From Macrocystis pyrifera (lineage: Eukaryota > Sar > Phaeophyceae > Laminariales > Laminariaceae): a stretch of DNA of 64,000 nucleotides. Location of the stretch: assembly GCA_031763025.1 (NCBI GenBank), contig JASSKH010000003.1, forward strand, positions 1-64,000, read 5' to 3'. A program made the position numbers and the translations under genes. Positions 1-64,000 of the stretch are shown here, one piece after another (position 1 is the stretch's first letter; each line of letters begins with the position of its first letter). Under the pieces are notes generated by a model. It made no database searches, was not told the origin of the DNA, and saw nothing but the letters and a program-made list of their open reading frames with translations.

Positions 1-21
1 AAACCCTAACCCTAACCCTAA
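1..21. repeat. Telomere repeat (CCCTAA)n at the left chromosome end
   Basis: Three CCCTAA units open the window, with the C-rich strand on + as expected at the left end of a chromosome. The array is very short, so the assembly probably stops just inside the telomere. Confidence 0.85.
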
Positions 22-187
22 GAAGGTATTTGGACGTGACTGTGGGGGCATACTTATGGCGCCATAACTTCCAAAAACACCGATAATTTTTGCCGAGACT
101 TGGTGTATGTATTGTTCAATATTATTCAAAGCGATCAAGGCAATCTCCCAAGGGTGAGTTTTTTCAGGGATCGAAAAGACAGGCCTA

Positions 188-214
188 TAACCCTAACCCT
201 GACCCTAACCTTAA
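188..214. repeat. Degenerate interstitial telomeric repeat
   Basis: About four imperfect CCCTAA units (one CCCTGA and one CCTTAA variant) lie 170 bp inside the terminal array in the same orientation. This is a usual subtelomeric leftover of terminal addition or recombination. Confidence 0.7.
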
Positions 215-1199
215 CGACCGATATGTAGTGGAAGTTTAGAGTGAAGGCCAAGTAATTCGTTTTCGGCCTGTTAAATTATACAATGTAACACTCGAAAACC
301 CTAGTGGAACAAGTAAAGATCTTTTTTCTTCGCTTAGTTTCGCGGTTACAGTGTTGTTGGGTGTCGAAACCAACTACTACCGGGGACCATAGTAAACAGG
401 ACCTACGGTACGCACAAAACCAATATATTTACCTATGCTAGGAAATATATATGGTCCTATTCACTATGCCCCCGTAATTATTCCAACGACAACATTTCCA
501 AGGGAAAAGGGACGCGTTCTACGATAGAGTAGGACATTTCCGCTATATTGTTTCTGAATGACAGGGCTCCTTAACCCGAAATCCACGGAATACCAATATT
601 GTTTCTAAAAATGAGATTTTTGTATGCTTGGGTCATGGGATTATTCATCGGCATGCGATTTTATTTTTGATAAAACAGTTTTCGCGTGAGGTATGGAGCT
701 CCTTAAGTGAGGAGCCTCAGAAAACTTAGGATGAACCTCTATCGTAGAACGTCTCAAGGAAGCAAAAGTCCCCGTTCCCCTGATCGAGGAGGGTCCGTGG
801 AAGGCGCCCCAGAAAGTCGCGCGGGAAGGAACATCCCTCACCTTCAGCTGTTGCGTGATTCACTCTACATAAACAACTACCAGGTACCAAAACACGCAGG
901 GTAATCTTCGATATGTTTATAAGGTCAGTCAACTCACAGCCTTATGGACTAAATAATAATTTCCTACTTCATCTCTACTTCATCTTGAAGGGTTCAATTC
1001 GCCGGCATATAACCGTTTCATGTTCAGTCGGCCCGTTGCTGGTATGCACCGTTGTTCCTGTATGCTGCACTGTTCGACGACATTTGTTTTTCAAACACCC
1101 ACCTACTTCATTCCGGGTGTGGTATGCGGTTCCGCCAACGTTTGGGTTTCGAGTAAACATCAAGATTTCACGTGTTAACTGGTCGGATTGTAGTAACGG
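215..1199. other. Subtelomeric stretch without recognised gene
   Basis: Only short overlapping open frames on both strands with no family motif. No RNA gene or terminal repeat of an element was recognised. Confidence 0.5.
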
Positions 1200-2515
1200 T
1201 ATAATCGTGACGGGACGGAAAGGAATGGAAATTCCCCTGTGTATATTTTCCGTCGTCCCATCCCGTTACTTTCCGCTGACAAATATATCCCTTCCGGAAA
1301 TACCACTCCTTCCCGCCAAGAAAAAAAATCCCGCCCGGAAATACGTTTTCTGCCCGACCAGGTATGAACCAGTGGATATTCCGGCAATATATCCGTCTAA
1401 TAGCTCGACACTGTGCCTGTCCATTTCCACCACACACATACTTTGAGAACCAAGCCAAAATTAGACAACCACGCAGCACGCAAGCCTCACAGCCGACCAT
1501 TCATCCGTAAATGACTATCAATGTTTACACCGTTTATCATCTGGTAGGACGAAAACAATATTCATAGGTTCCGGTCGACCATGGTGCACGTGAGCCACTG
1601 CCGCTGGCAATACCACCAAACATAGTCGACAGAACACAGCAGCAACGAAGGCGCTCATGGCACATCATCAGCTTGGATATCAGGAACGCGAGCCGTTTGT
1701 AAAAATGTGGTAGTTGGGTGGGGTTGTTAGGATGAAGAATACACGACCAGACGTCCACCCTGTGGTAGTGCTCCAGGCGTTCGAGTTAGCAGTGAGAAGG
1801 GCAAGAACGCGAAGAGCGCTCCGTCCTTCAGTCTTCCCACGCGCCAGTCTCCAAGTTTCCTCCGTCCGATAAGGAGATCATGTGTATTCAAACGCTACGG
1901 AGAGCCAACCGGTGTTTGCTCCACGCAGTTTACTAGAAACAATGAAAGTCAGCTGCTACGGTACGACAAACAAACCTCGTCAGTCTCGTGGGTACACGGC
2001 ATACTGTTTAGGGTTGTCGCTCCGGTCCACGATTTCCGAGCTGCGGCCTCTTCCCGTAAATATATCGTCATCAACAACATTTGTTGTGTCCCGCCCCGGC
2101 TAAAGCTCCCACTGTTCCTGCTTCCTTCCCCGTCGAAGCCAGCGAATATATCCGTCCTTTCCATTTGAGCCATCGTAGTCTGCTACTACCCCTTCTCGTC
2201 ATGAGAACCATTCTCGCTGGAAATTACCATCCCTACCCATTATTAACACTCTCCCGCTGAAACCTACCATCCCTTTTCGTAAAAAAAAAAAAAAAAAAAA
2301 CGCTTCCCTCTGGAAGGTGTCATCCATTCCCGCAAACAAAATGTTTTGGCAAGTGAATTACCATCCCGCCCCGTTGAGAACCTATTGCCCGTCTTCCCGT
2401 CTCTTCCCTTCCTGTCAAACGTGCTGACCTAAACGTTACCGTCCCATCCCGTCCGGCCCTGTTCCCACCCCCCGTCAAAAAGCTAGAATACGTTCCCGTC
2501 TCGTCCCGCCGCGAG
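1200..2515. repeat. Degenerate C-rich repeat field (TACCATCCC / TTCCCGTCCC)
   Basis: Words such as TACCATCCC, CCATCCCG, TTCCCGTC and CCCGTCTCGTCCCG recur irregularly, densest at 1,200-1,350 and 2,220-2,515. An A20 run lies near 2,281. Spacing is uneven, so this is an old tandem repeat or a hotspot of slippage, not a clean array. No gene is seen. Confidence 0.5.
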
Positions 2516-2970
2516 GTTGTGTGACCACGTTAACCTTCACGACAACCGCCCTTTCTTTATGCGAGTGGGGTTTTCACCGAGCTGCGGGCACCACATTTCT
2601 CAACGACAGCGTGTTGTTGGGGTAAACTTTGTTACATGTACCCGTCTACAACTCCTCATGTTGACGTCTGCAGAAACCTGGGGTACCCCGTCTTTCGCGG
2701 CACGGCTCAAACCGCCAAGTGCATCCATCTTGCATCTAGAGTAGCCGGCCTTCCAGGAGGCGGGGAAGTGGAGGGGAAGGTTACAGAAAGGCTTCAGGAC
2801 ATAAAAAACCCCCTGAAATGTGTCTTTTTGTCTGTAAGTGCGGTGGGTTGTTCCAGCATTTATTTGAATGCCGAAGCGGTCTTACACACGGACATGGTGG
2901 TAAGAACAGCGCACCGGCGGCACCTCACATTACGACTATAGACGGAGTAAACACCTCGTATTGCGCTGCA

Positions 2971-5484
2971 TTAAACCTCCGTGGGCAGACGCTCTGCCGA
3001 GGCCAGTGCTTTAATGAGGCGTTCGTACACCGCGATCCCTTCCACAAAAACTCCTTGGTCAATGTACTCGTTGTGGTCGTGAAGCAAAATGGGTGTGTTT
3101 CGCATGGGGGAGAATCCCAGAGCCGGGATGCCCACCTCTCGAAAAAAACAGCTGTCCGTGGCTGCCGGGAAAATCTCGGGCTCCACCTCCACTCCGATAT
3201 CTTTCATTGTGTCCTGGAAAAATTTAAAACATGTCAGCGCGAGGATGTGCGCAGACATCGAACGATGGCGTTTATCAGGTGTAGGGTGACTTTAACCCCT
3301 TCATAATTTGGCCCATCGTTTTTGGAAAACCAAAGTTTAAACTGTGTGTAAGATACGTTTGCAGTATTATGGTTTCATCTCCTGCGTACAGCGCATCCGT
3401 TGTGCCTGGAATTGGATTGTACTGACGAGTATAGCGGGAGGCAAGGAAGCACACATAAACGTGCACAGGTTGCCTAGATGCAAGCCGTAATCTATACTAG
3501 TTATCAGTTTCGGGAGGGCAATGTACGTAAGAAATAGGTCGAATGATGCGGAAAGATAAACCGTTAGAGCTGATAGATGCTAACTGGTATAGCTGTATCG
3601 CATAAATAGAACATACGAAGGAAATTCTGTTCGAGCATGTAACCTGTGGGGCAGCTATCTACAGCCCTCCATGAATGAATGTTGGGACGACTGTGCCGAG
3701 TGCACTCCGTCTTAGGCTAGCAGTACTGTTAGTTGGGTGAGACAGCAGAGTAGCGGGAGATATCGGACGCACGACGCGAGATCGTAGACGCAAACATACT
3801 TTGAATCAGACAGCTAACTCCAGTTCTGTGGCTAAAACGGTACACGAAAACAGCGCAGTGTCACCGGAAAAATGCCGGACGCCTCATCTACAGTAGTTCA
3901 ACTAATCTCTTGAACGATCATTGTACATGCAAACGAGTATCTGATATTCCAGAAACGCGGGAGGCTAAATACTGAAGTTAGTATGGAATGAGCTCTTCCT
4001 TATGTACGTCTCGGCCTTCTTCACTGCAGCTCAGGCGCTCTGCACTGTACACGCGGCATCGCGATCTCCATCTAATGTGCATCGGTGCGCGAAACACTAA
4101 AGACCTACGCCAATGGCTGTTTACACCCTTAGGAACCCGAAAATAGCCACGATGCAAATGACGGCTGAGGTATTCTCAACCATCCCTCACGGTTACAGTA
4201 CGGTGTCAGCGCCGCGCACAAGTAGCATCATGTTGTGCACGCGTTAGTGTTAGGCTTAGGGTTCTCCACCTATAACACCCTATACCCCAGCGGCCCAGCT
4301 TACTTCGCATGGGCGAAACTGTTGACGGTACTTTGGTCGACACATGGTTCCAAAGCGGGTAATATGTATAACAATTTTCGTGTGGCTCACCAAGAACAAA
4401 CCCCACCATGGGTTTTCCTCCCGGTCCAAAGAAGTAATGTAGTGGTCGTCCAAGGCCCTCGTCCAGTCCGCGAACTCCCACGTCACGCCCTCTTCTTGGC
4501 ACCAGCCGGCAATGCGAGAGCGAAAATCCTCAGTAGGCATCTGCGGGCTAATTCGAACGTCGAACGCCGCGTGTGCCTCTGTTGGGATTACGTTGAGAGC
4601 GTATCGGTCATGCCTCTTTTGGTCATTCCCTCCTTTGCTCTGCCCACTGTCTTCGCTTTCGTCCCCGCCCTCGTCCCCGCTGCCAGCCATGGCAACGCCG
4701 GCTTTCAGCATGGTCAGGTTCAGGGTGGTTACGTCCCCTAGCTTCTTGGCACGGGCGTGGCTACAGCCGCCGTTGTGCCCGAGCTCAGCCTCCTGCTCCG
4801 CTCGAAACGCGCGCGCTTTGTCGCATACAGTCATGAGCTTCTCGACGGCAGTGCCCTTTATGAAACGACTGCCATGGCCCGTCGGCCCATCGGCGCGAAC
4901 CAGGAGCCACCACGGTATCCTCTCCCCCCGTAGAATACCGTGTATGCGTTTTCCGGGTTGGCCAGGCCTTCATCCAGGGCTATGCCGACGGGCTGTAGCG
5001 CTTTCCACTCTTTCGAGGCTAGGAGCAGGTTGCTGCCTTCCGCACCTCCGATTTCCTCGTCCGGCAAAAAACTCAGTTGTACCGTGCGCGTTGGGACGAA
5101 TCCAGCCCGGCGCAGCCTCAGGATTGCCACAAGATACTGAACGCACACGCATTTCATGTCCTGCGTACCGCGACCGTAGATTCGCCCGTTGCTTTCGTCT
5201 CTCACGGCGGCGAACGGATCTGTATCCCAGTGCTCCAGCATCGCCGGAACCACGTCGTAGTGCGAGTTGAGCAGCACACACGGAAGGTGAGGCTGGGAGC
5301 CAGGCCATTCCATGAGAACTACGGGCTTTCCCGGCGCGTATTCGACGGTTTTGATGGACGATAACCCCACTCGGTCGCGACCATATTCCGCGATCCATTG
5401 GGCGGCTTCGATGTAGATGCCCCTTGGACCTTCCGAGCTGACGGAGGGGATGCGCAGGAACTCGCGGAACGATTCCTGCGGGGT
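2971..5484 (-). CDS. ACY1: Aminoacylase-1 (N-acyl-L-amino-acid amidohydrolase, M20 family), two exons seen
   Basis: Hydrolyses N-acylated amino acids in the cytosol using two zinc ions. Exons are complement(4391..5484) and complement(2971..3213), ~444 residues against ~408 in animals. All M20 landmarks are visible in order: NSHYDVVPA, YGRGTQDMKC, PDEEIGG, ALDEGLANP, GHGSRF and LLHDHNEY, which carry the zinc ligands, general-base Glu and bridging His. The donor TTG|GTGAGC and acceptor TTTTCCAG|GAC join in phase 0, giving NPWWGLFL-DTMKDIG. A hydrophilic, acidic ~25-residue insert (GSGDEGGDESEDSG) precedes YALNVIP. The frame slips at a run of six C (4924-4929): four or seven would keep the conserved ERIPWW in frame, so this is an assembly error or a recent lesion. 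The first residues read are TPQESFREFLRIPSVS; an in-frame stop lies just upstream (5485-5487), so the start Met is on an unseen short exon or lost. Family call is firm; functionality is uncertain. Confidence 0.9.
3214..4390 (-). other. ACY1: Long intron of the aminoacylase-1 gene
   Basis: 1,177 bp with GTGAGC donor and a pyrimidine-rich acceptor ending TTTTCCAG. No nested gene or element was recognised inside it. Confidence 0.85.
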
Positions 5485-5487
5485 TCA

Positions 5488-7530
5488 ATCGTGCGCCGAC
5501 AGCGCGATAATGCGGGATGATAGCGGGACATGAACGCGCATGTAAGTGTGGAGGCGACAATGGTTAGTTTAAATTGCCCAAAAACGCCAATTCACGTTGC
5601 AATGAACCCGGACAATTTATTTAATCACACGTTTATCATGTATTGCGGCTAAACTCGTTGGGGGGGGGGGGGCGGCCTCAGTGGCGTTGTGGACACCGTG
5701 TGGGCAAATATGTTACTCTTCTTCCCCACGGTATGTTCGCCATTATTCGAATGCCTCACGTAACAGACAGAGTCCACCATCACGACTACTCTTCGGTTTT
5801 GATCGAATTTTGCCAACTCATGATCTCGCACTTTGGTCCAGGGAGGACGACTCAGAAAAAGTTCTTGTGTAATACATACACCATCGGACAGTCGAAACCT
5901 AGCGCAAACAATAGCGGCGGTGACAACCTACAAATAATATTCGATGGTTATATGATCTTCACTTTCACCTTTAGACGTAAGAGTTACGGGTGCGTTATTG
6001 CATGTTTACATTCAACGACGTTCTGGAAGCTTCAGCAATCGCACACTGCAAGACGCCGTTTGAGTGTTTGTGTTGCCGCTGGGTGGGGACTTGGATGCCG
6101 AAACACACGAGGCGCCTACTGCCGCGGATGTAGCCTCTTACTTGCGGACAGTGAAATAGTGCATCGGTGTACGAGTAAATTGCCCCGGTATATCCACCCT
6201 GGCGGTACTCGTAATAACTACGAGGGACTACTGTATATTGCACTGCTGAGAGTCCCGCTGCTGACGTTTTAAATTTTGTGTATTGCACCGCTGCTGTGTG
6301 TACACATTTCGCGTATTCGTTCCCGGCGGTACAGCAGCAGAACACTACGAACCGTCCGTTGCTGGGTGTGCAGCCTATTGGCGCCGTGTGTGATGTGGAT
6401 GCTGCATTTCACGAGCCACCTGCTATCTCGGTAACACCTGTGAGCATGATATGAACAAAATTGATAGTTGTTCCACCAGGCAGTATCAGGTACAAGCAAA
6501 ACACTACTATGACCAGGTATAATAAATATATCGTACGTATGTATGTACCTCGTATATATACCAGGTACCAGATATTTCGAGTAGAGGAAACGACGCCTTT
6601 ACACAAGGTTAGTACGTACACCTGTTCAGTACCTCAGCACTGCCACACAAATCTTACAAAAAACAAAACTTGTACACAAAAAAAACGGCCTCAACGCAGG
6701 GGGGGGTGAGGGGGCATGGGTATGGTCTTCCAGTCTGCGGGCGCTCCTAGGTCAACAGCAGTGTGTTGTTTTTTTTTCTGCACATTTACATAATGTGTTC
6801 TGGTTCACTCGGTGTCTGGCATCACACGAATACGACATCACATGCGAACACATTCTCTCGTCAGAACGGCAAAAGCGAGGAGCATTGTAGTCTCGGGACG
6901 AGGGAGAGGGGAAATCACCTGGCAGGGAGTGGCAACGAGAGCACGCGCAAAGGAGCGGGCAGATTGGGCTAAGGCGATGAGGTCGTCATGAAGAACGGAT
7001 CAAGCCGGGGACGGCCCACGGAGACCCACGGCCGGCGCGCACACCACCACGACGGCACAACAGTCATCGTTTGTTTCCGATTATGTTTGGTACGAGGCAG
7101 AAGTATGTTCCTGATATTTACGTCACTGGTCTTTGTGGTGTTGGCGAGTTGTATATCCTTAATGGGGAATGTTCCCCGCAATTGTGAGGGACGTGGTAGC
7201 TGCACCCTTTGTCAGACAGTCCAGGATAACATGGCGATCGTTGATATTTGTATCGTGGTCTTGGGTTCGATTGCTCTCTTTTCACTGCATTTCCGCGACT
7301 CGTCACTCTGACAGCACCCCAGAGCACAGGCGTGTTCCTGTCTGTGTTCACGACTACCGTACGTTGCGTCCCGGTGCAGGTAGCACTCCAGACAGCAACC
7401 GCTGTAGTCAGTAGCCACGAGATGGTTAGTTGTGGGAACGGGAGGAATTCTTTGCCGTACTTGAGGGGGTACCCGGGCCATGCTCTCCGATAAGAACGAC
7501 CCTTAGTTCAATTTGCACAATGGTTTCTTT
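5488..7530. other. Intergenic region with G13 run, no recognised gene
   Basis: A run of 13 G lies at 5,660-5,672. Overlapping short frames on both strands show no family motif. A TACCAGGTA word sits at 6,559 within an AT-rich stretch. I see no RNA gene. Confidence 0.5.
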
Positions 7531-8528
7531 TGTGTGTGTTCTTCTTCACATTAAACCGTTATTTCTACCTGTCGACACTCACCATAACCAGTGTCCGTGC
7601 CGATTCTTCAATCTTAGAGAGATACAAATCCTGTGGCCACAAAACTACGCCACAGCGATACTCAATTGTTACGTATGCAGTAAACACAGTAGACAATGCA
7701 ATGTCATGCCCTTTTACTGGATATGACAGGCAAGACGCGCAAATTCTATGAAAGAGAAAACGAAAGGAAACAAAGAAAAACACCCAAAAAAGAAAAAAAG
7801 AAAAAATCGAACGAGAAAAATAAAAAAAATAAAAAAACTGTCGTGCCTCCCCACAGGGGATGTGGCAGACACTTGAAAAAAATGTGGTAAAAAAACATCA
7901 CTCTACAGCAGTACTCATAAACAGAGGGACTATAATAAGAACCAAGGTAAAACAACAGGCAAACCGAAGCACAAAACACCCTCTAGATAGCCTCAGCAAT
8001 TTGGGGTACGAGTAGAATAGCCAGGTTCTCGCTACTAGCCCGCTTGGGGGCTTGCTACCCTGTCCGCCGTCTCCGTATTGCATTCGTCAGCTATGCCTCG
8101 CCCCTCGTCGTTAGACAAAACGAAACAAGCAAAGCAGGCTCATCATCCACCCACGCCACACGACTCTTTCTCTTGACCCTTATCAATAGAAGAAAAGAAG
8201 AGAAATTAATTAAAAACGTCACAGAGGATATACAGCAAAAAGAAAAAAGAAGACAAAGGAAGAACACGTTCGAACCAGTTGCACCAGTCCTAGTCGGCCT
8301 GGTGCCTTGCTAACCTATCTGCCATCTCCTTCCTACTTTCTTCCACCTCGGTTTCCCTCCTACTCCTCTTGTTAGCCCCCTTGCCCACATTCCCTTGGTC
8401 GGTTTTCCTTCCACTCCTCCTGTTACCCCCCCTCCCCCCATTCTCTTGGACACCAACCACGGCGGATGCGCGGCGCTGCCTATTCAGCTATGCCTCATCC
8501 TTGTGCCACCTCACCATGAACCGTTCGG

Positions 8529-10471
8529 CTACTTCGAAGACCCCCCGGTAACACTTTCCCGCCTTTTTTCTGAGGTGGATCCCAGTGCGGTCTTAACTCC
8601 AAACACTAAGGGGGCAAGTTCCGTTGACCCCTCGGTAGCTTGGAACTCCCTAAGGTCTTTGGCAATGCATCTATGCCATGTCTTTAACTGTCCGCCACGT
8701 CGAGGGTTCTCCCCACCAGCCATCGCCCCGAGCATTACCCGACTGAGTAATTGCTCCATGATTTGCCGTGCCACGGCCCCCGCAAATTAGCGTCGCTGCT
8801 TACGGATGGTCGTTTCGATGCTCTCGCAACGTGTCATCTGGAGGACCTTCGCGTACGAGAGGGAGGCGTGGTCAACACGAAATCGGCGCTGGAGGCCAAT
8901 GACTTGCAAAAGGACTTGGTGGTGAGCCGTCCGAAGCTAGGCAAAGTGTTCCCCTCTGAGGATCCACGCCACACCCCCGTACAGCAGGGTCTCAATCACC
9001 TCGGACTTCAGCATTCGGACGTTCAGGCTAAGGGGGGCGGTCGTCCTATCATACAACTCCGGGTCGAACCGTTTGAGGCATGCCCGCATGAGACGGATCT
9101 GTCGGTCGCTTTCGAGCGAGAGGTCAGCGTTTTCTTTGATAATGCCGCCTAGGTATAAGAACTCGGCGGTTTGTTTATACCTCTGGCCTGCTGCTTCGAT
9201 GACGAGCGGTAGGGCGAAGGTTGTCTGGTCTGGTGTTCGTAGAAGCATCGTCTCTGTCTTCTTTGCCGATACCGTGAGGCCTGCTTCTTCGAAGACAATC
9301 ACAATGACTGTCATCATTTTGACGAGCCCTTCGACTTCGAGACAATTCCTGCGTCATCGGGACCCAACATGCCCCTTGCCGCCCTTCGCACGCACGCCAA
9401 CGGCTCCTGCTCGTCTGTTCCGACTACTCCGGCATCACCGAGTTAAACCAAATCGCTTACGATGGCTTCGTCTAGCCTGAAGCGTACTAATACGATGCGT
9501 AGTGCAGCAGCGAAGAACACGTTGAACAGTAACGGTGATAGCACGCAGCCTTGTCACAGCCCCTGCGTGACATTAAACCATTCCGAGTGCTCGCCGTCAT
9601 CCGTACGCACGTGAGCCCGCATGCCATCGTGGAAATTACGGATAATTCTCAGCATCTTGGTTGGTACGCCAAAGCGTGTGAGTACCTCCCACATCAGCTT
9701 TCGGTCGACAGAGACGCACGCTTTCTGCAGATCGATAAAGCACACGTACAAGGAGGTTTTCCTACGTCGTCCGAGCTCTTGCAACCGGCGCACGACGAAC
9801 AACATGTCAATCGTTGACCGTGCGGGGCGGAAGCCGCACTGTTCCTCCGGGAGTAATCTCTCTGTCTCGCAGCAGTTGCTGGGGCGGGACGCGACGATTT
9901 TCAACAAAACTTGTCTTCGTGGGCAACAAGCGAAATCCCTCTGTAGTTGTTGCAATCTGTGCGGTCCTTTTTTGTGTGAAGAACCTGGATAATCGCAACC
10001 TTCCATTGCTGGGGGACTTCTCCTGTTACCGAAACATTGAGAGGATGTTGTGAAAGCACTGGGCGAATGCGGAGTGGTCGACTTTAGGAGTTCGGCCGGG
10101 AGACCATCTGGTCCAACAGCTTTCCAAAATGACACCCCCTTAAGTGCTTCCGTCATCTCGTCAATGGTTGGTTCAACTCCGAACGACAGTGTAAGCAGTC
10201 GGGGTGGCAAGAGGTCGATGATCGTGGGATAGATATTCGGGGAGTTCGTGTTCGAGATTTTGTGGTAAAACCCCGACGATCGTCTACGAATTCGAACCTT
10301 ATCCCGCAACAGTGTGCCATCCTCGTCCCTAATGTTTAGTCCCTTCCAATTCCACCGTACTCTTAAGGTGCTTAGGGAATCTCCTCTGGTCGTTATTCGC
10401 TTGGACTCGTTCGGTCTCGGCGAGGTACCTTTCGAAGTACGCTTGCAGTCCTGCGGGGTTGCGGCAATCAC
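8529..10471 (-). pseudogene. LINE reverse transcriptase and C-terminal region
   Basis: Finger and palm motifs are clear: [43 protein letters not shown] followed by QGCVLSPLLFN. A compensated shift scrambles the stretch between AELLK and [12 protein letters not shown] at 9,554-9,556 replaces the Arg codon expected between TQGL and QGC. The catalytic Y/F-A-D-D box reads GPDD at about 9,353-9,364: both aspartates remain but the preceding two residues changed. Downstream AGLTVSAKKTETM and EFLYLGGII match the thumb region, and the tail ends with KTWHRC. Not functional. Confidence 0.88.
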
Positions 10472-10751
10472 CTTCTGCAGATTCGCACACGCAGATCTCA
10501 GTGTCTTTCACGCGGTTCTATCTGGGGAGTGGGCACGCAAGAATTGTCGTGCAGCCTCTCTCGCTGTCCATGCTAATATGAATGCGGCCTAGGTGTCAGC
10601 AGACTCGCACCATCCATGTCTGCGGTGGCGACGTGGAGGGCGTGGCACCTCTCTTTCGAGCGCATCAATAATAGCCGCAGTGAAAACCTCAATCATGCCA
10701 GACGTATTATGGGGCTGGATAAGCTGTTTAGAGTGGAAACGACCCTCGCGA

Positions 10752-11690
10752 CTACTCATTCACAACTCTTTTCATCGGACATAAAAGCTGCCTGTCGAAC
10801 TCTCGGTGTTTGGTCAGTCTTCGTGTTTGTCTGTTGGGTGCGAAGTGACCACTGAGTCGGACTTTGATATATAAAATGTTGTGGTCTGAGTCAGCCTTAG
10901 CTGGGGCAGAAGGCTGTGGGGCGACTTTAACAGCTTGTACTCTAGGTTGATTGGCTTGACGGGTTAGGATGTAGTCGATCTGCTTACGGTCGTTCGGGCT
11001 GGCGCTGTTGTGTGTATGCGATATCCCACCCTTACGCGTGCTGAAAAACATGTTGGTGAGAGCTAACTCGCAATTGGTGGCGAACATCAGGAATCGTTTA
11101 CCATTATCGTTACGAACATGACGTCCATATGCTCCAAGCACTCTACTTTCGACAATACTGCATGCTCCCACCCTCTGTCCAGTTCGCGCGTTGGCATCCA
11201 TCAGTCCAAACAGACACTCTTTCGTCGGGAACTTTTCCACCAAGTCCCCCAGCTTGTGCCAGAAAATACGGTCCAGTTTGGCATCCTTGGTACAATCAGT
11301 TGGAGCATACGCAACGACGAACGTAATTGCCTCGCCTTTACAAGCCAGCTCAGAGCGCATACACATAAGCCGTTCGTCATGAACTGGTGAGCGTACACAG
11401 ACTTACTGCACAACGATTCCTTGACAGCTAGACCTACTCAGTACAGCCCTTAACTGGCAGCTGTTTTTTTTTCCTGGCCTGAATAGAAGAAAACGCGATA
11501 CCTTGTCGCACGGAACGTCGTGCTGCCGGGCCTCCGAGTTTCCTGCAGACCAATGAAGCCACAGCCGAGTTGCCGTCCCTTCGCCAGTACACGCTCGTCA
11601 TGTCCGTACCCGTTCGTCCCCTTTACAGCTAGGGTGGGCACATTGTAGGTCGCTGCCGCCACGAGTGCCTCCTTCTGTCTCTTATGAGCC
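10752..11690 (-). pseudogene. LINE APE/EEP endonuclease domain
   Basis: The motifs of the exonuclease-endonuclease-phosphatase fold appear in order: ATYNVPTLAVKG, GLQETRR (catalytic Glu), GLAVKES, VVAYAPTD, DANARTG, QIDYILTR and SDHN (catalytic His). This enzyme nicks target DNA to prime reverse transcription. The domain is spread over at least three frames between 11,690 and 10,752, so at least two frameshifts separate the motifs. A Lys/Arg-rich stretch (KKRKKQKRRQGRASRRLAKK) lies just upstream, toward 11,750, and continues to an open Met at 12,169. Confidence 0.85.
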
Positions 11691-12200
11691 TCACGTACTG
11701 CTTTCTTTGCCAGCCGACGTGAGGCTCGTCCCTGCCTCCTTTTTTGTTTCTTTCTCTTCTTCTCTATGACGAATGTGGCTCTCCGTTTCGTAGCCCGGTA
11801 CGACCCTTGGTTTCCGTTGGCTGGGTGCAGCCGTCCCAGCCAACGCCGACACTCCCATTCTTCCTGTCGTGAATGCATACCCCCGCTGGGGCCAGCCTCT
11901 CCACTCCCCCGGCAGGCCAGGTAGCGCTCTTTGCTGTGGTGATGTACCCGCCCCGCCTGAGGGATGAACTCCTTGGCGTTGGGGTTACGAAGAAAAACAT
12001 TACCACCACCCCACGCAGTCCTTAGCGTGAGCAGACCACCAGCCGACCGCGCAAGGTTTCTCGTCTGTCTAGCCCGAGGCTCGATGCTCGTGTGACTGTC
12101 ACTAGACCGTTGCAGGTCCTGGCGGACTTCCTCGGTCCACCCCAAGGACGGGGCAGGCCGAAGCGCCACAGCACAATACGTGCGCCTTCTTCGTCCAGTG

Positions 12201-12712
12201 CATTTTTAGGTGAGAAGAGTCGTGCTTCATAGCCATTTAAAAAAAATAGGTTTTCGGATCTTCCTAGGGCTCCAGCACCTTTGTCATGTGACCACAGACT
12301 ACTTCATTTGAGATTTAATGTGAGAACATACCCTTCACGCAAAAAACAAAGGTGAAAATACGTTAAAATTTAGCCAAAATTATGAAACTTCAGCACATGC
12401 CGCTTTCGGAATAGACGAATGATTTGTGCATTTTTCATGAGTTCCATAGTATATTCTGCATAAAACGAAAAATGTTTGTTTCTATTTTCAACTAGCTCAC
12501 CTCCTACCGAATACCAGACTCTTGCTCGTACACACCCATGAGTAGCGATGGTCTTATTCCTCACTATTTCAACCCTTCCCAGCCTCTGCCTTCCCAGTTC
12601 AACCTACTGCACCCGTCAGCAACTCTATGGCGCTTTTGCCCATCCCATTTGTACAAGTATGCCAAATATTCAATCCCTCTTCGCAAACCCCAGATTTCCC
12701 AACCCATGGGTT
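12201..12712. other. AT-rich flank upstream of the LINE, no gene seen
   Basis: AT-rich sequence with short homopolymers. It may hold the LINE 5' UTR; nothing else was recognised. Confidence 0.4.
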
Positions 12713-12842
12713 GTAAAAGAGAACCAACACCCACACATCCGAGCAGTGAAAACCCGGGGATTCCACCCCTAGCTGTTCCCGCCCACCCAGAAAACGAAAA
12801 TACACGAACGGCCAGAGAAAACAAGAGCGAAAGAGAGAAACA
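12713..12842 (-). repeat. Dispersed repeat, inverted relative to 61,818-61,955
   Basis: On the minus strand this shares a run of matching text with 61,818-61,955, including TTGGTTCTCTTTTACAACCC here against TATGGTTCTCTTTTACAACC there, and a GGGAA(C/T)...CCCGGG stretch. It is the family that the second LINE copy inserted into. Confidence 0.7.
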
Positions 12843-13185
12843 ACTCGGAGTACTGCTGTACCTAACTATGATGCTGATAATGCTGTATAGAGCACAGCAG
12901 GAAGGAGACGACGAATATGTACATGTATAATATGCTTTTTTTTATTAGGCATGCTGCTCTCCGGCGGCCGAGGGTTCTTTCTCGCACCTTCGGCTGCGGG
13001 GCAAGCAAGGGGGCCGTGGGTACATTACGAGGCATGTCTAGAACCCGGTCGAGCACCGTGGCGGTGCTCGGTACATTGAACATCGCTGAGTTGGCTCTAA
13101 AAAGCAAGGGATTGCCTTCCGCCTCGCCGAGCCGAGTAGGTGACATGGAGAACCCCACATTTGGTTTGTTTTTTAGAGAATAGCC
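12843..13185. other. No recognised gene
   Basis: Short frames only; some GC-rich coding-like composition at 12,950-13,140 but no motif. Confidence 0.4.
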
Positions 13186-13189
13186 TGTC

Positions 13190-13960
13190 ACCCTCGAAGA
13201 CCTCTGATGTACATACGTTTCCAACCTCAGCAGAAGAAGAAGCAGCAGCAGCGGAAACCAGCAGTACACACCCGCCGGCTGTCATATTTGTTGCACTGGG
13301 CCCTTTAACGGGTGGTGTACACGTAACACCGAGCACGTTCGTGACCGCAACGGTCTGTCTACCTGGGAGGAATTTTGGTAGCAGGTAATGGTGTCATACC
13401 TAGCTAGCTGTCCAGTCGCACGCTTTCAGCAGCAGGTATGCGCAACGGGCAAGCGCCACAGAGCCAGGTCCATACTGCTTGCTGTACTGCCTCGGTGTGT
13501 GGCACCGGACATGGCCCACGCTGCCGGGCTGCCTGGCTAGATAATATATTTGTACTAAAATGTCCGTATGATACGACGAGCACTTTCAACAAGGAATATC
13601 TCCGCTGAATTTTCTTTGCGTTGAAAATATCAACAACTTTGAAATTGTCTGCTTGTCCAGTTTTGGTTTTTATCAACCTCAGCAGCAGCAGCAGTAGATA
13701 CAGCAGCAGCAGTAAACGTCTGTCGAGCGTCATGTATGTTTTACCTGGCCCTTTGACGTACACCATACACCTCACACCGAGCACGTCTGTGACGACAAAA
13801 CTGGCTCCCTCGGTCCGTGTACCTGGGGGAAGTTGGTGGCAGGTACTTGGCAGGTATCTACTGCTGTATGTGTACAGTAGGTATCGTGTTAACGAGTTGT
13901 CCAGTCGCACCCTCTCAGCAGCAGGTAATTGAACCGGGCAAGAGCCACAGTCCGGGCAAG
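13190..13960 (+). repeat. Two-copy direct duplication (~300 bp units)
   Basis: 13,225-13,470 and 13,675-13,945 share order and wording: CAACCTCAGCAG, GGCCCTTTRACG, CACCGAGCACGT, TACCTGGG, TGTCCAGTCGCAC, CAGCAGCAGGTA and CGGGCAAG(A/C)GCCACAG. A CAG run starts each copy. Divergence is high, so the duplication is old. Confidence 0.75.
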
Positions 13961-14044
13961 AGCCACGGAGCCAGGCTCATTCTGCCGGCCGTCTCACTCT
14001 ACCCCCCCCTGTCTCTAACCGTAGGTGTGCATCTGGCATAGTAG

Positions 14045-14227
14045 AGAAGTGGCTGTAGTAGTAGAGTAGTACTAGTATTTGATGGTAGTAGTAGCAGTGG
14101 CAGTAGTAATAGTAGTAAAGGAGTAGTAGAGTAGCAGTTGTTGTTGTAGTACTAGCAGCAGCAGAAGTAGTATTGGCAGTGGCAGTAGCATTAATAGTAG
14201 CAGTGGTACTACTGTAGTAGCATTAGC

Positions 14228-14259
<32 letters not shown>

Positions 14260-14285
14260 CATTGGTAGTAGGTATTATTAGTACT
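14045..14285. repeat. Imperfect AGT/AGC trinucleotide tract
   Basis: Runs of GTA/AGT with AGC interruptions, including an almost pure (AGT)n run near 14,228-14,262. Read-through in any frame gives Ser/Val/Leu-rich nonsense, so I treat the open frames here as artefacts. Confidence 0.85.
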
Positions 14286-14289
14286 GTGC

Positions 14290-16439
14290 TGCCGTTGCCA
14301 CGAGTCTGCTGCTGTATCCATGAGCAGATTATACCGCTTTTGGCAGCCGTTGATTTAAAGGTAGATAGAAACATTTCAGGACAAGTGCAGATGTTGTTTT
14401 CATGGTGCTCTCAATCGTATATAGACATGTTCCTGCCCATTGATGTTAATAGTGATGTTACTGTAGAGTTCTACTGCTGTTGCCACGAGTTAGTTGTGCT
14501 GTTGCCGTGAGTACTTATTTGACAATCACAAGAATTTTTTCATACCGGTAACAAATAAATCCAGACTACTTTTTCATCGTGCCCCAACCATACGTATACC
14601 TGTATTCAATAAATAAATACAGAGAAGCTGCTTCCTGCTATTAATAACACTTAGGGGTGGGACTGAAATATTTTTAGACGTAAAAAAGTCACAAAAAATG
14701 TCGGCGGTCGTTATCTTGGAAAAATGAATCTTTAAGAAATTAACCAATCAGCGCGTGGGAAAGAACGGACACGTCACAAAAAACTCTTCAGGTGGTATAA
14801 TATACCACGTACCAGGTACCAGGGTATGTCATGTATGGTACAAGAGGAGCTGCAGCGTGTCGCTCCAAAAAGGCGGAGCAGCACACAACAAAAAACACCA
14901 CGACGAGTGCTTGAGCAGCAGCGCACAAACCGGCGCGTGAGCGTGAGGGGGAATTACTGGTGGACTCTCCGCTTCGATGGCTGACAACCCGCAAGTGCAG
15001 CCCCTACCGGGCCTGGTTGAAGGTGGATCTGCTGATCCCGATGGGCTGCTGGCGGTACTGACCCAGCTGCTGCTGCTGCTGCAGCGGTGCAAGATGTTCC
15101 CATCCACAGTCATCGAGCCCGGTCGCGGCTGTCCTGCGCCCCCGCGATGCCACGGCGGAAAACAGCATTCGCTCGACACACGATCGCCGACGCCTCGTGG
15201 ACAGCAGTACGACCCGTACGCTGCAGATATGCCTCCCGATTCGCTTGGACAATGTTTTTCCTTTTGCCCTTGGCCGAGGTTCGTTCTGGTGTTTTCGAAT
15301 AATTCCCCATCAAGAAATTGATTGTCATGGTACGTGCAGGTCCCGAAAAAAGGACTGAAGTGGCGATTTTTCGCCAGATCGTCCTCTACGGATACTATGT
15401 CGATTCGACCGGGGTGTGTTTTGCTGTATGCCACACATTCCAATGCAGACTATGATTATGTCTACACACTACTCAAAGCACGACAGAGAACAAGAGGCAG
15501 AAAAAACGGGAAAAAAACATGTTTCTCCGCACCTTTCAGTCTATAAAGACGTCAATTTGTACTCCTGTGCTAAAAAAAACATGCGATCCGAACGGTATGT
15601 ACCCTGTGTGGGGTGTCCGGATGAGGTCAAGACCGGCTCCATCTCCACCTCAGAGAAATATCGGATACAAGTTCACCACGCATTAACACTAAAACCAAGT
15701 AGTTAGGGGTATGGCGGTAGTTTTATTTTTTCAGAATTTTTAATATTTTTTGGCTGGTCGGCTCGAAAAGCCTGCCGCTTTTTTGGGCCAAATCAGGCCT
15801 CCAGTCCAACCCCTAACAGTGATGTTTTTGGTTATTTAGCCTTGCTGTATTGTTGACGCTGTTATTGACACGCAGGTATAGGACTCTGAAGTAGTTAGTA
15901 GAGTATATAATGGTTGTAGTTGTAGTATTAATAGTAGCCCATGGTACCGAGCGCATGCTGCTTCTATATTAATGCCTATCCAATAGCAGTATAGTACTAC
16001 CTGTACTCTAAATAGTAGCAATAGTCGCAGTCGTCGTGGTGCCCGCGCTATTGTTGTTATTGCCGTTTGCATGCTGTTCTTCTACCTGGCCAAGAGCAGT
16101 AGATGCCCTCAACCGTATCTAATACAAGGCGATTCGCTCAGGAAGTAAAAGTACATCAAATTATGCGAAGCCGACAGAGGTCCATGGTTGAATATTGTTT
16201 TTTTCATGACTGTAGTTGCAAAACTGGCGACTTGATAATGCCAAGAGTCCCGCCGCCATGCTTCAGGAGAAAACAGCTCGGACGCCACATACGCTTCGCG
16301 TCGCGGGCGGTTTCCGCTACGCTCGCTCACATGTCGTACGTACGTACATACCCCATGTAAGGGATTTATTTAATTGTTTCGATATGCTGTGTGTCTGTAC
16401 TCGTATGTACGATAAAGCACAGCACGGCACAACAACACA
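14290..16439. other. Repeat-poor intergenic stretch with one unassigned frame
   Basis: A 114-codon plus-strand frame at 14,977-15,321 begins MADNPQVQPLPGLVEGG and includes a CTG-encoded Leu run, but it has no motif and is overlapped by equally long minus-strand frames. I do not call it a gene. The rest holds short frames only. Confidence 0.4.
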
Positions 16440-17070
16440 GCAAACGAAACCGAAAATTTCGGAAAGAAAAAGAATACCCGTCCCCTTTCGTATAATAAAT
16501 TACTACCTGGTTGGAACACCTTGCACCCGTGAAAAATAAAAAATGAAAATCAGAAAAAATCAAACAGCAGAGCTTCTCTCTCAGCCTCGTACGCCGCCCC
16601 CCCTCTCGCGAGCATCTCGCCAACGATTCGGTGCGGGTAAAGCTTTTCTCCCTCTCTTCCACAGTGAGCCTCGTCACCAGCTTCGCGTGAGGCCCGGTGC
16701 TCACCGTGGACTTCGTTCGCCAGCTCGACAATGTTGGTGCTCAAACGGGGTATCTCCCTCTTGTGATTTCAGCCCGGTCGCAAAAATAAGCACCGCGTTA
16801 ATATTATCTTACAATCCCGAATGACCCTTAAATACTCGTACGTACAGTATCAAAAATCACAAATGGAGGCCAGAAAGAGCCTATTGATGCATCCCTCGTG
16901 TCTCGAGGAACACGCGACGCCTAGGCAGGAAAGCGGAGACCGCGCTCCTTGCAACTCTCCCTCAACCCGCCAGCACCCGCTGACACCCACGACGGTGCCG
17001 GGTTCGCCCGCGGAACCGTGCTCGGAGTACACGCACGCACACGAAACGACAGAAGAAAAAAGGAAAGAAC
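16440..17070 (+). repeat. Inverted dispersed repeat, copy 1 (partner 20,735-21,325)
   Basis: Matches the reverse complement of 20,735-21,325 over ~600 bp. Shared words include CGTCCCCT, GCAGAGCTTC, ACAGTGAGCC, GCCAGCTCGACAA, GGAGGCCAGA, CACGCGACGCCTAG, CGCGCTCCTTGCAAC and CCCGCTGACACCCACG. No coding motif was recognised. The pair could form a long hairpin around the 3.7 kb between them. Confidence 0.85.
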
Positions 17071-17487
17071 GACTGAAAGTACGAAAAGAAATGGAGAAAA
17101 CAAAGACTCGCTGGAAAGGTCCGGCAAGTGATAAAAGGAGACGATTCCCAAGTGGGGCTCTGAGAGGCCAGGGATGTATCAACCGAGCACGCTCAGAGAG
17201 TGAGATCTAAGTAAGTAGTTCTATGTACGTTGACTGTACATTTACAAACATTCCTAGTAGTCGTAGTAGTAGGTACCTGGTACTACCGTTGTACCAGGTA
17301 GTGTAGTATTTATTCATCTTGCTTCTACCTGTACTGCATCTACGTATTACTGGCAGTGTGGTATAGTGTAACAAAGTATAGTAGTCATGCCCCAACCCAT
17401 GGTACCACGTGGTTACTTGACCTCCCTGTTCACCATGAGGTTGTCTGTATTGAATGAGCGATTGATCATGCTCTCGCAGAGGTACGT
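17071..17487. other. Spacer with two TACCAGGTA words
   Basis: Contains TACCTGGTA at 17,274-17,282 and TACCAGGTA at 17,292-17,300, forming a small inverted pair. No gene. Confidence 0.4.
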
Positions 17488-18545
17488 GGTAGTATATGTA
17501 TACGTATGTTTGTCAAATTTTCGTACTTTGCCAACTTCTCTCCTGGTAGAAAGCACTTTTCGGCGAAACACAAGTTGCTCGGACACAGGAAGCCCGGCCG
17601 GACACATTGGTCGAGGTCTCGGCGCGATCCGTACACTTTGGAGCGCGTGGCGGCGCTCAAAGTGTTTTTTCCGGCGGGAGAGTGGATGAGACGATTTCGC
17701 TGGTTTCAGTACGAGAGGCCATTTTTTGTACGTACGTATCGGTACATGCTGTCTGTTTTCTGCCCTACACTCTCATGAGCTGTGAGCACACAGCTCAGAC
17801 ATATACCAGGTACACAATCGACAATATGCACAGATCCCATCGTTCCAACGCTGCCGCCCACACGCCGTGCGTGTTCGACACACCCATGTGCGCGGTGTTG
17901 CTGTGGTTGGTTGTGTTTGTCGGAGCCTGCCGTCCGCATTCCACCGTCTGCCATATATTTTTGATCCGCATGTACCCAGGCCCAGGACGACGCATATCCC
18001 TCGGTACATTTTTTTTTGTGTTGTTTCACGACGCACGGACCACCGCCTAGAGAACAATAGCCACAGCAGTGCACAGAGCGTGTTTACCTACAGCTTCTTA
18101 CAGCTACAGATTCTTACAGTACGGCAACCACGCTGCCCAGCAGCAGCACCAGTGGGCACACCTTGCGCGTATGGATGATCGTACTGCGGCTATCAAAGTT
18201 AGTTTATCGGAGATTTCGATTGATCACTTGACCACGCCACCGACCAAACCAGCATCACCTCCCTCCCTGCTTCTTTTTCTTCTGCTTATTGCTGTGTGTG
18301 ATCTAACATTGCCACTGCTCCAGCTGTACTCAGCACAGTGCGCCAGCAGCAGCAGCAGGCAAGGTACTATGCGCAGGTGAAAGATCCGCGCTGTACGCTC
18401 AGTACTCGTGTTCGTTGTTGTTGTCGTCGGCATTGGCCTATGCACGTACCTTCCGCAAAGTGTGACCGGCATGTTTTGCTCGGTACCGATCGTCTCCGGA
18501 ACGATTTCGTGTGGCCGAAGACGGAAAATAAACAATTTCCCTCTA
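17488..18545 (+). repeat. 1.1 kb dispersed repeat, copy 1 (partner 57,968-58,975)
   Basis: Collinear with 57,968-58,975 at high identity, starting at GTATATGTATACGTAT and running through CTCGGCGCGATCCGT, TTTCAGTACGAGAGGCC, TGGTTGTGTTTGTCGGAGCC and TGACCGGCAT. Frames up to ~150 codons occur on both strands but indels between the copies do not respect any one frame, which argues against a conserved protein. Confidence 0.88.
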
Positions 18546-20734
18546 TTTTCACAGTACGAATTAATTAAATTGAAATTTAGGTCGATTTATTTTATTGTTT
18601 TGGTCAGATTGCATCTCCGAATCGAAAAATAAATAATTGAAGCAAGTTTCCTCGAAGATTTTTACTTTTGCAACGAGGGTCTCATGCGCGTCAATCCGTC
18701 AAAAACACGGAGAGCATGCAAAAACCGGCTCTAAAACAAACAAATGTGTCCTCTTTATCGGGGTCAAACCACTACTACCACTGTTCGCGGTCGAATACAC
18801 CTAATAATAACTGTTGAAAAGGGCTTAAAGCTTGCAAAATCCTAGAACGTGCCGGCTTTAGGGTTGGTTTTGCCCTATGAGGGGGCCCAAACCACGGAAG
18901 GAGAAGTATATATTGTCGAGTATCGTACTGTGGTTTGTTGTGAAGCTTGCGAGTCTGTACCGATGTCTAAATAGACGGTCAGGCCCGTGTCCGGCACGAA
19001 GAGGCTATTCGACCGAGATGACCAACACCTCCACCCCCCCACACTCTTCACAAACGTTTTTCATCTACAGCAGTTCTCTTGCCACGATCTTCCCGCAACC
19101 AACGCGAGTGTCAACAAAAACAGCAGCTGCTGTAGCTGCATGATTTTATAGCATCCCCGAATCGGAAAATTGACACCAGTACCAGGCACGACAGGGTTTA
19201 TTTTACACGTCCTAAATCAAGGTATCTTCTCGGATAGTTTCCAAAAACGTAACTTTTTATGGTTGGGTTGTACAAAGAAACGTACGAGGAGTACATGCAA
19301 TCATATCGAGCGGGGATACCGCTTGCGATTTCATCCAACCTGCCGGCTTCTTCGTTGGTCTTAACCAATGAGCGTGTTCAAATCACGGAACAAGAACCCA
19401 AAAGAGCAATCCGACGGGTTTCTGGCGCGCTACAGGGATAAACCAGACAGTCCCATGCCAGATATGAAGAGGAGAAGCGACCATCACCACCCCCCCTCCG
19501 CGCACCCATCACTACTCTATTTTCTCACTTCCCAGCTCTCGCCACACCAGCAGCACAATCATCTATTGGTACGATCAAAATCATCTACTGGCACCATCTT
19601 CCCGCACACTCAACGCAGCAGTAGCAGCAGCAGCAGAAGCAGCAGCAATACAGCAGCAACAGAGTAGCAGCACGGCGGTACGTGGGAGGTCTCCGTAGTC
19701 TGTTTGCCAAGCAACCAAGTTGGGCTCCACGCGTGCATGGAGGGTAATGCTCGGGCGCGGTGGCGCCAGCAGGCTGGTATTGATCGCACCATTGTTTATC
19801 AGCAGCAACTCATACTCGAAATGGGGTTGGAAGAAGCCGCTCGCCTCTTCTGCCGTGTTGCTACTGCTGCACGTTTTAGCAGCAGTCTGCTGCTATCCTG
19901 CTGCTGCTGGGCCGCGTGTTGCTGCTGCTGCTGCAGCTAGCTGCTGTGCTACCAGCTTGTGCGCATGATGCTCCTGTTGGCCAATCAGGCGATAGCGGCT
20001 GTGCTGCTGTTGCCGTTCTACTGGCACTTTTGTATCTTTTGGGCGATGCATATATAGATTTTGACATTTTTCATTTTCGTGCCCGTTTCGTTTCTCCGTT
20101 TTAGAGATCGTTACTAAAATCCGGATCTTCCTCTTTTTCTCGAGTGCCCTATCGACCCTTGGATAAAAAGTGCATCCATTTCGTCTCTCCAAGCTCGGAA
20201 AACAAAATAAGTACCTCTATTTTCAGTACGAATTCCCTAGGTTTACCTAGGTTTATCTAGAAGCAAAATTACTGCTGTAGTTTCCTGTCCTAACGGAAAA
20301 AATGACAAAAAACAGTGCACCAGTGCTTTTTTGCCAGTTTACGTAGAAAAAACTCAAACCAGGCAATCAGGGTGCACCAAAACCAAGTTAGATTAAATTT
20401 TCTGTCAAGGAGTACCATTTTATGGCGAAACATCCATGTCCGTCCGTCTCACTTGCCAAAATGCCAAAAAAAAACGGTACACCATTTGTAATTTTGCCAG
20501 TTTACGGTACGAAAAAGTAAAAAGAGGTGATCAGTGCACACCAAACTCAAGTTGTATGACGTGTTCTGTCAAGGTATACCTTTTTCTAGCAAAAAAGCAA
20601 TGTCCCGGTATAGCTTATAATTTCGACTAAAAACCACGTTCGTTAATAGAAGCGCCTTCTTGTACTCGTGTTCATACGAACATACCAGGTACGACTCAAG
20701 CGTTGCTTATAATATTTCTAAAGATATTTTATTT
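18546..20734. other. CAG-rich and AT-rich region with solitary repeat cores
   Basis: Isolated copies of the CCCCGAATCGGAAAA core occur near 18,612, 19,152 and 20,190, the same core that is tandem at 23,380-23,815. CAG/CTG runs lie at 19,615-19,665 and 19,890-19,940. Open frames over these runs are low-complexity. No gene recognised. Confidence 0.5.
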
Positions 20735-21325
20735 CGTTTCGTGCGCGTGCGTGTACTCAGAACACGGTACCGCGGGCGAGCCCGGCGCCGCCGTGGGTGT
20801 CAGCGGGTGCTAAGCAGGTAGAGGGGGTGTTGCAAGGAGCGCGGTCGCCGTTTTCATGGCTAGGCGTCGCGTGTGCCTCGAGACACGTAGGAAGCACGAA
20901 TGGGCTCTGTCTGGCCTCCTTGTGAGGCTCCGCTTGTACCATATACGAGATATAACGGTAGTTTTGATGCGCAAAATAATATTCAAGCGGTGCTTATATT
21001 TGCGATCAAACTAAACTTCAAAGAGAATTCAATGCAGTTTGAGCACCAAATTTGTCGAGCTGGCGAAGAAGGGCCACGGCGAGCACCAGGCTTCACGCGA
21101 GGCGGGCGACGGGGCTCACTGTGGTAGAGAGGGAGGAAACCTTCATCCGGACCGAATCGATGGTGAGGCGGTCGCGAGACGGGGGGGCGGCGTACAAGGC
21201 TAAGAGGGAAGCTCTGCTGTTCGTTTTCTTTTTCTTTTTGACCGGTGGAACGTGTTCCAATCAGACCGAAAATTATTACATGAGAGGGGACGGGGATATT
21301 TTTTCTTTCCGCGCTTTTTCGTACT
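20735..21325 (-). repeat. Inverted dispersed repeat, copy 2 (partner 16,440-17,070)
   Basis: Reverse-complement match to 16,440-17,070, extending across both halves of that copy with small indels. Confidence 0.85.
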
Positions 21326-22234
21326 TCTTCATACGAATAAAACTGCACGCGGATCCAAGTGAGATCCTGTACATGGCAAACGTGGCTTCGCCGCAGCATT
21401 AGCTCCAACGTTCATCACTTACTTGAAACCAATCGAAGTATGTCGGTCTATTCAAGCCTTCTAAACGATGAGCGAGCCAAAGTACAGATGGGCAACGGCA
21501 TTGCGCAGAAAAAATTACGGATCAGCCCAACAGCTGTCCGCGCCGCCTCTGCCTGAGATCGATATCCATCGGTCGTAAAACAGCCAAATTACAACAACCA
21601 GAGTACGCATCCGACTATCGGTACAATGTGTTATGATACTGCCTTGCCAGTCAGTCACATTATTGCGTCATGTTCTAGTCATTAAGTAGTATTATAGCAG
21701 CGGTAACGTTGTCTCCACAAAGGATTCTTCAGTAAGTCACTGCAGTGCATCATACTCTCCTGCTGTTTGTTGTTCTACGAAGCACGGCAGTAGTGGTACT
21801 ACTACAACAGTAGTAGTAGTAGTAGTAGGAGCGAGCGCGATCAAACAATTAATTATTGTACCAGGTAGTACTAGTAAATAACATAAAACCTATCGTTTTT
21901 TCCACTCCTCTACTGCTCATGACTATATTAGGCGATACACCAATGCGACGCGCAGCACGCAGCGATCCACAGCGCGGGCACCCGCATCGGTACATAACGT
22001 AGCAATAGACCCGACAAAGTGAAGCAGCAGTTGAGACAAACTAACGCGCCCAGGATGCCCGTATCTACGTATTATCATGCACCGCGAAGGACAGCATGCC
22101 AAATAAATGGTCTGTTGATGATGCTGTTGTAAAGCTCGAAAAATTGCGATGTCTCGAGTCAGGAGTCACGAGACGGCAGCAGCAGCAGCAGCTACTCGTA
22201 AGAGCTTTGGCCGCCGAAGGCTTTAAACTTTTGC
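21326..22234. other. No recognised gene; short (GTA)n tract
   Basis: A (GTA)n run lies near 21,806-21,830 and a TACCAGGTA word at 21,859. The remainder is unassigned. Confidence 0.4.
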
Positions 22235-22700
22235 AGCTGCTGCTCCTGAGCAGCAGCCTGTGAGCAGCGGCTTAGCTGCTGCCTGCCGCTGACTGCGGGG
22301 AACATTTTTTGCAGCTAGCTGCTTGCTGGTGCTTCAGAAGCTGCTGCTGAGCTTTGGCCGGCGAGATTTTTGGCCGCGCCGAGATATTTGGCCGCAATCG
22401 ACATATATATGCTTCTTCAGGTTGTCGCAACGGCAGATACCTAAGCGACAGAGAGGGACCACACCACTACCGCAACAAGTAGCTAGCTTCTCCTGAGCAG
22501 CAGCTCCTCTGAGGAGTAGCTTAGCTTCGGCCTGCCGCTGACTGGGGACATTTGTTTTTGCGGCTAATAATAGCTACTGCTGCTGCTTCTGCTGCTGAGC
22601 TTTGGTCGCCGAGAGTTTTGGCCGCCAGCAGATGCATGAGCGACTACAGAAAGAGAGAGACAGCACCACCCCACCACCACAACAAGTAGCTTCTGTCGTC
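22235..22700 (+). repeat. Two-copy tandem repeat, ~260 bp units
   Basis: Both units read CTCCTGAGCAGCAGC, GGCCTGCCGCTGACTG or a variant, GCTGCTGAGCTTTGG(C/T)CG, a TTTTGGCCGC segment, an AGAGAGGGACC/AGAGAGACAGC stretch, a CCACCAC-like tract and CAACAAGTAGCT. Confidence 0.75.
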
Positions 22701-23329
22701 GCGATCACAGACAACCGACCGAGAATACCTGGTACCTACTACTGGCACGATGATGATAGTTTCCGACAGGCCGACTGATGTTGTATAATTTACTTGCTTC
22801 ATAATTCAAAGAACAATGCTAACCTACTATTAATAGGCAGACTTGAAAGAATCCGCAGAATAATTATTTCAAAGAACTAAAAGGCCGACTGCGACCAAAC
22901 AGTCACGACAACAACGGCCTACAACAACAAAGGACGACAGACAACCTACTCTTCTACACCAGGTCGAAACAAGACTACAACAGTGATACTACTGGTGTCT
23001 CCATACCCACACAACCTGCGGTACCTTTTTTGCATCCAAGCGCATAGGTCACCCCACAGCGTTCGGGTTAGGGCTGGAGTTCGGGTCGGGTGATCACCGT
23101 CTACTGTATAAGCATGCCTGGTATCTCCTGCTGGTATCACTTCGTTCTTCTGAAAAGGCATGCGAAGAACAATATAATATAGCGTCAACAACAGTAGCAT
23201 CTTCAAACAAGTAAAATTCTACCTAGCAAGTATCTACGTCGCGAGAGAAATTCCATACCTCAGTCCAACCTTGTAGTAAATGATAACACCTAGGGAACAG
23301 CAGGGAAACCCTTGCCCTGCTCTACAATT
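22701..23329. other. No recognised gene
   Basis: AT-rich with small frames only; TACCTGGTA at 22,726-22,734. Confidence 0.4.
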
Positions 23330-23815
23330 AATTAAATTGAACTTAATCAGTCCAACTCACAGCTGACGTATTTCATAATTCGTCTCCCCGAATTTGGAAA
23401 ATAAATAATTACCTCTGCTTCCAGTACGATTTTATTCAATCACATTTACCTCCCATTAGCCATACATAAAACTCAAGAAAGGGTGATGTTTCGTCTCCCC
23501 GAGTTCGGAAAACAAGATAATTGCCTCCATTTTCAGTACAAAAAAATTCCATTGAACTTCATTAGTTTAACTCACACACGGCGTATTTCACATTTCGTCT
23601 CCCCGAATTATGAAAATAAATAATTACCTCTACTTCCAATACGATTATATTTAATAATATTTACCTCCCATTAGACATACATAAACTCAAGAGAGGGGAT
23701 ATATTCGTCTCCCCGAATTCGGAAAATAAATAATTACCTCTATTTCCTATACGATTTTATTTAATCACAATTACCTCCCATTAGACATGTATAAAGCTTA
23801 AGAGAGGGTGATATT
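23330..23815 (+). repeat. Tandem array, ~110 bp units of two alternating types
   Basis: Four copies of the core CGTCTCCCCGAATT...GGAAAATAAATAATTACCTC start near 23,382, 23,490, 23,598 and 23,706. Each core is followed by either spacer type A (CCTCCCATTAGACATACAT) or type B (TTGAACTT..TTTAACTCACA); a type B spacer also precedes the first core. Solitary diverged cores occur at 18.6, 19.15 and 20.2 kb. Confidence 0.85.
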
Positions 23816-23965
23816 TCTTGTCCGTCGCGGTGCATGATAACACGTAGATACGGGTATCCTGGGAACGTTAGTTTGTCTCAACCGCGGCTCCACTTTGTCG
23901 GGTCCATTGCTGCGTTATTTTGTAGCGATGCGGGTGTCCGCGCTGTGGATCGCTGCGCGCTGCTC

Positions 23966-24355
23966 ATCGATATTCGTCGACTCGAGTACAACCAAAACAA
24001 ATCGTTCGTGTTGTACAACAAATCGTTCGTACAGCAGTGTTAGTACAAAACATACATCAGTAGTTCCGGTTGCTGTGTGTCCTACACTGCTGACCGACAG
24101 ATCCTAGAGCCAGCTGAAAGAGGATCAGTACACGTACGTTTCTCACGTGGGCTTTTACAGCAGTACTGCTGTATATGCAGTCGTACCTGTACAAGTTACT
24201 CTACTGCTGTAGGAGATCTTGCAATGTGTTTTGGATTGCGTAAAAAACCCGACGTGCCAGTTGTACGAGCACTGCTCTAGCGTAGATGTTACTATTATAC
24301 TGCGCTCGATAATTTTTTCGTTTCCGAGGTTCGACTCGCACCATCCACGCTATTT
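23966..24355 (+). repeat. Dispersed repeat: unoccupied-site counterpart of 58,975-59,700
   Basis: Collinear with 58,975-59,300 and then with 59,636-59,695, without the ~330 bp SINE that separates those two parts in the other copy. Shared words: TCGTCGACTCGAGTACAAC, GACCGAYAGATCCTAGAGCC, GTACACGTACGTT and TTCCGAGGTTCGACTCGCA. Confidence 0.85.
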
Positions 24356-24399
24356 TTTTTTTTAATTTCACTTTCGACTTTTTTTTGTACCAGTACTAC

Positions 24400-24535
24400 A
24401 ACCGTACATTCACCCACCTTGCTTTTCTGAACGTATAGTACCAGGTATGATATAATACAAGTTGTGTGTGTTTTTTTTTTTCACCACTTGTGATTTTTTG
24501 GTACCAGTACATTCATCCACCTTGATTTCTGGGCT
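24400..24535 (+). repeat. Short dispersed repeat (CCACCTTGCTTTTCTGAACG family)
   Basis: Shared with 61,385-61,520, with a fragment at 35,465-35,515. The family word pair is CTTGCTTTTCTGAACG then AATACAAGTTGTG. Carries TACCAGGTA at 24,439. Confidence 0.75.
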
Positions 24536-27500
24536 CAGAGACCATAGGTAGGGGTCCAGAAATATATATAGATTGTTCGCACGAAGCGCGAAAAAAATAT
24601 GAAGGCGTTCTTCTCGGGCGAGCTACAATACCAAATACTTGATAATAGTACGAAAAAATAAGAAACAGGAATGTTGGTCCAGTCCGAGTTTCTTATTTGT
24701 CAAAGGTACGTTCTATACTGAGTTCGGTATAACCGCATTCAATTTTCTTATTATCCTGTCATTTACTCTTACAGTGGGCTCCTTTACCTGCGTTCTGGTA
24801 GAGGGTAAGATTCTGTTTTCAGCGTTAAAAGTCGACCTCATGTATTAGTGCATATCTGTTCGAGATAAAATCCGATTGCGAAACGGTTTTTCACGTTGGA
24901 TTACCTGGTACTTTCTGTATAGAGTGGCAGTGCCGGTATATTTATTGCTGGTGAAGGGCTGCGGAGATGTCGTCACAAAGATAGGCAACAAAAAACTAGA
25001 AAATACATTCTGTACGACTGCAGCTAGCTGCTGCTCTAGAATTTCATCTCTGACGACACAGAACGATCACACATGAGATACTCAACGCAACATAACCGAT
25101 GGAAGTGGTATCTCGCGTCACATACTACTATGTTGAACATGGATGCATGGAGAGTTGTCTGGTGGTGTAATGACGAAGTTCACTGCATTTTAGACAACAC
25201 ACAGAACGCAGAGTCTGCGTCGCCCTCGGTCTTCTCCAAAAAAACGTAAAATACACGGAAAACGTTGAAACGTGTGTTAAGAAGAAGACGGTTTTAATCG
25301 CAAAACGTATATTCAGCAGCAGCCAGTGCTACACCAAATCCTTCACGTTAGCTCATATTAAACGTCAGCGGCAACTAAAGAGAATCGCCTCTGCGACCGC
25401 GCCAGTCATATTTAGAGTCCTCGTACAACCCACGGACGAAAGGGAACTTGCAAGGATGAAATTCAACTGTCCTCTGCGTTTCGACGAATACGTTTTCCGT
25501 CCCTGGGCCAGGGTCAGCAGGCACGATACGCCGTTGCTCGTCCAATTATGGGTCTAGGGTCGATCTGAGACCACCCAACCTTGCGGTATGTCCACTCCTG
25601 GCAACCTCCGGATTCCTCCATCGGTGTACGACCGCCATCCCCTCCGCTCACTCCCCCCTGGCGATATCCACCCGCAATGCGCGGACTCAGATCTTTGCCC
25701 CTGCCCCCATCGTCCTGGCGGCGACCATGGATGGTGACAACGAATCCCGCACTGAGGGGTTGGGAGCAAAAATTCGAGGCGTGGCCATGGCAGTGCTTGA
25801 AATCTTGGTCAGTGCTTGCTGCATCACTCCCCTGACGACCCCGCGGCGACTTTCATGATCGGGAGCTATCCGCGTTTCTCAGACACCGAAGCATAGCTTT
25901 GAGGTTGGCTGACTATCTTCCTGTTGATGGCAAGGGCGAATGGAGAGTGCAGAGATACCGGCAGTAGCCCTGAATACGAGGGACCCAACAGGAAGGCAAG
26001 AACAGTGTTGCCACGACAGCGGTGATTGGTTGTGGCCGAAAACGACTTCGAAGCGTGTCCGCAGATTCAAGTGAGCAGCCAATCTTGTACATCCGAAACG
26101 TACGCGCAATGGACCCAGTTTATATACCACATTATAGAAGTTATATTACTACAGTAGTACCGCTATATATTTGTTCAAGAAAGCTAGCTAGTCATCTCCC
26201 TGCCAACAAGAGTACTTCCCATGCCTTAGCACGACTCGTAACCGAGAGTAGGCCGCCAATACACGCACTGAAGTTTGCACGCCTCTACATGTTGTTTGGA
26301 TAGTTTTACAAGCATCTACACCCGCTGCTCACCAGCATATCCCTGTCGCCTGGTCGCATTAGACCCGCGACTTTGTCGTCCTAACCAAGGGCGAGACCGA
26401 TCCACTCGTTGCCTGCTCTGGCTCCACCTGCAGCGTCGTCACTTCATCATCAGTGTTATCTGGCGATCAATAGGCAAATTATGCGGTCCACGCCAGATGA
26501 GCGAATAAGACAGTGAAACCGAAGTCTCAATCACACGCAAGGGCTGCACAATATCGTTCGCTTGCATCGGAAATGTCAGACTCCACCATACGCGAAAAAA
26601 ATAGAATATTTACACGCATGCCGCCATCCCTACGTTAGAGCTCCAGCAAACGACCAATGACTCACCTGCGGTGTTCGCCGTAAGAAGGTCCTCTTTGTTG
26701 AAGTCGCCATTGCCTCCGCACCATCGTCCAGCGGTGGCTTGTAAGATTCCGCCTGCGGATGATATATATGCCCCGCAACGCTAAATCATCGAAAGACGCA
26801 GGTTCAGCAGACTCTGGCCGAGTATTTTATTGGCGTACACGCCCCCCCTCCCTCCCTCCCTCCCTCAGCAAACCCTCCTCCTTCCTGGGCAGCACGCTCG
26901 CCTCTACGGCGGCATCAAATCCTTCGTCACCGTCTGCTGCGATTCCTGCAGGTGGGAGAAAGGCCGCCAGTTCACGGCGCTGCGTCCCGGCCTGCGGCAG
27001 TAGATATCGCGTGTCGTTCTGTGCAACGTTTTCTCGTCGCTTGCCCGGCCTTTCATGACACAGGTATTGACGGCGACTTGGCGTACAGGACGAGGGCACC
27101 TACTGTAGTGATGTTCCCCTCTTGATCTTGACCGCTCCCCACAGCCCGACCAGCTGCGTCAGAGCTTCACGCGCGGAGAGTAGCTGGTGCTATACAGGCG
27201 CACCTGTTTCGCGGATAGGGCATAGACGAGACCTGTTTCGCGGAGAGGTGCGTGGACGAGGGCGGGAAGGACGAGGGTACTTCTGTGTGTAGCACGTGAG
27301 GGGCGCTGGGCGTTACGGTTACGTATTGTAGTACCGACATATTCGATGGTAGAGCTTTGACCGGCCACCGTATTTCCTCGATAATTTTCAAACCGGGCGC
27401 CAGGTCCTCAGGTGCAGGGAACGCAGAGGCGAGACGATGGCACACTTCGAGTCGACCATCGTTTTGCACAGAACGACCACAGAACGACCGAGTTGAAGGT

Positions 27501-27807
27501 ATCATACAACCTTAGTCCCGTTGTGTGTCGTTGAGACGAGCGCTCGTACAGCGGGAAAACGGAATGGCGCTGTTCGGCAAATGCTTCCCCAGCAGGCATA
27601 CCGTTATGTCGGCCTGTTATCGAGACGAGTATGCTACCAATATTAACTTAGCGAGCGGGTGCAAGTGCAAGGTGTTCGCCGCTTCTACGGCGCAGTTGTT
27701 GAAAGCCTGCGCAGCATCCGTTTTGATCGCGATGCTCGTCAGCGCAAGGGGTCCATCGAGCAGAAAGGCGGTCGCCGTGCAAGTTGGTGCAAAGACTAAA
27801 AAATAGT
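24536..27807. other. 3.3 kb with coding-like patches but no recognised gene
   Basis: A 44-codon frame starting MDGDNESRTEGLGAKIRG lies at ~25,728-25,860 on +. Minus-strand frames at 26,827-27,099 and 27,167-27,505 (with GLKIIEEIRWPVKALPSN) and a plus-strand frame at 27,525-27,806 have GC-rich, coding-like composition. None shows a family motif, and none has paired splice sites I would trust. They may be fragments of a host gene left of the copia insertion. TACCTGGTA is at 24,902. Confidence 0.35.
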
Positions 27808-27812
27808 GCAGG

Positions 27813-28090
27813 TATTGATTGTGCTCAGAAACACGACGGAGACGTTACATCTAATATTAGGGAGTTCCATATATTGTTATGGGATTATAGGAGAGGGATA
27901 TTTAGACGGATATTCGGGGGGATAAACGGGAGGTTTATTCCCCCGTCCTGTTGGATCATAACTTGCATACGATGCATGTGCTGTCACACGACAGCTCGGA
28001 TATAATATAAGAGGAGTTCCCTGTTACTGTCTGGAGTCAACCACGCGTTCCCGTGCCAGCTGCGCCTATACCTTTAGAGATCAATCAACA
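27813..28090 (+). repeat. Left LTR of the copia element
   Basis: 278 bp; short inverted termini TATTGATTG / CAATCAACA. Matches 33,897-34,173 along its whole length. Confidence 0.93.
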
Positions 28091-28147
28091 CACTAGTGAG
28101 TCCGGTGATCTTCTATTGGCAAGCGTAGCCAAGGCCAACCTAGAGAT

Positions 28148-29652
28148 GTGAGAACCTGCTTCGGCATGCCTAGTTTCGAGGATGTGCCCAGTCATGAAGC
28201 CAGCGTGGAAAGTGAGAAGATTATACAAGAGGTGAGGAAGAAAATAGAGGTCCTGGAAAGGACGATGGAGGAGCAGAGACTGCGCGCCGAGAGGGACGCG
28301 CAGGGAGCAGGAACGGAAGGGGGGGGGGCGATAGGGAGACGAGAGGAGAAGGAATTGCTAGAAGACAACAAGCAACGTCGACTGTGCGGACACCAGGGCT
28401 GGAGGCCCAATCAGGCATGCCATTACCTTCTTTGTACCGCCCAAGTTTGTCCTGGTCGAGACCCCCGAAGTTCGATAAAGTAGAGGCCTACTTTAGCGTG
28501 TGGCGTAGCAAGTTTTTGGCATACCTATCATCGTTTGGGTGCTTGCATGTACTCAGTAGCACAGCGAACCCAGATATGGTAGGCGACATGGGGGTGTCGC
28601 CGGAGGAACTAGCCTCCAGACATTCCCCCCAGGAGATTAGGGACGCGCGATTGGTGTATGGATTGATGATGGAGGCAATGACAGGATACGATATGGCAGA
28701 ATTTAGGATACAGAAGGCAATGTCTCCGAGTGATGCTTGGAAAGAGTTGGAGGACTACTACATGCCTAAGACGATAGCAGCAACACATAGATTGTGGAGA
28801 GAGTTTGATACCATCCGGATGGCTGAGGACGAAAACCCCTTGCTGTTTCTAGGAAGGATGCACAAGGCAGCAGATGAGCTGGCGATGTTGGGATGAGGTA
28901 AGAGTGCAGAGGAAGTGAACCGTCACACAGAGACCAACTTTCCGTCTTTGTATACTATTCAAAGAAAGTTAATTATTTCCCGCCCTTCCATCCCCCGTTC
29001 CGAGATCGATGAGATCATCCGTGACGCGTATGCAAACGACAAGGTAGAGAAGGAGATGGTTTCTAGGGCGTTGGGCGTACAGGGAGTGGTAGATCAGCAT
29101 GCCTTGTACGCCGGAGGTGCGCAGCCTGCCGGTGGCGGAGGTGCGGGTCCAGGAGGGGGAAGGAGGAACAGGAGAGGCGGGAGGTTCAAGGATGGGCAGC
29201 AGCAGCAGCGGCCGTATCAGCAGCAGCAGCAGCAACAGCAGCCCCAGCAGCAGCAGCAGCGGCCACAACAGCAGCAGCATCAAGGGCAGCAGCAGCAGCC
29301 CCAGCAACAGCAGCAACAGCACCGTCCCCATCAGCAACGTAGCAACCGGGGAGGAGCTTCGTCGGGGGGGATAACCGGCCCCGAATGGCGTTTGGATGCC
29401 TTGGCCTGCAGGTACCGTTGGGGTGACTCAGGCCCAGACCCCTTCGGTACGGGTAGAGTAGTGCCCCCCATGGGTTGGGTACCTACCGACCCACCACCAG
29501 GGACTTTGCCGCCGATGCCCCCGCCGCCCGTAGCGACTACGGCAGGCTGGGGTCCCCCATCGAACAACACGCCATGGAGGCGCAAGGGGCCCTGCTTCCG
29601 GTGCGGCAGACCGGGTCATCACGTCGCGGAATGCCAGGTAGCTCCCGCGTAA
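28148..29652 (+). pseudogene. gag-like region of the copia element
   Basis: An N-terminal coiled-coil-like stretch rich in Glu, Lys and Arg is followed by a copia-type capsid segment (SDAWKELEDYYM, TRLWREF-like) and a nucleocapsid with a CX2CX4HX4C zinc knuckle, CFRCGRPGHHVAEC, near 29,597-29,640. A long Gln tract encoded by CAG repeats lies at ~29,195-29,335 between them. Fossil; broken. Confidence 0.85.
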
Positions 29653-29899
29653 ATGAACGTCGCTGTCCCGGGTGCCGCTGCTCCTCAACCCGCCCAACAG
29701 ATATACTACGGAGGTGGCTGGCTGCACGAGACACCCTACGGCAGTGGTAGGTATACCTCGGCCGGAGCTTCCCCGCCACAGCAACCCTCCTTGAGCACTT
29801 CCTCCTCCCCTGGCCAAGCGAACAATGGCAACCCCACGCCTACGTTCGATCCGCACCTCCTTACCGCGCAGTTTGCGCACCAAGGCGAGGCGACTGATG

Positions 29900-31370
29900 A
29901 TTTGTTTTAGGTTAATGGGAGAGAAGAGTGGGTAGCGGATTCGGGAGCAACCTTTCATGTGACTGGTAACCCATTTGGTATGGTAGACTGTACTCCCCCT
30001 CCCCGTGGTACGAGCAGTTTGGTGGTCGGTGACATGAGGTCACGGAAGATAGAGTACTTCGGCCAGTTTCCAATTGTGATGCACAGCTCTCAGGGTGACG
30101 TTCAATTTAGGCTGATGGACGTAGCATACGTACCCGGTGTTCGCTTCAACTTATTTTTGCTTCATGCAGTGATGTTGAAATGCCCGGTGACACATGATGC
30201 TCAGGGAGCTCACACGTTGAATGAGCAAATGTCCTTCGTGCGTAGGGACGCGGGTTCATACGTAGACGCCACGCAGATTGTAGAGACCCCGATTGCTGCC
30301 GCTGTTTCGGCTCCTGGAAAAATGAGGAGGATTGATATTAACGACCTTCACGTTGCCCTTGCCCACTCCCATGCTGACACTCTCCGTGGGACGGCACGCC
30401 AGATGGGTATTAAGGTTTTTGGGGAGTTGGTTCCGTGTGATGGGTGTTCTGAGGCGAAAGGGAGGAGGATGGCGGTGCCGTGGACGACCGAGTGCCATTC
30501 TACCAGGCCTCTGGAGCGTCTGTTCGTGGATCTGTCGTCGGGACAACAGCCTACGCCTGTTGGCGGTGCGCAGTACTTGACGATGATCGTCGACGACTAC
30601 TCGCGACTGGGGTGGCCGTATTTCTTGAAGCGGAAGTCCGACGTCCCGAAGGTCTTCCCTGGTTTCCTGGCCGACATCAACGCAAACGTTGTGCCGTCCA
30701 TCGTGGAGTGCCTTCGCTCGGACAACGGCACCGAGGCGGAGTTCGTGGAGTTGCTCAACAATCACGGCATCCGCCGCGAGTACACGCCCGTCGATTGTCC
30801 GAAGCATGACGGGGTGGTCGAGCGACGGATAGCCATGACGCTGGAGCTTGCAATGGCGTCCCGCCTGGAGGCCACCCGCCTCTTCGGCGATGCAAGGATG
30901 CCGGGGACGCAGCCCCTCTCGGCTGAGTCATGCGTGTACGCGAGCAATGTGATCAACATGTCGGCGAGGGTAAGGGACAAGCCGGAAATTAAATTCTACG
31001 GGAGACCACCGTTTGCGCGATTGCTCCCGTTTCTGAAGCCGGGTTTCCCCCACGTCAGGAGGGCCCTGAAGACCGAGCTGAAGGCGGAGGCTTGCTTCTA
31101 CCTCAACGGCGGCAATCACCACGTGGCGGACTGCAGCAAGATCCTGCTGGTGTCTGGCCGGAGGTCGTTCTCCAGTGACGTCACTTGGGAACACCCGAGG
31201 AAACCGTTTGTGGGGTTACTGCCTTCGGAGGAGGAGAGCTCTCCGCCGCCGCCGTCGCCGTCGCCGCCGCCGCCGGGTGCGCCGGAGCCTCTGAAGGGCC
31301 CGGACGTATGGCCCGAGCCACCGTCCCCATCTTTAGTGCTGCCGCCGCAACCGCCGTCATCACCGCCGCT

Positions 31371-31402
<32 letters not shown>

Positions 31403-33230
31403 CGCCGTCGCCGCCGCCACCGCCGTCATCGTCACCGCCATCGCTACAGCCACCGTCACCGCTGCCGCCGTCACCACCGCTGCTGCCGCCGCTGCCGCCG
31501 TTATAATCGCCGTCGCCGACGCATCAGTCACTGCAGCCACAGCTTTCGCAGCGTGCTGCCCGGGCACTGGGTTATTGTATCCCGACCCGGAGGATGGCGA
31601 TGTGCTGAGGGGGCAGACAAGGGGGGAGACTGCACGACACCAGGAGAGCGGTGGCGCTGTGCAGAGAGGACGGACAAGGGGTGAGATCGCACGACACCAG
31701 GAGGGTGGTGGCGGTGTGCAGGGTGGTCGGGCCAGGGGGGAAGCTGGGTGACACCCCGAAGATGGAGATGTGCTGAAGGGGCGGACAAGAGGTGAGACTG
31801 CGTGGAAACGCGAGGCTATGGGGCATTGGCTGCTGTCGTTGATGGCAGCGTGGGAAGGAATAAACCATGTCCTTTTCCACCAAGCCCCACCGCGCGAGAA
31901 CCCTCCCCTTCCCACACGCCCGGCGAGCGAGCTTTCGACGCCGAACTCGTATGCTGAAGCGTGCGCGCACGAGTATTCGGCCATCTGGAGACAGGCGATG
32001 GACAAGGAGTACCATGGGCTGGCGGACGCGGAGACGTTTGGCGCGACGCAGCAACCAGAGGGGCTCAACGTTATTCCGGCGAAGTGGGTGTTCGCCCGGA
32101 AGTCTAACGAGCATGGTGATGTGGTGCGGGGGAAAGCAAGGCTGGTGGCACGAGGTTTCAAGCATCGCGAGGGTATTGATTTCTTTGAGACTTCTGCTCC
32201 GGCGCCTGCAGCGTCTTGTTTCCGTTTGTTGGGTGCTATTGCGTGCGAGTTGGGTTTGGATCTGTCTCCATTGTAACGGTAGTTCATGTGGATGATATTT
32301 TTGCTGCAGGACTCAAGGCTAGATGCGATCAGTTCTGTGAAGACCTGTACAACCTTGTTCCGATCAACAATCTGGGCGAGTTGCGGTGGTATGCTGGTTG
32401 TTGGTTTTCGAGGGATTGGGATGCTGGTACTTTAACGATTTCGCAGCAGGCGTTCGCTGAAAATACCGCGGCGAGGTTTGTTGTTAGTTCTGGGAGGAAT
32501 AACCCGCTTTCGACTGGTGTGAAGCTCGAGGAGTTTGACGAGAATGAACCCGTGGATGATTGGCCTTTTCGCGAGTTGGTGGGGTGCATGATGTAGCTTG
32601 CGAACCAAACACGACCGGATATTTCGAACGCGGTGAGGGCGATAGCGAGGTACACGAATAGGTCGAGGGAAGTACACTGGAGGACAGCAGTCGGTATTTT
32701 AGAGTATGTATTTTCTACGAGTGATTTCGGCATTACCTTCTAGAAGGGTAGCGGGCCTGAGCTGGTAGTGTTTGCAGATGCAGACTATGCCAACAAAGCC
32801 ACTGACAGGAGGTCAGTTTCCGGTGGGGCTATCATGTGTGCTGGGACGTGTGTGCTGTTTTTCTAGGACGCAGAAATGCGTCACACTCTCAACCACTGAG
32901 GCCGAATATGTAGCACTGGCAGACACTATCAAGGAGGCAATGTGCATGCGCTATGTATGGAGTTTTATTTTTCCGGGGTCTGGGGAGAGGTGCATTACGG
33001 TTTTCGAGGAAAACGAGGGGGCAAGGCACCTGGCACAAAATCCACTCCAGTGTGCACGTAAAAATTCGAAGCACATCGACGTTCGACACCACTTTTTGCG
33101 GGAGCTTATTTTTAAGGGGGAGTTTGTTATTACCCATGTAGAGTCGGAGAAACAGCATGCAGACTTCTTGACAAAGCCGCTCAACAGCACGGTGTTTCGT
33201 TACCACCGGGATTTTCTGATGAATACTTGA
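29900..33230 (+). pseudogene. pol-like region (protease, integrase, RT, RNase H) of the copia element
   Basis: Protease active-site text DSGATFHVTG is near 29,940. The integrase follows with an HH-CC-like segment and the core acidic residues in context (VDDYSRLGW, SDNGTE). A Pro-rich CCG-repeat tract lies at ~31,240-31,500. Reverse transcriptase text (AKWVFARKSNEHGDV, KARLVARGFKHREG) follows, then VDDIF and RNase H (TLSTTEAEYVALAD, KHIDVRHHF). Fossil; broken in several places. Confidence 0.88.
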
Positions 33231-33896
33231 AGCGGTTTGTCCTAGGTAGAAGGTTTTATGTTATTTTAGGGTGAAGGATTTGTCTAAACTACGTATAAAT
33301 CCGAACATGCAGCCGTTTTTTTTTTTTTTTTTTTTTTTCCCTCGCTAATTCCGAGGATGATACCATTTTGTTCCTGGTGATGGGATTTCGAGCGTTTTTG
33401 GTATTTTCGAGTAGTTTCAACGTCAAATAAAATTGAAGTGAAGGAATGTATGCTATCTCGCACTACCGTCGCGATCTGTGTATCTATGGCGCGAGTAGGG
33501 GACAAAGGGAGACTCTTGTCCGGGGGAACGGGGTTCCTTGCGATCTCTGGCATTTATTTTCTTAGCTATTTTGATGAGTATGACTACTGTGATGTTTTAT
33601 ATAATATGCATTAATTCCGCATGAAATAGAGGGAGAGGTTTTGGATAAGGTTGAAGAGAGACTATGAAGCGCCTGGGGGCGTGTGCGGTCCATAATAAAT
33701 GTTTTCTGAGTTGGAGGGTTTGAATAGTATTTTGGAAATCGAGAGTTTGATTTTTGGTTCTGAGTGAAATTATGCTTCTGAATTTCATATGAGTTGGTCA
33801 TAATATTGATATGTTTCCACCCAGCGGAGTCGTACATTGCAGTGTACAGAGCTGGGGGGATATTGAAGTATGGTCGTGTATAATGAGCAGGGGGGA

Positions 33897-34173
33897 TATT
33901 GATTGTGCTCAGAAACACGACGGAGACGTTACATCTAATATTAGGGAGTTCCATATATTGATATGGGATTATAGGAGAGGGATATTTATACGGATATCGG
34001 GGGGACAAACGGGAGATTTATTCCCGCGTCCTGTTGGATAATAACCTGCATACGATGCATGTGCTGTCACTCGATAGCTCGGATATAATATAAGAGGAGT
34101 TCCGCGTTACTGTCTGGAGTCAACCACGCGTTCCCGTGCCAGCTGCGCCTATACCTTTAGATATTAATCAACA
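33897..34173 (+). repeat. Right LTR of the copia element
   Basis: 277 bp, followed at once by the GCAGG target duplication. Confidence 0.93.
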
Positions 34174-34178
34174 GCAGG

Positions 34179-35464
34179 TACTCCTGCCACAAAAAAGAGA
34201 CGCAGGAAAAAAAACGTACCTAAATGTTATTTGTCACGGCACTCGTGGTTGGCCACGCTCACCTCGAGAGCAGTAGGGAACGTCTCCTGTGTGAACCCAG
34301 AAGGGACCCTCTGCAAGCAGAGGTGGAAATGCGTGCCGTGATGGGGGAGTGCATTGATGGCCGCCACGTTTTGCCCCCCGAATCGACCATCTCGCACCCG
34401 CTTCTACACCAAGAACCTCCTTGTCCACCCGGCTGGTCGCTCTTACGAAGGACATGGGCAGCAGCGGTGGCGGCGGAGGGGTTGAACACGATACTCGGCA
34501 GGGACTCCATCTCCAGCTTTTGGAGAAGCAGGGCAGTCTGGATCACGGCGGTCAGCTCGTTCTCGCTGTACGAGCTGATCCCCGTTGCCTCCTGAAGCAT
34601 AGGGCGGTCAGCACAAGAGTCATCTGGGGATGGATTCAACAAGCGAGACGGACGACGGGCGACCGGTCGAGGCGATGTCGAGTCTTGTCGAAACAACAAA
34701 CTGCGTCACTCGTTCTGACGAAACAGGCAAGTTTGCTCGTGACCACCGTGATAACGTGATAACGCTGCCAAGCTGGTAGTTGTTTAGCTGTGCTCTGGAT
34801 CAAGCCTGTAACTTAGAAACAGAGTACTACAATCCGCAGTTCACCTGTGAGTACAACAGAATGGGCGGCTTCAAGCCGGTGCCCCCGTAAATCCTGAGCC
34901 TGGTCTCGTAGGAGAGCTCGAGCTGCCTGGTCGGCTGCTTCCTGCTGCTGCCTGGTCGGCTGCTGTTGCTGCTGCTGCTGATGTGGTGGTTGTTGCTGCT
35001 GCTGCTGCCGCCGCTGCTTGCTGTCGATAGTGCTGGTACTGGTGCTTCTGGCTACAGTAGTAGAACGGCCTTCCCGTTGAAGTCGGCTGCTTTGCGGGTG
35101 CTGCTGCTGGAGGCTGTTGGTACTCTCCCTGGTACTGCTCCTCCTCTTCCGCGTATGGAGCCTGACACGGAGAGCTCTGACTGCCTGGTCTGCTGCTGCT
35201 GCTGCTGTGCTGCTACTGCTCTGCTGCTGATGATGTGTTGGTGCCGCGAGAAAGGTGTCGCTCGTACACGAAACTTGTCAGTCCAGCGAGCGGAATTCGA
35301 GCCTCGGGGTGATTTCGGGGTGATTTTGGCCTCTTGGCCTATAGACATCGTCGTAATTAAAGTCGTAATCTATCTCGCTCGGTAAACCCCTTATGGCATC
35401 GGGTCTTGACCAATAAGAATGCGTCGTAATCAAGAAAATTGCCCTACATTTTGTCGCAGTGCCG
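34179..35464. other. Right flank of the copia insertion, unassigned frames
   Basis: Frames on both strands at 34,234-34,760 have coding-like composition (minus strand includes MLQEATGISSYSENELTAVI) but no family match. A CTG/CAG-rich stretch runs 34,940-35,240. No gene called. Confidence 0.35.
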
Positions 35465-35544
35465 ATATCTGAACGTATAATATGATACAATACAAGTTAC
35501 TTGTTTGTTTTCACCCATGGTAAAGACTTCGGGCGCGCTTACGT

Positions 35545-36420
35545 GTGGCGTGCGTTCATACCTCAACATTTCACGGCTGCTCCCAATACTCGGGAGTAGA
35601 GCAAGTATGTTCGAGAAAATACTGCTATTATGTAGGCACTTCGTACTCTCGCAGGATTTCGGGTTTTTGTACTCAAGATACTGCGAGTACTCGCAGTATT
35701 TTGAGGTTCTGTACTACTTCAGATACAGTGCGCATAATTTCGGGCTCGCACTAATGCGGGGTTCGCTACTGCTGCTGTCGTGGATACTCCCTGTTTCGCT
35801 TCAAATATATCGGGGTTCTGTACTGCGGGTACTACGAGTATACCGGTACTATAGTCTAGCAGTATTTCGTCTTTAGGTAGTGTTCGTACTGCTTCTGCGA
35901 GACTCAGTGCTCGCACGACCGAAATACCCTCAATATGCCCAGTATAATTCGTGTATGAAGTATGCTTCAACCGTCAGTGCACCGTGTCGACAATTCTCAG
36001 GCCCTGTGTTCGGCACGAAACACTCCCAGATAGTCGACACACGAGTGGAAGTTGGAGCAAACTACTTTCGCTAGAGACAACTGGAGTACTTGGAGCAGTC
36101 TGGCAGTATTTTGAGGTTTGCATTTGCAAGGAATATCAATGTATGTACTGCGAATACTCTAAGTATCTCGAGGCTCTGTACTACGCATATTGCCTTTACT
36201 CCAAGTATTTCGTGTTTCGATGCTACTGCGGGTACATACTTACCTGTATTGTCGGGTTTTGGTACTGCTCATACTCTCATTACTCTCAGTATGGGCCTTC
36301 TCCGTACTCGCAATATTTTCGCCGCCAGTAGTCCAATACTCGCAGTATTCGGACTACGATTTGTTCTCGGGCATTCATCTGTGAAACCTTGATGTTACCC
36401 TGAGCACCAAGAAACATTTA
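35545..36420. repeat. Degenerate repeat field built on TACTCGCAGTATTTCGGG
   Basis: Words TACTCGCAGTATTT, GGGTTCTGTACTGC and variants recur every ~40-60 bp with heavy decay. A perfect 22 bp palindrome (half-site ATACTGCGAGT) lies at 35,678-35,699. Open frames of 60-126 codons across it are by-products of the repeat. Confidence 0.7.
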
Positions 36421-36514
36421 TTTTGGGGGAATATTTATATTGTACCCGTATGTATGTGCTGTACCTTACTCAGCCGGTCACAAAGTATTATGGCACAACC
36501 TCGACCTCACGCAA

Positions 36515-36640
36515 CTTTTTGGTACTTACGTTTACGCCGCATACCTTGAATCGCCGCAAGTCATCTCGATCAATATATCCATTTACCGATACCCTATTTT
36601 ATGTTATTGTAGTAATGATCCCACACTAATTCTGTAAACA
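36515..36640 (+). repeat. Left half of a split dispersed repeat
   Basis: Matches 61,510-61,618 (ATCGCCGCAAGTCA, GATCAATATAT, TACCCTATTTT, CACTAATTC). The match stops exactly at 36,640; the continuation found at 61,619-61,796 reappears only at 44,656-44,818. Confidence 0.8.
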
Positions 36641-36959
36641 GTACAAGGTTCCCCTTCGGGATGTGGGTGGCATGAAATCCGAGGGGTGTCGCAAGTTGGA
36701 AAGGGAGACGCAGGTGAAAACCCTTGCACCTCTGGTTTGAGTAAAAATGATCTGGGAGAACAAAGAGTCATGGTTGGGTTACAGTAGTACTACTACTGTA
36801 GTATTGCTAAAAGCGAAGAGTAGTAGTAGCCTAGTCTTCCATGCTCTCGCATGTCTTGGCGTATAGGAGGCATGGACAACTGTATTGCTCAAAGAAAAGC
36901 GTAGTACTCAGAAGGAATTGACGAGTTTTGTATCATCCAGGTATTTATCGCCTGGGTGG

Positions 36960-38930
36960 GATCTGTATCATCGATATACGTGTGATCCTTGATGATCTGA
37001 ACACCTACCTCTACCGGGTGGAGGCTGCACGATCTACGTGAACTACACATGTTAATCGAACGTAATATACATGTAACATTATGCACCGTGATTAACTGAT
37101 GAATAGCTTTGCGTGGGTGGGTCTGCATGATCTGAAGGATCTGTACGATGTACAGGATTTTTATGCTGTAGATGTATCACCCGTTTTTTGGCTGTGAGAT
37201 CTGCTTGGTCTTTATGATTGCACTTGCGTGCTGAGTGTGACGATCTGAATGCCATGTGTGCATGATGTGGAGGATCTGTCTGCACGTTATGAAGGATCTA
37301 TTATCTACACACTCCAACTAGTTTGCCTGGGAAGACATGTACGTTCCGTATCATTTGCACTTGTGAGTCAGGTGGGATCTGGTTGATCTCAATGACATGC
37401 ACATATTTAGCCTGAAGGGGATCTGTGTGGTTACAATTTTCATAGATATGTGCCTGAGTAGAATCTGTGTGATCTGTACAATCAGTACATTTCGACCGGG
37501 ATGGGATCTGTCCGACCTGCCTGATCTGTACGTCTTGTGCGAGATAGGGTCTGTACGATCTGCATGGTATGCACATGTTTATCGGTGGGTGTCATTCATC
37601 TGCAGGATCTGTATAATCTGCAGGATCCGTAGGATCTAGCTGAGTGGAATTTGCGTGATCTGTATGATCTGTACTCCGGGATAGGGTGTGTGCGATCTGC
37701 GTGATATACACAATTTTATCGGTGGGTCTGCATGATCTGCAGGATCTGTATGATCTGCGGTATTTCTATATGATCTGGAGGATCCGTAAAATCTGGATAC
37801 TTCTCACTTTTTTTGCAGCATGTTAGGCCGGGATGGGGTCTGTATGAGGTAGATATTTCACAGGTGTGTATCTGAGTGGGATCTGTGTGATCTGGACATA
37901 TTTACTTGGTGGGATCTGTATGATCTGTAGGATCTGTATGATCTAACTGAGTGGAATCTGTGTGAACTGTATGATCTGTACATCTTAACCGGGGTACGGT
38001 CTGTACGATTTGCAGGATCTGTATGACCTGGAGGATTTCTGTATGATCTGGAGATCTATAAAATCTGGATACTTCACACTTGCTTTCAGCATGTTCAGCC
38101 GGGATGGGGTCTGTATGAGGTAGACATTTCACACGTACATGTGTACCTGAGTGGGAACTAGCAGGATTTCTTTATGATTTGAAGGATCCGTAAAATCTGA
38201 ATACTTAACACTTGTTTACATCATGTTTAGCCGAGATGGGGTATGTATGAGGTAAATATTTCACACGTTTGTGCCTGAGTGGGAACTTGATCTGTGTGGT
38301 CTGTACCTATGTGTAATCTGCAGGATCTGTATGATCTACCTGAGTGGAATCTGTGTGATCTGTATATGATCTGTTTATCTTGACCGGGATGGGGTCTGTA
38401 TCATCTGCATCATCTGCATATGTTCTTCGGGTTTGCATGACCTGCAGGAACTGTATGATCTGCAGGATCTGTAATATTTGGCAGGTGTGCACCTGAGGGG
38501 GGTGTTGATGTGTGTGATCTGTACATATTTACCGGGTGGTATCTGTATGATGAGGTAAGTATTTCACACGTGTGTACCTGAGTCGGAACTTGCAGGATTT
38601 CTGTATGATCCGTAGGATTTGTAAATCTTGATACTTTATAATAGTTTGCATCATGTTTGGCTGGGATGGGGTCAGTATGAGGTAGATATTCACACGTGTG
38701 TACGAACCTGAGCGGGAACTTGATCTGTGTGATCTATACATATGTGTGATCTGCAGGATCTGTATGATCTACCTGAGTGGAATATATGTAATCTATATGA
38801 CATGTTCATCTTGACCAGGATAGGGTCTGTACGATCTACATGATTTGCGCATGTTTATCGGTGGGTTTGCATGACCTGCAGGATCTGTAATATTTGGCAG
38901 GTGTTTACCTGAGTGGCATCTGTATCATCT
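36960..38930. repeat. GATC-rich minisatellite with higher-order units
   Basis: The core GATCTGTATGATCTG(C/T)AG recurs over ~2 kb, so GATC occurs several dozen times against about eight expected by chance. Longer units are visible by a marker phrase, GATGGGGTCTGTATGAGGTA, near 37,833, 38,100, 38,235 and 38,661, with a variant near 38,525. Minus-strand frames read as HTDPTDHTD-like peptides because the repeat lacks stops; I do not call them genes. Confidence 0.88.
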
Positions 38931-39013
38931 GCATGAACTGCACATGTTTCGTCGGGAAGATCAAAGAATCAACCCAAACAAATCAAGCAGGAGGACTTCA
39001 GCATAAAGGCACT

Positions 39014-39658
39014 ATGTGGAATACCGTAGGCAGAGGCTGGGGTGGTCCATCTGCCTCCGAACCTTCATCCTCAGTGATCAGTGGCTCAGTGAGTGAACTA
39101 CCTACTCCGGAATATTCAGCTCCTGTACCTGACACCCGAAAGAGTAAGCGGGTGAGTTGTTGTTGTGCTTGCACAGCTGCCGTGCGTATTCAGTTAAGTG
39201 TTGAAGGGTGTTCGAGAATGATAGGGGTCGTGTCTGAGCTTTGACGGCTTCTTATGATACGAACCAGGTGATTTCACGCATCCAGGTGGGCTGTACTTGC
39301 TTTTCAAAGGAGAATTGATCGTGTGTTTTGGGAGACGAGGCAATGGCAAGCATTCTCTCGTGTCGCTTTTTGTTTTTTTTAACAGGGTCGCAGTCGCGTT
39401 ATCGCTGACGATGTGGCGGACACGCTGCTGCACGAGCTCCGCAACAAACTCAAGGTCATCTATGATTCGGACTCATCAACTTCGACGTCCCTCCACAACC
39501 CTGAGAAGACCCCCGAGCACGCACTACATAGGTGGTACCTGGACCACTGCACTTTCATGAGGGTGTTCGGCTGTTCTGGTCTGGAAATGCCCCCCGTCTC
39601 GGAAGTTTCCGAGATGAACGACAAGGTGCTGCCCTGTCAAATACAGTGGCAGTGGTAG
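39014..39658 (+). CDS. Possible two-exon gene of unknown function
   Basis: Exon 1 (39,014-39,151) starts MWNTVGRGWGGPSASEPS and is Ser/Pro-rich; it ends at AAGCGG|GTGAGT. Exon 2 (39,386-39,658) follows a T-rich acceptor ending TTTAACAG and keeps the frame: GRSRVIADDVADTLLHELR then YLDHCTFMRVFGCSGLEM, ending QWQW-stop. The splice signals are good and both exons stay open, giving 137 residues. I recognise no domain. It may be the N-terminal part of a larger element-encoded protein whose next exon is the OTU frame. The Met could lie upstream. Confidence 0.4.
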
Positions 39659-39961
39659 CGTAAGTCGATTTCTAACATTATTTGATTATGGGATGCGTTG
39701 GGACCAAGCTTATGGGAGCTACGTGAGCAATCCAAACAATCCACGATTAATGCTCGATTAATGGGATACATGTGCGAGTCTCTTCGAGAGTCGTCAACAT
39801 CGCACTCAATGACAACGTCTTATTGTTAGTGGGGCAAGGTGCGAGGTACATTATCGTAGCTTAAATGTATGTAAACACCGCGGCGTGTTGGGAATCTTGG
39901 ATACACTCCCGACAAGCAGACATTCCCTTATGGTGCAGTTGTATTGTACCTGTGACACGTC

Positions 39962-40766
39962 GGAACGCGGCACCTGCATGAATGGTTCCCACATTTGCTG
40001 CACGAGCAAAGGTACGACCGTTTCGCGACTTCGATTCTCACGGCGGAGTTGCGCAAGACATGCGTGGCGTATTGGATGGCTGGTGATGGGAACTGCTTCT
40101 GGCGTGCAATTGAGAAGGCACTATGGGGTTCAGACCAGTACTGGCGCCAGGTGAAGCTAGGGGTGTTCGGGTAGACCGAAGTGTACGGTAAAGGTCTGCT
40201 CGACGATGCCGAGGTAAAATACGTCTCGAACGAAGTTTACAGCAGGCACTCAGTTTTTGACGACAAAGGTAACCACCCCGCCGATGCCGGCAGCTACGAC
40301 AAGATGCTCTTGGAATCTATTGAAAAAACCTTGCAAATTTGGGGCATGGGGTGGAGATATTACCGGCCAAATGGTCTCTGAGGCATTCAGAATCGCGGTT
40401 AAGGTGGTGGTCCCGACCGACAGGAAGGCTCGCACGAAGAACGACGTGGAGGGGAAAACTCCACCCCACGGTACGGGAAGGGACGGCTCGAAGATCGAGG
40501 ATTGTCGCCACTCTCGGAGCTTTGAGCCGTACAACTCACATTGTGCATGGCAGTTTCCTGCAATGGATGGCAAGGGTGCTGTCGTTCGCGAGGAGGTCGT
40601 GGTCACCATGACGCCCATCATAGAAGGTAGCCACGCGACCATCCTCGAAGCCGAATTCACCGCGGTCCCTGAGGTAGACCAGAAGTATCACCTACTCTAC
40701 GTCATGCACAACGAGGAACATTTCTTCAAGGAGCTAACTTCGCACAAAGCTAGCATATACGCCTAA
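39962..40766 (+). pseudogene. OTU-type cysteine protease domain, decayed
   Basis: The frame opens HLHEWFPHLLHEQRYDRFAT and reaches the OTU nucleophile motif AGDGNCFWRAI (Asp codon 40,085, Cys codon 40,094-40,096), then QYWRQVKLGVF, and later WGGDITGQMVSEAF, which matches the W-G-G-x-(I/L) strand typical of OTU folds, and NEEHFFKEL at the position of the catalytic His. OTU proteases cleave ubiquitin-like chains and also occur as modules in Mutator-like elements. A TAG at 40,172-40,174 interrupts the frame (a Trp codon would fit), and a frameshift near 40,345 lies just before WGGDI. No start Met is seen; a 5' exon is likely. Confidence 0.75.
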
Positions 40767-41030
40767 GATGTTACTTCAACAACAATGTTTTACCCTACTG
40801 TCGATCATCAGTCGTTTTGGCGCTTGTACGCCCTGATATTTAAAAGGGGCGTCGTTGTTGCCAGTTGCCGCTCCTTGGCCGTCCTCACATGTAGGAATTG
40901 TGCTTCTTTTGGGGATGCCTCGTGCCTGACGTTGCGCAGGAGATGCGCCCCGAGGCGTGCGCGACCTCGGCCTACTCCGCTACAGCCTTGAAATAAGGAG
41001 TTGACGCAGGGAAATTCCTGATGGATTTGA

Positions 41031-41861
41031 CTATCGGGCTGGAGGACGGCCAACCCAGAGACGTGTATATATGACGTGCCAAAGGAAGCCTTTGGCGGCG
41101 ATACAGACGACAAAGTAGTGGATCTCTCCATATTCGGCACGACGTCCTTGCGTTGGTTCGCTAAGCTTGTTGAGGATGTCGAAATTGGCACGGTCGTTAC
41201 GGTGTTGTATATGCAGAAGGATCCACCGGTTGGTCACATTGTTGTTCTCGGGCCTCACAACTTCCAGCTGTGCACGTGTCCGCAGATACTAAGAACTGGG
41301 TTGCCATGTAGCCACGTGCTCATTCAATTAAAGTGCAACAAAGAGTTTAGTGGGGCGTTCCTTCACCCCCTTCGGCGACACAGCTCGGAGGAATGGAGTA
41401 CCGTGAATGCAGGGCTGCGCGTGTTTGACGGGCAAGGTTTGGGACCGTCTCGTGGTGGGTTCGCCGACGATATGCAGGATATTGAGTTTGGGGACGTTCA
41501 GGATGATGTTGCACCCAAAGCTGCACTATCTGTACTTCGTGGGAGGGCCTTCGCGAACTTGAGGGAACAGTGCACAAGGGCTGTCAAGTTGTGTGTAGAT
41601 AATATGCAAGCGGATGATTCGTCTATGCTTAGGCGGAGCCAAGAGATCGTTGAGAGGATGCACAGCGACATGGTCGCCTTGGTGGAGGCGGGTGCTGGCC
41701 CTGCCGATCCACACTACAATGCGGAGAGGGTTTTCGATCCGCCCATTAGGCCTTCGAATAACAGAAAGGAAAGTAGGACTAAGGATTGTTTAGAGTATGG
41801 GTCAAAAAATAAAGGAAATATGCCCCGGGGTAATGTAGCGGGTAGTCTATACCCTTGTTAA
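41031..41861 (+). CDS. SWIM zinc-finger protein, likely transposase C-terminus
   Basis: An open frame of 276 codons with no good start Met. The centre reads GHIVVLGPHNFQLCTCPQIL then RTGLPCSHVLIQLK, a SWIM finger (CxC...CxH), preceded by an SIFGTTSLRWFAKLV segment. SWIM fingers sit at the C-terminus of MuDR/FAR1-type transposases, after the DDE core, and bind DNA or protein. The tail (CLEYGSKNKGNMPRG) is basic. The catalytic core expected upstream is not visible between 40,770 and 41,030, so the gene is either truncated or spliced from exons I cannot identify. Confidence 0.65.
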   Translation, partial: LSGWRTANPETCIYDVPKEAFGGDTDDKVVDLSIFGTTSLRWFAKLVEDVEIGTVVTVLYMQKDPPVGHIVVLGPHNFQLCTCPQILRTGLPCSHVLIQLKCNKEFSGAFLHPLRRHSSEEWSTVNAGLRVFDGQGLGPSRGGFADDMQDIEFGDVQDDVAPKAALSVLRGRAFANLREQCTRAVKLCVDNMQADDSSMLRRSQEIVERMHSDMVALVEAGAGPADPHYNAERVFDPPIRPSNNRKESRTKDCLEYGSKNKGNMPRGNVAGSLYPC

Positions 41862-41879
41862 TATTTCGTGTGCCGTTTC

Positions 41880-42120
41880 TAGGACACCGGCTGCTGGTTG
41901 CATGCGGTTCCCAGCTTTGTAAAGGTCACCTGCCGAAGAGCCAACCAATATATACAAGTTCATGCACGAGAGAGCTTGGAGGACAAACATTTCTATCAAT
42001 CAGTAAGCGGACCGCTCGAGAGTCGCGCTACTGTAGAGGGTGTGCTCTGGGAGTCAATCGTTGTGTTTATCGCGGATGGTGCTCAACTGAAGAACTGCCC
42101 AGAACACGGTAGTATTGGCA
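41880..42120 (+). CDS. Unassigned coding-like frame after the SWIM gene
   Basis: Reads FVKVTCRRANQYIQVHARES then VEGVLWESIVVFIADGAQLK, which has a protein-like composition, and ends at a possible donor CACG|GTAGTA. No family recognised. Could be a further exon of the same element. Confidence 0.3.
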
Positions 42121-42249
42121 ATCCCCGTCCTTTGCTTACATTTTTTTTAATGTTTTCGCGAAGTGCTTTCATCAGTTCATGGGATATTAACTGGGGACAG
42201 TATGGTGCGCGTGCACAGTTATTTTTGTTTCAAGCCGTATTTTGAAAAC

Positions 42250-44655
42250 GTACCAGGCACCAGGTATTTTGTTGGCAACCTCCCTGACATTGGCTCTGGA
42301 GAAAGGTATCATATCTAAAGCCAAGCAGCTGCGGTGTCATAGGAAGTAGTCAAGCCACCTGCGACCCTAGGCCATGCGATGTCAAATTCGTATTCAACTA
42401 ATGCCTAACTCGTAGCGCCGGGGATCGTACGTAGCACCCCGGAACTTGTATGTGCGACACCCGTTGCGGTCGATGCACATGCGGTACAGCACACACCATT
42501 AATAAAAGGGGTTTGCTTTCGTAATTTCAAGCTACAAGGCAGGCTGAGATCTCCCAGAACATTAGAAATATTCTAGGCCGTGGCCCCCCGTTGCAAAATA
42601 AGAAAGGCCCTTTACCGCCACTGGGGCGACGCCCCAACAGCTGCGGTCGCTCTGCTTCTTGTTCCGGCCGTCGATCATACGGTAGCGGTCACACATTCCA
42701 GTTTTATCGGCTTGAGGTTTGCCCGGTGAAAGCAAGAACGAGGTCAATAAGGCAGAAGGTCACCAAAAGGAACAAAAAAATACTCAATCAAGATTCAGCC
42801 TGAACGCTCGGACTCCTTTTTGTTATTCTTAACTATTTTCGAGCCTGAACGCTCGAATTCCGTGTTCTTTGTATTGACCCTTTCGAGCTCATGTATCGCG
42901 ACGAAAAAATGCATGTGTGGTGCTACAGTACCAACAGCCCACTATTAAGAACAGCGTACAGGACTCCAAGTACGTTCATGCTGCGCGCGTGTCGTGGAGC
43001 CCCTTACGCTGGGTGCTCTCGGAGATATCCACTACCCCAAGAACGGACCGCTTCGTGCGTTTTTAAAGCTGTGATCGCCAGTTTTATTCCTCATTTTCCC
43101 TTCAAAGGGTGTTCAGCACAGTATAGGCCCTCGAGTACTACAAATAACCTTTACACTTGAGGATCAATGCCCCAACGGGTAGGGGGAACCGTAACTGGAC
43201 CAAGTCCGGCGGGAAGGCCTTTTAGCCTTGGTTTTGGTTAGTGGGTGAGCTCGCGCAAGTCCCACACTACCCGGGAGAGATGACTCTCCCGGGTGGCTAT
43301 CTCCACCGCACCTGCTCCTCTCGGGGGTCAGATCGAGTCAACGTGCCCGAACTCCAGGGGTAACAGCAGCCTGTTCTGATGTTGCAACGGGAGCTATGGG
43401 TTAAATTTTCACACGACACGAAGTTTGAACGTGGAAGTGCGGCGAGCTCAAGCTTTATTGTTACCAATCCGCCGGAGGATAATATATATATACATAAGAA
43501 CACAACTCTCACTTTTGGTGGGACGACGCGAAAAATGGATTGAAAAATCGTTCTCAGCGGCGAGCGCTACACTAATTCCTCCCTGGTTTATCACATCCTG
43601 TTCGAGGATGGTGTCACGATGAGGCTCTTGCACTCGTACGGTGTGTTTTGACGGGCCCAGGCTGTTCTGCTGTACTATCTAAAACGAACTGCTGTTCTCT
43701 GCGGTGGTGTTACTCGTTGCTTCGTCTATGTTATTGCTGTCTGTGTAGTACTGCTGTATATACGTACGAAGTATCATACAATTTAGTTATACTGTCTGTG
43801 GCAGTAGTACTACTGCTGTGCTACTGTGATGTACTTGTACCTGTCTCCCGCAAAGTGGTACTACTGGTCCAATTACTTCTGCTGCACCACGACTGTTGTA
43901 GTATTGCTGTACTATACGTACTGCTGTACGGAGGCGGGACGGAGGCGGCGGCGGCACGAGCAGCAAGAAGGACGAGCAATACATCATACTCGTACTGGAA
44001 GCTTTGTTTACTGCTGCAGTACCTGTAACCCTGTTGACTTGACACTGCTTCAGGTACCATAATACTACCAATATGAGTATGCTGCTGATGTAAGATACAG
44101 CCCGTACTTTAATACTTTGTGTCCGTCTTGAGAGCTGTGGGGGCTGCAGCAACGGGGTTTGATGGTTCTATGGCGTGATGTACACCACAAGGGACGCAGA
44201 GGGGCTTCGCTGTCGTCACGTGCTGGTCCCTGGGCGCCGTCTGGGGTGCTGGAGAGGACGGATACTACACGCGTTGATCGTGGATGCGGCGGGTTTGATT
44301 TGGAGATAAGCAAGGCCGGAAACCCAGGGACAGAGCTTAAATGTCCCCGTAGTAGTGATTTAAATCTCGACGACGTAGTAGCGACTATCAGTCTCCATTT
44401 TTTGCGAAGATCCGGGTAGGTTTCCAAGCCCCTAGATGGCTTTTCGGAAGTGGGACCCCATCCCCTGAGATGCTTGCTGGGTCACGTGACGTTGACCACG
44501 TAGGGTATGTGCCACGGAGCCCGACCGGAGCCAACGCTTGCACCGTACTGTCCACGCCGCCCCCCTGCGGACCCCGCAGCAGGAAGCACGCGACAAGACC
44601 CGCGGCCAACGAGAAAAGTAAACTTTACCGGACAAAAACGGCCATTTGGTACAAA
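42250..44655. other. Unassigned right part of the 8 kb block
   Basis: Holds a duplicated phrase GCCTGAACGCTCG (42,797 and 42,843), a strong hairpin at 43,269, TAC/TGC-rich low-complexity at 43,640-44,070 and unassigned frames at 44,065-44,427. No gene recognised. Confidence 0.4.
43269..43294. other. Perfect hairpin, 11 bp stem and 4 nt loop
   Basis: ACCCGGGAGAG, loop ATGA, CTCTCCCGGGT. There is no T run after it, so a terminator role is not supported. It lies in a GC-rich 200 bp stretch between AT-rich flanks. Confidence 0.8.
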
Positions 44656-44818
44656 GTAATATAATAATAGTCGGTCTTCAAAAATATGTGTGGGTTCTTC
44701 ACGGTAAAATGATGGGTGGATGCAGGTACTACTTCTAAACAGGTGTGCAGGATTTCATACGAGTATTATTTCGCTCTTGCGCCACTCCCCTAGGCACCTC
44801 CCGGCGGGGAACCTTGTA
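44656..44818 (+). repeat. Right half of the split dispersed repeat
   Basis: Matches 61,619-61,796: GATGGGTGGATGCAGGTACT, TATTTCGCTCTTGCGCCACT, ending CGGGGAACCTTGTA. Confidence 0.88.
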
Positions 44819-45168
44819 GTTAGTATTAATTGTCAGTATTATTAATACGTAGTAGCAGTGTACCAGGTAGTATTTTGTAGAGTGCAGGCCTCTTCTACCT
44901 GTATTACACTTATCTGCGTAGTAGTGGTATCGTGGTGTATAGCAATAGTATAATAATAGCCAACCCATGGTACCGCGTGCATGTAGTGTAGTAATTACCA
45001 CAGAAAGAGTAGTACTCAGTTCCTGCTGACTACTATTAATATTACTCGTGAGTTTCGGGGGGGAAAAAAAAGCGCTCAGGGTCAGGGTATGTCGAAGTAT
45101 CGCCGCATCAAATACGTTGACGGCTATTTTTTCCCCTGAGCGGACTCTTTTTTTCTAGATGCTCAGGG
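44819..45168. other. Short spacer, no gene
   Basis: AT-rich, with TACCAGGTA at 44,861. Confidence 0.4.
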
Positions 45169-45288
45169 TTACGGGCTGCAAAACAGGGTTTTACCTTGCG
45201 CAAAGAAGCTGCTCAAGGTAATTGTCATGGCACAGAGCACAGGTAGTAAAGGATGCCTGTACCGTCACACAAGCAGCCCGGGGCTGAA
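45169..45288 (+). repeat. Inverted repeat arm, left (partner 52,630-52,750)
   Basis: Begins TTACGGGCTGCAAAACAGGG and contains CATGGCACAGAGCACAGG. It is the reverse complement of 52,630-52,750 at about 90% identity. The pair brackets the second LTR element at both sides. Confidence 0.85.
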
Positions 45289-45327
45289 TGATAGAGTGTT
45301 TCGGAAAAAAAAAAAAAAAAAAAATGT

Positions 45328-45480
45328 TTGCTCAGGGTGGGATGCTCAGGGTGGGTGCTCATAGTTGGTGCTTCCAGGATTTGGAAAAGTTTCAAGAAAA
45401 AAATTGCACAGGGTGGGTGCTCATAGTTGGTGCTTCCAGGATTTGGAAAAGTTTCAAGAAAAAATTGCTCAGGGTGGGAG
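45328..45480 (+). repeat. GCTCAGGGT repeat and two-copy ~65 bp tandem
   Basis: The unit GGGTGCTCATAGTTGGTGCT...TTCAAGAAAAAA occurs twice in tandem. GCTCAGGGT or near variants occurs repeatedly from 45,063 to 45,475. Confidence 0.8.
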
Positions 45481-45724
45481 GAGGGTGGAATAAAAATGAC
45501 GTGGACCTGCGTTCAAGCTTCCCGATTTTTCACAGCAAGCTTCGAGCATCGTGCAGTCGACCGCCGCGATCCACCACCTTTCGCCCCGACCTGCCCCTCC
45601 CGCTCCTCCATCACAATAACACGATCTCCACCGTCGCTGTCCTCCAAGCTGCCGCCGAGCTCGAGGTTGCGTGTCATCCGTTTTCGTGTGCAGCGTGATG
45701 TGCTTCTATTTATCGAGGTGCTCC
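45481..45724. other. Left flank of the second LTR element, no gene
   Basis: Short GC-rich frames on both strands; nothing recognised. Confidence 0.35.
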
Positions 45725-46102
45725 TGTTACGGTGGTAATCCAAGGATCCGAGGGGTTTCCAGAAGTGGACACGGCATGTAGGCAAAAGGAGAAAATGCGA
45801 ATTGAACCCGGAGACTGGGGGGATGTGAGCAGACGGTCACAACCCTTTTCCACCCCTTCAGCTTCTTATACTATAGCTCATCCTGCTGCCGGCAGTGCCC
45901 CCCTACACCAGAGGAGTACCGACTGAGACAACCAGGAGATAGTTCAGGGGTATGTTCCGCAAGCGGGGTGGAACGACGGGAATGCAGGTGGCAGTCTTTG
46001 CATCGAACTGAAAGAGCTTGAGTGGGTGCATGTGTCTCGGCCGGAGGGCCCGACGAGATTACACCATCATGCATGACACACGCACCGCTCGACTCTATGA
46101 CA
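45725..46102 (+). repeat. Left LTR of the second element
   Basis: 378 bp, TG...CA termini. Lacks a ~100 bp segment that the right LTR carries. Confidence 0.78.
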
Positions 46103-46178
46103 TGGTGTTCAATCCGAGAATCGAACTCGGGTTTCCACAGCCACTATGTGGTGTACTGACCACTATACTAATTAGACC
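46103..46178 (-). other. tRNA-His(GTG)-like sequence / extended primer-binding site
   Basis: On the minus strand a tRNA cloverleaf folds: acceptor GTCTAAT/ATTGAAC (one C-A mismatch), D-arm TAGTATAGTGG, anticodon stem CCACA/TGTGG with loop TAGTGGC (GTG at positions 34-36, but A instead of U at 33), T-arm CCGAG/CTCGG, discriminator A and an encoded CCA. A G precedes position 1, as in mature tRNA-His. Because the CCA abuts the LTR end, this is best read as an LTR-element primer site that spans the complement of the entire tRNA rather than the usual ~18 nt. A tRNA pseudogene is the alternative. Confidence 0.7.
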
Positions 46179-47343
46179 CCGTCCACAAGCTGTATGTTTC
46201 GTATCCATACTTGATGCCCACTCCCATACGGAAGCGCTTGCAGTCCTACCGGAACCCGTAGCATGCGAGATACCTTATCTCGGTACTTAGGTATTATACG
46301 GCTGCAAGGACGGGTCGATGTCGCTTGCTCGTTTTAGTGATTTGATGTTTGAGGGTCATATAGCTACGCAGGTAGTCATGCTCGGGGTTCGTCCGGGTAC
46401 GCATCGACTGTACAACGGTAGTATTAATAGGACTCGGCGTGTTTTACGAACTTTCGTTGTCAGAACTCGTTAGCCGCATGTGCGGTCTAGTTAGAAACTT
46501 ACCGGCATGCTGCACAATTTGCAACAACGTCCAGTTGCACTTGTCTCCAACATACGCCGGCATGCTGCACGAAATTTCAACAACTGGCTACGTAGTACTG
46601 CATTGGTAACAATGTACCGGCTAACGAACATGTAACGATGTACTCACGCATGGATAACTTGTAAGCCGCGTGTTCGATCTAGTCCGAGACACGCATTTGC
46701 ACGCACTGGGGATCGTTCTACGCATCCCACTCTGTTTTGTTTTTTCACTGTGTGGGACCCTGAGATCTCTCTGGATTTTATGCACACGAGGATACGTACA
46801 GCAGTAGCATACGATATTTGCTGCTGTGCTGTTGTACTACAGCAGTATTAAAATGGTAGCCCTGTTGTTTTGTTTTGTTTTTAACTTATTGTCGTGGTTC
46901 TCACATTCAACTCATCGCCGTGGTCAGGACACGAGAATACCTCGGTAAAGTACTGGTTAATCATTACTCAAGTATACAGCGATATAGACCCACCACATGA
47001 ATAAGAACCTGACAGAAACAACTTGAGGCTCACTTTTTTTAGGGACGCCAAGAAATTGCATCGAGATGAGGCGCTCCGCGGAGAGTACGTCTTCAATAAT
47101 AGTATTATACCCGGCACCTGGTATGTATTGTGGTTTGTTGCTATGGGTTCTGTTTGTTTCATGTTGTCTTTTGTTTCCTCTTATTTTTCGCGTTATACCT
47201 TTTTATGCCCTCATGGTGTCAGAAAGGAGAGATAGGCCAGTGCCTCGTGAAAAGCGAATAGTTTCGTCAACTAAGCTTACACGGGGTCCGTGCCAGTCCT
47301 ACCTGTGCTTGCATTACGATAGATTAAAAGAGATAGGTTTGTA

Positions 47344-48060
47344 CCTCGTGGGAATGGCAGTGATGTATTTTCAGTCGTGGGAGACAACCACGAGCTTCCA
47401 CGAGGTCTGCGCCTATCCTACCTATCTGGCATGCGTTTTGTTTTTATTAGAGATGTGGGTCTGTGCCTTGTGGGGATATAGTTATGGCCTTGAATCGAGC
47501 CTCCACAAGGTCTGTGCCTGTCCGACCTGAACCTGTTGTTGGGATGGGTATGTGCCTTGTGGGGACATGGCTATGGTCTTGAACCGAGCCTCCACAAGGT
47601 CGTTGGGATGGGTCTGTGCCTTGTGGGGACATAGTTATGGTCTTGAACCGAGCCTCCACAAGGTCTGTGCCTGTCCTACCTGTACCTGTTGTTGAGATGG
47701 GTCTGTGCCTTTATGGAGACATGGCTATGGTCTTGAACCGAACCTCCACAGGGTCTGTGCCTGTCGTACCTGTACCTGTTGTTGAGATGGGTCTGTGCAT
47801 TGTGGGGACATGGCTATGGTCTTGAACCGAGCCTCCACAGCGTCTGTGCCTGTCATACCTGTACCTGTTGTTGAGATGGGTCTGTGCCTTGTGGGGACAT
47901 GGCTATGGTCTTGAACCGAGCCTCCACAGGGTCTGTGCCTGTCCTACCTGTGCCTGTTTATTATTGTATAGAAGATATAGGTATGTGCCCCTTGGGAGTG
48001 GTGCTGTGTCTTTACCCGTCGTGGGAGACAGAAACGAACTTCCACGAGGTCTGCGCCTGT
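47344..48060 (+). repeat. Minisatellite, ~91 bp units with internal hairpins
   Basis: Units GAGATGGGTCTGTGCCTTGT...GGTCTTGAACCGAGCCTCC start near 47,451, 47,543 (short), 47,606, 47,695, 47,787 and 47,877, with diverged units on both sides. Each carries CCTTGTGG ... CCACAAGG about 30 nt apart. Frames through it are not maintained, since 91 is not a multiple of three. Confidence 0.88.
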
Positions 48061-48514
48061 CCTGCCTACACGGTCTGTTAGTATGCTCTCTACAATTTTA
48101 CTTCGTTTATCTTGTGGGTGCATGCATAATGTATGGGTTTGTCTCAGCCTGGGAGGACCGTTGTTGCTGTCTCCATCCGGCAGAGAGATAGCAACAAAAT
48201 CTCTGGAATACTGAAATGTTCGGCTGCTATGCCCCGCCGCTGTGTGGGCAGCAAAATATGAACACACTCTCGAATACCGCGTATATTAATGTGCTTGCCA
48301 GCGGCTAATTGCCGACGTCCCGGGTTCCACTGTACGCATTCTTTATCTTATCTTGGCATTCACTTGCCATTTGCCTGTCTGCGTATCCGCTGCTGTCGCG
48401 ACGCGTGGATCTGCGTCGCTGCGAACGCGGCACCTCTTGTTTCATGTTATGGGTTGGTTGTTTTCGTCTGTCTGTCTGTTTGACTGTTCATTTCTCGGAT
48501 AGAGAGTGGATGTC

Positions 48515-48800
48515 CAGAGTGGTTGGGTTTGCGCCTATTGGTACCGCTGCCTCCCATGCTAAAGGGAGACGGCAACCAGGCCCTTTTAGGTCTGCGCCTT
48601 AGCCACGGGGCTTTTACCTGTTTTGTTTTGCTTTGGTTCGTTTGTTTCGTTTTCTTTTGTTTGTATGCTCGCTTGTTTCCTCCTTGAGGCGGGGTGAATG
48701 CCCAAAATGGTCGGGCCTGTACTTGTTGGGACCGCTGACAGAAAAACAGGCCCCTCTAGGTCTGAGCCTTGCCACGGGGCTTGTTGCCTTTTTGTCGTTT
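48515..48800 (+). repeat. Two-copy repeat followed by GTTT-rich tract
   Basis: GGTACCGCTG / GGACCGCTGA, CAGGCCC(T/C)T(T/C)TAGGTCTG and GCCACGGGGCTT recur at ~48,540-48,612 and 48,728-48,784. TTTGT/GTTTG-rich DNA fills 48,615-48,910. Interior of the second LTR element. Confidence 0.7.
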
Positions 48801-48910
48801 AGTTTTATGTCGTTCGTCCGTTTGTTTGTTTGCTCCTCTGTTTGTTCTTGTTTGTTCTGTTCACTTTTGTTGTTTGTTTGGTCGTTGGTTTGCTTGTGTA
48901 TTTGGTTGAC

Positions 48911-50034
48911 GCAAACCGGCTTGCCCGTGCATCCGACCGCACTGGCTGTGACCTTTACTGGCGCCCGTACTCTGTCGCGTGTGTCCGGCGGTTCACTGCC
49001 GTCCCGTGTCCGCTGTGCGTGCGTGTCCATCGTGGTTATTGTTGTTCCTTATCACTATGTTCTTTTCTCTTTATTTTTTGGCGGGTGAAGGACACATCAA
49101 GGAAAATATTGCCCTGATATGTGTCTTATAGCCTGGACCTGACTGTTAGGCTCGCCAGTTGCGTGGACCTGACTGTCAGGCTCTCCAGTACTCTTTGTTC
49201 CTCGCCTTCGCTTCCTTTTTCGCTTCCACTCTCGTTGACGGGGGGGAGGGCGACGCGTTCATCTGAAGCCTGCAACGGCATGAAGTCACCGAGATCAACC
49301 AAGTGGCTCAGATTCCAGAATCACCTATCAGATATCACCCCCATTTCCACCAATACCCAACATTGCCCGTTCGCAGTGTTATCTGCCTCCCCATTTGGGG
49401 CTACATCTTGTAACCGTGGCAGCCACGTTTTGCAATGCAGTGTTGCCTCGCCCCGCCGGAACTGCCCAATGCAAGGTAATCATATTGTTCCCCTGTAGCG
49501 CGCGATGTTTTTTTAATACTATTTTCAACACGGTACCTGCATCCTTCCAGATGTACCGACCCGTATTTAGTGTTTTGGTGTTGTTGCAATCTTCTCGCGC
49601 TCATACGGGCTGAATGACTCCGGTTCAGGGATGGGCTTTCAGGGTCGAGAAATTAGTAGTTGGTCGAGACATCATCATGGTTGGTATCCAGTTCACATAT
49701 GTAGGTATTTTACAACCGATACCACGTGTTCGTGCTCTCCCTTGCGTAGGTAGTGCACAAAGGGGGTGGCGAGTATGGCTAGATTAGCGAGTTCAAGAAT
49801 ATGTAGCCGGGACAGCCGAGCGGCGGTTATACTCTGATAGCTACAGCAACAAGCCTTTTCATGACATGAATCGCCTTACTCTTAATCGACTCGACCGCCC
49901 AGTAACTTATCATAAGAGTCATGATCACGCCGCACGCAACCGAACCATGCTCGCAGAAACCACTCATGCTGAGACCACGCCCGCCCCCTGCGCCCTCGTT
50001 GCTTGGAGCCCTTGCTGACAGCATCCCTCAGACT
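48911..50034. other. Interior of the second LTR element, no recognised gene
   Basis: A duplicated phrase (GGACCTGACTGT) occurs at 49,135 and 49,164. Frames of 60-125 codons on + show no motif. Confidence 0.4.
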
Positions 50035-50039
50035 CACCT

Positions 50040-50192
50040 CGGCACCGTCTCCCTTTAGACATCTGGGGAAGGGGGCTTGACTGACAGACAGCTGGGCACC
50101 CTCACGTTTCACGACACACCGTCTCCCGTTGGGCATCTGGGGAAGGGGGCTTGACTGACAGACAGCTGGGCACCCTCGCGTTTCACGACAGG
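50040..50192. repeat. ~70 bp direct duplication
   Basis: CATCTGGGGAAGGGGGCTTG and TGACAGACAGCTGGGCACCC occur in two adjacent copies, ending at 50,107 and 50,183. Confidence 0.88.
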
Positions 50193-50199
50193 CTTGCCG

Positions 50200-51293
50200 T
50201 CATGCTTGGGGCTTGCCACGGTAGGGATGGCCACGCCAGCGATGGCGCTTCGGTGATCGACACGGGCGTGCGCGCCGTCCGTGTAGCCCCGACCACGTGA
50301 CTCGAGCGGTGCGGGCACCTCGGGCGGCGGCCCCGGCCCCTCTTTTCCGCACGGCGTCGGCGCGTTCGCCGTCGACGGGGGTGGAGGGGCAGCGTCCAAG
50401 AGGAGGCGGCGGTGCAGAGAAGCAGGCGTCGTCAGCGGTGTCGCCAACGGGTCGTGGGATGATCACGGCAGTACCTTGGGGTAGCTCAGTTGGGCCCCCC
50501 AGTTCGCGCAGGCGTGGGGAGCGGACCTGGGGCTCGGAGGGCACTCGACTACAGCAGCACCAATGTACACGCTACTGGACAGCAGCGTTACCGGGGTCGC
50601 GAGATGGGGGTACCGCGGCGGGTACCTCGACGGGGAGGCGTCACTGGGTCTCGGAGGGGGAGCCACTGGACAAGCTTCACTCCGCTGCAGGTGGACACGT
50701 TTCACGCGTGGTGGAACTTGTACGATCCGAGCAGCGAGCAGAGCCACCCCGCAGTCCGAGACGAGGGGGCGAGAAGACGCCCCGCGCTGAGTGGAAAGGG
50801 GGCGCTGAGAAAGTTCGCGATCGGCACGAAAGTCAGCCGGTCGAGGGCGGAAAGGGGCGCGCGGGGCGGCCCGGGCAGGTCTACGACCTTACTCGCCGTA
50901 TTGGCGCGTCCGCTTCGCCGACAACGCTTGGGACGAGCTGGCGGCATCAGAAATGAGGGGATTCGGAGTGGGAAGGCGAGGGTGGGGCCGCGGGCGTGCC
51001 GTTCCGAAGATCGAGCAACTCGTCTGGGGTCCATCTTTGAGTACAGCCGCGCGCAACACCGGCTCACCTGTCTTGGTGGTGTTGGCTTCGGAGCTTCGGG
51101 GGGGTTGATGGACGAGGAGCGTCTTACACTATTGCTCCGGCGGGGCGATTCTGGAAGCGCTTGTTCTAAGCGGGGGAGGATGAGCGGGATGCCGCTGGGG
51201 GGCGTTGTTCTAGGCCAGCGGCACTTTGGAAAGACTAACCCACTTAGCTCGGCAACAGCACTACGAACTTGCAGGAGTTCATTTTTTCGGTAG
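50200..51293. other. GC-rich segment with long overlapping frames on both strands
   Basis: Frames of 219 and 267 codons on + (50,297-50,956; 50,490-51,293) and of 112-121 codons on - overlap. Phrases such as TPLQVDTFHAWWNLYDPSSE look protein-like, but no family motif is seen and the strand cannot be decided. High GC by itself lengthens random frames. It lies inside the second LTR element. Confidence 0.35.
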
Positions 51294-51334
51294 GTGCCAG
51301 ATGATTGCTATGTTGAAGTCATGCAAAAATGACT

Positions 51335-51457
51335 CTGTCATCTCGCATTTCCGTCGCGATCTGTATATCTATGGCGGGAGTAGGGGGCAATAGGAGACTA
51401 TTGTCCGAAGGAATGGGGTTCCTTGCAATCTCTGACATTCTGTTTTTGCCTAGATTT
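51335..51457 (+). repeat. Copia-related 3' internal segment
   Basis: Matches 33,452-33,562 of the copia element (CGTCGCGATCTGT, TATCTATGGCG, GGGTTCCTTGC, ATCTCTG) at the same distance from the right LTR. Confidence 0.8.
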
Positions 51458-51778
51458 CACCTAGGAGGCGCGACGATTGTGATCTTTCTTATCGATTGGC
51501 ACAATAGTGTCAGGTGGTACAGGTATTGTATGTCGGGGGAACTGTAGGGAGTTTAGGAGTCAAGCGAGCATTCAGGAACATAGTTGGAGGGGACGCAACA
51601 GTGTACGCCGCGTTAAGAGAACAAGGCGATGCATGTAGTGTGCGTATTGAGGGAAGGCCTTCCCTATCGGAAAAAAACAAAATAGTCGGGTTTTCTTCCC
51701 TCAGTTTGGTGGACATAGAATACCTCGGGTCCACCGTCTAAGATATCGTGTGGCTTGCCTTATGCGGCTAAACCAGCT

Positions 51779-51786
51779 GGGGAGGA
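51779..51786 (+). other. Polypurine tract of the second LTR element
   Basis: GGGGAGGA directly before TGTTAC of the right LTR. Confidence 0.65.
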
Positions 51787-52264
51787 TGTTACCGTAGTAA
51801 TCCAAGGATCCGAAGGGTTTCCAGAAGTGGACACGGCATGCAGGCAAAAGGAGAAAATGCGAATTGAACCCGGGGACTGGGGGGAAGTGAGCAGACGGTC
51901 ACAACTCTTTTCCACCCCTTCAGCTTCTTATATTATAGCTCATCCTGCTGCCGGCAGTGCCCCCCTACACCAGAGGAGTACCGACTGAGACAACCAGGAG
52001 ATAATTCAGGCGCATGTTCCGCAAGCGGGGTGGAACGACGGGAATGCAGGTGGCAGTCTTTGCATCGAACTGAAAGAGCTTGAGTGAGTGCATGTGTGAC
52101 GGACGGCCTAACGGCCCTGTTTGTTCTGAGAACGAATTAATACTTGATGTTTTCGAGGTGGGTATATCTGAGCAGCTTTTCGGGGAATATAAGCTATTTC
52201 GGCCGGAGGGCCCGACGAGATTACACTATCATGCATGACACGCGCACCGCTCGACTCTATGACA
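51787..52264 (+). repeat. Right LTR of the second element
   Basis: 478 bp; includes a ~100 bp segment at about 52,098-52,198 that is absent from the left LTR. Confidence 0.78.
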
Positions 52265-52629
52265 CCCCTGCTCACTTCGCCTTGGCTGCTGCGATTACAG
52301 CAGTAGTAGCACTTGTAGCCCCATCACAACCAACCGCCTACTGGTGGAGGAAGAGGTGCGCCCGGTTGCCCCAACGCTTTGGCGAGTGGTCGTCCGCCTC
52401 GCGTACCTTCTACGCCATCATCGCCCTCCCCACCGTCACGCGGCGTGAGGTTGCTAGGTCGCTTGTCTTCATTTTTTCTAAAGATAGATGATGCATGCTC
52501 CACCTCCTTGCCTGCTGAGATTGCCGAAGCTACTCTGTATTTCCTCGCTGGCAAAATCACGAACCAAACGACGACTGGTTCGAGGAGATGGCGCGCCTCG
52601 TCGACCTAAGCTATGGTGGCGAGTCAGTG
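52265..52629. other. Right flank of the second LTR element, unassigned frames
   Basis: A plus-strand frame reads TPAHFALAAAITAVVALVAP with a hydrophobic stretch but has no family match. Confidence 0.35.
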
Positions 52630-52750
52630 TCAGTCCCGGGCTGCTTGTGTGACGATACACGCATCCTTTACTACCTGTGCTCTGTGCCATGACCATTACC
52701 CTGAGCAGCTTCTTTGCTCACAGGGTAAAACCCTGTTTTGCAGCCCGTAA
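52630..52750 (-). repeat. Inverted repeat arm, right (partner 45,169-45,288)
   Basis: Ends TTTGCAGCCCGTAA on +. Both arms encode, on their own reading strands, MAQSTGSKGC(L/V)YRHTSSPGL, so the shared sequence may include the start of an element gene. Confidence 0.85.
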
Positions 52751-53474
52751 GACCTATGCCAGTGGCAACTCGAAGTATCAATAAAAAGTTTGAATTCCAA
52801 AGATTCCCGCCAAAACAAATTAGAACACGCTTCCTATGGGCACGTTCAGAAAAAAAAAAAGTTCCCAACTTTTGGAAAAGCCCGAAAAAAGCAAATCTGG
52901 GGCCGATGTTGGGCCAAGATCGGCCTGAGAAAAACTCAGGCCGATCTTTGGTTCGAAGCGGCGAGATTCCGAGTCCTCGACAGACATCGATCGACAAAAC
53001 CAACGATTGCGTCATGAATTCTGAACGGAGTGCGCTCGTTAGGGGCTCCGACCCACCCTTGGGTCACCGTCTTCACACAATGGCCAGTGACGTGCGGCGG
53101 GCGCTGGCCAGGCGTACGATAAAAAAACAAATAGCCGCTGGTGTGTACAAAACAGGAGACAAAATTTCTCGATCCGTCTCGAATGGCAGAAAACAGGCTT
53201 TTTTCAGGTTTGGGAGGATACCGCAGGACGCCGCCGGCAAGCTTTCGCCCCCCTAGAGCATGTATCCACTTTCTATCTTCGAGGCCGTCATCTATACTCG
53301 TTGGCCTTGCCCGACACCAAGCGGGTTGGCCGTGGGCTGAGTCTTTATCAAGATCGAGCATCTATCTATCGTCGCACTAGCTGATTTTTTTCAGCGTGTT
53401 GACAATTTGCAACGAGAGCAAACAAATTGCGTCGCCTGCAGCCGTTAGAAGAAAAAGAAGAAAACATAAAACAT
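52751..53474. other. Unassigned, contains a strong hairpin
   Basis: A 172-codon plus-strand frame (52,738-53,256) is overlapped by a 141-codon minus-strand frame; no motif in either. Confidence 0.4.
52916..52948. other. Perfect hairpin, 14 bp stem and A5 loop
   Basis: AAGATCGGCCTGAG, loop AAAAA, CTCAGGCCGATCTT. One unpaired T then CC/GG would extend it. Role unknown. Confidence 0.85.
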
Positions 53475-53550
53475 TAGAGTGTCTGCGCAAAATAAAATAT
53501 ATTACGACTTTTGATTATCTATTCCCCCGTAACCGACGACTCATCAAATA
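53475..53550 (+). repeat. Left-end fragment of the TAGAGTGTCTGCGCA element
   Basis: Matches the first ~80 bp of the element at 60,073 (through ATCTATTCCCCCGT and CGACGACT) and stops exactly where the foldback element begins. Confidence 0.8.
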
Positions 53551-53985
53551 GGGTAATGCTATTTGCGACACCGGTGTCGTAATTTCTTATTTGCGACACC
53601 GCGTCACGTTCGCGGCACATATCTCAGACTGGCTCCGCACCGCCAGGGATGTGTCGACATGGTGCAGGGTCATCATTGAAGCTATCGCATGGCCGAAACG
53701 GTCCAAGACTCGAGGAGATATCTGGCCTCTTGGAGCACCCGCAAAACGTTCAGATCGGTGTCGCAAATAAGCCTTAATTTGCGACACGCGTGTCGCAAAT
53801 ATCGTATTTGCGACACCGCGACGTGGTTGCCGCACACGCTCCGGATCAGCGACGTACTACCAGTAGAGTCTCAGTATGATGTAGGGCTACCATTGAAGCC
53901 ATCCTGTAGCCTAAACGGGCCAGTACTCGAGGAGATATAGGGTATCCTAGTACACCTAGGCTGATGTCGCAAATAAGCCTTTTGC

Positions 53986-55384
53986 ATGTATCCAGAACGA
54001 GCCCATGACAGTAGTAGGTACTGCTGTGTATTGTATCCTGGTCATCCTGGTGCACTGTCAGAGTAGTCAGACTGGTGTCGTAAAGCCGCAGTTGACGACA
54101 TCGCACGACGTGCGTCGCGCGCGCCCCGTTTAGAGCTCGGACTATACCACCGTACAGTATGTTTCCACGAGTACATGGATCGTTAGCCACGTCATCGTGA
54201 ATCGATGGATTTGAAATTAACTTGGCTATATTGCCGCGCCGTGTTCTAATAAGTCGTACGCACTATAATAGAGAGCGCTGGTATCGTTCAAAGCGCCGGG
54301 TGCTCTGTTTACGCGTCTATTAACATGGGCACAAATGAAGGGCACAGAAGTTTGTGCATGCTGCGCTCTGTATACGGTTTTTGTACTTGTCTGTGGATGC
54401 TATCGAAATAGGTGGGTGTATGTCATCTACTGCAGTATCATAGTATCGCAGTAAAATCGGAGTTCGTTCCGTGCAACCATCACTACCCACCAATGTGGTT
54501 GTTTAATTGCCCTTGAACAGCCGTGTAAAAGCGCCTATCCCTCAGGCGTTTACCAACGCCTATCGTTCTGCCGCACAGAACTGAACAACTTTCGAAACGC
54601 TGAGCACAGTTTTTGTCGGATTAGTTAAGGTATCGAACACACCCCATAGATGCACAGAGGGTGGCCACACTGCAGCTTGCCTAGCTATGCGCCATGTTCG
54701 TTGTACGCGTTCGTTCCGACACATTATCCTACTTGTTGCACCAACAGCAGTTTACAGTATCCGCACTGCTGTAGTATTGACACATACTAGTAATAATAAT
54801 AGTCTAACTTAGAGCACATGCGTAGCACGTAGTTCGTAAACGGATTCCCGATGTTTATCTCTAACGGTTGTGAAACATACAATAGAAACCCACAGCAGAC
54901 TGCATGAGTTCAATGTAAGCGGCAGAGGCTTGTATATGGTGCCGAAGAAATCGATATGTCATGTGTAACGCGTGTAGGAGGTCGTGGAGTTTGTAGGCTG
55001 CTTCGAAGGTGTCCTTCGATGCCCTGCAGTATTGTGTGTAGAGTTCCCACCGTGCTGTTGTATGCTGTACACAGCGGTGCGCGGGTTGGATGTTTTTCCA
55101 TGAGTTCAGGCAGAATGCTTGCGGAGAGAAGCCCAACCATTATGGAAGATTCACCAACATCCCGCAACTCCAGCAGATTGTGCGCACTGACCTGCCCCAC
55201 TCAAATCATGCGTAGTCTCCTCGTCCAGGTACGCAGTTAAGTCCCGATTATTTTGGATGCCCTGGTCGGCGAGGCAGTGTGATGGGTTATGTGTAGTTTT
55301 CTCACTCCTAGCCTATCGTGTTTGTGTGCTTACTATGTTGTATGTAGCACAGCAGCAGTAGTAGAAGAGCCACGTTGAATATTC
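53986..55384. other. Interior of the foldback element
   Basis: Minus-strand frames at 54,861-55,136 (KDTFEAAYKLHDLLHALHMT) and 54,910-55,200 overlap in different frames; the first looks protein-like but I recognise no transposase motif. 54,200-54,860 holds nothing I can name. Confidence 0.4.
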
Positions 55385-55620
55385 TGACCGTGTACTAGGA
55401 TAACCCATATCTCCGCGAGTACTGGCCCGTTTTGGCTACACGATAGCTTCAATGGTAGTCCTACACCATGCGAGACTCTAATGGTAGTGCGTTGCCGACC
55501 CGGAGCGTGTGCGACAACTACAACGCGGCGTCGCAAATACGATATTTGCGACACGCGTGTCGCAAATAAGGCTTATTTGCGACACCAGCCAGAAGATTCC
55601 GCGGGTTGTACCAGGATACC

Positions 55621-55938
55621 CGGTGGCTTGGTAGGTGGTCCGCGTGCCTGTCAAGATCAATTTCGTGGGTTCAAAGTCTCACCGAGTGCATGCTCATAGG
55701 GACTTTTTCTTGCATAAAAAACTGATAAGCGGAAAGCGCGAAAGCGTGAGTTGGCTACATTCGATGAAAATCGATGAGCAGTGGGAATGCTGAACCCTAT
55801 GCGCGACAAAAAATAAAGGCACGTACCGGGGGGGAGAAGGGACGACACCTGTGACCACGGCTTGTCCAGAAGATCGTCGAGGGTAAAACCTCCTACGAGT
55901 GGGCTGGAAAGTAAAAGTGATGAAGAAAAAAGAAAAAA
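55621..55938 (+). mobile_element. tRNA-derived SINE, copy A
   Basis: The head carries an A box, TGGCTTGGTAGG (55,624-55,635), and 45 nt on a B box, GTTCAAAGTC (one base longer than canonical), so it is an RNA polymerase III promoter. The body runs GTGCATGCTCATAGGGAC, TCGATGAGCAGTGGGAATGC, GACGACACCTG, CCAGAAGATCGTCGAGGG and CGAGTGGGCTGGAAAG, then an A-rich tail. It interrupts a foldback-element unit that is uninterrupted at 56,140-56,175. Confidence 0.85.
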
Positions 55939-56522
55939 TCTCCTCGAGTACTGGCCCGTTTTGGCTACACTATGGCTTCAATGGTAGCCTTACACCATGC
56001 TGACACTCTAATGGTAGTGCTTTGCCGATGCGGAGCGTGCAGCAAGCACGGCGCGGTGTTGCAAATACGGTATTTGCGACATGCGTGTCGCGAATAAGGC
56101 TTATTTTTATTTGCAACAGGAGCCAGAAGATTCTGCGGGATGTACCAGGATACCCCATATCTCCTCGAGTACTGGCCCGTTTTGGCTACAGGATGGCTTC
56201 AATGGTAGCCCTACACCATGCTGAGACTCTACTGGTAGTGATTTGCCGATCCGAAGCGTGTGCGGCAACCACGTCGCGGTGTCGCATATACGGCAATAAG
56301 GCTTATTTGCGACACCGATCTGAACGTTTTGCGGGTGCTCCACGAGGCCAGATATCTCCTCGAGTCCTGGCCCGTTCCGGCCATGCGATAGCTTCAATGA
56401 TGGCCCTGGACCATGCCAACACATCTCTGGCGGTGCGGAGCCAATCTGAGGTATGTGCCGCGAACGTGACGCGATGTCGCAAATAAGAAATTACGACACC
56501 GGTGTCGCAAATAGCATTACCC

Positions 56523-57967
56523 TTTATTAATAGTGTTTTTTTTTTTTTCCGAAGGTCTCAAATAATATAGCCCATGGCTCAGGTTTCCGCCAAGAACAGC
56601 TAATACAATATTCGTACGTGTGTTACCTGTGACTCCCTTTTCGCCTTGGGACGCCCCCGGGACTTTACGTTAACTACATCCCGAAGGGGAACCTTGTTGT
56701 ACATACATATGGGATATGATACAAACACACACATTCACTGCTCCCTATTGCTGTCTGTGGTTGGTTTTCGTCTGCTTTCACTTTCACTCCTGTGGATCTT
56801 GCGTACTACATGTTGGTCTTTGTTGTGTACAGCAGTAGTAGAGAGAGAGTCAAAGCGACAACAACTGTTCACAGATGATGCCTGCAGCAGCACAGCAGCA
56901 GCAGCAGAGGCAGGTGCAAACTCTTCCCACCCGCAGCTGCACACGGCGGTCTTACCACCACCACCACCGACCACTAGTTTTGTAAAACGAGTGCGATGTA
57001 TGGCGTAGAGGGAGCTACTGGTGGTGTGTACATATATTATATATTCGTAGGGATGCTGCTACTTCTGCTGCGTGTGTTATTGGGCCGGAGTGTTGTGTCA
57101 ATAAAAAACGAGAAAAAAAACAACTAACTGTTATTACAACAGACTTGGCTTCGTGCATGCTGCTGTCTGGTATTATGGCTGTGAAAAGCTACACAATGCG
57201 CGAGCGAGAGGCACCACAAGCTATTTACAGCAATACAGCAGCAGTAGTGTTATTTGTGTGTATGTGTGTTGTTGTTGTTAAACAGAGTATTTGTTCTCAC
57301 ATTACACTCATTGATTGCCACAATGAATGGCAGGACAGGTTCAAGTAACTCTGGAGTGGAAGAAAACCTCGCTCGGTAGAAAAAGAACAAGCAAAGAATA
57401 ATAATACGCATACATGATAACCCTACTGTCTACGGCGGTAACACATCTACCAGGTACCAGACAAAAATAAAAAGTGAGGTCCGCGCTCGTGCGTATCAGG
57501 TACATGCGGTACGCTGTTACATGTACAAGTCGCCACACGTAAACCGAGAAGACCGCAAACTACCCATCAGGAAAAAATAGACAGGATGAAAAACAACTCG
57601 ACGTCGAAAAATTCGAAAAACGAAGTCGAAAAAAACGAAAAAAATCAAGAAGGGAAGAGAGAGAAAAACCAAAAAAAAAAACGATTCATCAAGCAAGAAA
57701 GCAAGAAATGAAGCAAGGAAAACATACAACAAGGGAATGCGCAGATTTTCGCAGATTACAGGCTCGCAAGCTACGCCAGGGGTGTAGGACCAGCGTGATG
57801 AGAACCAAAAAAAAAAAAACTTATTGCGCTATTAAGAACTGTGATTGGCTGGGTTCTTTGCTGACTTGCTGCTGCGTGCAGCTGGTTGGTTTCTGACGAT
57901 TGATGCATTCACATTGCATCGTCTCCTCCTGTTGTGCAGGTAGGTACAGCAGCAGCAGTATTACTGC
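56523..57967. other. Low-complexity and unassigned DNA
   Basis: ATCCCGAAGGGGAACCTTGT at 56,678 is a solitary copy of the word ending the repeats at 44,818 and 61,796. CAG runs lie at 56,880-56,915. TACCAGGTA is at 57,448. No gene recognised. Confidence 0.45.
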
Positions 57968-58975
57968 TGTATATGTATACGTATATTTGTCAATTTTTCG
58001 TACTTTTGCCAACTTTTCCCTTCGCACGAGCACTTTTAGGCAAAACAGTAAGTACACGGACACGGGAAGCCCTGCCGGACACATCGGTGTAGGTCTCGGC
58101 GCGATCCGTGCACTCTGAAGCGCGTGGCAGGCGCCCAAAGTTTTTTTCCGGCGGGAGTGGATAAGACGATTTCCCTGGTTTCAGTACGAGAGGCCTTATT
58201 TTGTACGTACGTATCGGTACATGCTGTCTGTTTTCTCCCCCAGGCTTTCATGACCTGTGTGCACACAGCTCAGGCATATACCAGGTACACAACAGACAAC
58301 ATGCACATATCCCATCGTTCCAACGCTGCCGCCCACACGTGCGTGTTCGACACACACATATGCGCAGTGTTGCTGTGGTTGGTTGTGTTTGTCGGAGCCT
58401 GCCGTCCGCATTCCATCGTCTGCCATATATTTTTTTATCGGTATGTACCCAGGATGAAGTATAATATCCCTGTACATTTTTTTTAGGTTGATGCGCGGAC
58501 AGCACGGACCACCGCCTAGAGAACAATGCCCACAGCAGTGCACAGAGCGTGCTTACCGCCAGCTTCCCACATCACCACAACCCTGCTGCCCAGCAGCAGC
58601 AGTGTGGGCACACCTTGCGCGTACGGATGATCATACTGCGGCTATCAAAGTTGGTTTACCGGAGATTTCGATCGATCACTTGTGACCACGCCACGACCAC
58701 ACCACCTACCTGGTCCAGCATCATCACCTACCTCTCTCCCTGGTTCTTTTGCTTATTGCTGTGTGTGATCCGACATTGCCACTGCTCCGGCTGTGCTCAG
58801 CACAGTGCGCCAACAGCAGCAGCAGGCAGGGTACTATGCGCATGTGGAAGATCCGCGTTGTACCCTCAGTAGCACCAGTGTTCGTTGTTGTTGTCATCGG
58901 CACATTGGCCCCCTGTGCACGTACCTTCCGCAATGTGTGACCGGCATTTTTTGCTCGGTACCGATTATCCCCGGA
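57968..58975 (+). repeat. 1.1 kb dispersed repeat, copy 2
   Basis: Collinear with 17,488-18,545; continues into sequence shared with 23,966-24,355, so the full family unit is longer than copy 1 shows. Confidence 0.88.
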
Positions 58976-59303
58976 TCGATATATTCGTCGACTCGAGTAC
59001 AACAAAAACAAATCGTTCGTACTACTGTAAAACACTGCTGTACAACAATTAGCACAGCAGCGTTCGTACAAAAAGTGCTTTACAGCAGTAGTTCTGATTG
59101 CTGTGTGTCCTACACACTGCTGACCGATAGATCCTAGAGCCGGCTGAAAGGGGATAAGTACACGTACGTTCCTCACGTGGCATTTTACATCAGTACTGCT
59201 CTATACGCAGTCGTACCTGTACAACCTACTCTAGCAGGACTAACTGGTTGTAGGAGATCGTGCAATGTGTTTCAGATTGCGGAAAAAACACGACGTGCGA
59301 GTT
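58976..59303 (+). repeat. Left part of the repeat split by SINE copy B
   Basis: Matches 23,966-24,265; the continuation is at 59,628-59,695, after the SINE. Confidence 0.83.
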
Positions 59304-59619
59304 GTTTTTTTCATCATCACTTTTACTTTCCAGCCCACTCGTAGGAGGTTTTACCCTCGACGATCTTCTGGACAAGCCGTGGTCGCAGGTGTCGTCCCTT
59401 CTCCCCCCCCCGGTACGTGCCTTCAGTTTTTATCGCGCATAGGGTTCAGCATTCCCACTGCTCGTCGATTTTCATCGAATGTACAGCTAACTCACTCTCT
59501 CGCGCTTTCCGCTAATCAATTTTATGCAAGAAAAAGTCCCTACGAGCATGCACTCGGTGAGACTCGAACTCACGAAATTGATCTTGATAGGCTCGCGGAC
59601 CACCTACCAAGCCACCGGG
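59304..59619 (-). mobile_element. tRNA-derived SINE, copy B
   Basis: Minus-strand copy, head at ~59,619 and T-rich (tail) end at 59,304. B box GTTCGAGTC and T-stem GTGAG/CTCAC are perfect; the A box reads TGGCTTGGTAGG. This is the best-preserved promoter of the four copies. Confidence 0.88.
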
Positions 59620-59706
59620 GTGTAACTAGTACGAGCATACTGCGCTCGATAAAATTTTCGTTTCCGAGGTTCGACTCGCACCATCCACGCTTTTTTGTTT
59701 CAGTAC

Positions 59707-60021
59707 TTTTTTTTTTTTTTTTCATCACTTTTACTTTCCAGCCCACTCGTAGGAAGTTTTTACCCTCGACGATCTTCTGGACAAGCCGTGGTCACAGGTG
59801 TCGTCCCTTCTTCCCCCCGGTACGTGCCTTCATTTTTATCGCGCATAGGGTTCAGCATTTCCACTGCTCGTCGATTTTCATCGAATGTAGCTAACTGACG
59901 CTCTCGCGCTTTCCGCTTATCAATTTTTTATGCAAGAAAAAGTCCCTACGAGCATGCACTCGGTGAGATTTGAACCCACGAAATTGATCTTGATAGGCAC
60001 GCGGGCCACCAAGCCACCGGT
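59707..60021 (-). mobile_element. tRNA-derived SINE, copy C
   Basis: Minus strand, same orientation as copy B and 90 bp from it. The A-box region lacks a few bases relative to copies A and B. Tail is a T16 run on +. Confidence 0.87.
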
Positions 60022-60072
60022 GACGCCAGCAGAGTACTACAACTTAACAGCAGTACATTCATTATTATTCAT

Positions 60073-61221
60073 TAGAGTGTCTGCGCAAAAGAAATAATAT
60101 TACGAATTTTGCTTATCTATTCCCCCGTTACCGACGACTAATCAAATATCCTAATCAAATTTGCATAAAAATGACGAAGTTATGCATTTTTGGATAGCAT
60201 ATTATACTAGAGCCATATTTGTATGATATGAGATTCGACCGCTGCATTCTGTTGGCCGAAAACTCTCCGGGCGCTTTGGATTGGCCAAGCTTGCCCCGAG
60301 AGTGGCCTCGGACCCTCGGACCATGTGTCTGCTACCGGCGGAGTTTTGCGAGAAGAATTGCTGCCGCTGATGCTGCGTGCCTTTGCTGCCTGCTGCTGCA
60401 GCAGCAGATACTATTAGGTAGGTGCTGCTGCTGCTGCTGCTGCTGCTGCTGTACGTCACCGACTACTGCTGCTACTACTGCATATAGTGTGCTGCTGCTG
60501 CTGCTGCTGCAAGTGCTGTTGTTGCTGGAAACACAGCGGCAATAAGCAAGCACTGCGGTGAGCAGGCGCTGCTGCAAACAAAAGCGCTGCTGCAAGCGAG
60601 TGCTGCTGCACACAAGCAAGGTCTGCTGCAAGCAAGCGCTGCTGCAAGCGAGCGCTGCTGCACACAAGCAAGGTCTGCTGCAAGCAAGCGCTGCTGCGAG
60701 CAAGCGCTGCTGGAAGCGAGAGATCTGCCTTAAGCAAGCGCTGCTGCGAGCAAGCAAAAGCGCTGCTGCAAGAGCTGTCGCAGGCGCTGCTGGTGCTGCA
60801 AGCACGTGCACCCTTGCCGCCACGCCCCTGATCTTCGACCCCTTTTCGGCCAGAGAGGACGACGAAGAAGGAGGGCGATCTTCTCGTTGTGGCGGCGTTG
60901 CTTGCACAGCGAGTGTCGAGGAGCGCAAGATAGATCGCACTTCTGCCTGTTAGTGCTTGCTGCTGCTTACTGCTCCCGCAGCTGCTGCTGCTGCTGCTGC
61001 TGCAGGTGGGTACTGCTGCTGCTTGCACCACTTCTTGTGTTCGGCTCGTTTGGTACAAAAAAAAGTGCTGCCGCTGCCGCAAGTGTTTTTTTTCAAACAT
61101 AAGAATCCAATATTTAGCTGTTTTTCGTCTACGATTATGCGCATGCCGAAAGGCTTTCGATTATGATTACCTTTCCGACGGAAATCCTTGATAAACAAAA
61201 ATATTATGCGCAGACACTCTA
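60073..61221. mobile_element. TIR element flanked by TA, filled with CTG repeats
   Basis: Perfect 15 bp inverted ends TAGAGTGTCTGCGCA (60,073-60,087) and its complement (61,207-61,221). If the outer TA is the target duplication, the ends resemble Tc1/mariner-style insertion, but no transposase is present, so a non-autonomous element is the likely reading. A second left end lies at 53,475. Confidence 0.65.
60420..61010. repeat. CTG tracts and GCAAGCGCTGCT minisatellite
   Basis: A near-pure (CTG)10 run lies at 60,421-60,452, others at ~60,490 and ~60,975. Between 60,545 and 60,790 a 13-17 bp unit (GCTGCTGCAAGCGAG / CACACAAGCAAGGT) repeats, with a two-fold larger duplication. The Gln/Leu/Ala-rich frames across it are by-products. 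Confidence 0.88.
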
Positions 61222-61509
61222 TTATTTTTATTATGCTTGCCTTCCGACAATATAGCGCAGATGCCGTTCCTATATAAACCAAACATACAATCCTTCCTTA
61301 AATCAGTAGTATCCCTCATACATACTCTTCTCTGCCAGCCGTTTCCCAATTTCCATTCCCCACATCATTTCAGTTTAGCTACCGGCATTCATCCCCACCT
61401 TGCTTTTCTGAACGTTTAGTATTATATAATACAAGTTGTGAGAGTTGTGTTTTCCACTTGTGACTTTTTCCGTACTAGTACGTTCATCCACCTTGCTTTT
61501 CTGAACGAT
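61222..61509. other. Spacer with CTTGCTTTTCTGAACG repeat
   Basis: 61,385-61,520 matches 24,400-24,535. Confidence 0.6.
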
Positions 61510-61796
61510 TAACTTTTTTGTTACTTACGAATTAATCGCCGCAAGTCAGCTGGATCAATATATATCCACTTCCCGCTACCCTATTTTGTGTTATTGATTC
61601 CGCACTAATTCCGTGAACATTATTATATTAGTCTGTCCTCAAAATAAATATGTTGTGTGTGTTCTTCACGTTTAAATGATGGGTGGATGCAGGTACTACT
61701 TCTACACAAACAAGTGTGCAGGGTTGGATACGAATACTATTTCGCTCTTGCGCCACTCCCCTACTAATACGGCACCTCCCGGAGGGGAACCTTGTA
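61510..61796 (+). repeat. Uninterrupted copy of the repeat split at 36,640/44,656
   Basis: Collinear with 36,515-36,640 followed directly by 44,656-44,818; the junction lies at about 61,618. Confidence 0.83.
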
Positions 61797-61955
61797 TGTA
61801 GTAGTACTTCGAGTTTAGTCTCTTTGTCGCTGTATCTTGCCCTTCGTGTATTCTTTTTGTGTTCTGGGTTGGCGGGGACGGTTAGGGGCGAAATCCCGGG
61901 CTTTCCATTGCTTGGATGTTTGGGTTATGGTTCTCTTTTACAACCCATGATACCT

Positions 61956-63340
61956 TTCCACGACCATCCGCAAACGGCGTCTCTTCTTCGCGGGTGGGGT
62001 GGCACGGCAAAGCAAGGATCGATTACCCAGCCGGGTGATGTTCGGGACGATTGCTGGTGGGGAGAACCCGAGACCTGGCGGACAGGTTAAGACTTGGCAT
62101 AGATGCGTAGTCGAAGACCTTAGGGAGTTCCGCGCCACCGAAGGGTCAACGGAACTTGCTCCCTTGGTGTTTGGAGTTGAGACCGCACTGTGGCCCACTG
62201 CTGCAAAAAAGGCGGGGAAGTGGTACCGGGGGATCCTGGAAGCAGCCGAACGGTTCATGGTGAGGTGGCACGAGGCTGAGGCTGAGCTGAGCAGGCAGCG
62301 CCGCGCATCCGCTGTGGGTGGTGTCCAAGGGAATGGGGGGAGGAGGGGCAACAAGAGGAGTAGCAGAAAACCCGACCAAGGGAATGCGGAGAGGGGGGGG
62401 AAGAGGAGTAGCAGGGAAACTGCAGTGGACGAAAGTAGGAAGGAGATGGCAGATAGGGTAGCCAGGTACCGGGCAGACTAAGAAGTAGAACATGCCTATA
62501 CTACTCGTACCACCAACTGGTGCAGCTGGTTCGAACGTGGTCTTCCTTTGTCTTCCTGTTGTTTTTGTTTATTTTTATTTCATTTTATTGTTTTCTTTGC
62601 GGTGATCCTATGTGATTTTCATTTCTCTTCCTTTCTCCCGATTGATAAGCCTTATTGAAGGAGTCGTGTGGCGTGGGTGGATGACGAGCCTGCTCTGCTT
62701 GTTTCGTACTGTCTGACGCCGAGGGGCCGGGCATAGTTGACGAACGCTGGACGATGGTGGCAGACAGGGTAGCAAGGTACCAGGCGGGCCAGCAGGGAGA
62801 CCCTGGCTGTGCTACTCGTACCATAAACTGCTGCCACTACCTGGAGCATGCCTTGTGCTTTGTTTGGTTTGACTGTTATTTTTACCTTGGTTCTTAGTCT
62901 TACTCTGTTGACGACTAGTGGTGTTTTCTTCTTTTTCTTTTTTTTTTCCAGCTCGTTCTTTTCAAGTGTCTGCCACGTCCCCTACGTGGGGGTACGATGG
63001 TTTGTTGCTATACTGAAGTATATACATATACCAGGTATCTTTTAGTTTCTTTTTGTTTCTTTTCTCTTTCGAATTGTCTTTGTTTTTGTTTTTGTTTTTT
63101 CTCTTTATTTCGTTTTTGTTTCTCTAAGTCATGGAATGTGTATGTCGTGCCTGTCGTACGTAGTATGATGACATGGTATTGCATTACATACGTGGCAACG
63201 TAGTATCTCTGTGGCGTAGCTTTGTGACCACAGAACTTGTATCTCCCTAGGTTTGAAGAATCGGCACGGACACTGGTTGTGCTGGATGTCGACGCGTAGA
63301 AAGAACGGTTTAATGTGAAGAAAACAACAACAACAACAAC
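61956..63340 (+). mobile_element. 5'-truncated LINE with 47 bp target-site duplication
   Basis: Starts inside the RT C-terminal region (TTIRKRRLFFAG, ARQSKDRLPSRVMF), runs through KTWHRCVVEDLREF to a stop at 62,481, then the 3' UTR and an (AAC)n tail at 63,323-63,340. Collinear with 7,531-8,830 inverted. Identical 47 bp repeats flank it: 61,909-61,955 and 63,341-63,387, both starting TGCTTGGATG and ending GATACCT. The long, unchanged duplication means the insertion is young, and the C-terminal frame is still open over 160 codons. Confidence 0.92.
62000..62481 (+). pseudogene. LINE ORF C-terminal fragment
   Basis: 160 codons of the reverse-transcriptase protein tail (GGENPRPGGQVKTWHRC, RSSRKPDQGNAERGGKRSSR). 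Highly basic end. 5'-truncated, so it has no catalytic domain. Confidence 0.8.
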
Positions 63341-63387
63341 TGCTTGGATGTTTGGGTTATGGTTCTCTTTTACAACCCATGATACCT

Positions 63388-63713
63388 GGTATGTTGTATG
63401 TTGTGTTGTATGTTGTGTTGTTGTTGTGTTGTTGTTGTGTTGTTGTGTTGTTGTGTTGTTGTGTTGTGTTTGTTGTTGTTGTTGTTGTTGGTGTTGGTGT
63501 TGTTGTTGGTGTTGTTGTTGTTGTTGTTGGTGTTGGTGTTGTTGTTGGTGTTGTTGTTGGTGTTGTTGTTGTTGTTGTTGTTGTTGTTGGTGTTGGTGTT
63601 GTTGTTAGGGTTAGGGTTAGGGTTAGGGTTAGGGCTAGGGTTAGGGTTAGGTTGCCGTTGTTGTTGTTGTTGTTAGGGTTAGGTTGTTGTTGTTGTTGTT
63701 GTTGGTGTTGTTT
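63388..63713. repeat. (GTT)n tract containing TTAGGG arrays
   Basis: Mostly GTT and GTTGGT repeats. It encloses eight telomeric units at 63,605-63,651 (one CTAGGG variant, last unit one base short) and nearly two more at 63,673-63,683. G-rich strand is on +. The tract runs into the (AAC)-tail side of the inverted LINE end. Confidence 0.9.
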
Positions 63714-63828
63714 TCTTCACATTAAACCGTTCTTTCTACCCGTCGACATCCAGCACAACCAGTGTCCGTGCCGATTCTTCAATCCTAGACAGATACAAGT
63801 TCTGTGGTCACAAAGCTACGCCACAGAG
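63714..63828 (-). mobile_element. Inverted LINE 3' end, ~115 bp
   Basis: Reverse complement of the last ~115 bp of the LINE (also at 63,205-63,320 and 7,541-7,662). Its 5' break abuts the tail of SINE copy D. Confidence 0.85.
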
Positions 63829-64000
63829 TTTTTTTTTTTGTTTTTCTCCATCACTTTCACTTTCCAGCCCACTCGTAGGTTTTACCCTTGACGATCTTCT
63901 GTACACGGGTCACAGGTGTCGTCCCTTCTCCCTCCCGGTACGTGCCTTTACTTTTCGTCGCGCATAGGGTTCAGCATTCCCACTGCTCGTCGATTTTCAT
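63829..64000 (-). mobile_element. tRNA-derived SINE, copy D (cut by the window edge)
   Basis: Tail and 3' body of the SINE on the minus strand (TTTCCAGCCCACTCGTAGG, GTGTCGTCCCTTCTCC, CATAGGGTTCAGCATTCCCA). The tRNA-like head lies beyond 64,000. Confidence 0.85.

Follow-up and report, generated by a model that had tools for sequence, protein, structure and literature searches.

What is an 8-kb segment that carries an ovarian-tumour (OTU)-like protease region and a SWIM zinc finger doing inside a split repeat, and is it a single insertion or several? The window (the whole 64,000-nucleotide stretch of kelp DNA analysed) was compared with loci (L numbers) and contigs (C numbers) from the same genome. 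The 8.0-kb insert (36642–44659) is a nest of transposable elements, settling an alternative that a sequence-only reading had left between one insertion and a nest: a middle element, X, lies in an outer repeat, R, and a Mutator-like element (MULE) lies in X (Table 1). We consider it very likely that the locus records at least three elements—R, entered by X, which was entered by a DDE-less MULE of an OTU–DDE–SWIM family—with a later deletion at the left boundary and mobilization of the MULE in trans.

Table 1 Features of the locus (coordinates in the window)
Feature	Position	Strand	Basis
R, left part (left-shortened in this copy)	35468..36641	+	L040 (86%, about 1.2 kb) and others
X, left part, start = TACAAGGTTCCCC	36642..38988	+	84–91% piecewise to full 3.7-kb copies L086–L089
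GATC-rich minisatellite	37598..38473	.	TRF rows; aligns within L086–L089, many repeated partial matches
Mutator-like element, DDE-less, frameshifted, left end lost; 38989–39007 unassigned	about 38989..44396	+	matches C216 and L070
OTU-like cysteine protease region, three overlapping frames	39956..40763	+	PF02338 below cut-off; C139 frame; L070, L011, L017
SWIM zinc-finger frame, 276 aa	41031..41858	+	CxCx9CxH; PF04434 below cut-off
Small insertion, about 340 bp, in 3' part of the Mutator-like element	43154..43493	.	partly common to L011
Right long TIR, end = CAGTCTCC	about 44115..44396	+	L070 TIRs; TIR-to-X step against L086–L089
X, right part, end = GGTACAAAGTAA beside TATA	44397..44659	+	91–93% to L086–L089 tails
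R, right part, end = GGGGAACCTTGTA	44660..44818	+	89–95% to 29 other copies
Unoccupied site, in a second R copy with internal deletion (61210–61507 + 61529–61796)	61529..61796	+	window self-comparison

A nest inside a split repeat

The split in R is real. The left part in the window stops where other R copies continue into the right part, and the halves are contiguous in 28 of the 29 other copies fetched (not all independent, as several look duplicated; L057, L058, L063 and L065 lie on one contig); the single exception (L053) retains a few junction bases and then diverges. Halves that were never adjacent, the finding that would have spoken against an insertion, were looked for and did not occur. 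The insertion bounds first proposed, 36641 and 44655, shift by 1–4 bases to 36642 and 44659. R halves as short as 36,515–36,640 and 44,656–44,818 could not be upheld, given that the left part starts at 35468 and that R is longer still in other copies; the left end of R was sought among the genome copies and not found. The unoccupied site claimed for the same window is unbroken over the insertion point, but the copy there is itself an internally deleted R (self-comparison: 61534–61596 versus 36549–36609, 87% identity; 61621–61803 versus 44660–44825, 82.5%, E = 9e-37).

X is a high-copy element of 3.7 kb. At the four fetched loci where a head was found paired with a tail (L086–L089), the two are separated by 3.66–3.85 kb; these are full copies without the OTU/SWIM stretch. 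Of the 40 listed matches to the first 259 bases of X, 39 lie elsewhere in the genome. No terminal inverted repeat (TIR) of X was seen in the copies compared, and its site in R fits either a TA duplication or no target duplication. The GATC-rich minisatellite noted earlier is present in the insert but belongs to X rather than to the Mutator-like element. A short X relative (L043), in which about 0.8 kb separates the head from the tail, adjoins an R copy. X resumes at 44403/44405, where its match to the L086–L089 tails starts, directly outside the TIR that ends at about 44396; the first few bases of the right part (44397 on) may be a target duplication.

A Mutator-like element with OTU and SWIM regions

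MULEs are recognized by a MULE-type DDE transposase core, long TIRs and target duplications of 9–11 bp; a SWIM zinc finger is common but not universal. The window element is 86.6% (39008–40266) and 86.5% (40699–42727) identical to C216, and 92% (39346–42991) and 86% (43868–44390) to L070, which lacks a larger stretch (42992–43867) around the small insertion; that insertion is absent at the corresponding place in L013, L019, L021 and L022, and part of it matches a flank of L060. Long TIRs had been reported missing, which is half correct: the left end has been lost, and about 1 kb of X with it, whereas the right TIR is present and up to 44390 is 87% identical to the left TIR (inverted) and 86% to the right TIR of L070. 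No counterpart of a previously suggested two-exon gene was identified in the insert.

OTU-like cysteine proteases (PF02338) are marked by a catalytic GDGNC motif with a His further downstream. The OTU region retains the Cys motif AGDGNCFW (40079–40102) and, by eye, a putative His region (NEEHFF, 40710–40727). The single OTU frame described earlier is in fact broken over three (39956–40171, 40175–40378 and 40218–40763), and its Cys piece scores below the PF02338 cut-off (17.3 versus 23.3 bits). That cut-off is passed by L070 (at C190; 29.1 bits, read through stops) and by the C139 frame (23.7 bits), to which the window OTU is 35–46% identical; the region is conserved in L070, L011 and L017, and the window OTU was not among the 16 rows from a genome-wide OTU search. 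The SWIM frame likewise has its motif (CxCx9CxH, CTCPQILRTGLPCSH, 41271–41315) but a PF04434 score of 13.9 bits against a cut-off of 19.6, also missed by L069 (17.0 bits); its translation gave 142 match rows genome-wide.

The DDE core is missing, as the sequence-only reading had stated: of five DDE query pieces (three from C216 and two others that match C216), none matched the insert beyond chance (best E = 0.54). At the place of a 2.7-kb stretch with the DDE in C216, the window has 432 bp of OTU sequence that is absent from C216. Three siblings (L011, L017 and L070) share this state. OTU-to-SWIM spacing is 1,011–1,027 bp in all four copies, the window join is 91–94% identical to the other three, and every copy has frameshifts or stops. 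L070 has TIRs of about 265 bp, made up of a 179-nt stretch with 93% identity and a 57-nt stretch with 88%; no clear target duplication was seen there. Because the PF10551 DDE is absent, the window copy is a MULE derivative rather than a complete MULE—a dead, non-autonomous one.

DDE-bearing relatives, history and alternatives

The assignment to a Mutator-like derivative is borne out by relatives in the same genome that join a MULE DDE (PF10551) with SWIM, and with OTU. PF10551 gave 94 rows genome-wide, and in many copies the DDE lies 1.4–2.3 kb upstream of SWIM. Copies with OTU (in one case its first half), DDE and SWIM in one unit, which had been proposed as a check, were found. C216, read directly, is a sister copy (86–87% identical) that retains D, D, E and SWIM (PF10551, 33.0 bits; cut-off, 27.6) but just the first half of OTU, with an inverted duplication after it; its TIRs were not located, the left one not within 1.3 kb of added flank. 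C139, partly read, is a 12.55-kb copy from a more distant lineage with OTU, DDE and SWIM; its DDE and SWIM, over about 5 kb, were located through search matches alone. No copy read end to end keeps all three intact. An origin of OTU and SWIM from unrelated loci, the other finding that would have counted against the proposal, did not occur. The C139 lineage has TIRs of 50–85 bp (in L069, the first 50 bases near-perfect and about 85 bp with gaps), target duplications of 9–10 bp in all five complete end pairs, and two abundant deletion forms: DDE–SWIM without OTU (36 paired loci), and OTU with a DDE half that lacks the first catalytic D (47 loci). Tens of family copies are up to 99–100% alike over the protein query stretches.

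These comparisons show the nest and its order: X inserted into R, and a MULE of the OTU–DDE–SWIM family inserted into X. The MULE had very probably lost its DDE core beforehand. One deletion over the left X/MULE boundary probably removed about 1 kb of X, the left TIR and the sequence that follows the TIR, about 1.3 kb in L070, and frame changes may have accumulated in the copy that is now dead. Earlier movement of this copy and its three siblings would have been in trans, by the transposase of DDE-bearing relatives acting on the long TIRs; intact relatives are expected to move by DDE-mediated cut-and-paste with 9–10-bp target duplications. The probable role of SWIM is binding to DNA or to a partner protein; that of OTU is probably to deubiquitinate the transposase or host repair factors.

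Other readings fit parts of the data. A 24-nt inverted repeat (88% complementary) pairs 36642–36665 exactly with 44795–44818, as it would if one 8.18-kb element ran from TACAAGGTTCCCC (36642) to GGGGAACCTTGTA (44818) and itself encoded OTU and SWIM. However, the arms belong to X and R: the end at 44818 is that of R, which is uninterrupted in 28 other copies, and the end at 36642 is that of X, whose 3.7-kb copies L086–L089 have no OTU/SWIM. An end sequence common to R and X accounts for the match, and we rejected this extremely improbable reading. Capture of host gene fragments between TIRs, the hallmark of Pack-MULEs, would account for OTU and SWIM in a copy that has no DDE core and whose sibling L070 has long TIRs; yet other family lineages (C216, C139 and L069) have OTU alongside DDE and SWIM, so that OTU and SWIM are the element's own parts, leaving capture scarcely credible.

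It is also quite unlikely that the OTU–SWIM form is a functional accessory, kept by selection because its protein helps DDE-bearing copies in trans. One OTU-to-SWIM join is common to four copies, indicating that the form spread after DDE loss, and OTU is whole in outline, with Cys motif and putative His region; but all four copies are frameshifted or contain stops, and their spread requires merely TIRs and a transposase elsewhere. A broader proposal—a kelp lineage of large MULEs, about 12.5 kb long, whose deubiquitinase-like OTU protein is an ancestral working part beside DDE and SWIM and whose complementary deletion forms supply OTU and transposase in trans—is doubtful. If it were true, the deletion forms (DDE–SWIM, OTU with a DDE half, and the old OTU–SWIM) could act as a multi-part system; the idea that the two abundant forms are separate functional parts is weakened by L069, the one copy of the OTU form read, which has lost the second half of OTU. 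In itself the window copy is an ordinary dead relic; its worth lies in the family to which it pointed, in which a brown alga combines an OTU protease with SWIM and a Mutator transposase. With tens of near-identical copies, clear ends and target duplications, this family is tractable and could serve to test whether deubiquitination helps transposons to move.

Membership of two other OTU-bearing groups was rejected. Ginger1 is characterized by a Gypsy-integrase-like DDE with YPYY and GPY/F motifs; the relatives' DDE matches the MULE family PF10551 and no integrase family at E up to 1. Helitrons and Helentrons have a Rep/helicase protein, no TIR and no target duplication; sibling L070 has long TIRs. 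OTU Helitron-like elements seem to be present in the kelp genome too (L001–L008, helicase–OTU frames by eye), and these loci were discarded as relatives; a DNA comparison of L001 with the insert gave no match at E = 1e-8.

Comparison with known elements

Among stramenopile elements, MULE-Diatoms resemble the kelp family in MULE DDE, SWIM and TIRs (123–124 bp), but are listed without OTU, which in kelp lies upstream of a DDE that the window copy lacks; the 9–10-bp target duplications are as in many MULE groups (Table 1 of PMC6446971). The same table gives 'Ovarian Tumour Gene' as an additional motif of a single group, MuDR-6_HM from Hydra, which shares an OTU within a MULE with the kelp family but is cnidarian and is listed without SWIM or other zinc finger and without TIR. 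Going by the accessible part of that survey, the OTU–DDE–SWIM combination is an uncommon MULE variant. We found no paper with all three in one MULE, most subscription papers being outside our reach, and nothing on it in the accessible part of PMC11069148.

As described in the accessible text of PMC2836005, Ginger1 likewise fuses an OTU or Ulp1 protease into a cut-and-paste transposon, although with a Gypsy-integrase-like DDE and a C-terminal OTU instead of a MULE-type DDE with OTU upstream; the Mutator protease named there is Ulp1, not OTU. OTU-bearing Helitrons and Helentrons also place this protease in a transposon, but are helicase elements of the rolling-circle type that have neither DDE nor SWIM (accessible text of PMC6431247). 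The giant DNA transposons of Ectocarpus, although neither OTU nor SWIM occurs in the main text that describes them, are likewise from a brown alga, exceed 10 kb and carry extra genes and nested insertions; one MuDR family is listed, and pseudogenized transposases are thought to be mobilized in trans (PMC12477816, main text).

Nested insertions within a split repeat

Comparison within the window agreed with the sequence-only reading that an insertion splits a repeat (R) of which an unoccupied site lies in the same window: positions 61534–61596 pair with 36549–36609, and 61621–61803 with 44660–44825. The right half of R was searched against the genome (537,376,219 bases, 223 contigs), taking the best 40 of 1774 first-look candidates, its own place included. 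Among 29 other copies cut out, some of which look like mutual duplicates, the right half directly adjoins the left half in 28; in L053, the sole exception, similarity is lost after a few bases at the junction. The halves therefore once adjoined in the window, rather than never having been adjacent. R is longer than first described, with a left part that here covers 35468–36641 and extends further left in other copies. The second R copy in the window (61210–61796) lacks approximately 1.1 kb of R, yet is unbroken at the insertion point.

The insert had been described as either a single insertion or a nest, and proved to be a nest: a Mutator-like element (MULE) with its terminal inverted repeat (TIR) end lies inside a high-copy element (X), which lies inside R. 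In the genome search, the head of the insert (259 bases) matches 39 other places at 87–90% among the matches listed, and window 44391–44664 matches 39 other places at 90–93% among the matches listed, starting 12–17 bases in. The head and tail of X lie 3.66–3.85 kb apart on one strand at the four places found (L086–L089, all cut out), which align to window 36642–38988 and 44403/44405–44663. No match to the OTU/SWIM stretch was found in these four X copies; the GATC-rich minisatellite, correctly placed inside the insert by the sequence-only reading, is part of X. X heads start with ACAAGG in 14 of the 15 fetched (ACAAGA in L072) and are preceded by T in 13 (C in L072 and L084), counting L071, L073 and L074, which are duplicates with a common flank. 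The right end of X is GTAA adjoining TATA in all six cases seen (window, L043 and L086–L089), and no TIR of X was seen in L086. A 24-nt inverted repeat in the window has one arm at an end of X and the other at an end of R and is therefore a terminal sequence common to these high-copy repeats, possibly with a small CCC/GGG stem.

At the right border, the TIR end CAGTCTCC is followed by ATTTTTTGCG and then by resumed X, whereas uninterrupted X copies have AAAAATGCG or similar at the same point, so the MULE lies within X. At the left border, the match to X stops at 38988 and that to a sister MULE copy on contig C216 starts at 39008. X copies have approximately 1 kb more before the tail than the window X, and L070 (contig C190), a sibling of the window MULE, keeps a left TIR and approximately 1.3 kb more; a single deletion across the left X/MULE boundary would be the simplest account of both losses. 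Identity to L070 is 92% over 39346–42991 and 86% over 43868–44390. The two long TIRs of L070 pair over 179 nt (93%) and a further 57 nt (88%), and both are matched by window 44115–44390, such that the reported absence of long TIRs holds on the left but not on the right. The window MULE contains a small insertion of approximately 340 bp (43154–43493), and L070 is without a larger stretch corresponding to 42992–43867.

Features of the window and target duplications of MULE relatives
Feature	Position	Sequence or remark
OTU Cys motif	window 40079–40102	AGDGNCFW
SWIM motif	window 41271–41315	CTCPQILRTGLPCSH
Terminal sequence common to R and X	window 36642–36665 and 44795–44818	TACAAGGTTCCCC
Target duplication, C203		ATATTTGAGC
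Target duplication, C139		GTTCACGAGG
Target duplication, C194		CTATTTTTA
Target duplication, C138		CACGACAAA
Target duplication, C189		AACCCGCTG
Repeat of ~320 bp	window 55619–55938, 59302–59620, 59707–60039, 63829–64000	
Frame resembling non-LTR reverse transcriptase	window 9554–10507 (-)	by eye only
Frames resembling Copia-type gag (zinc knuckle) + integrase polyprotein	window 28897–31506	by eye only
tRNA gene	window 46106–46177 (-)	Rfam 51.2 bits
Telomere-like GTTAGG x8	window 63604–63651	~63.6 kb from contig start

OTU, SWIM and DDE in the element family

The motifs of the OTU (cysteine protease) and SWIM (zinc finger) frames first read in the window are present, but both frames score below the Pfam cut-offs (17.3 versus 23.3 bits and 13.9 versus 19.6 bits, respectively). 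The L070 OTU, read through stops, reaches 29.1 bits, and the 321-aa OTU frame of a more distant copy on contig C139 reaches 23.7 bits; among solved structures the latter best matches chain 6dx5_B (E = 0.0013), a viral OTU domain that carries the deposited name RNA-dependent RNA polymerase. The transposase core (DDE) is missing from the insert, as first noted: five DDE pieces gave no match there (best E = 0.54). Three were taken from C216 and two from C203, the latter matching C216 independently (D2 region, 56%; E region, 44%). C216 carries, in order, the first half of OTU, an inverted duplication, DDE and SWIM. Identity between C216 and the window is 86.6% and 86.5% on the two sides of a gap that holds 2.7 kb with DDE in C216 versus, in the window, 432 bp of OTU absent from C216.

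All genome-wide counts are lower bounds, as only the best candidates were scored. The SWIM frame gave at least 142 match rows, of which 114 entered pairing (the 28 left out were weak rows or further fragments of one locus), together with 66 of 77 OTU rows, 49 of 52 for the first catalytic D region and 94 of 94 for PF10551; pairs were on the same strand, with OTU within 16 kb and DDE within 6 kb upstream of SWIM. Among the matches listed, 47 of 114 SWIM rows had OTU and PF10551 without the first D, 36 had the first D without OTU (29 with and 7 without PF10551), one had PF10551 only and 21 had none. Copies with OTU, DDE and SWIM in one unit do occur, OTU and the first D pairing with SWIM in 5 of 114 among the matches listed (C216, C202, C139, C219 and C200, the last doubtful at a distance of 14 kb). 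Four of 114 among the matches listed had OTU only (window, C190, C214 and C195), with an OTU-to-SWIM spacing of 1011–1027 bp in all four; compared with those of the other three, the window join shows 94%, 92% and 91% identity. None of the four is intact: the window copy has frame changes, and the remaining three have stops or frame changes.

OTU also exceeds the Pfam cut-off in all eight of L001–L008, genome pieces with near-identical long frames bearing helicase-like and OTU regions (seen by eye in six); these are likely Helitron/Helentron elements with OTU. The ~320 bp repeat of the window also lies behind the Helitron-like frame of L001, and a shorter part of it matches the 3' part of the DDE–SWIM Mutator form.

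Relatives, transposition and known systems

The C139 element (1386476–1399028, 12.55 kb) has GTTCACGAGG on both sides. In L093, a piece of this contig, an Ala/Glu-rich 363-aa frame comes after the OTU frame; DDE and SWIM were placed by search matches, the element having been read outside 1386635–1391699 and 1398601–1398907. The 363-aa frame (L093 reverse complement 2681–3769; Ala/Glu/Lys-rich, between OTU and DDE) had no Pfam match and could serve as a linker or form a coiled coil. A C203-type copy equals C139 minus approximately 4.8 kb, as far as compared, and an L069-type copy appears to lack a different stretch, which includes the first D and the latter half of OTU. Target duplications were present in all five complete end pairs (seven places tried; the left end was missed at C223 and C207). 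At C189, two Mutator elements stand in tandem with the 9-bp duplication before, between and after them (L069:3543–3718, L090:682–776 and L106), and their junction is a near-perfect palindrome.

The relatives show TIRs and target duplication, the D-D-E order, and OTU upstream and SWIM downstream. The family would move by cut-and-paste through the DDE protein, the window copy probably in trans before its decay, and OTU may act on ubiquitin; a passage in PMC2836005 suggests a role for OTU/Ulp1 proteases in transposition or repair. The Ectocarpus transposon survey has one MuDR family, and its main text contains no occurrence of OTU or SWIM (PMC12477816). In Table 1 of PMC6446971, OTU is given only for MuDR-6_HM, which resembles the kelp family in this domain but is listed without a zinc finger; MULE-Diatoms is listed with SWIM and without OTU. 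With no OTU–SWIM MULE in this table or that main text, the kelp form would be a variant within MULEs, its combination of OTU, DDE and SWIM being unreported in the literature searched.
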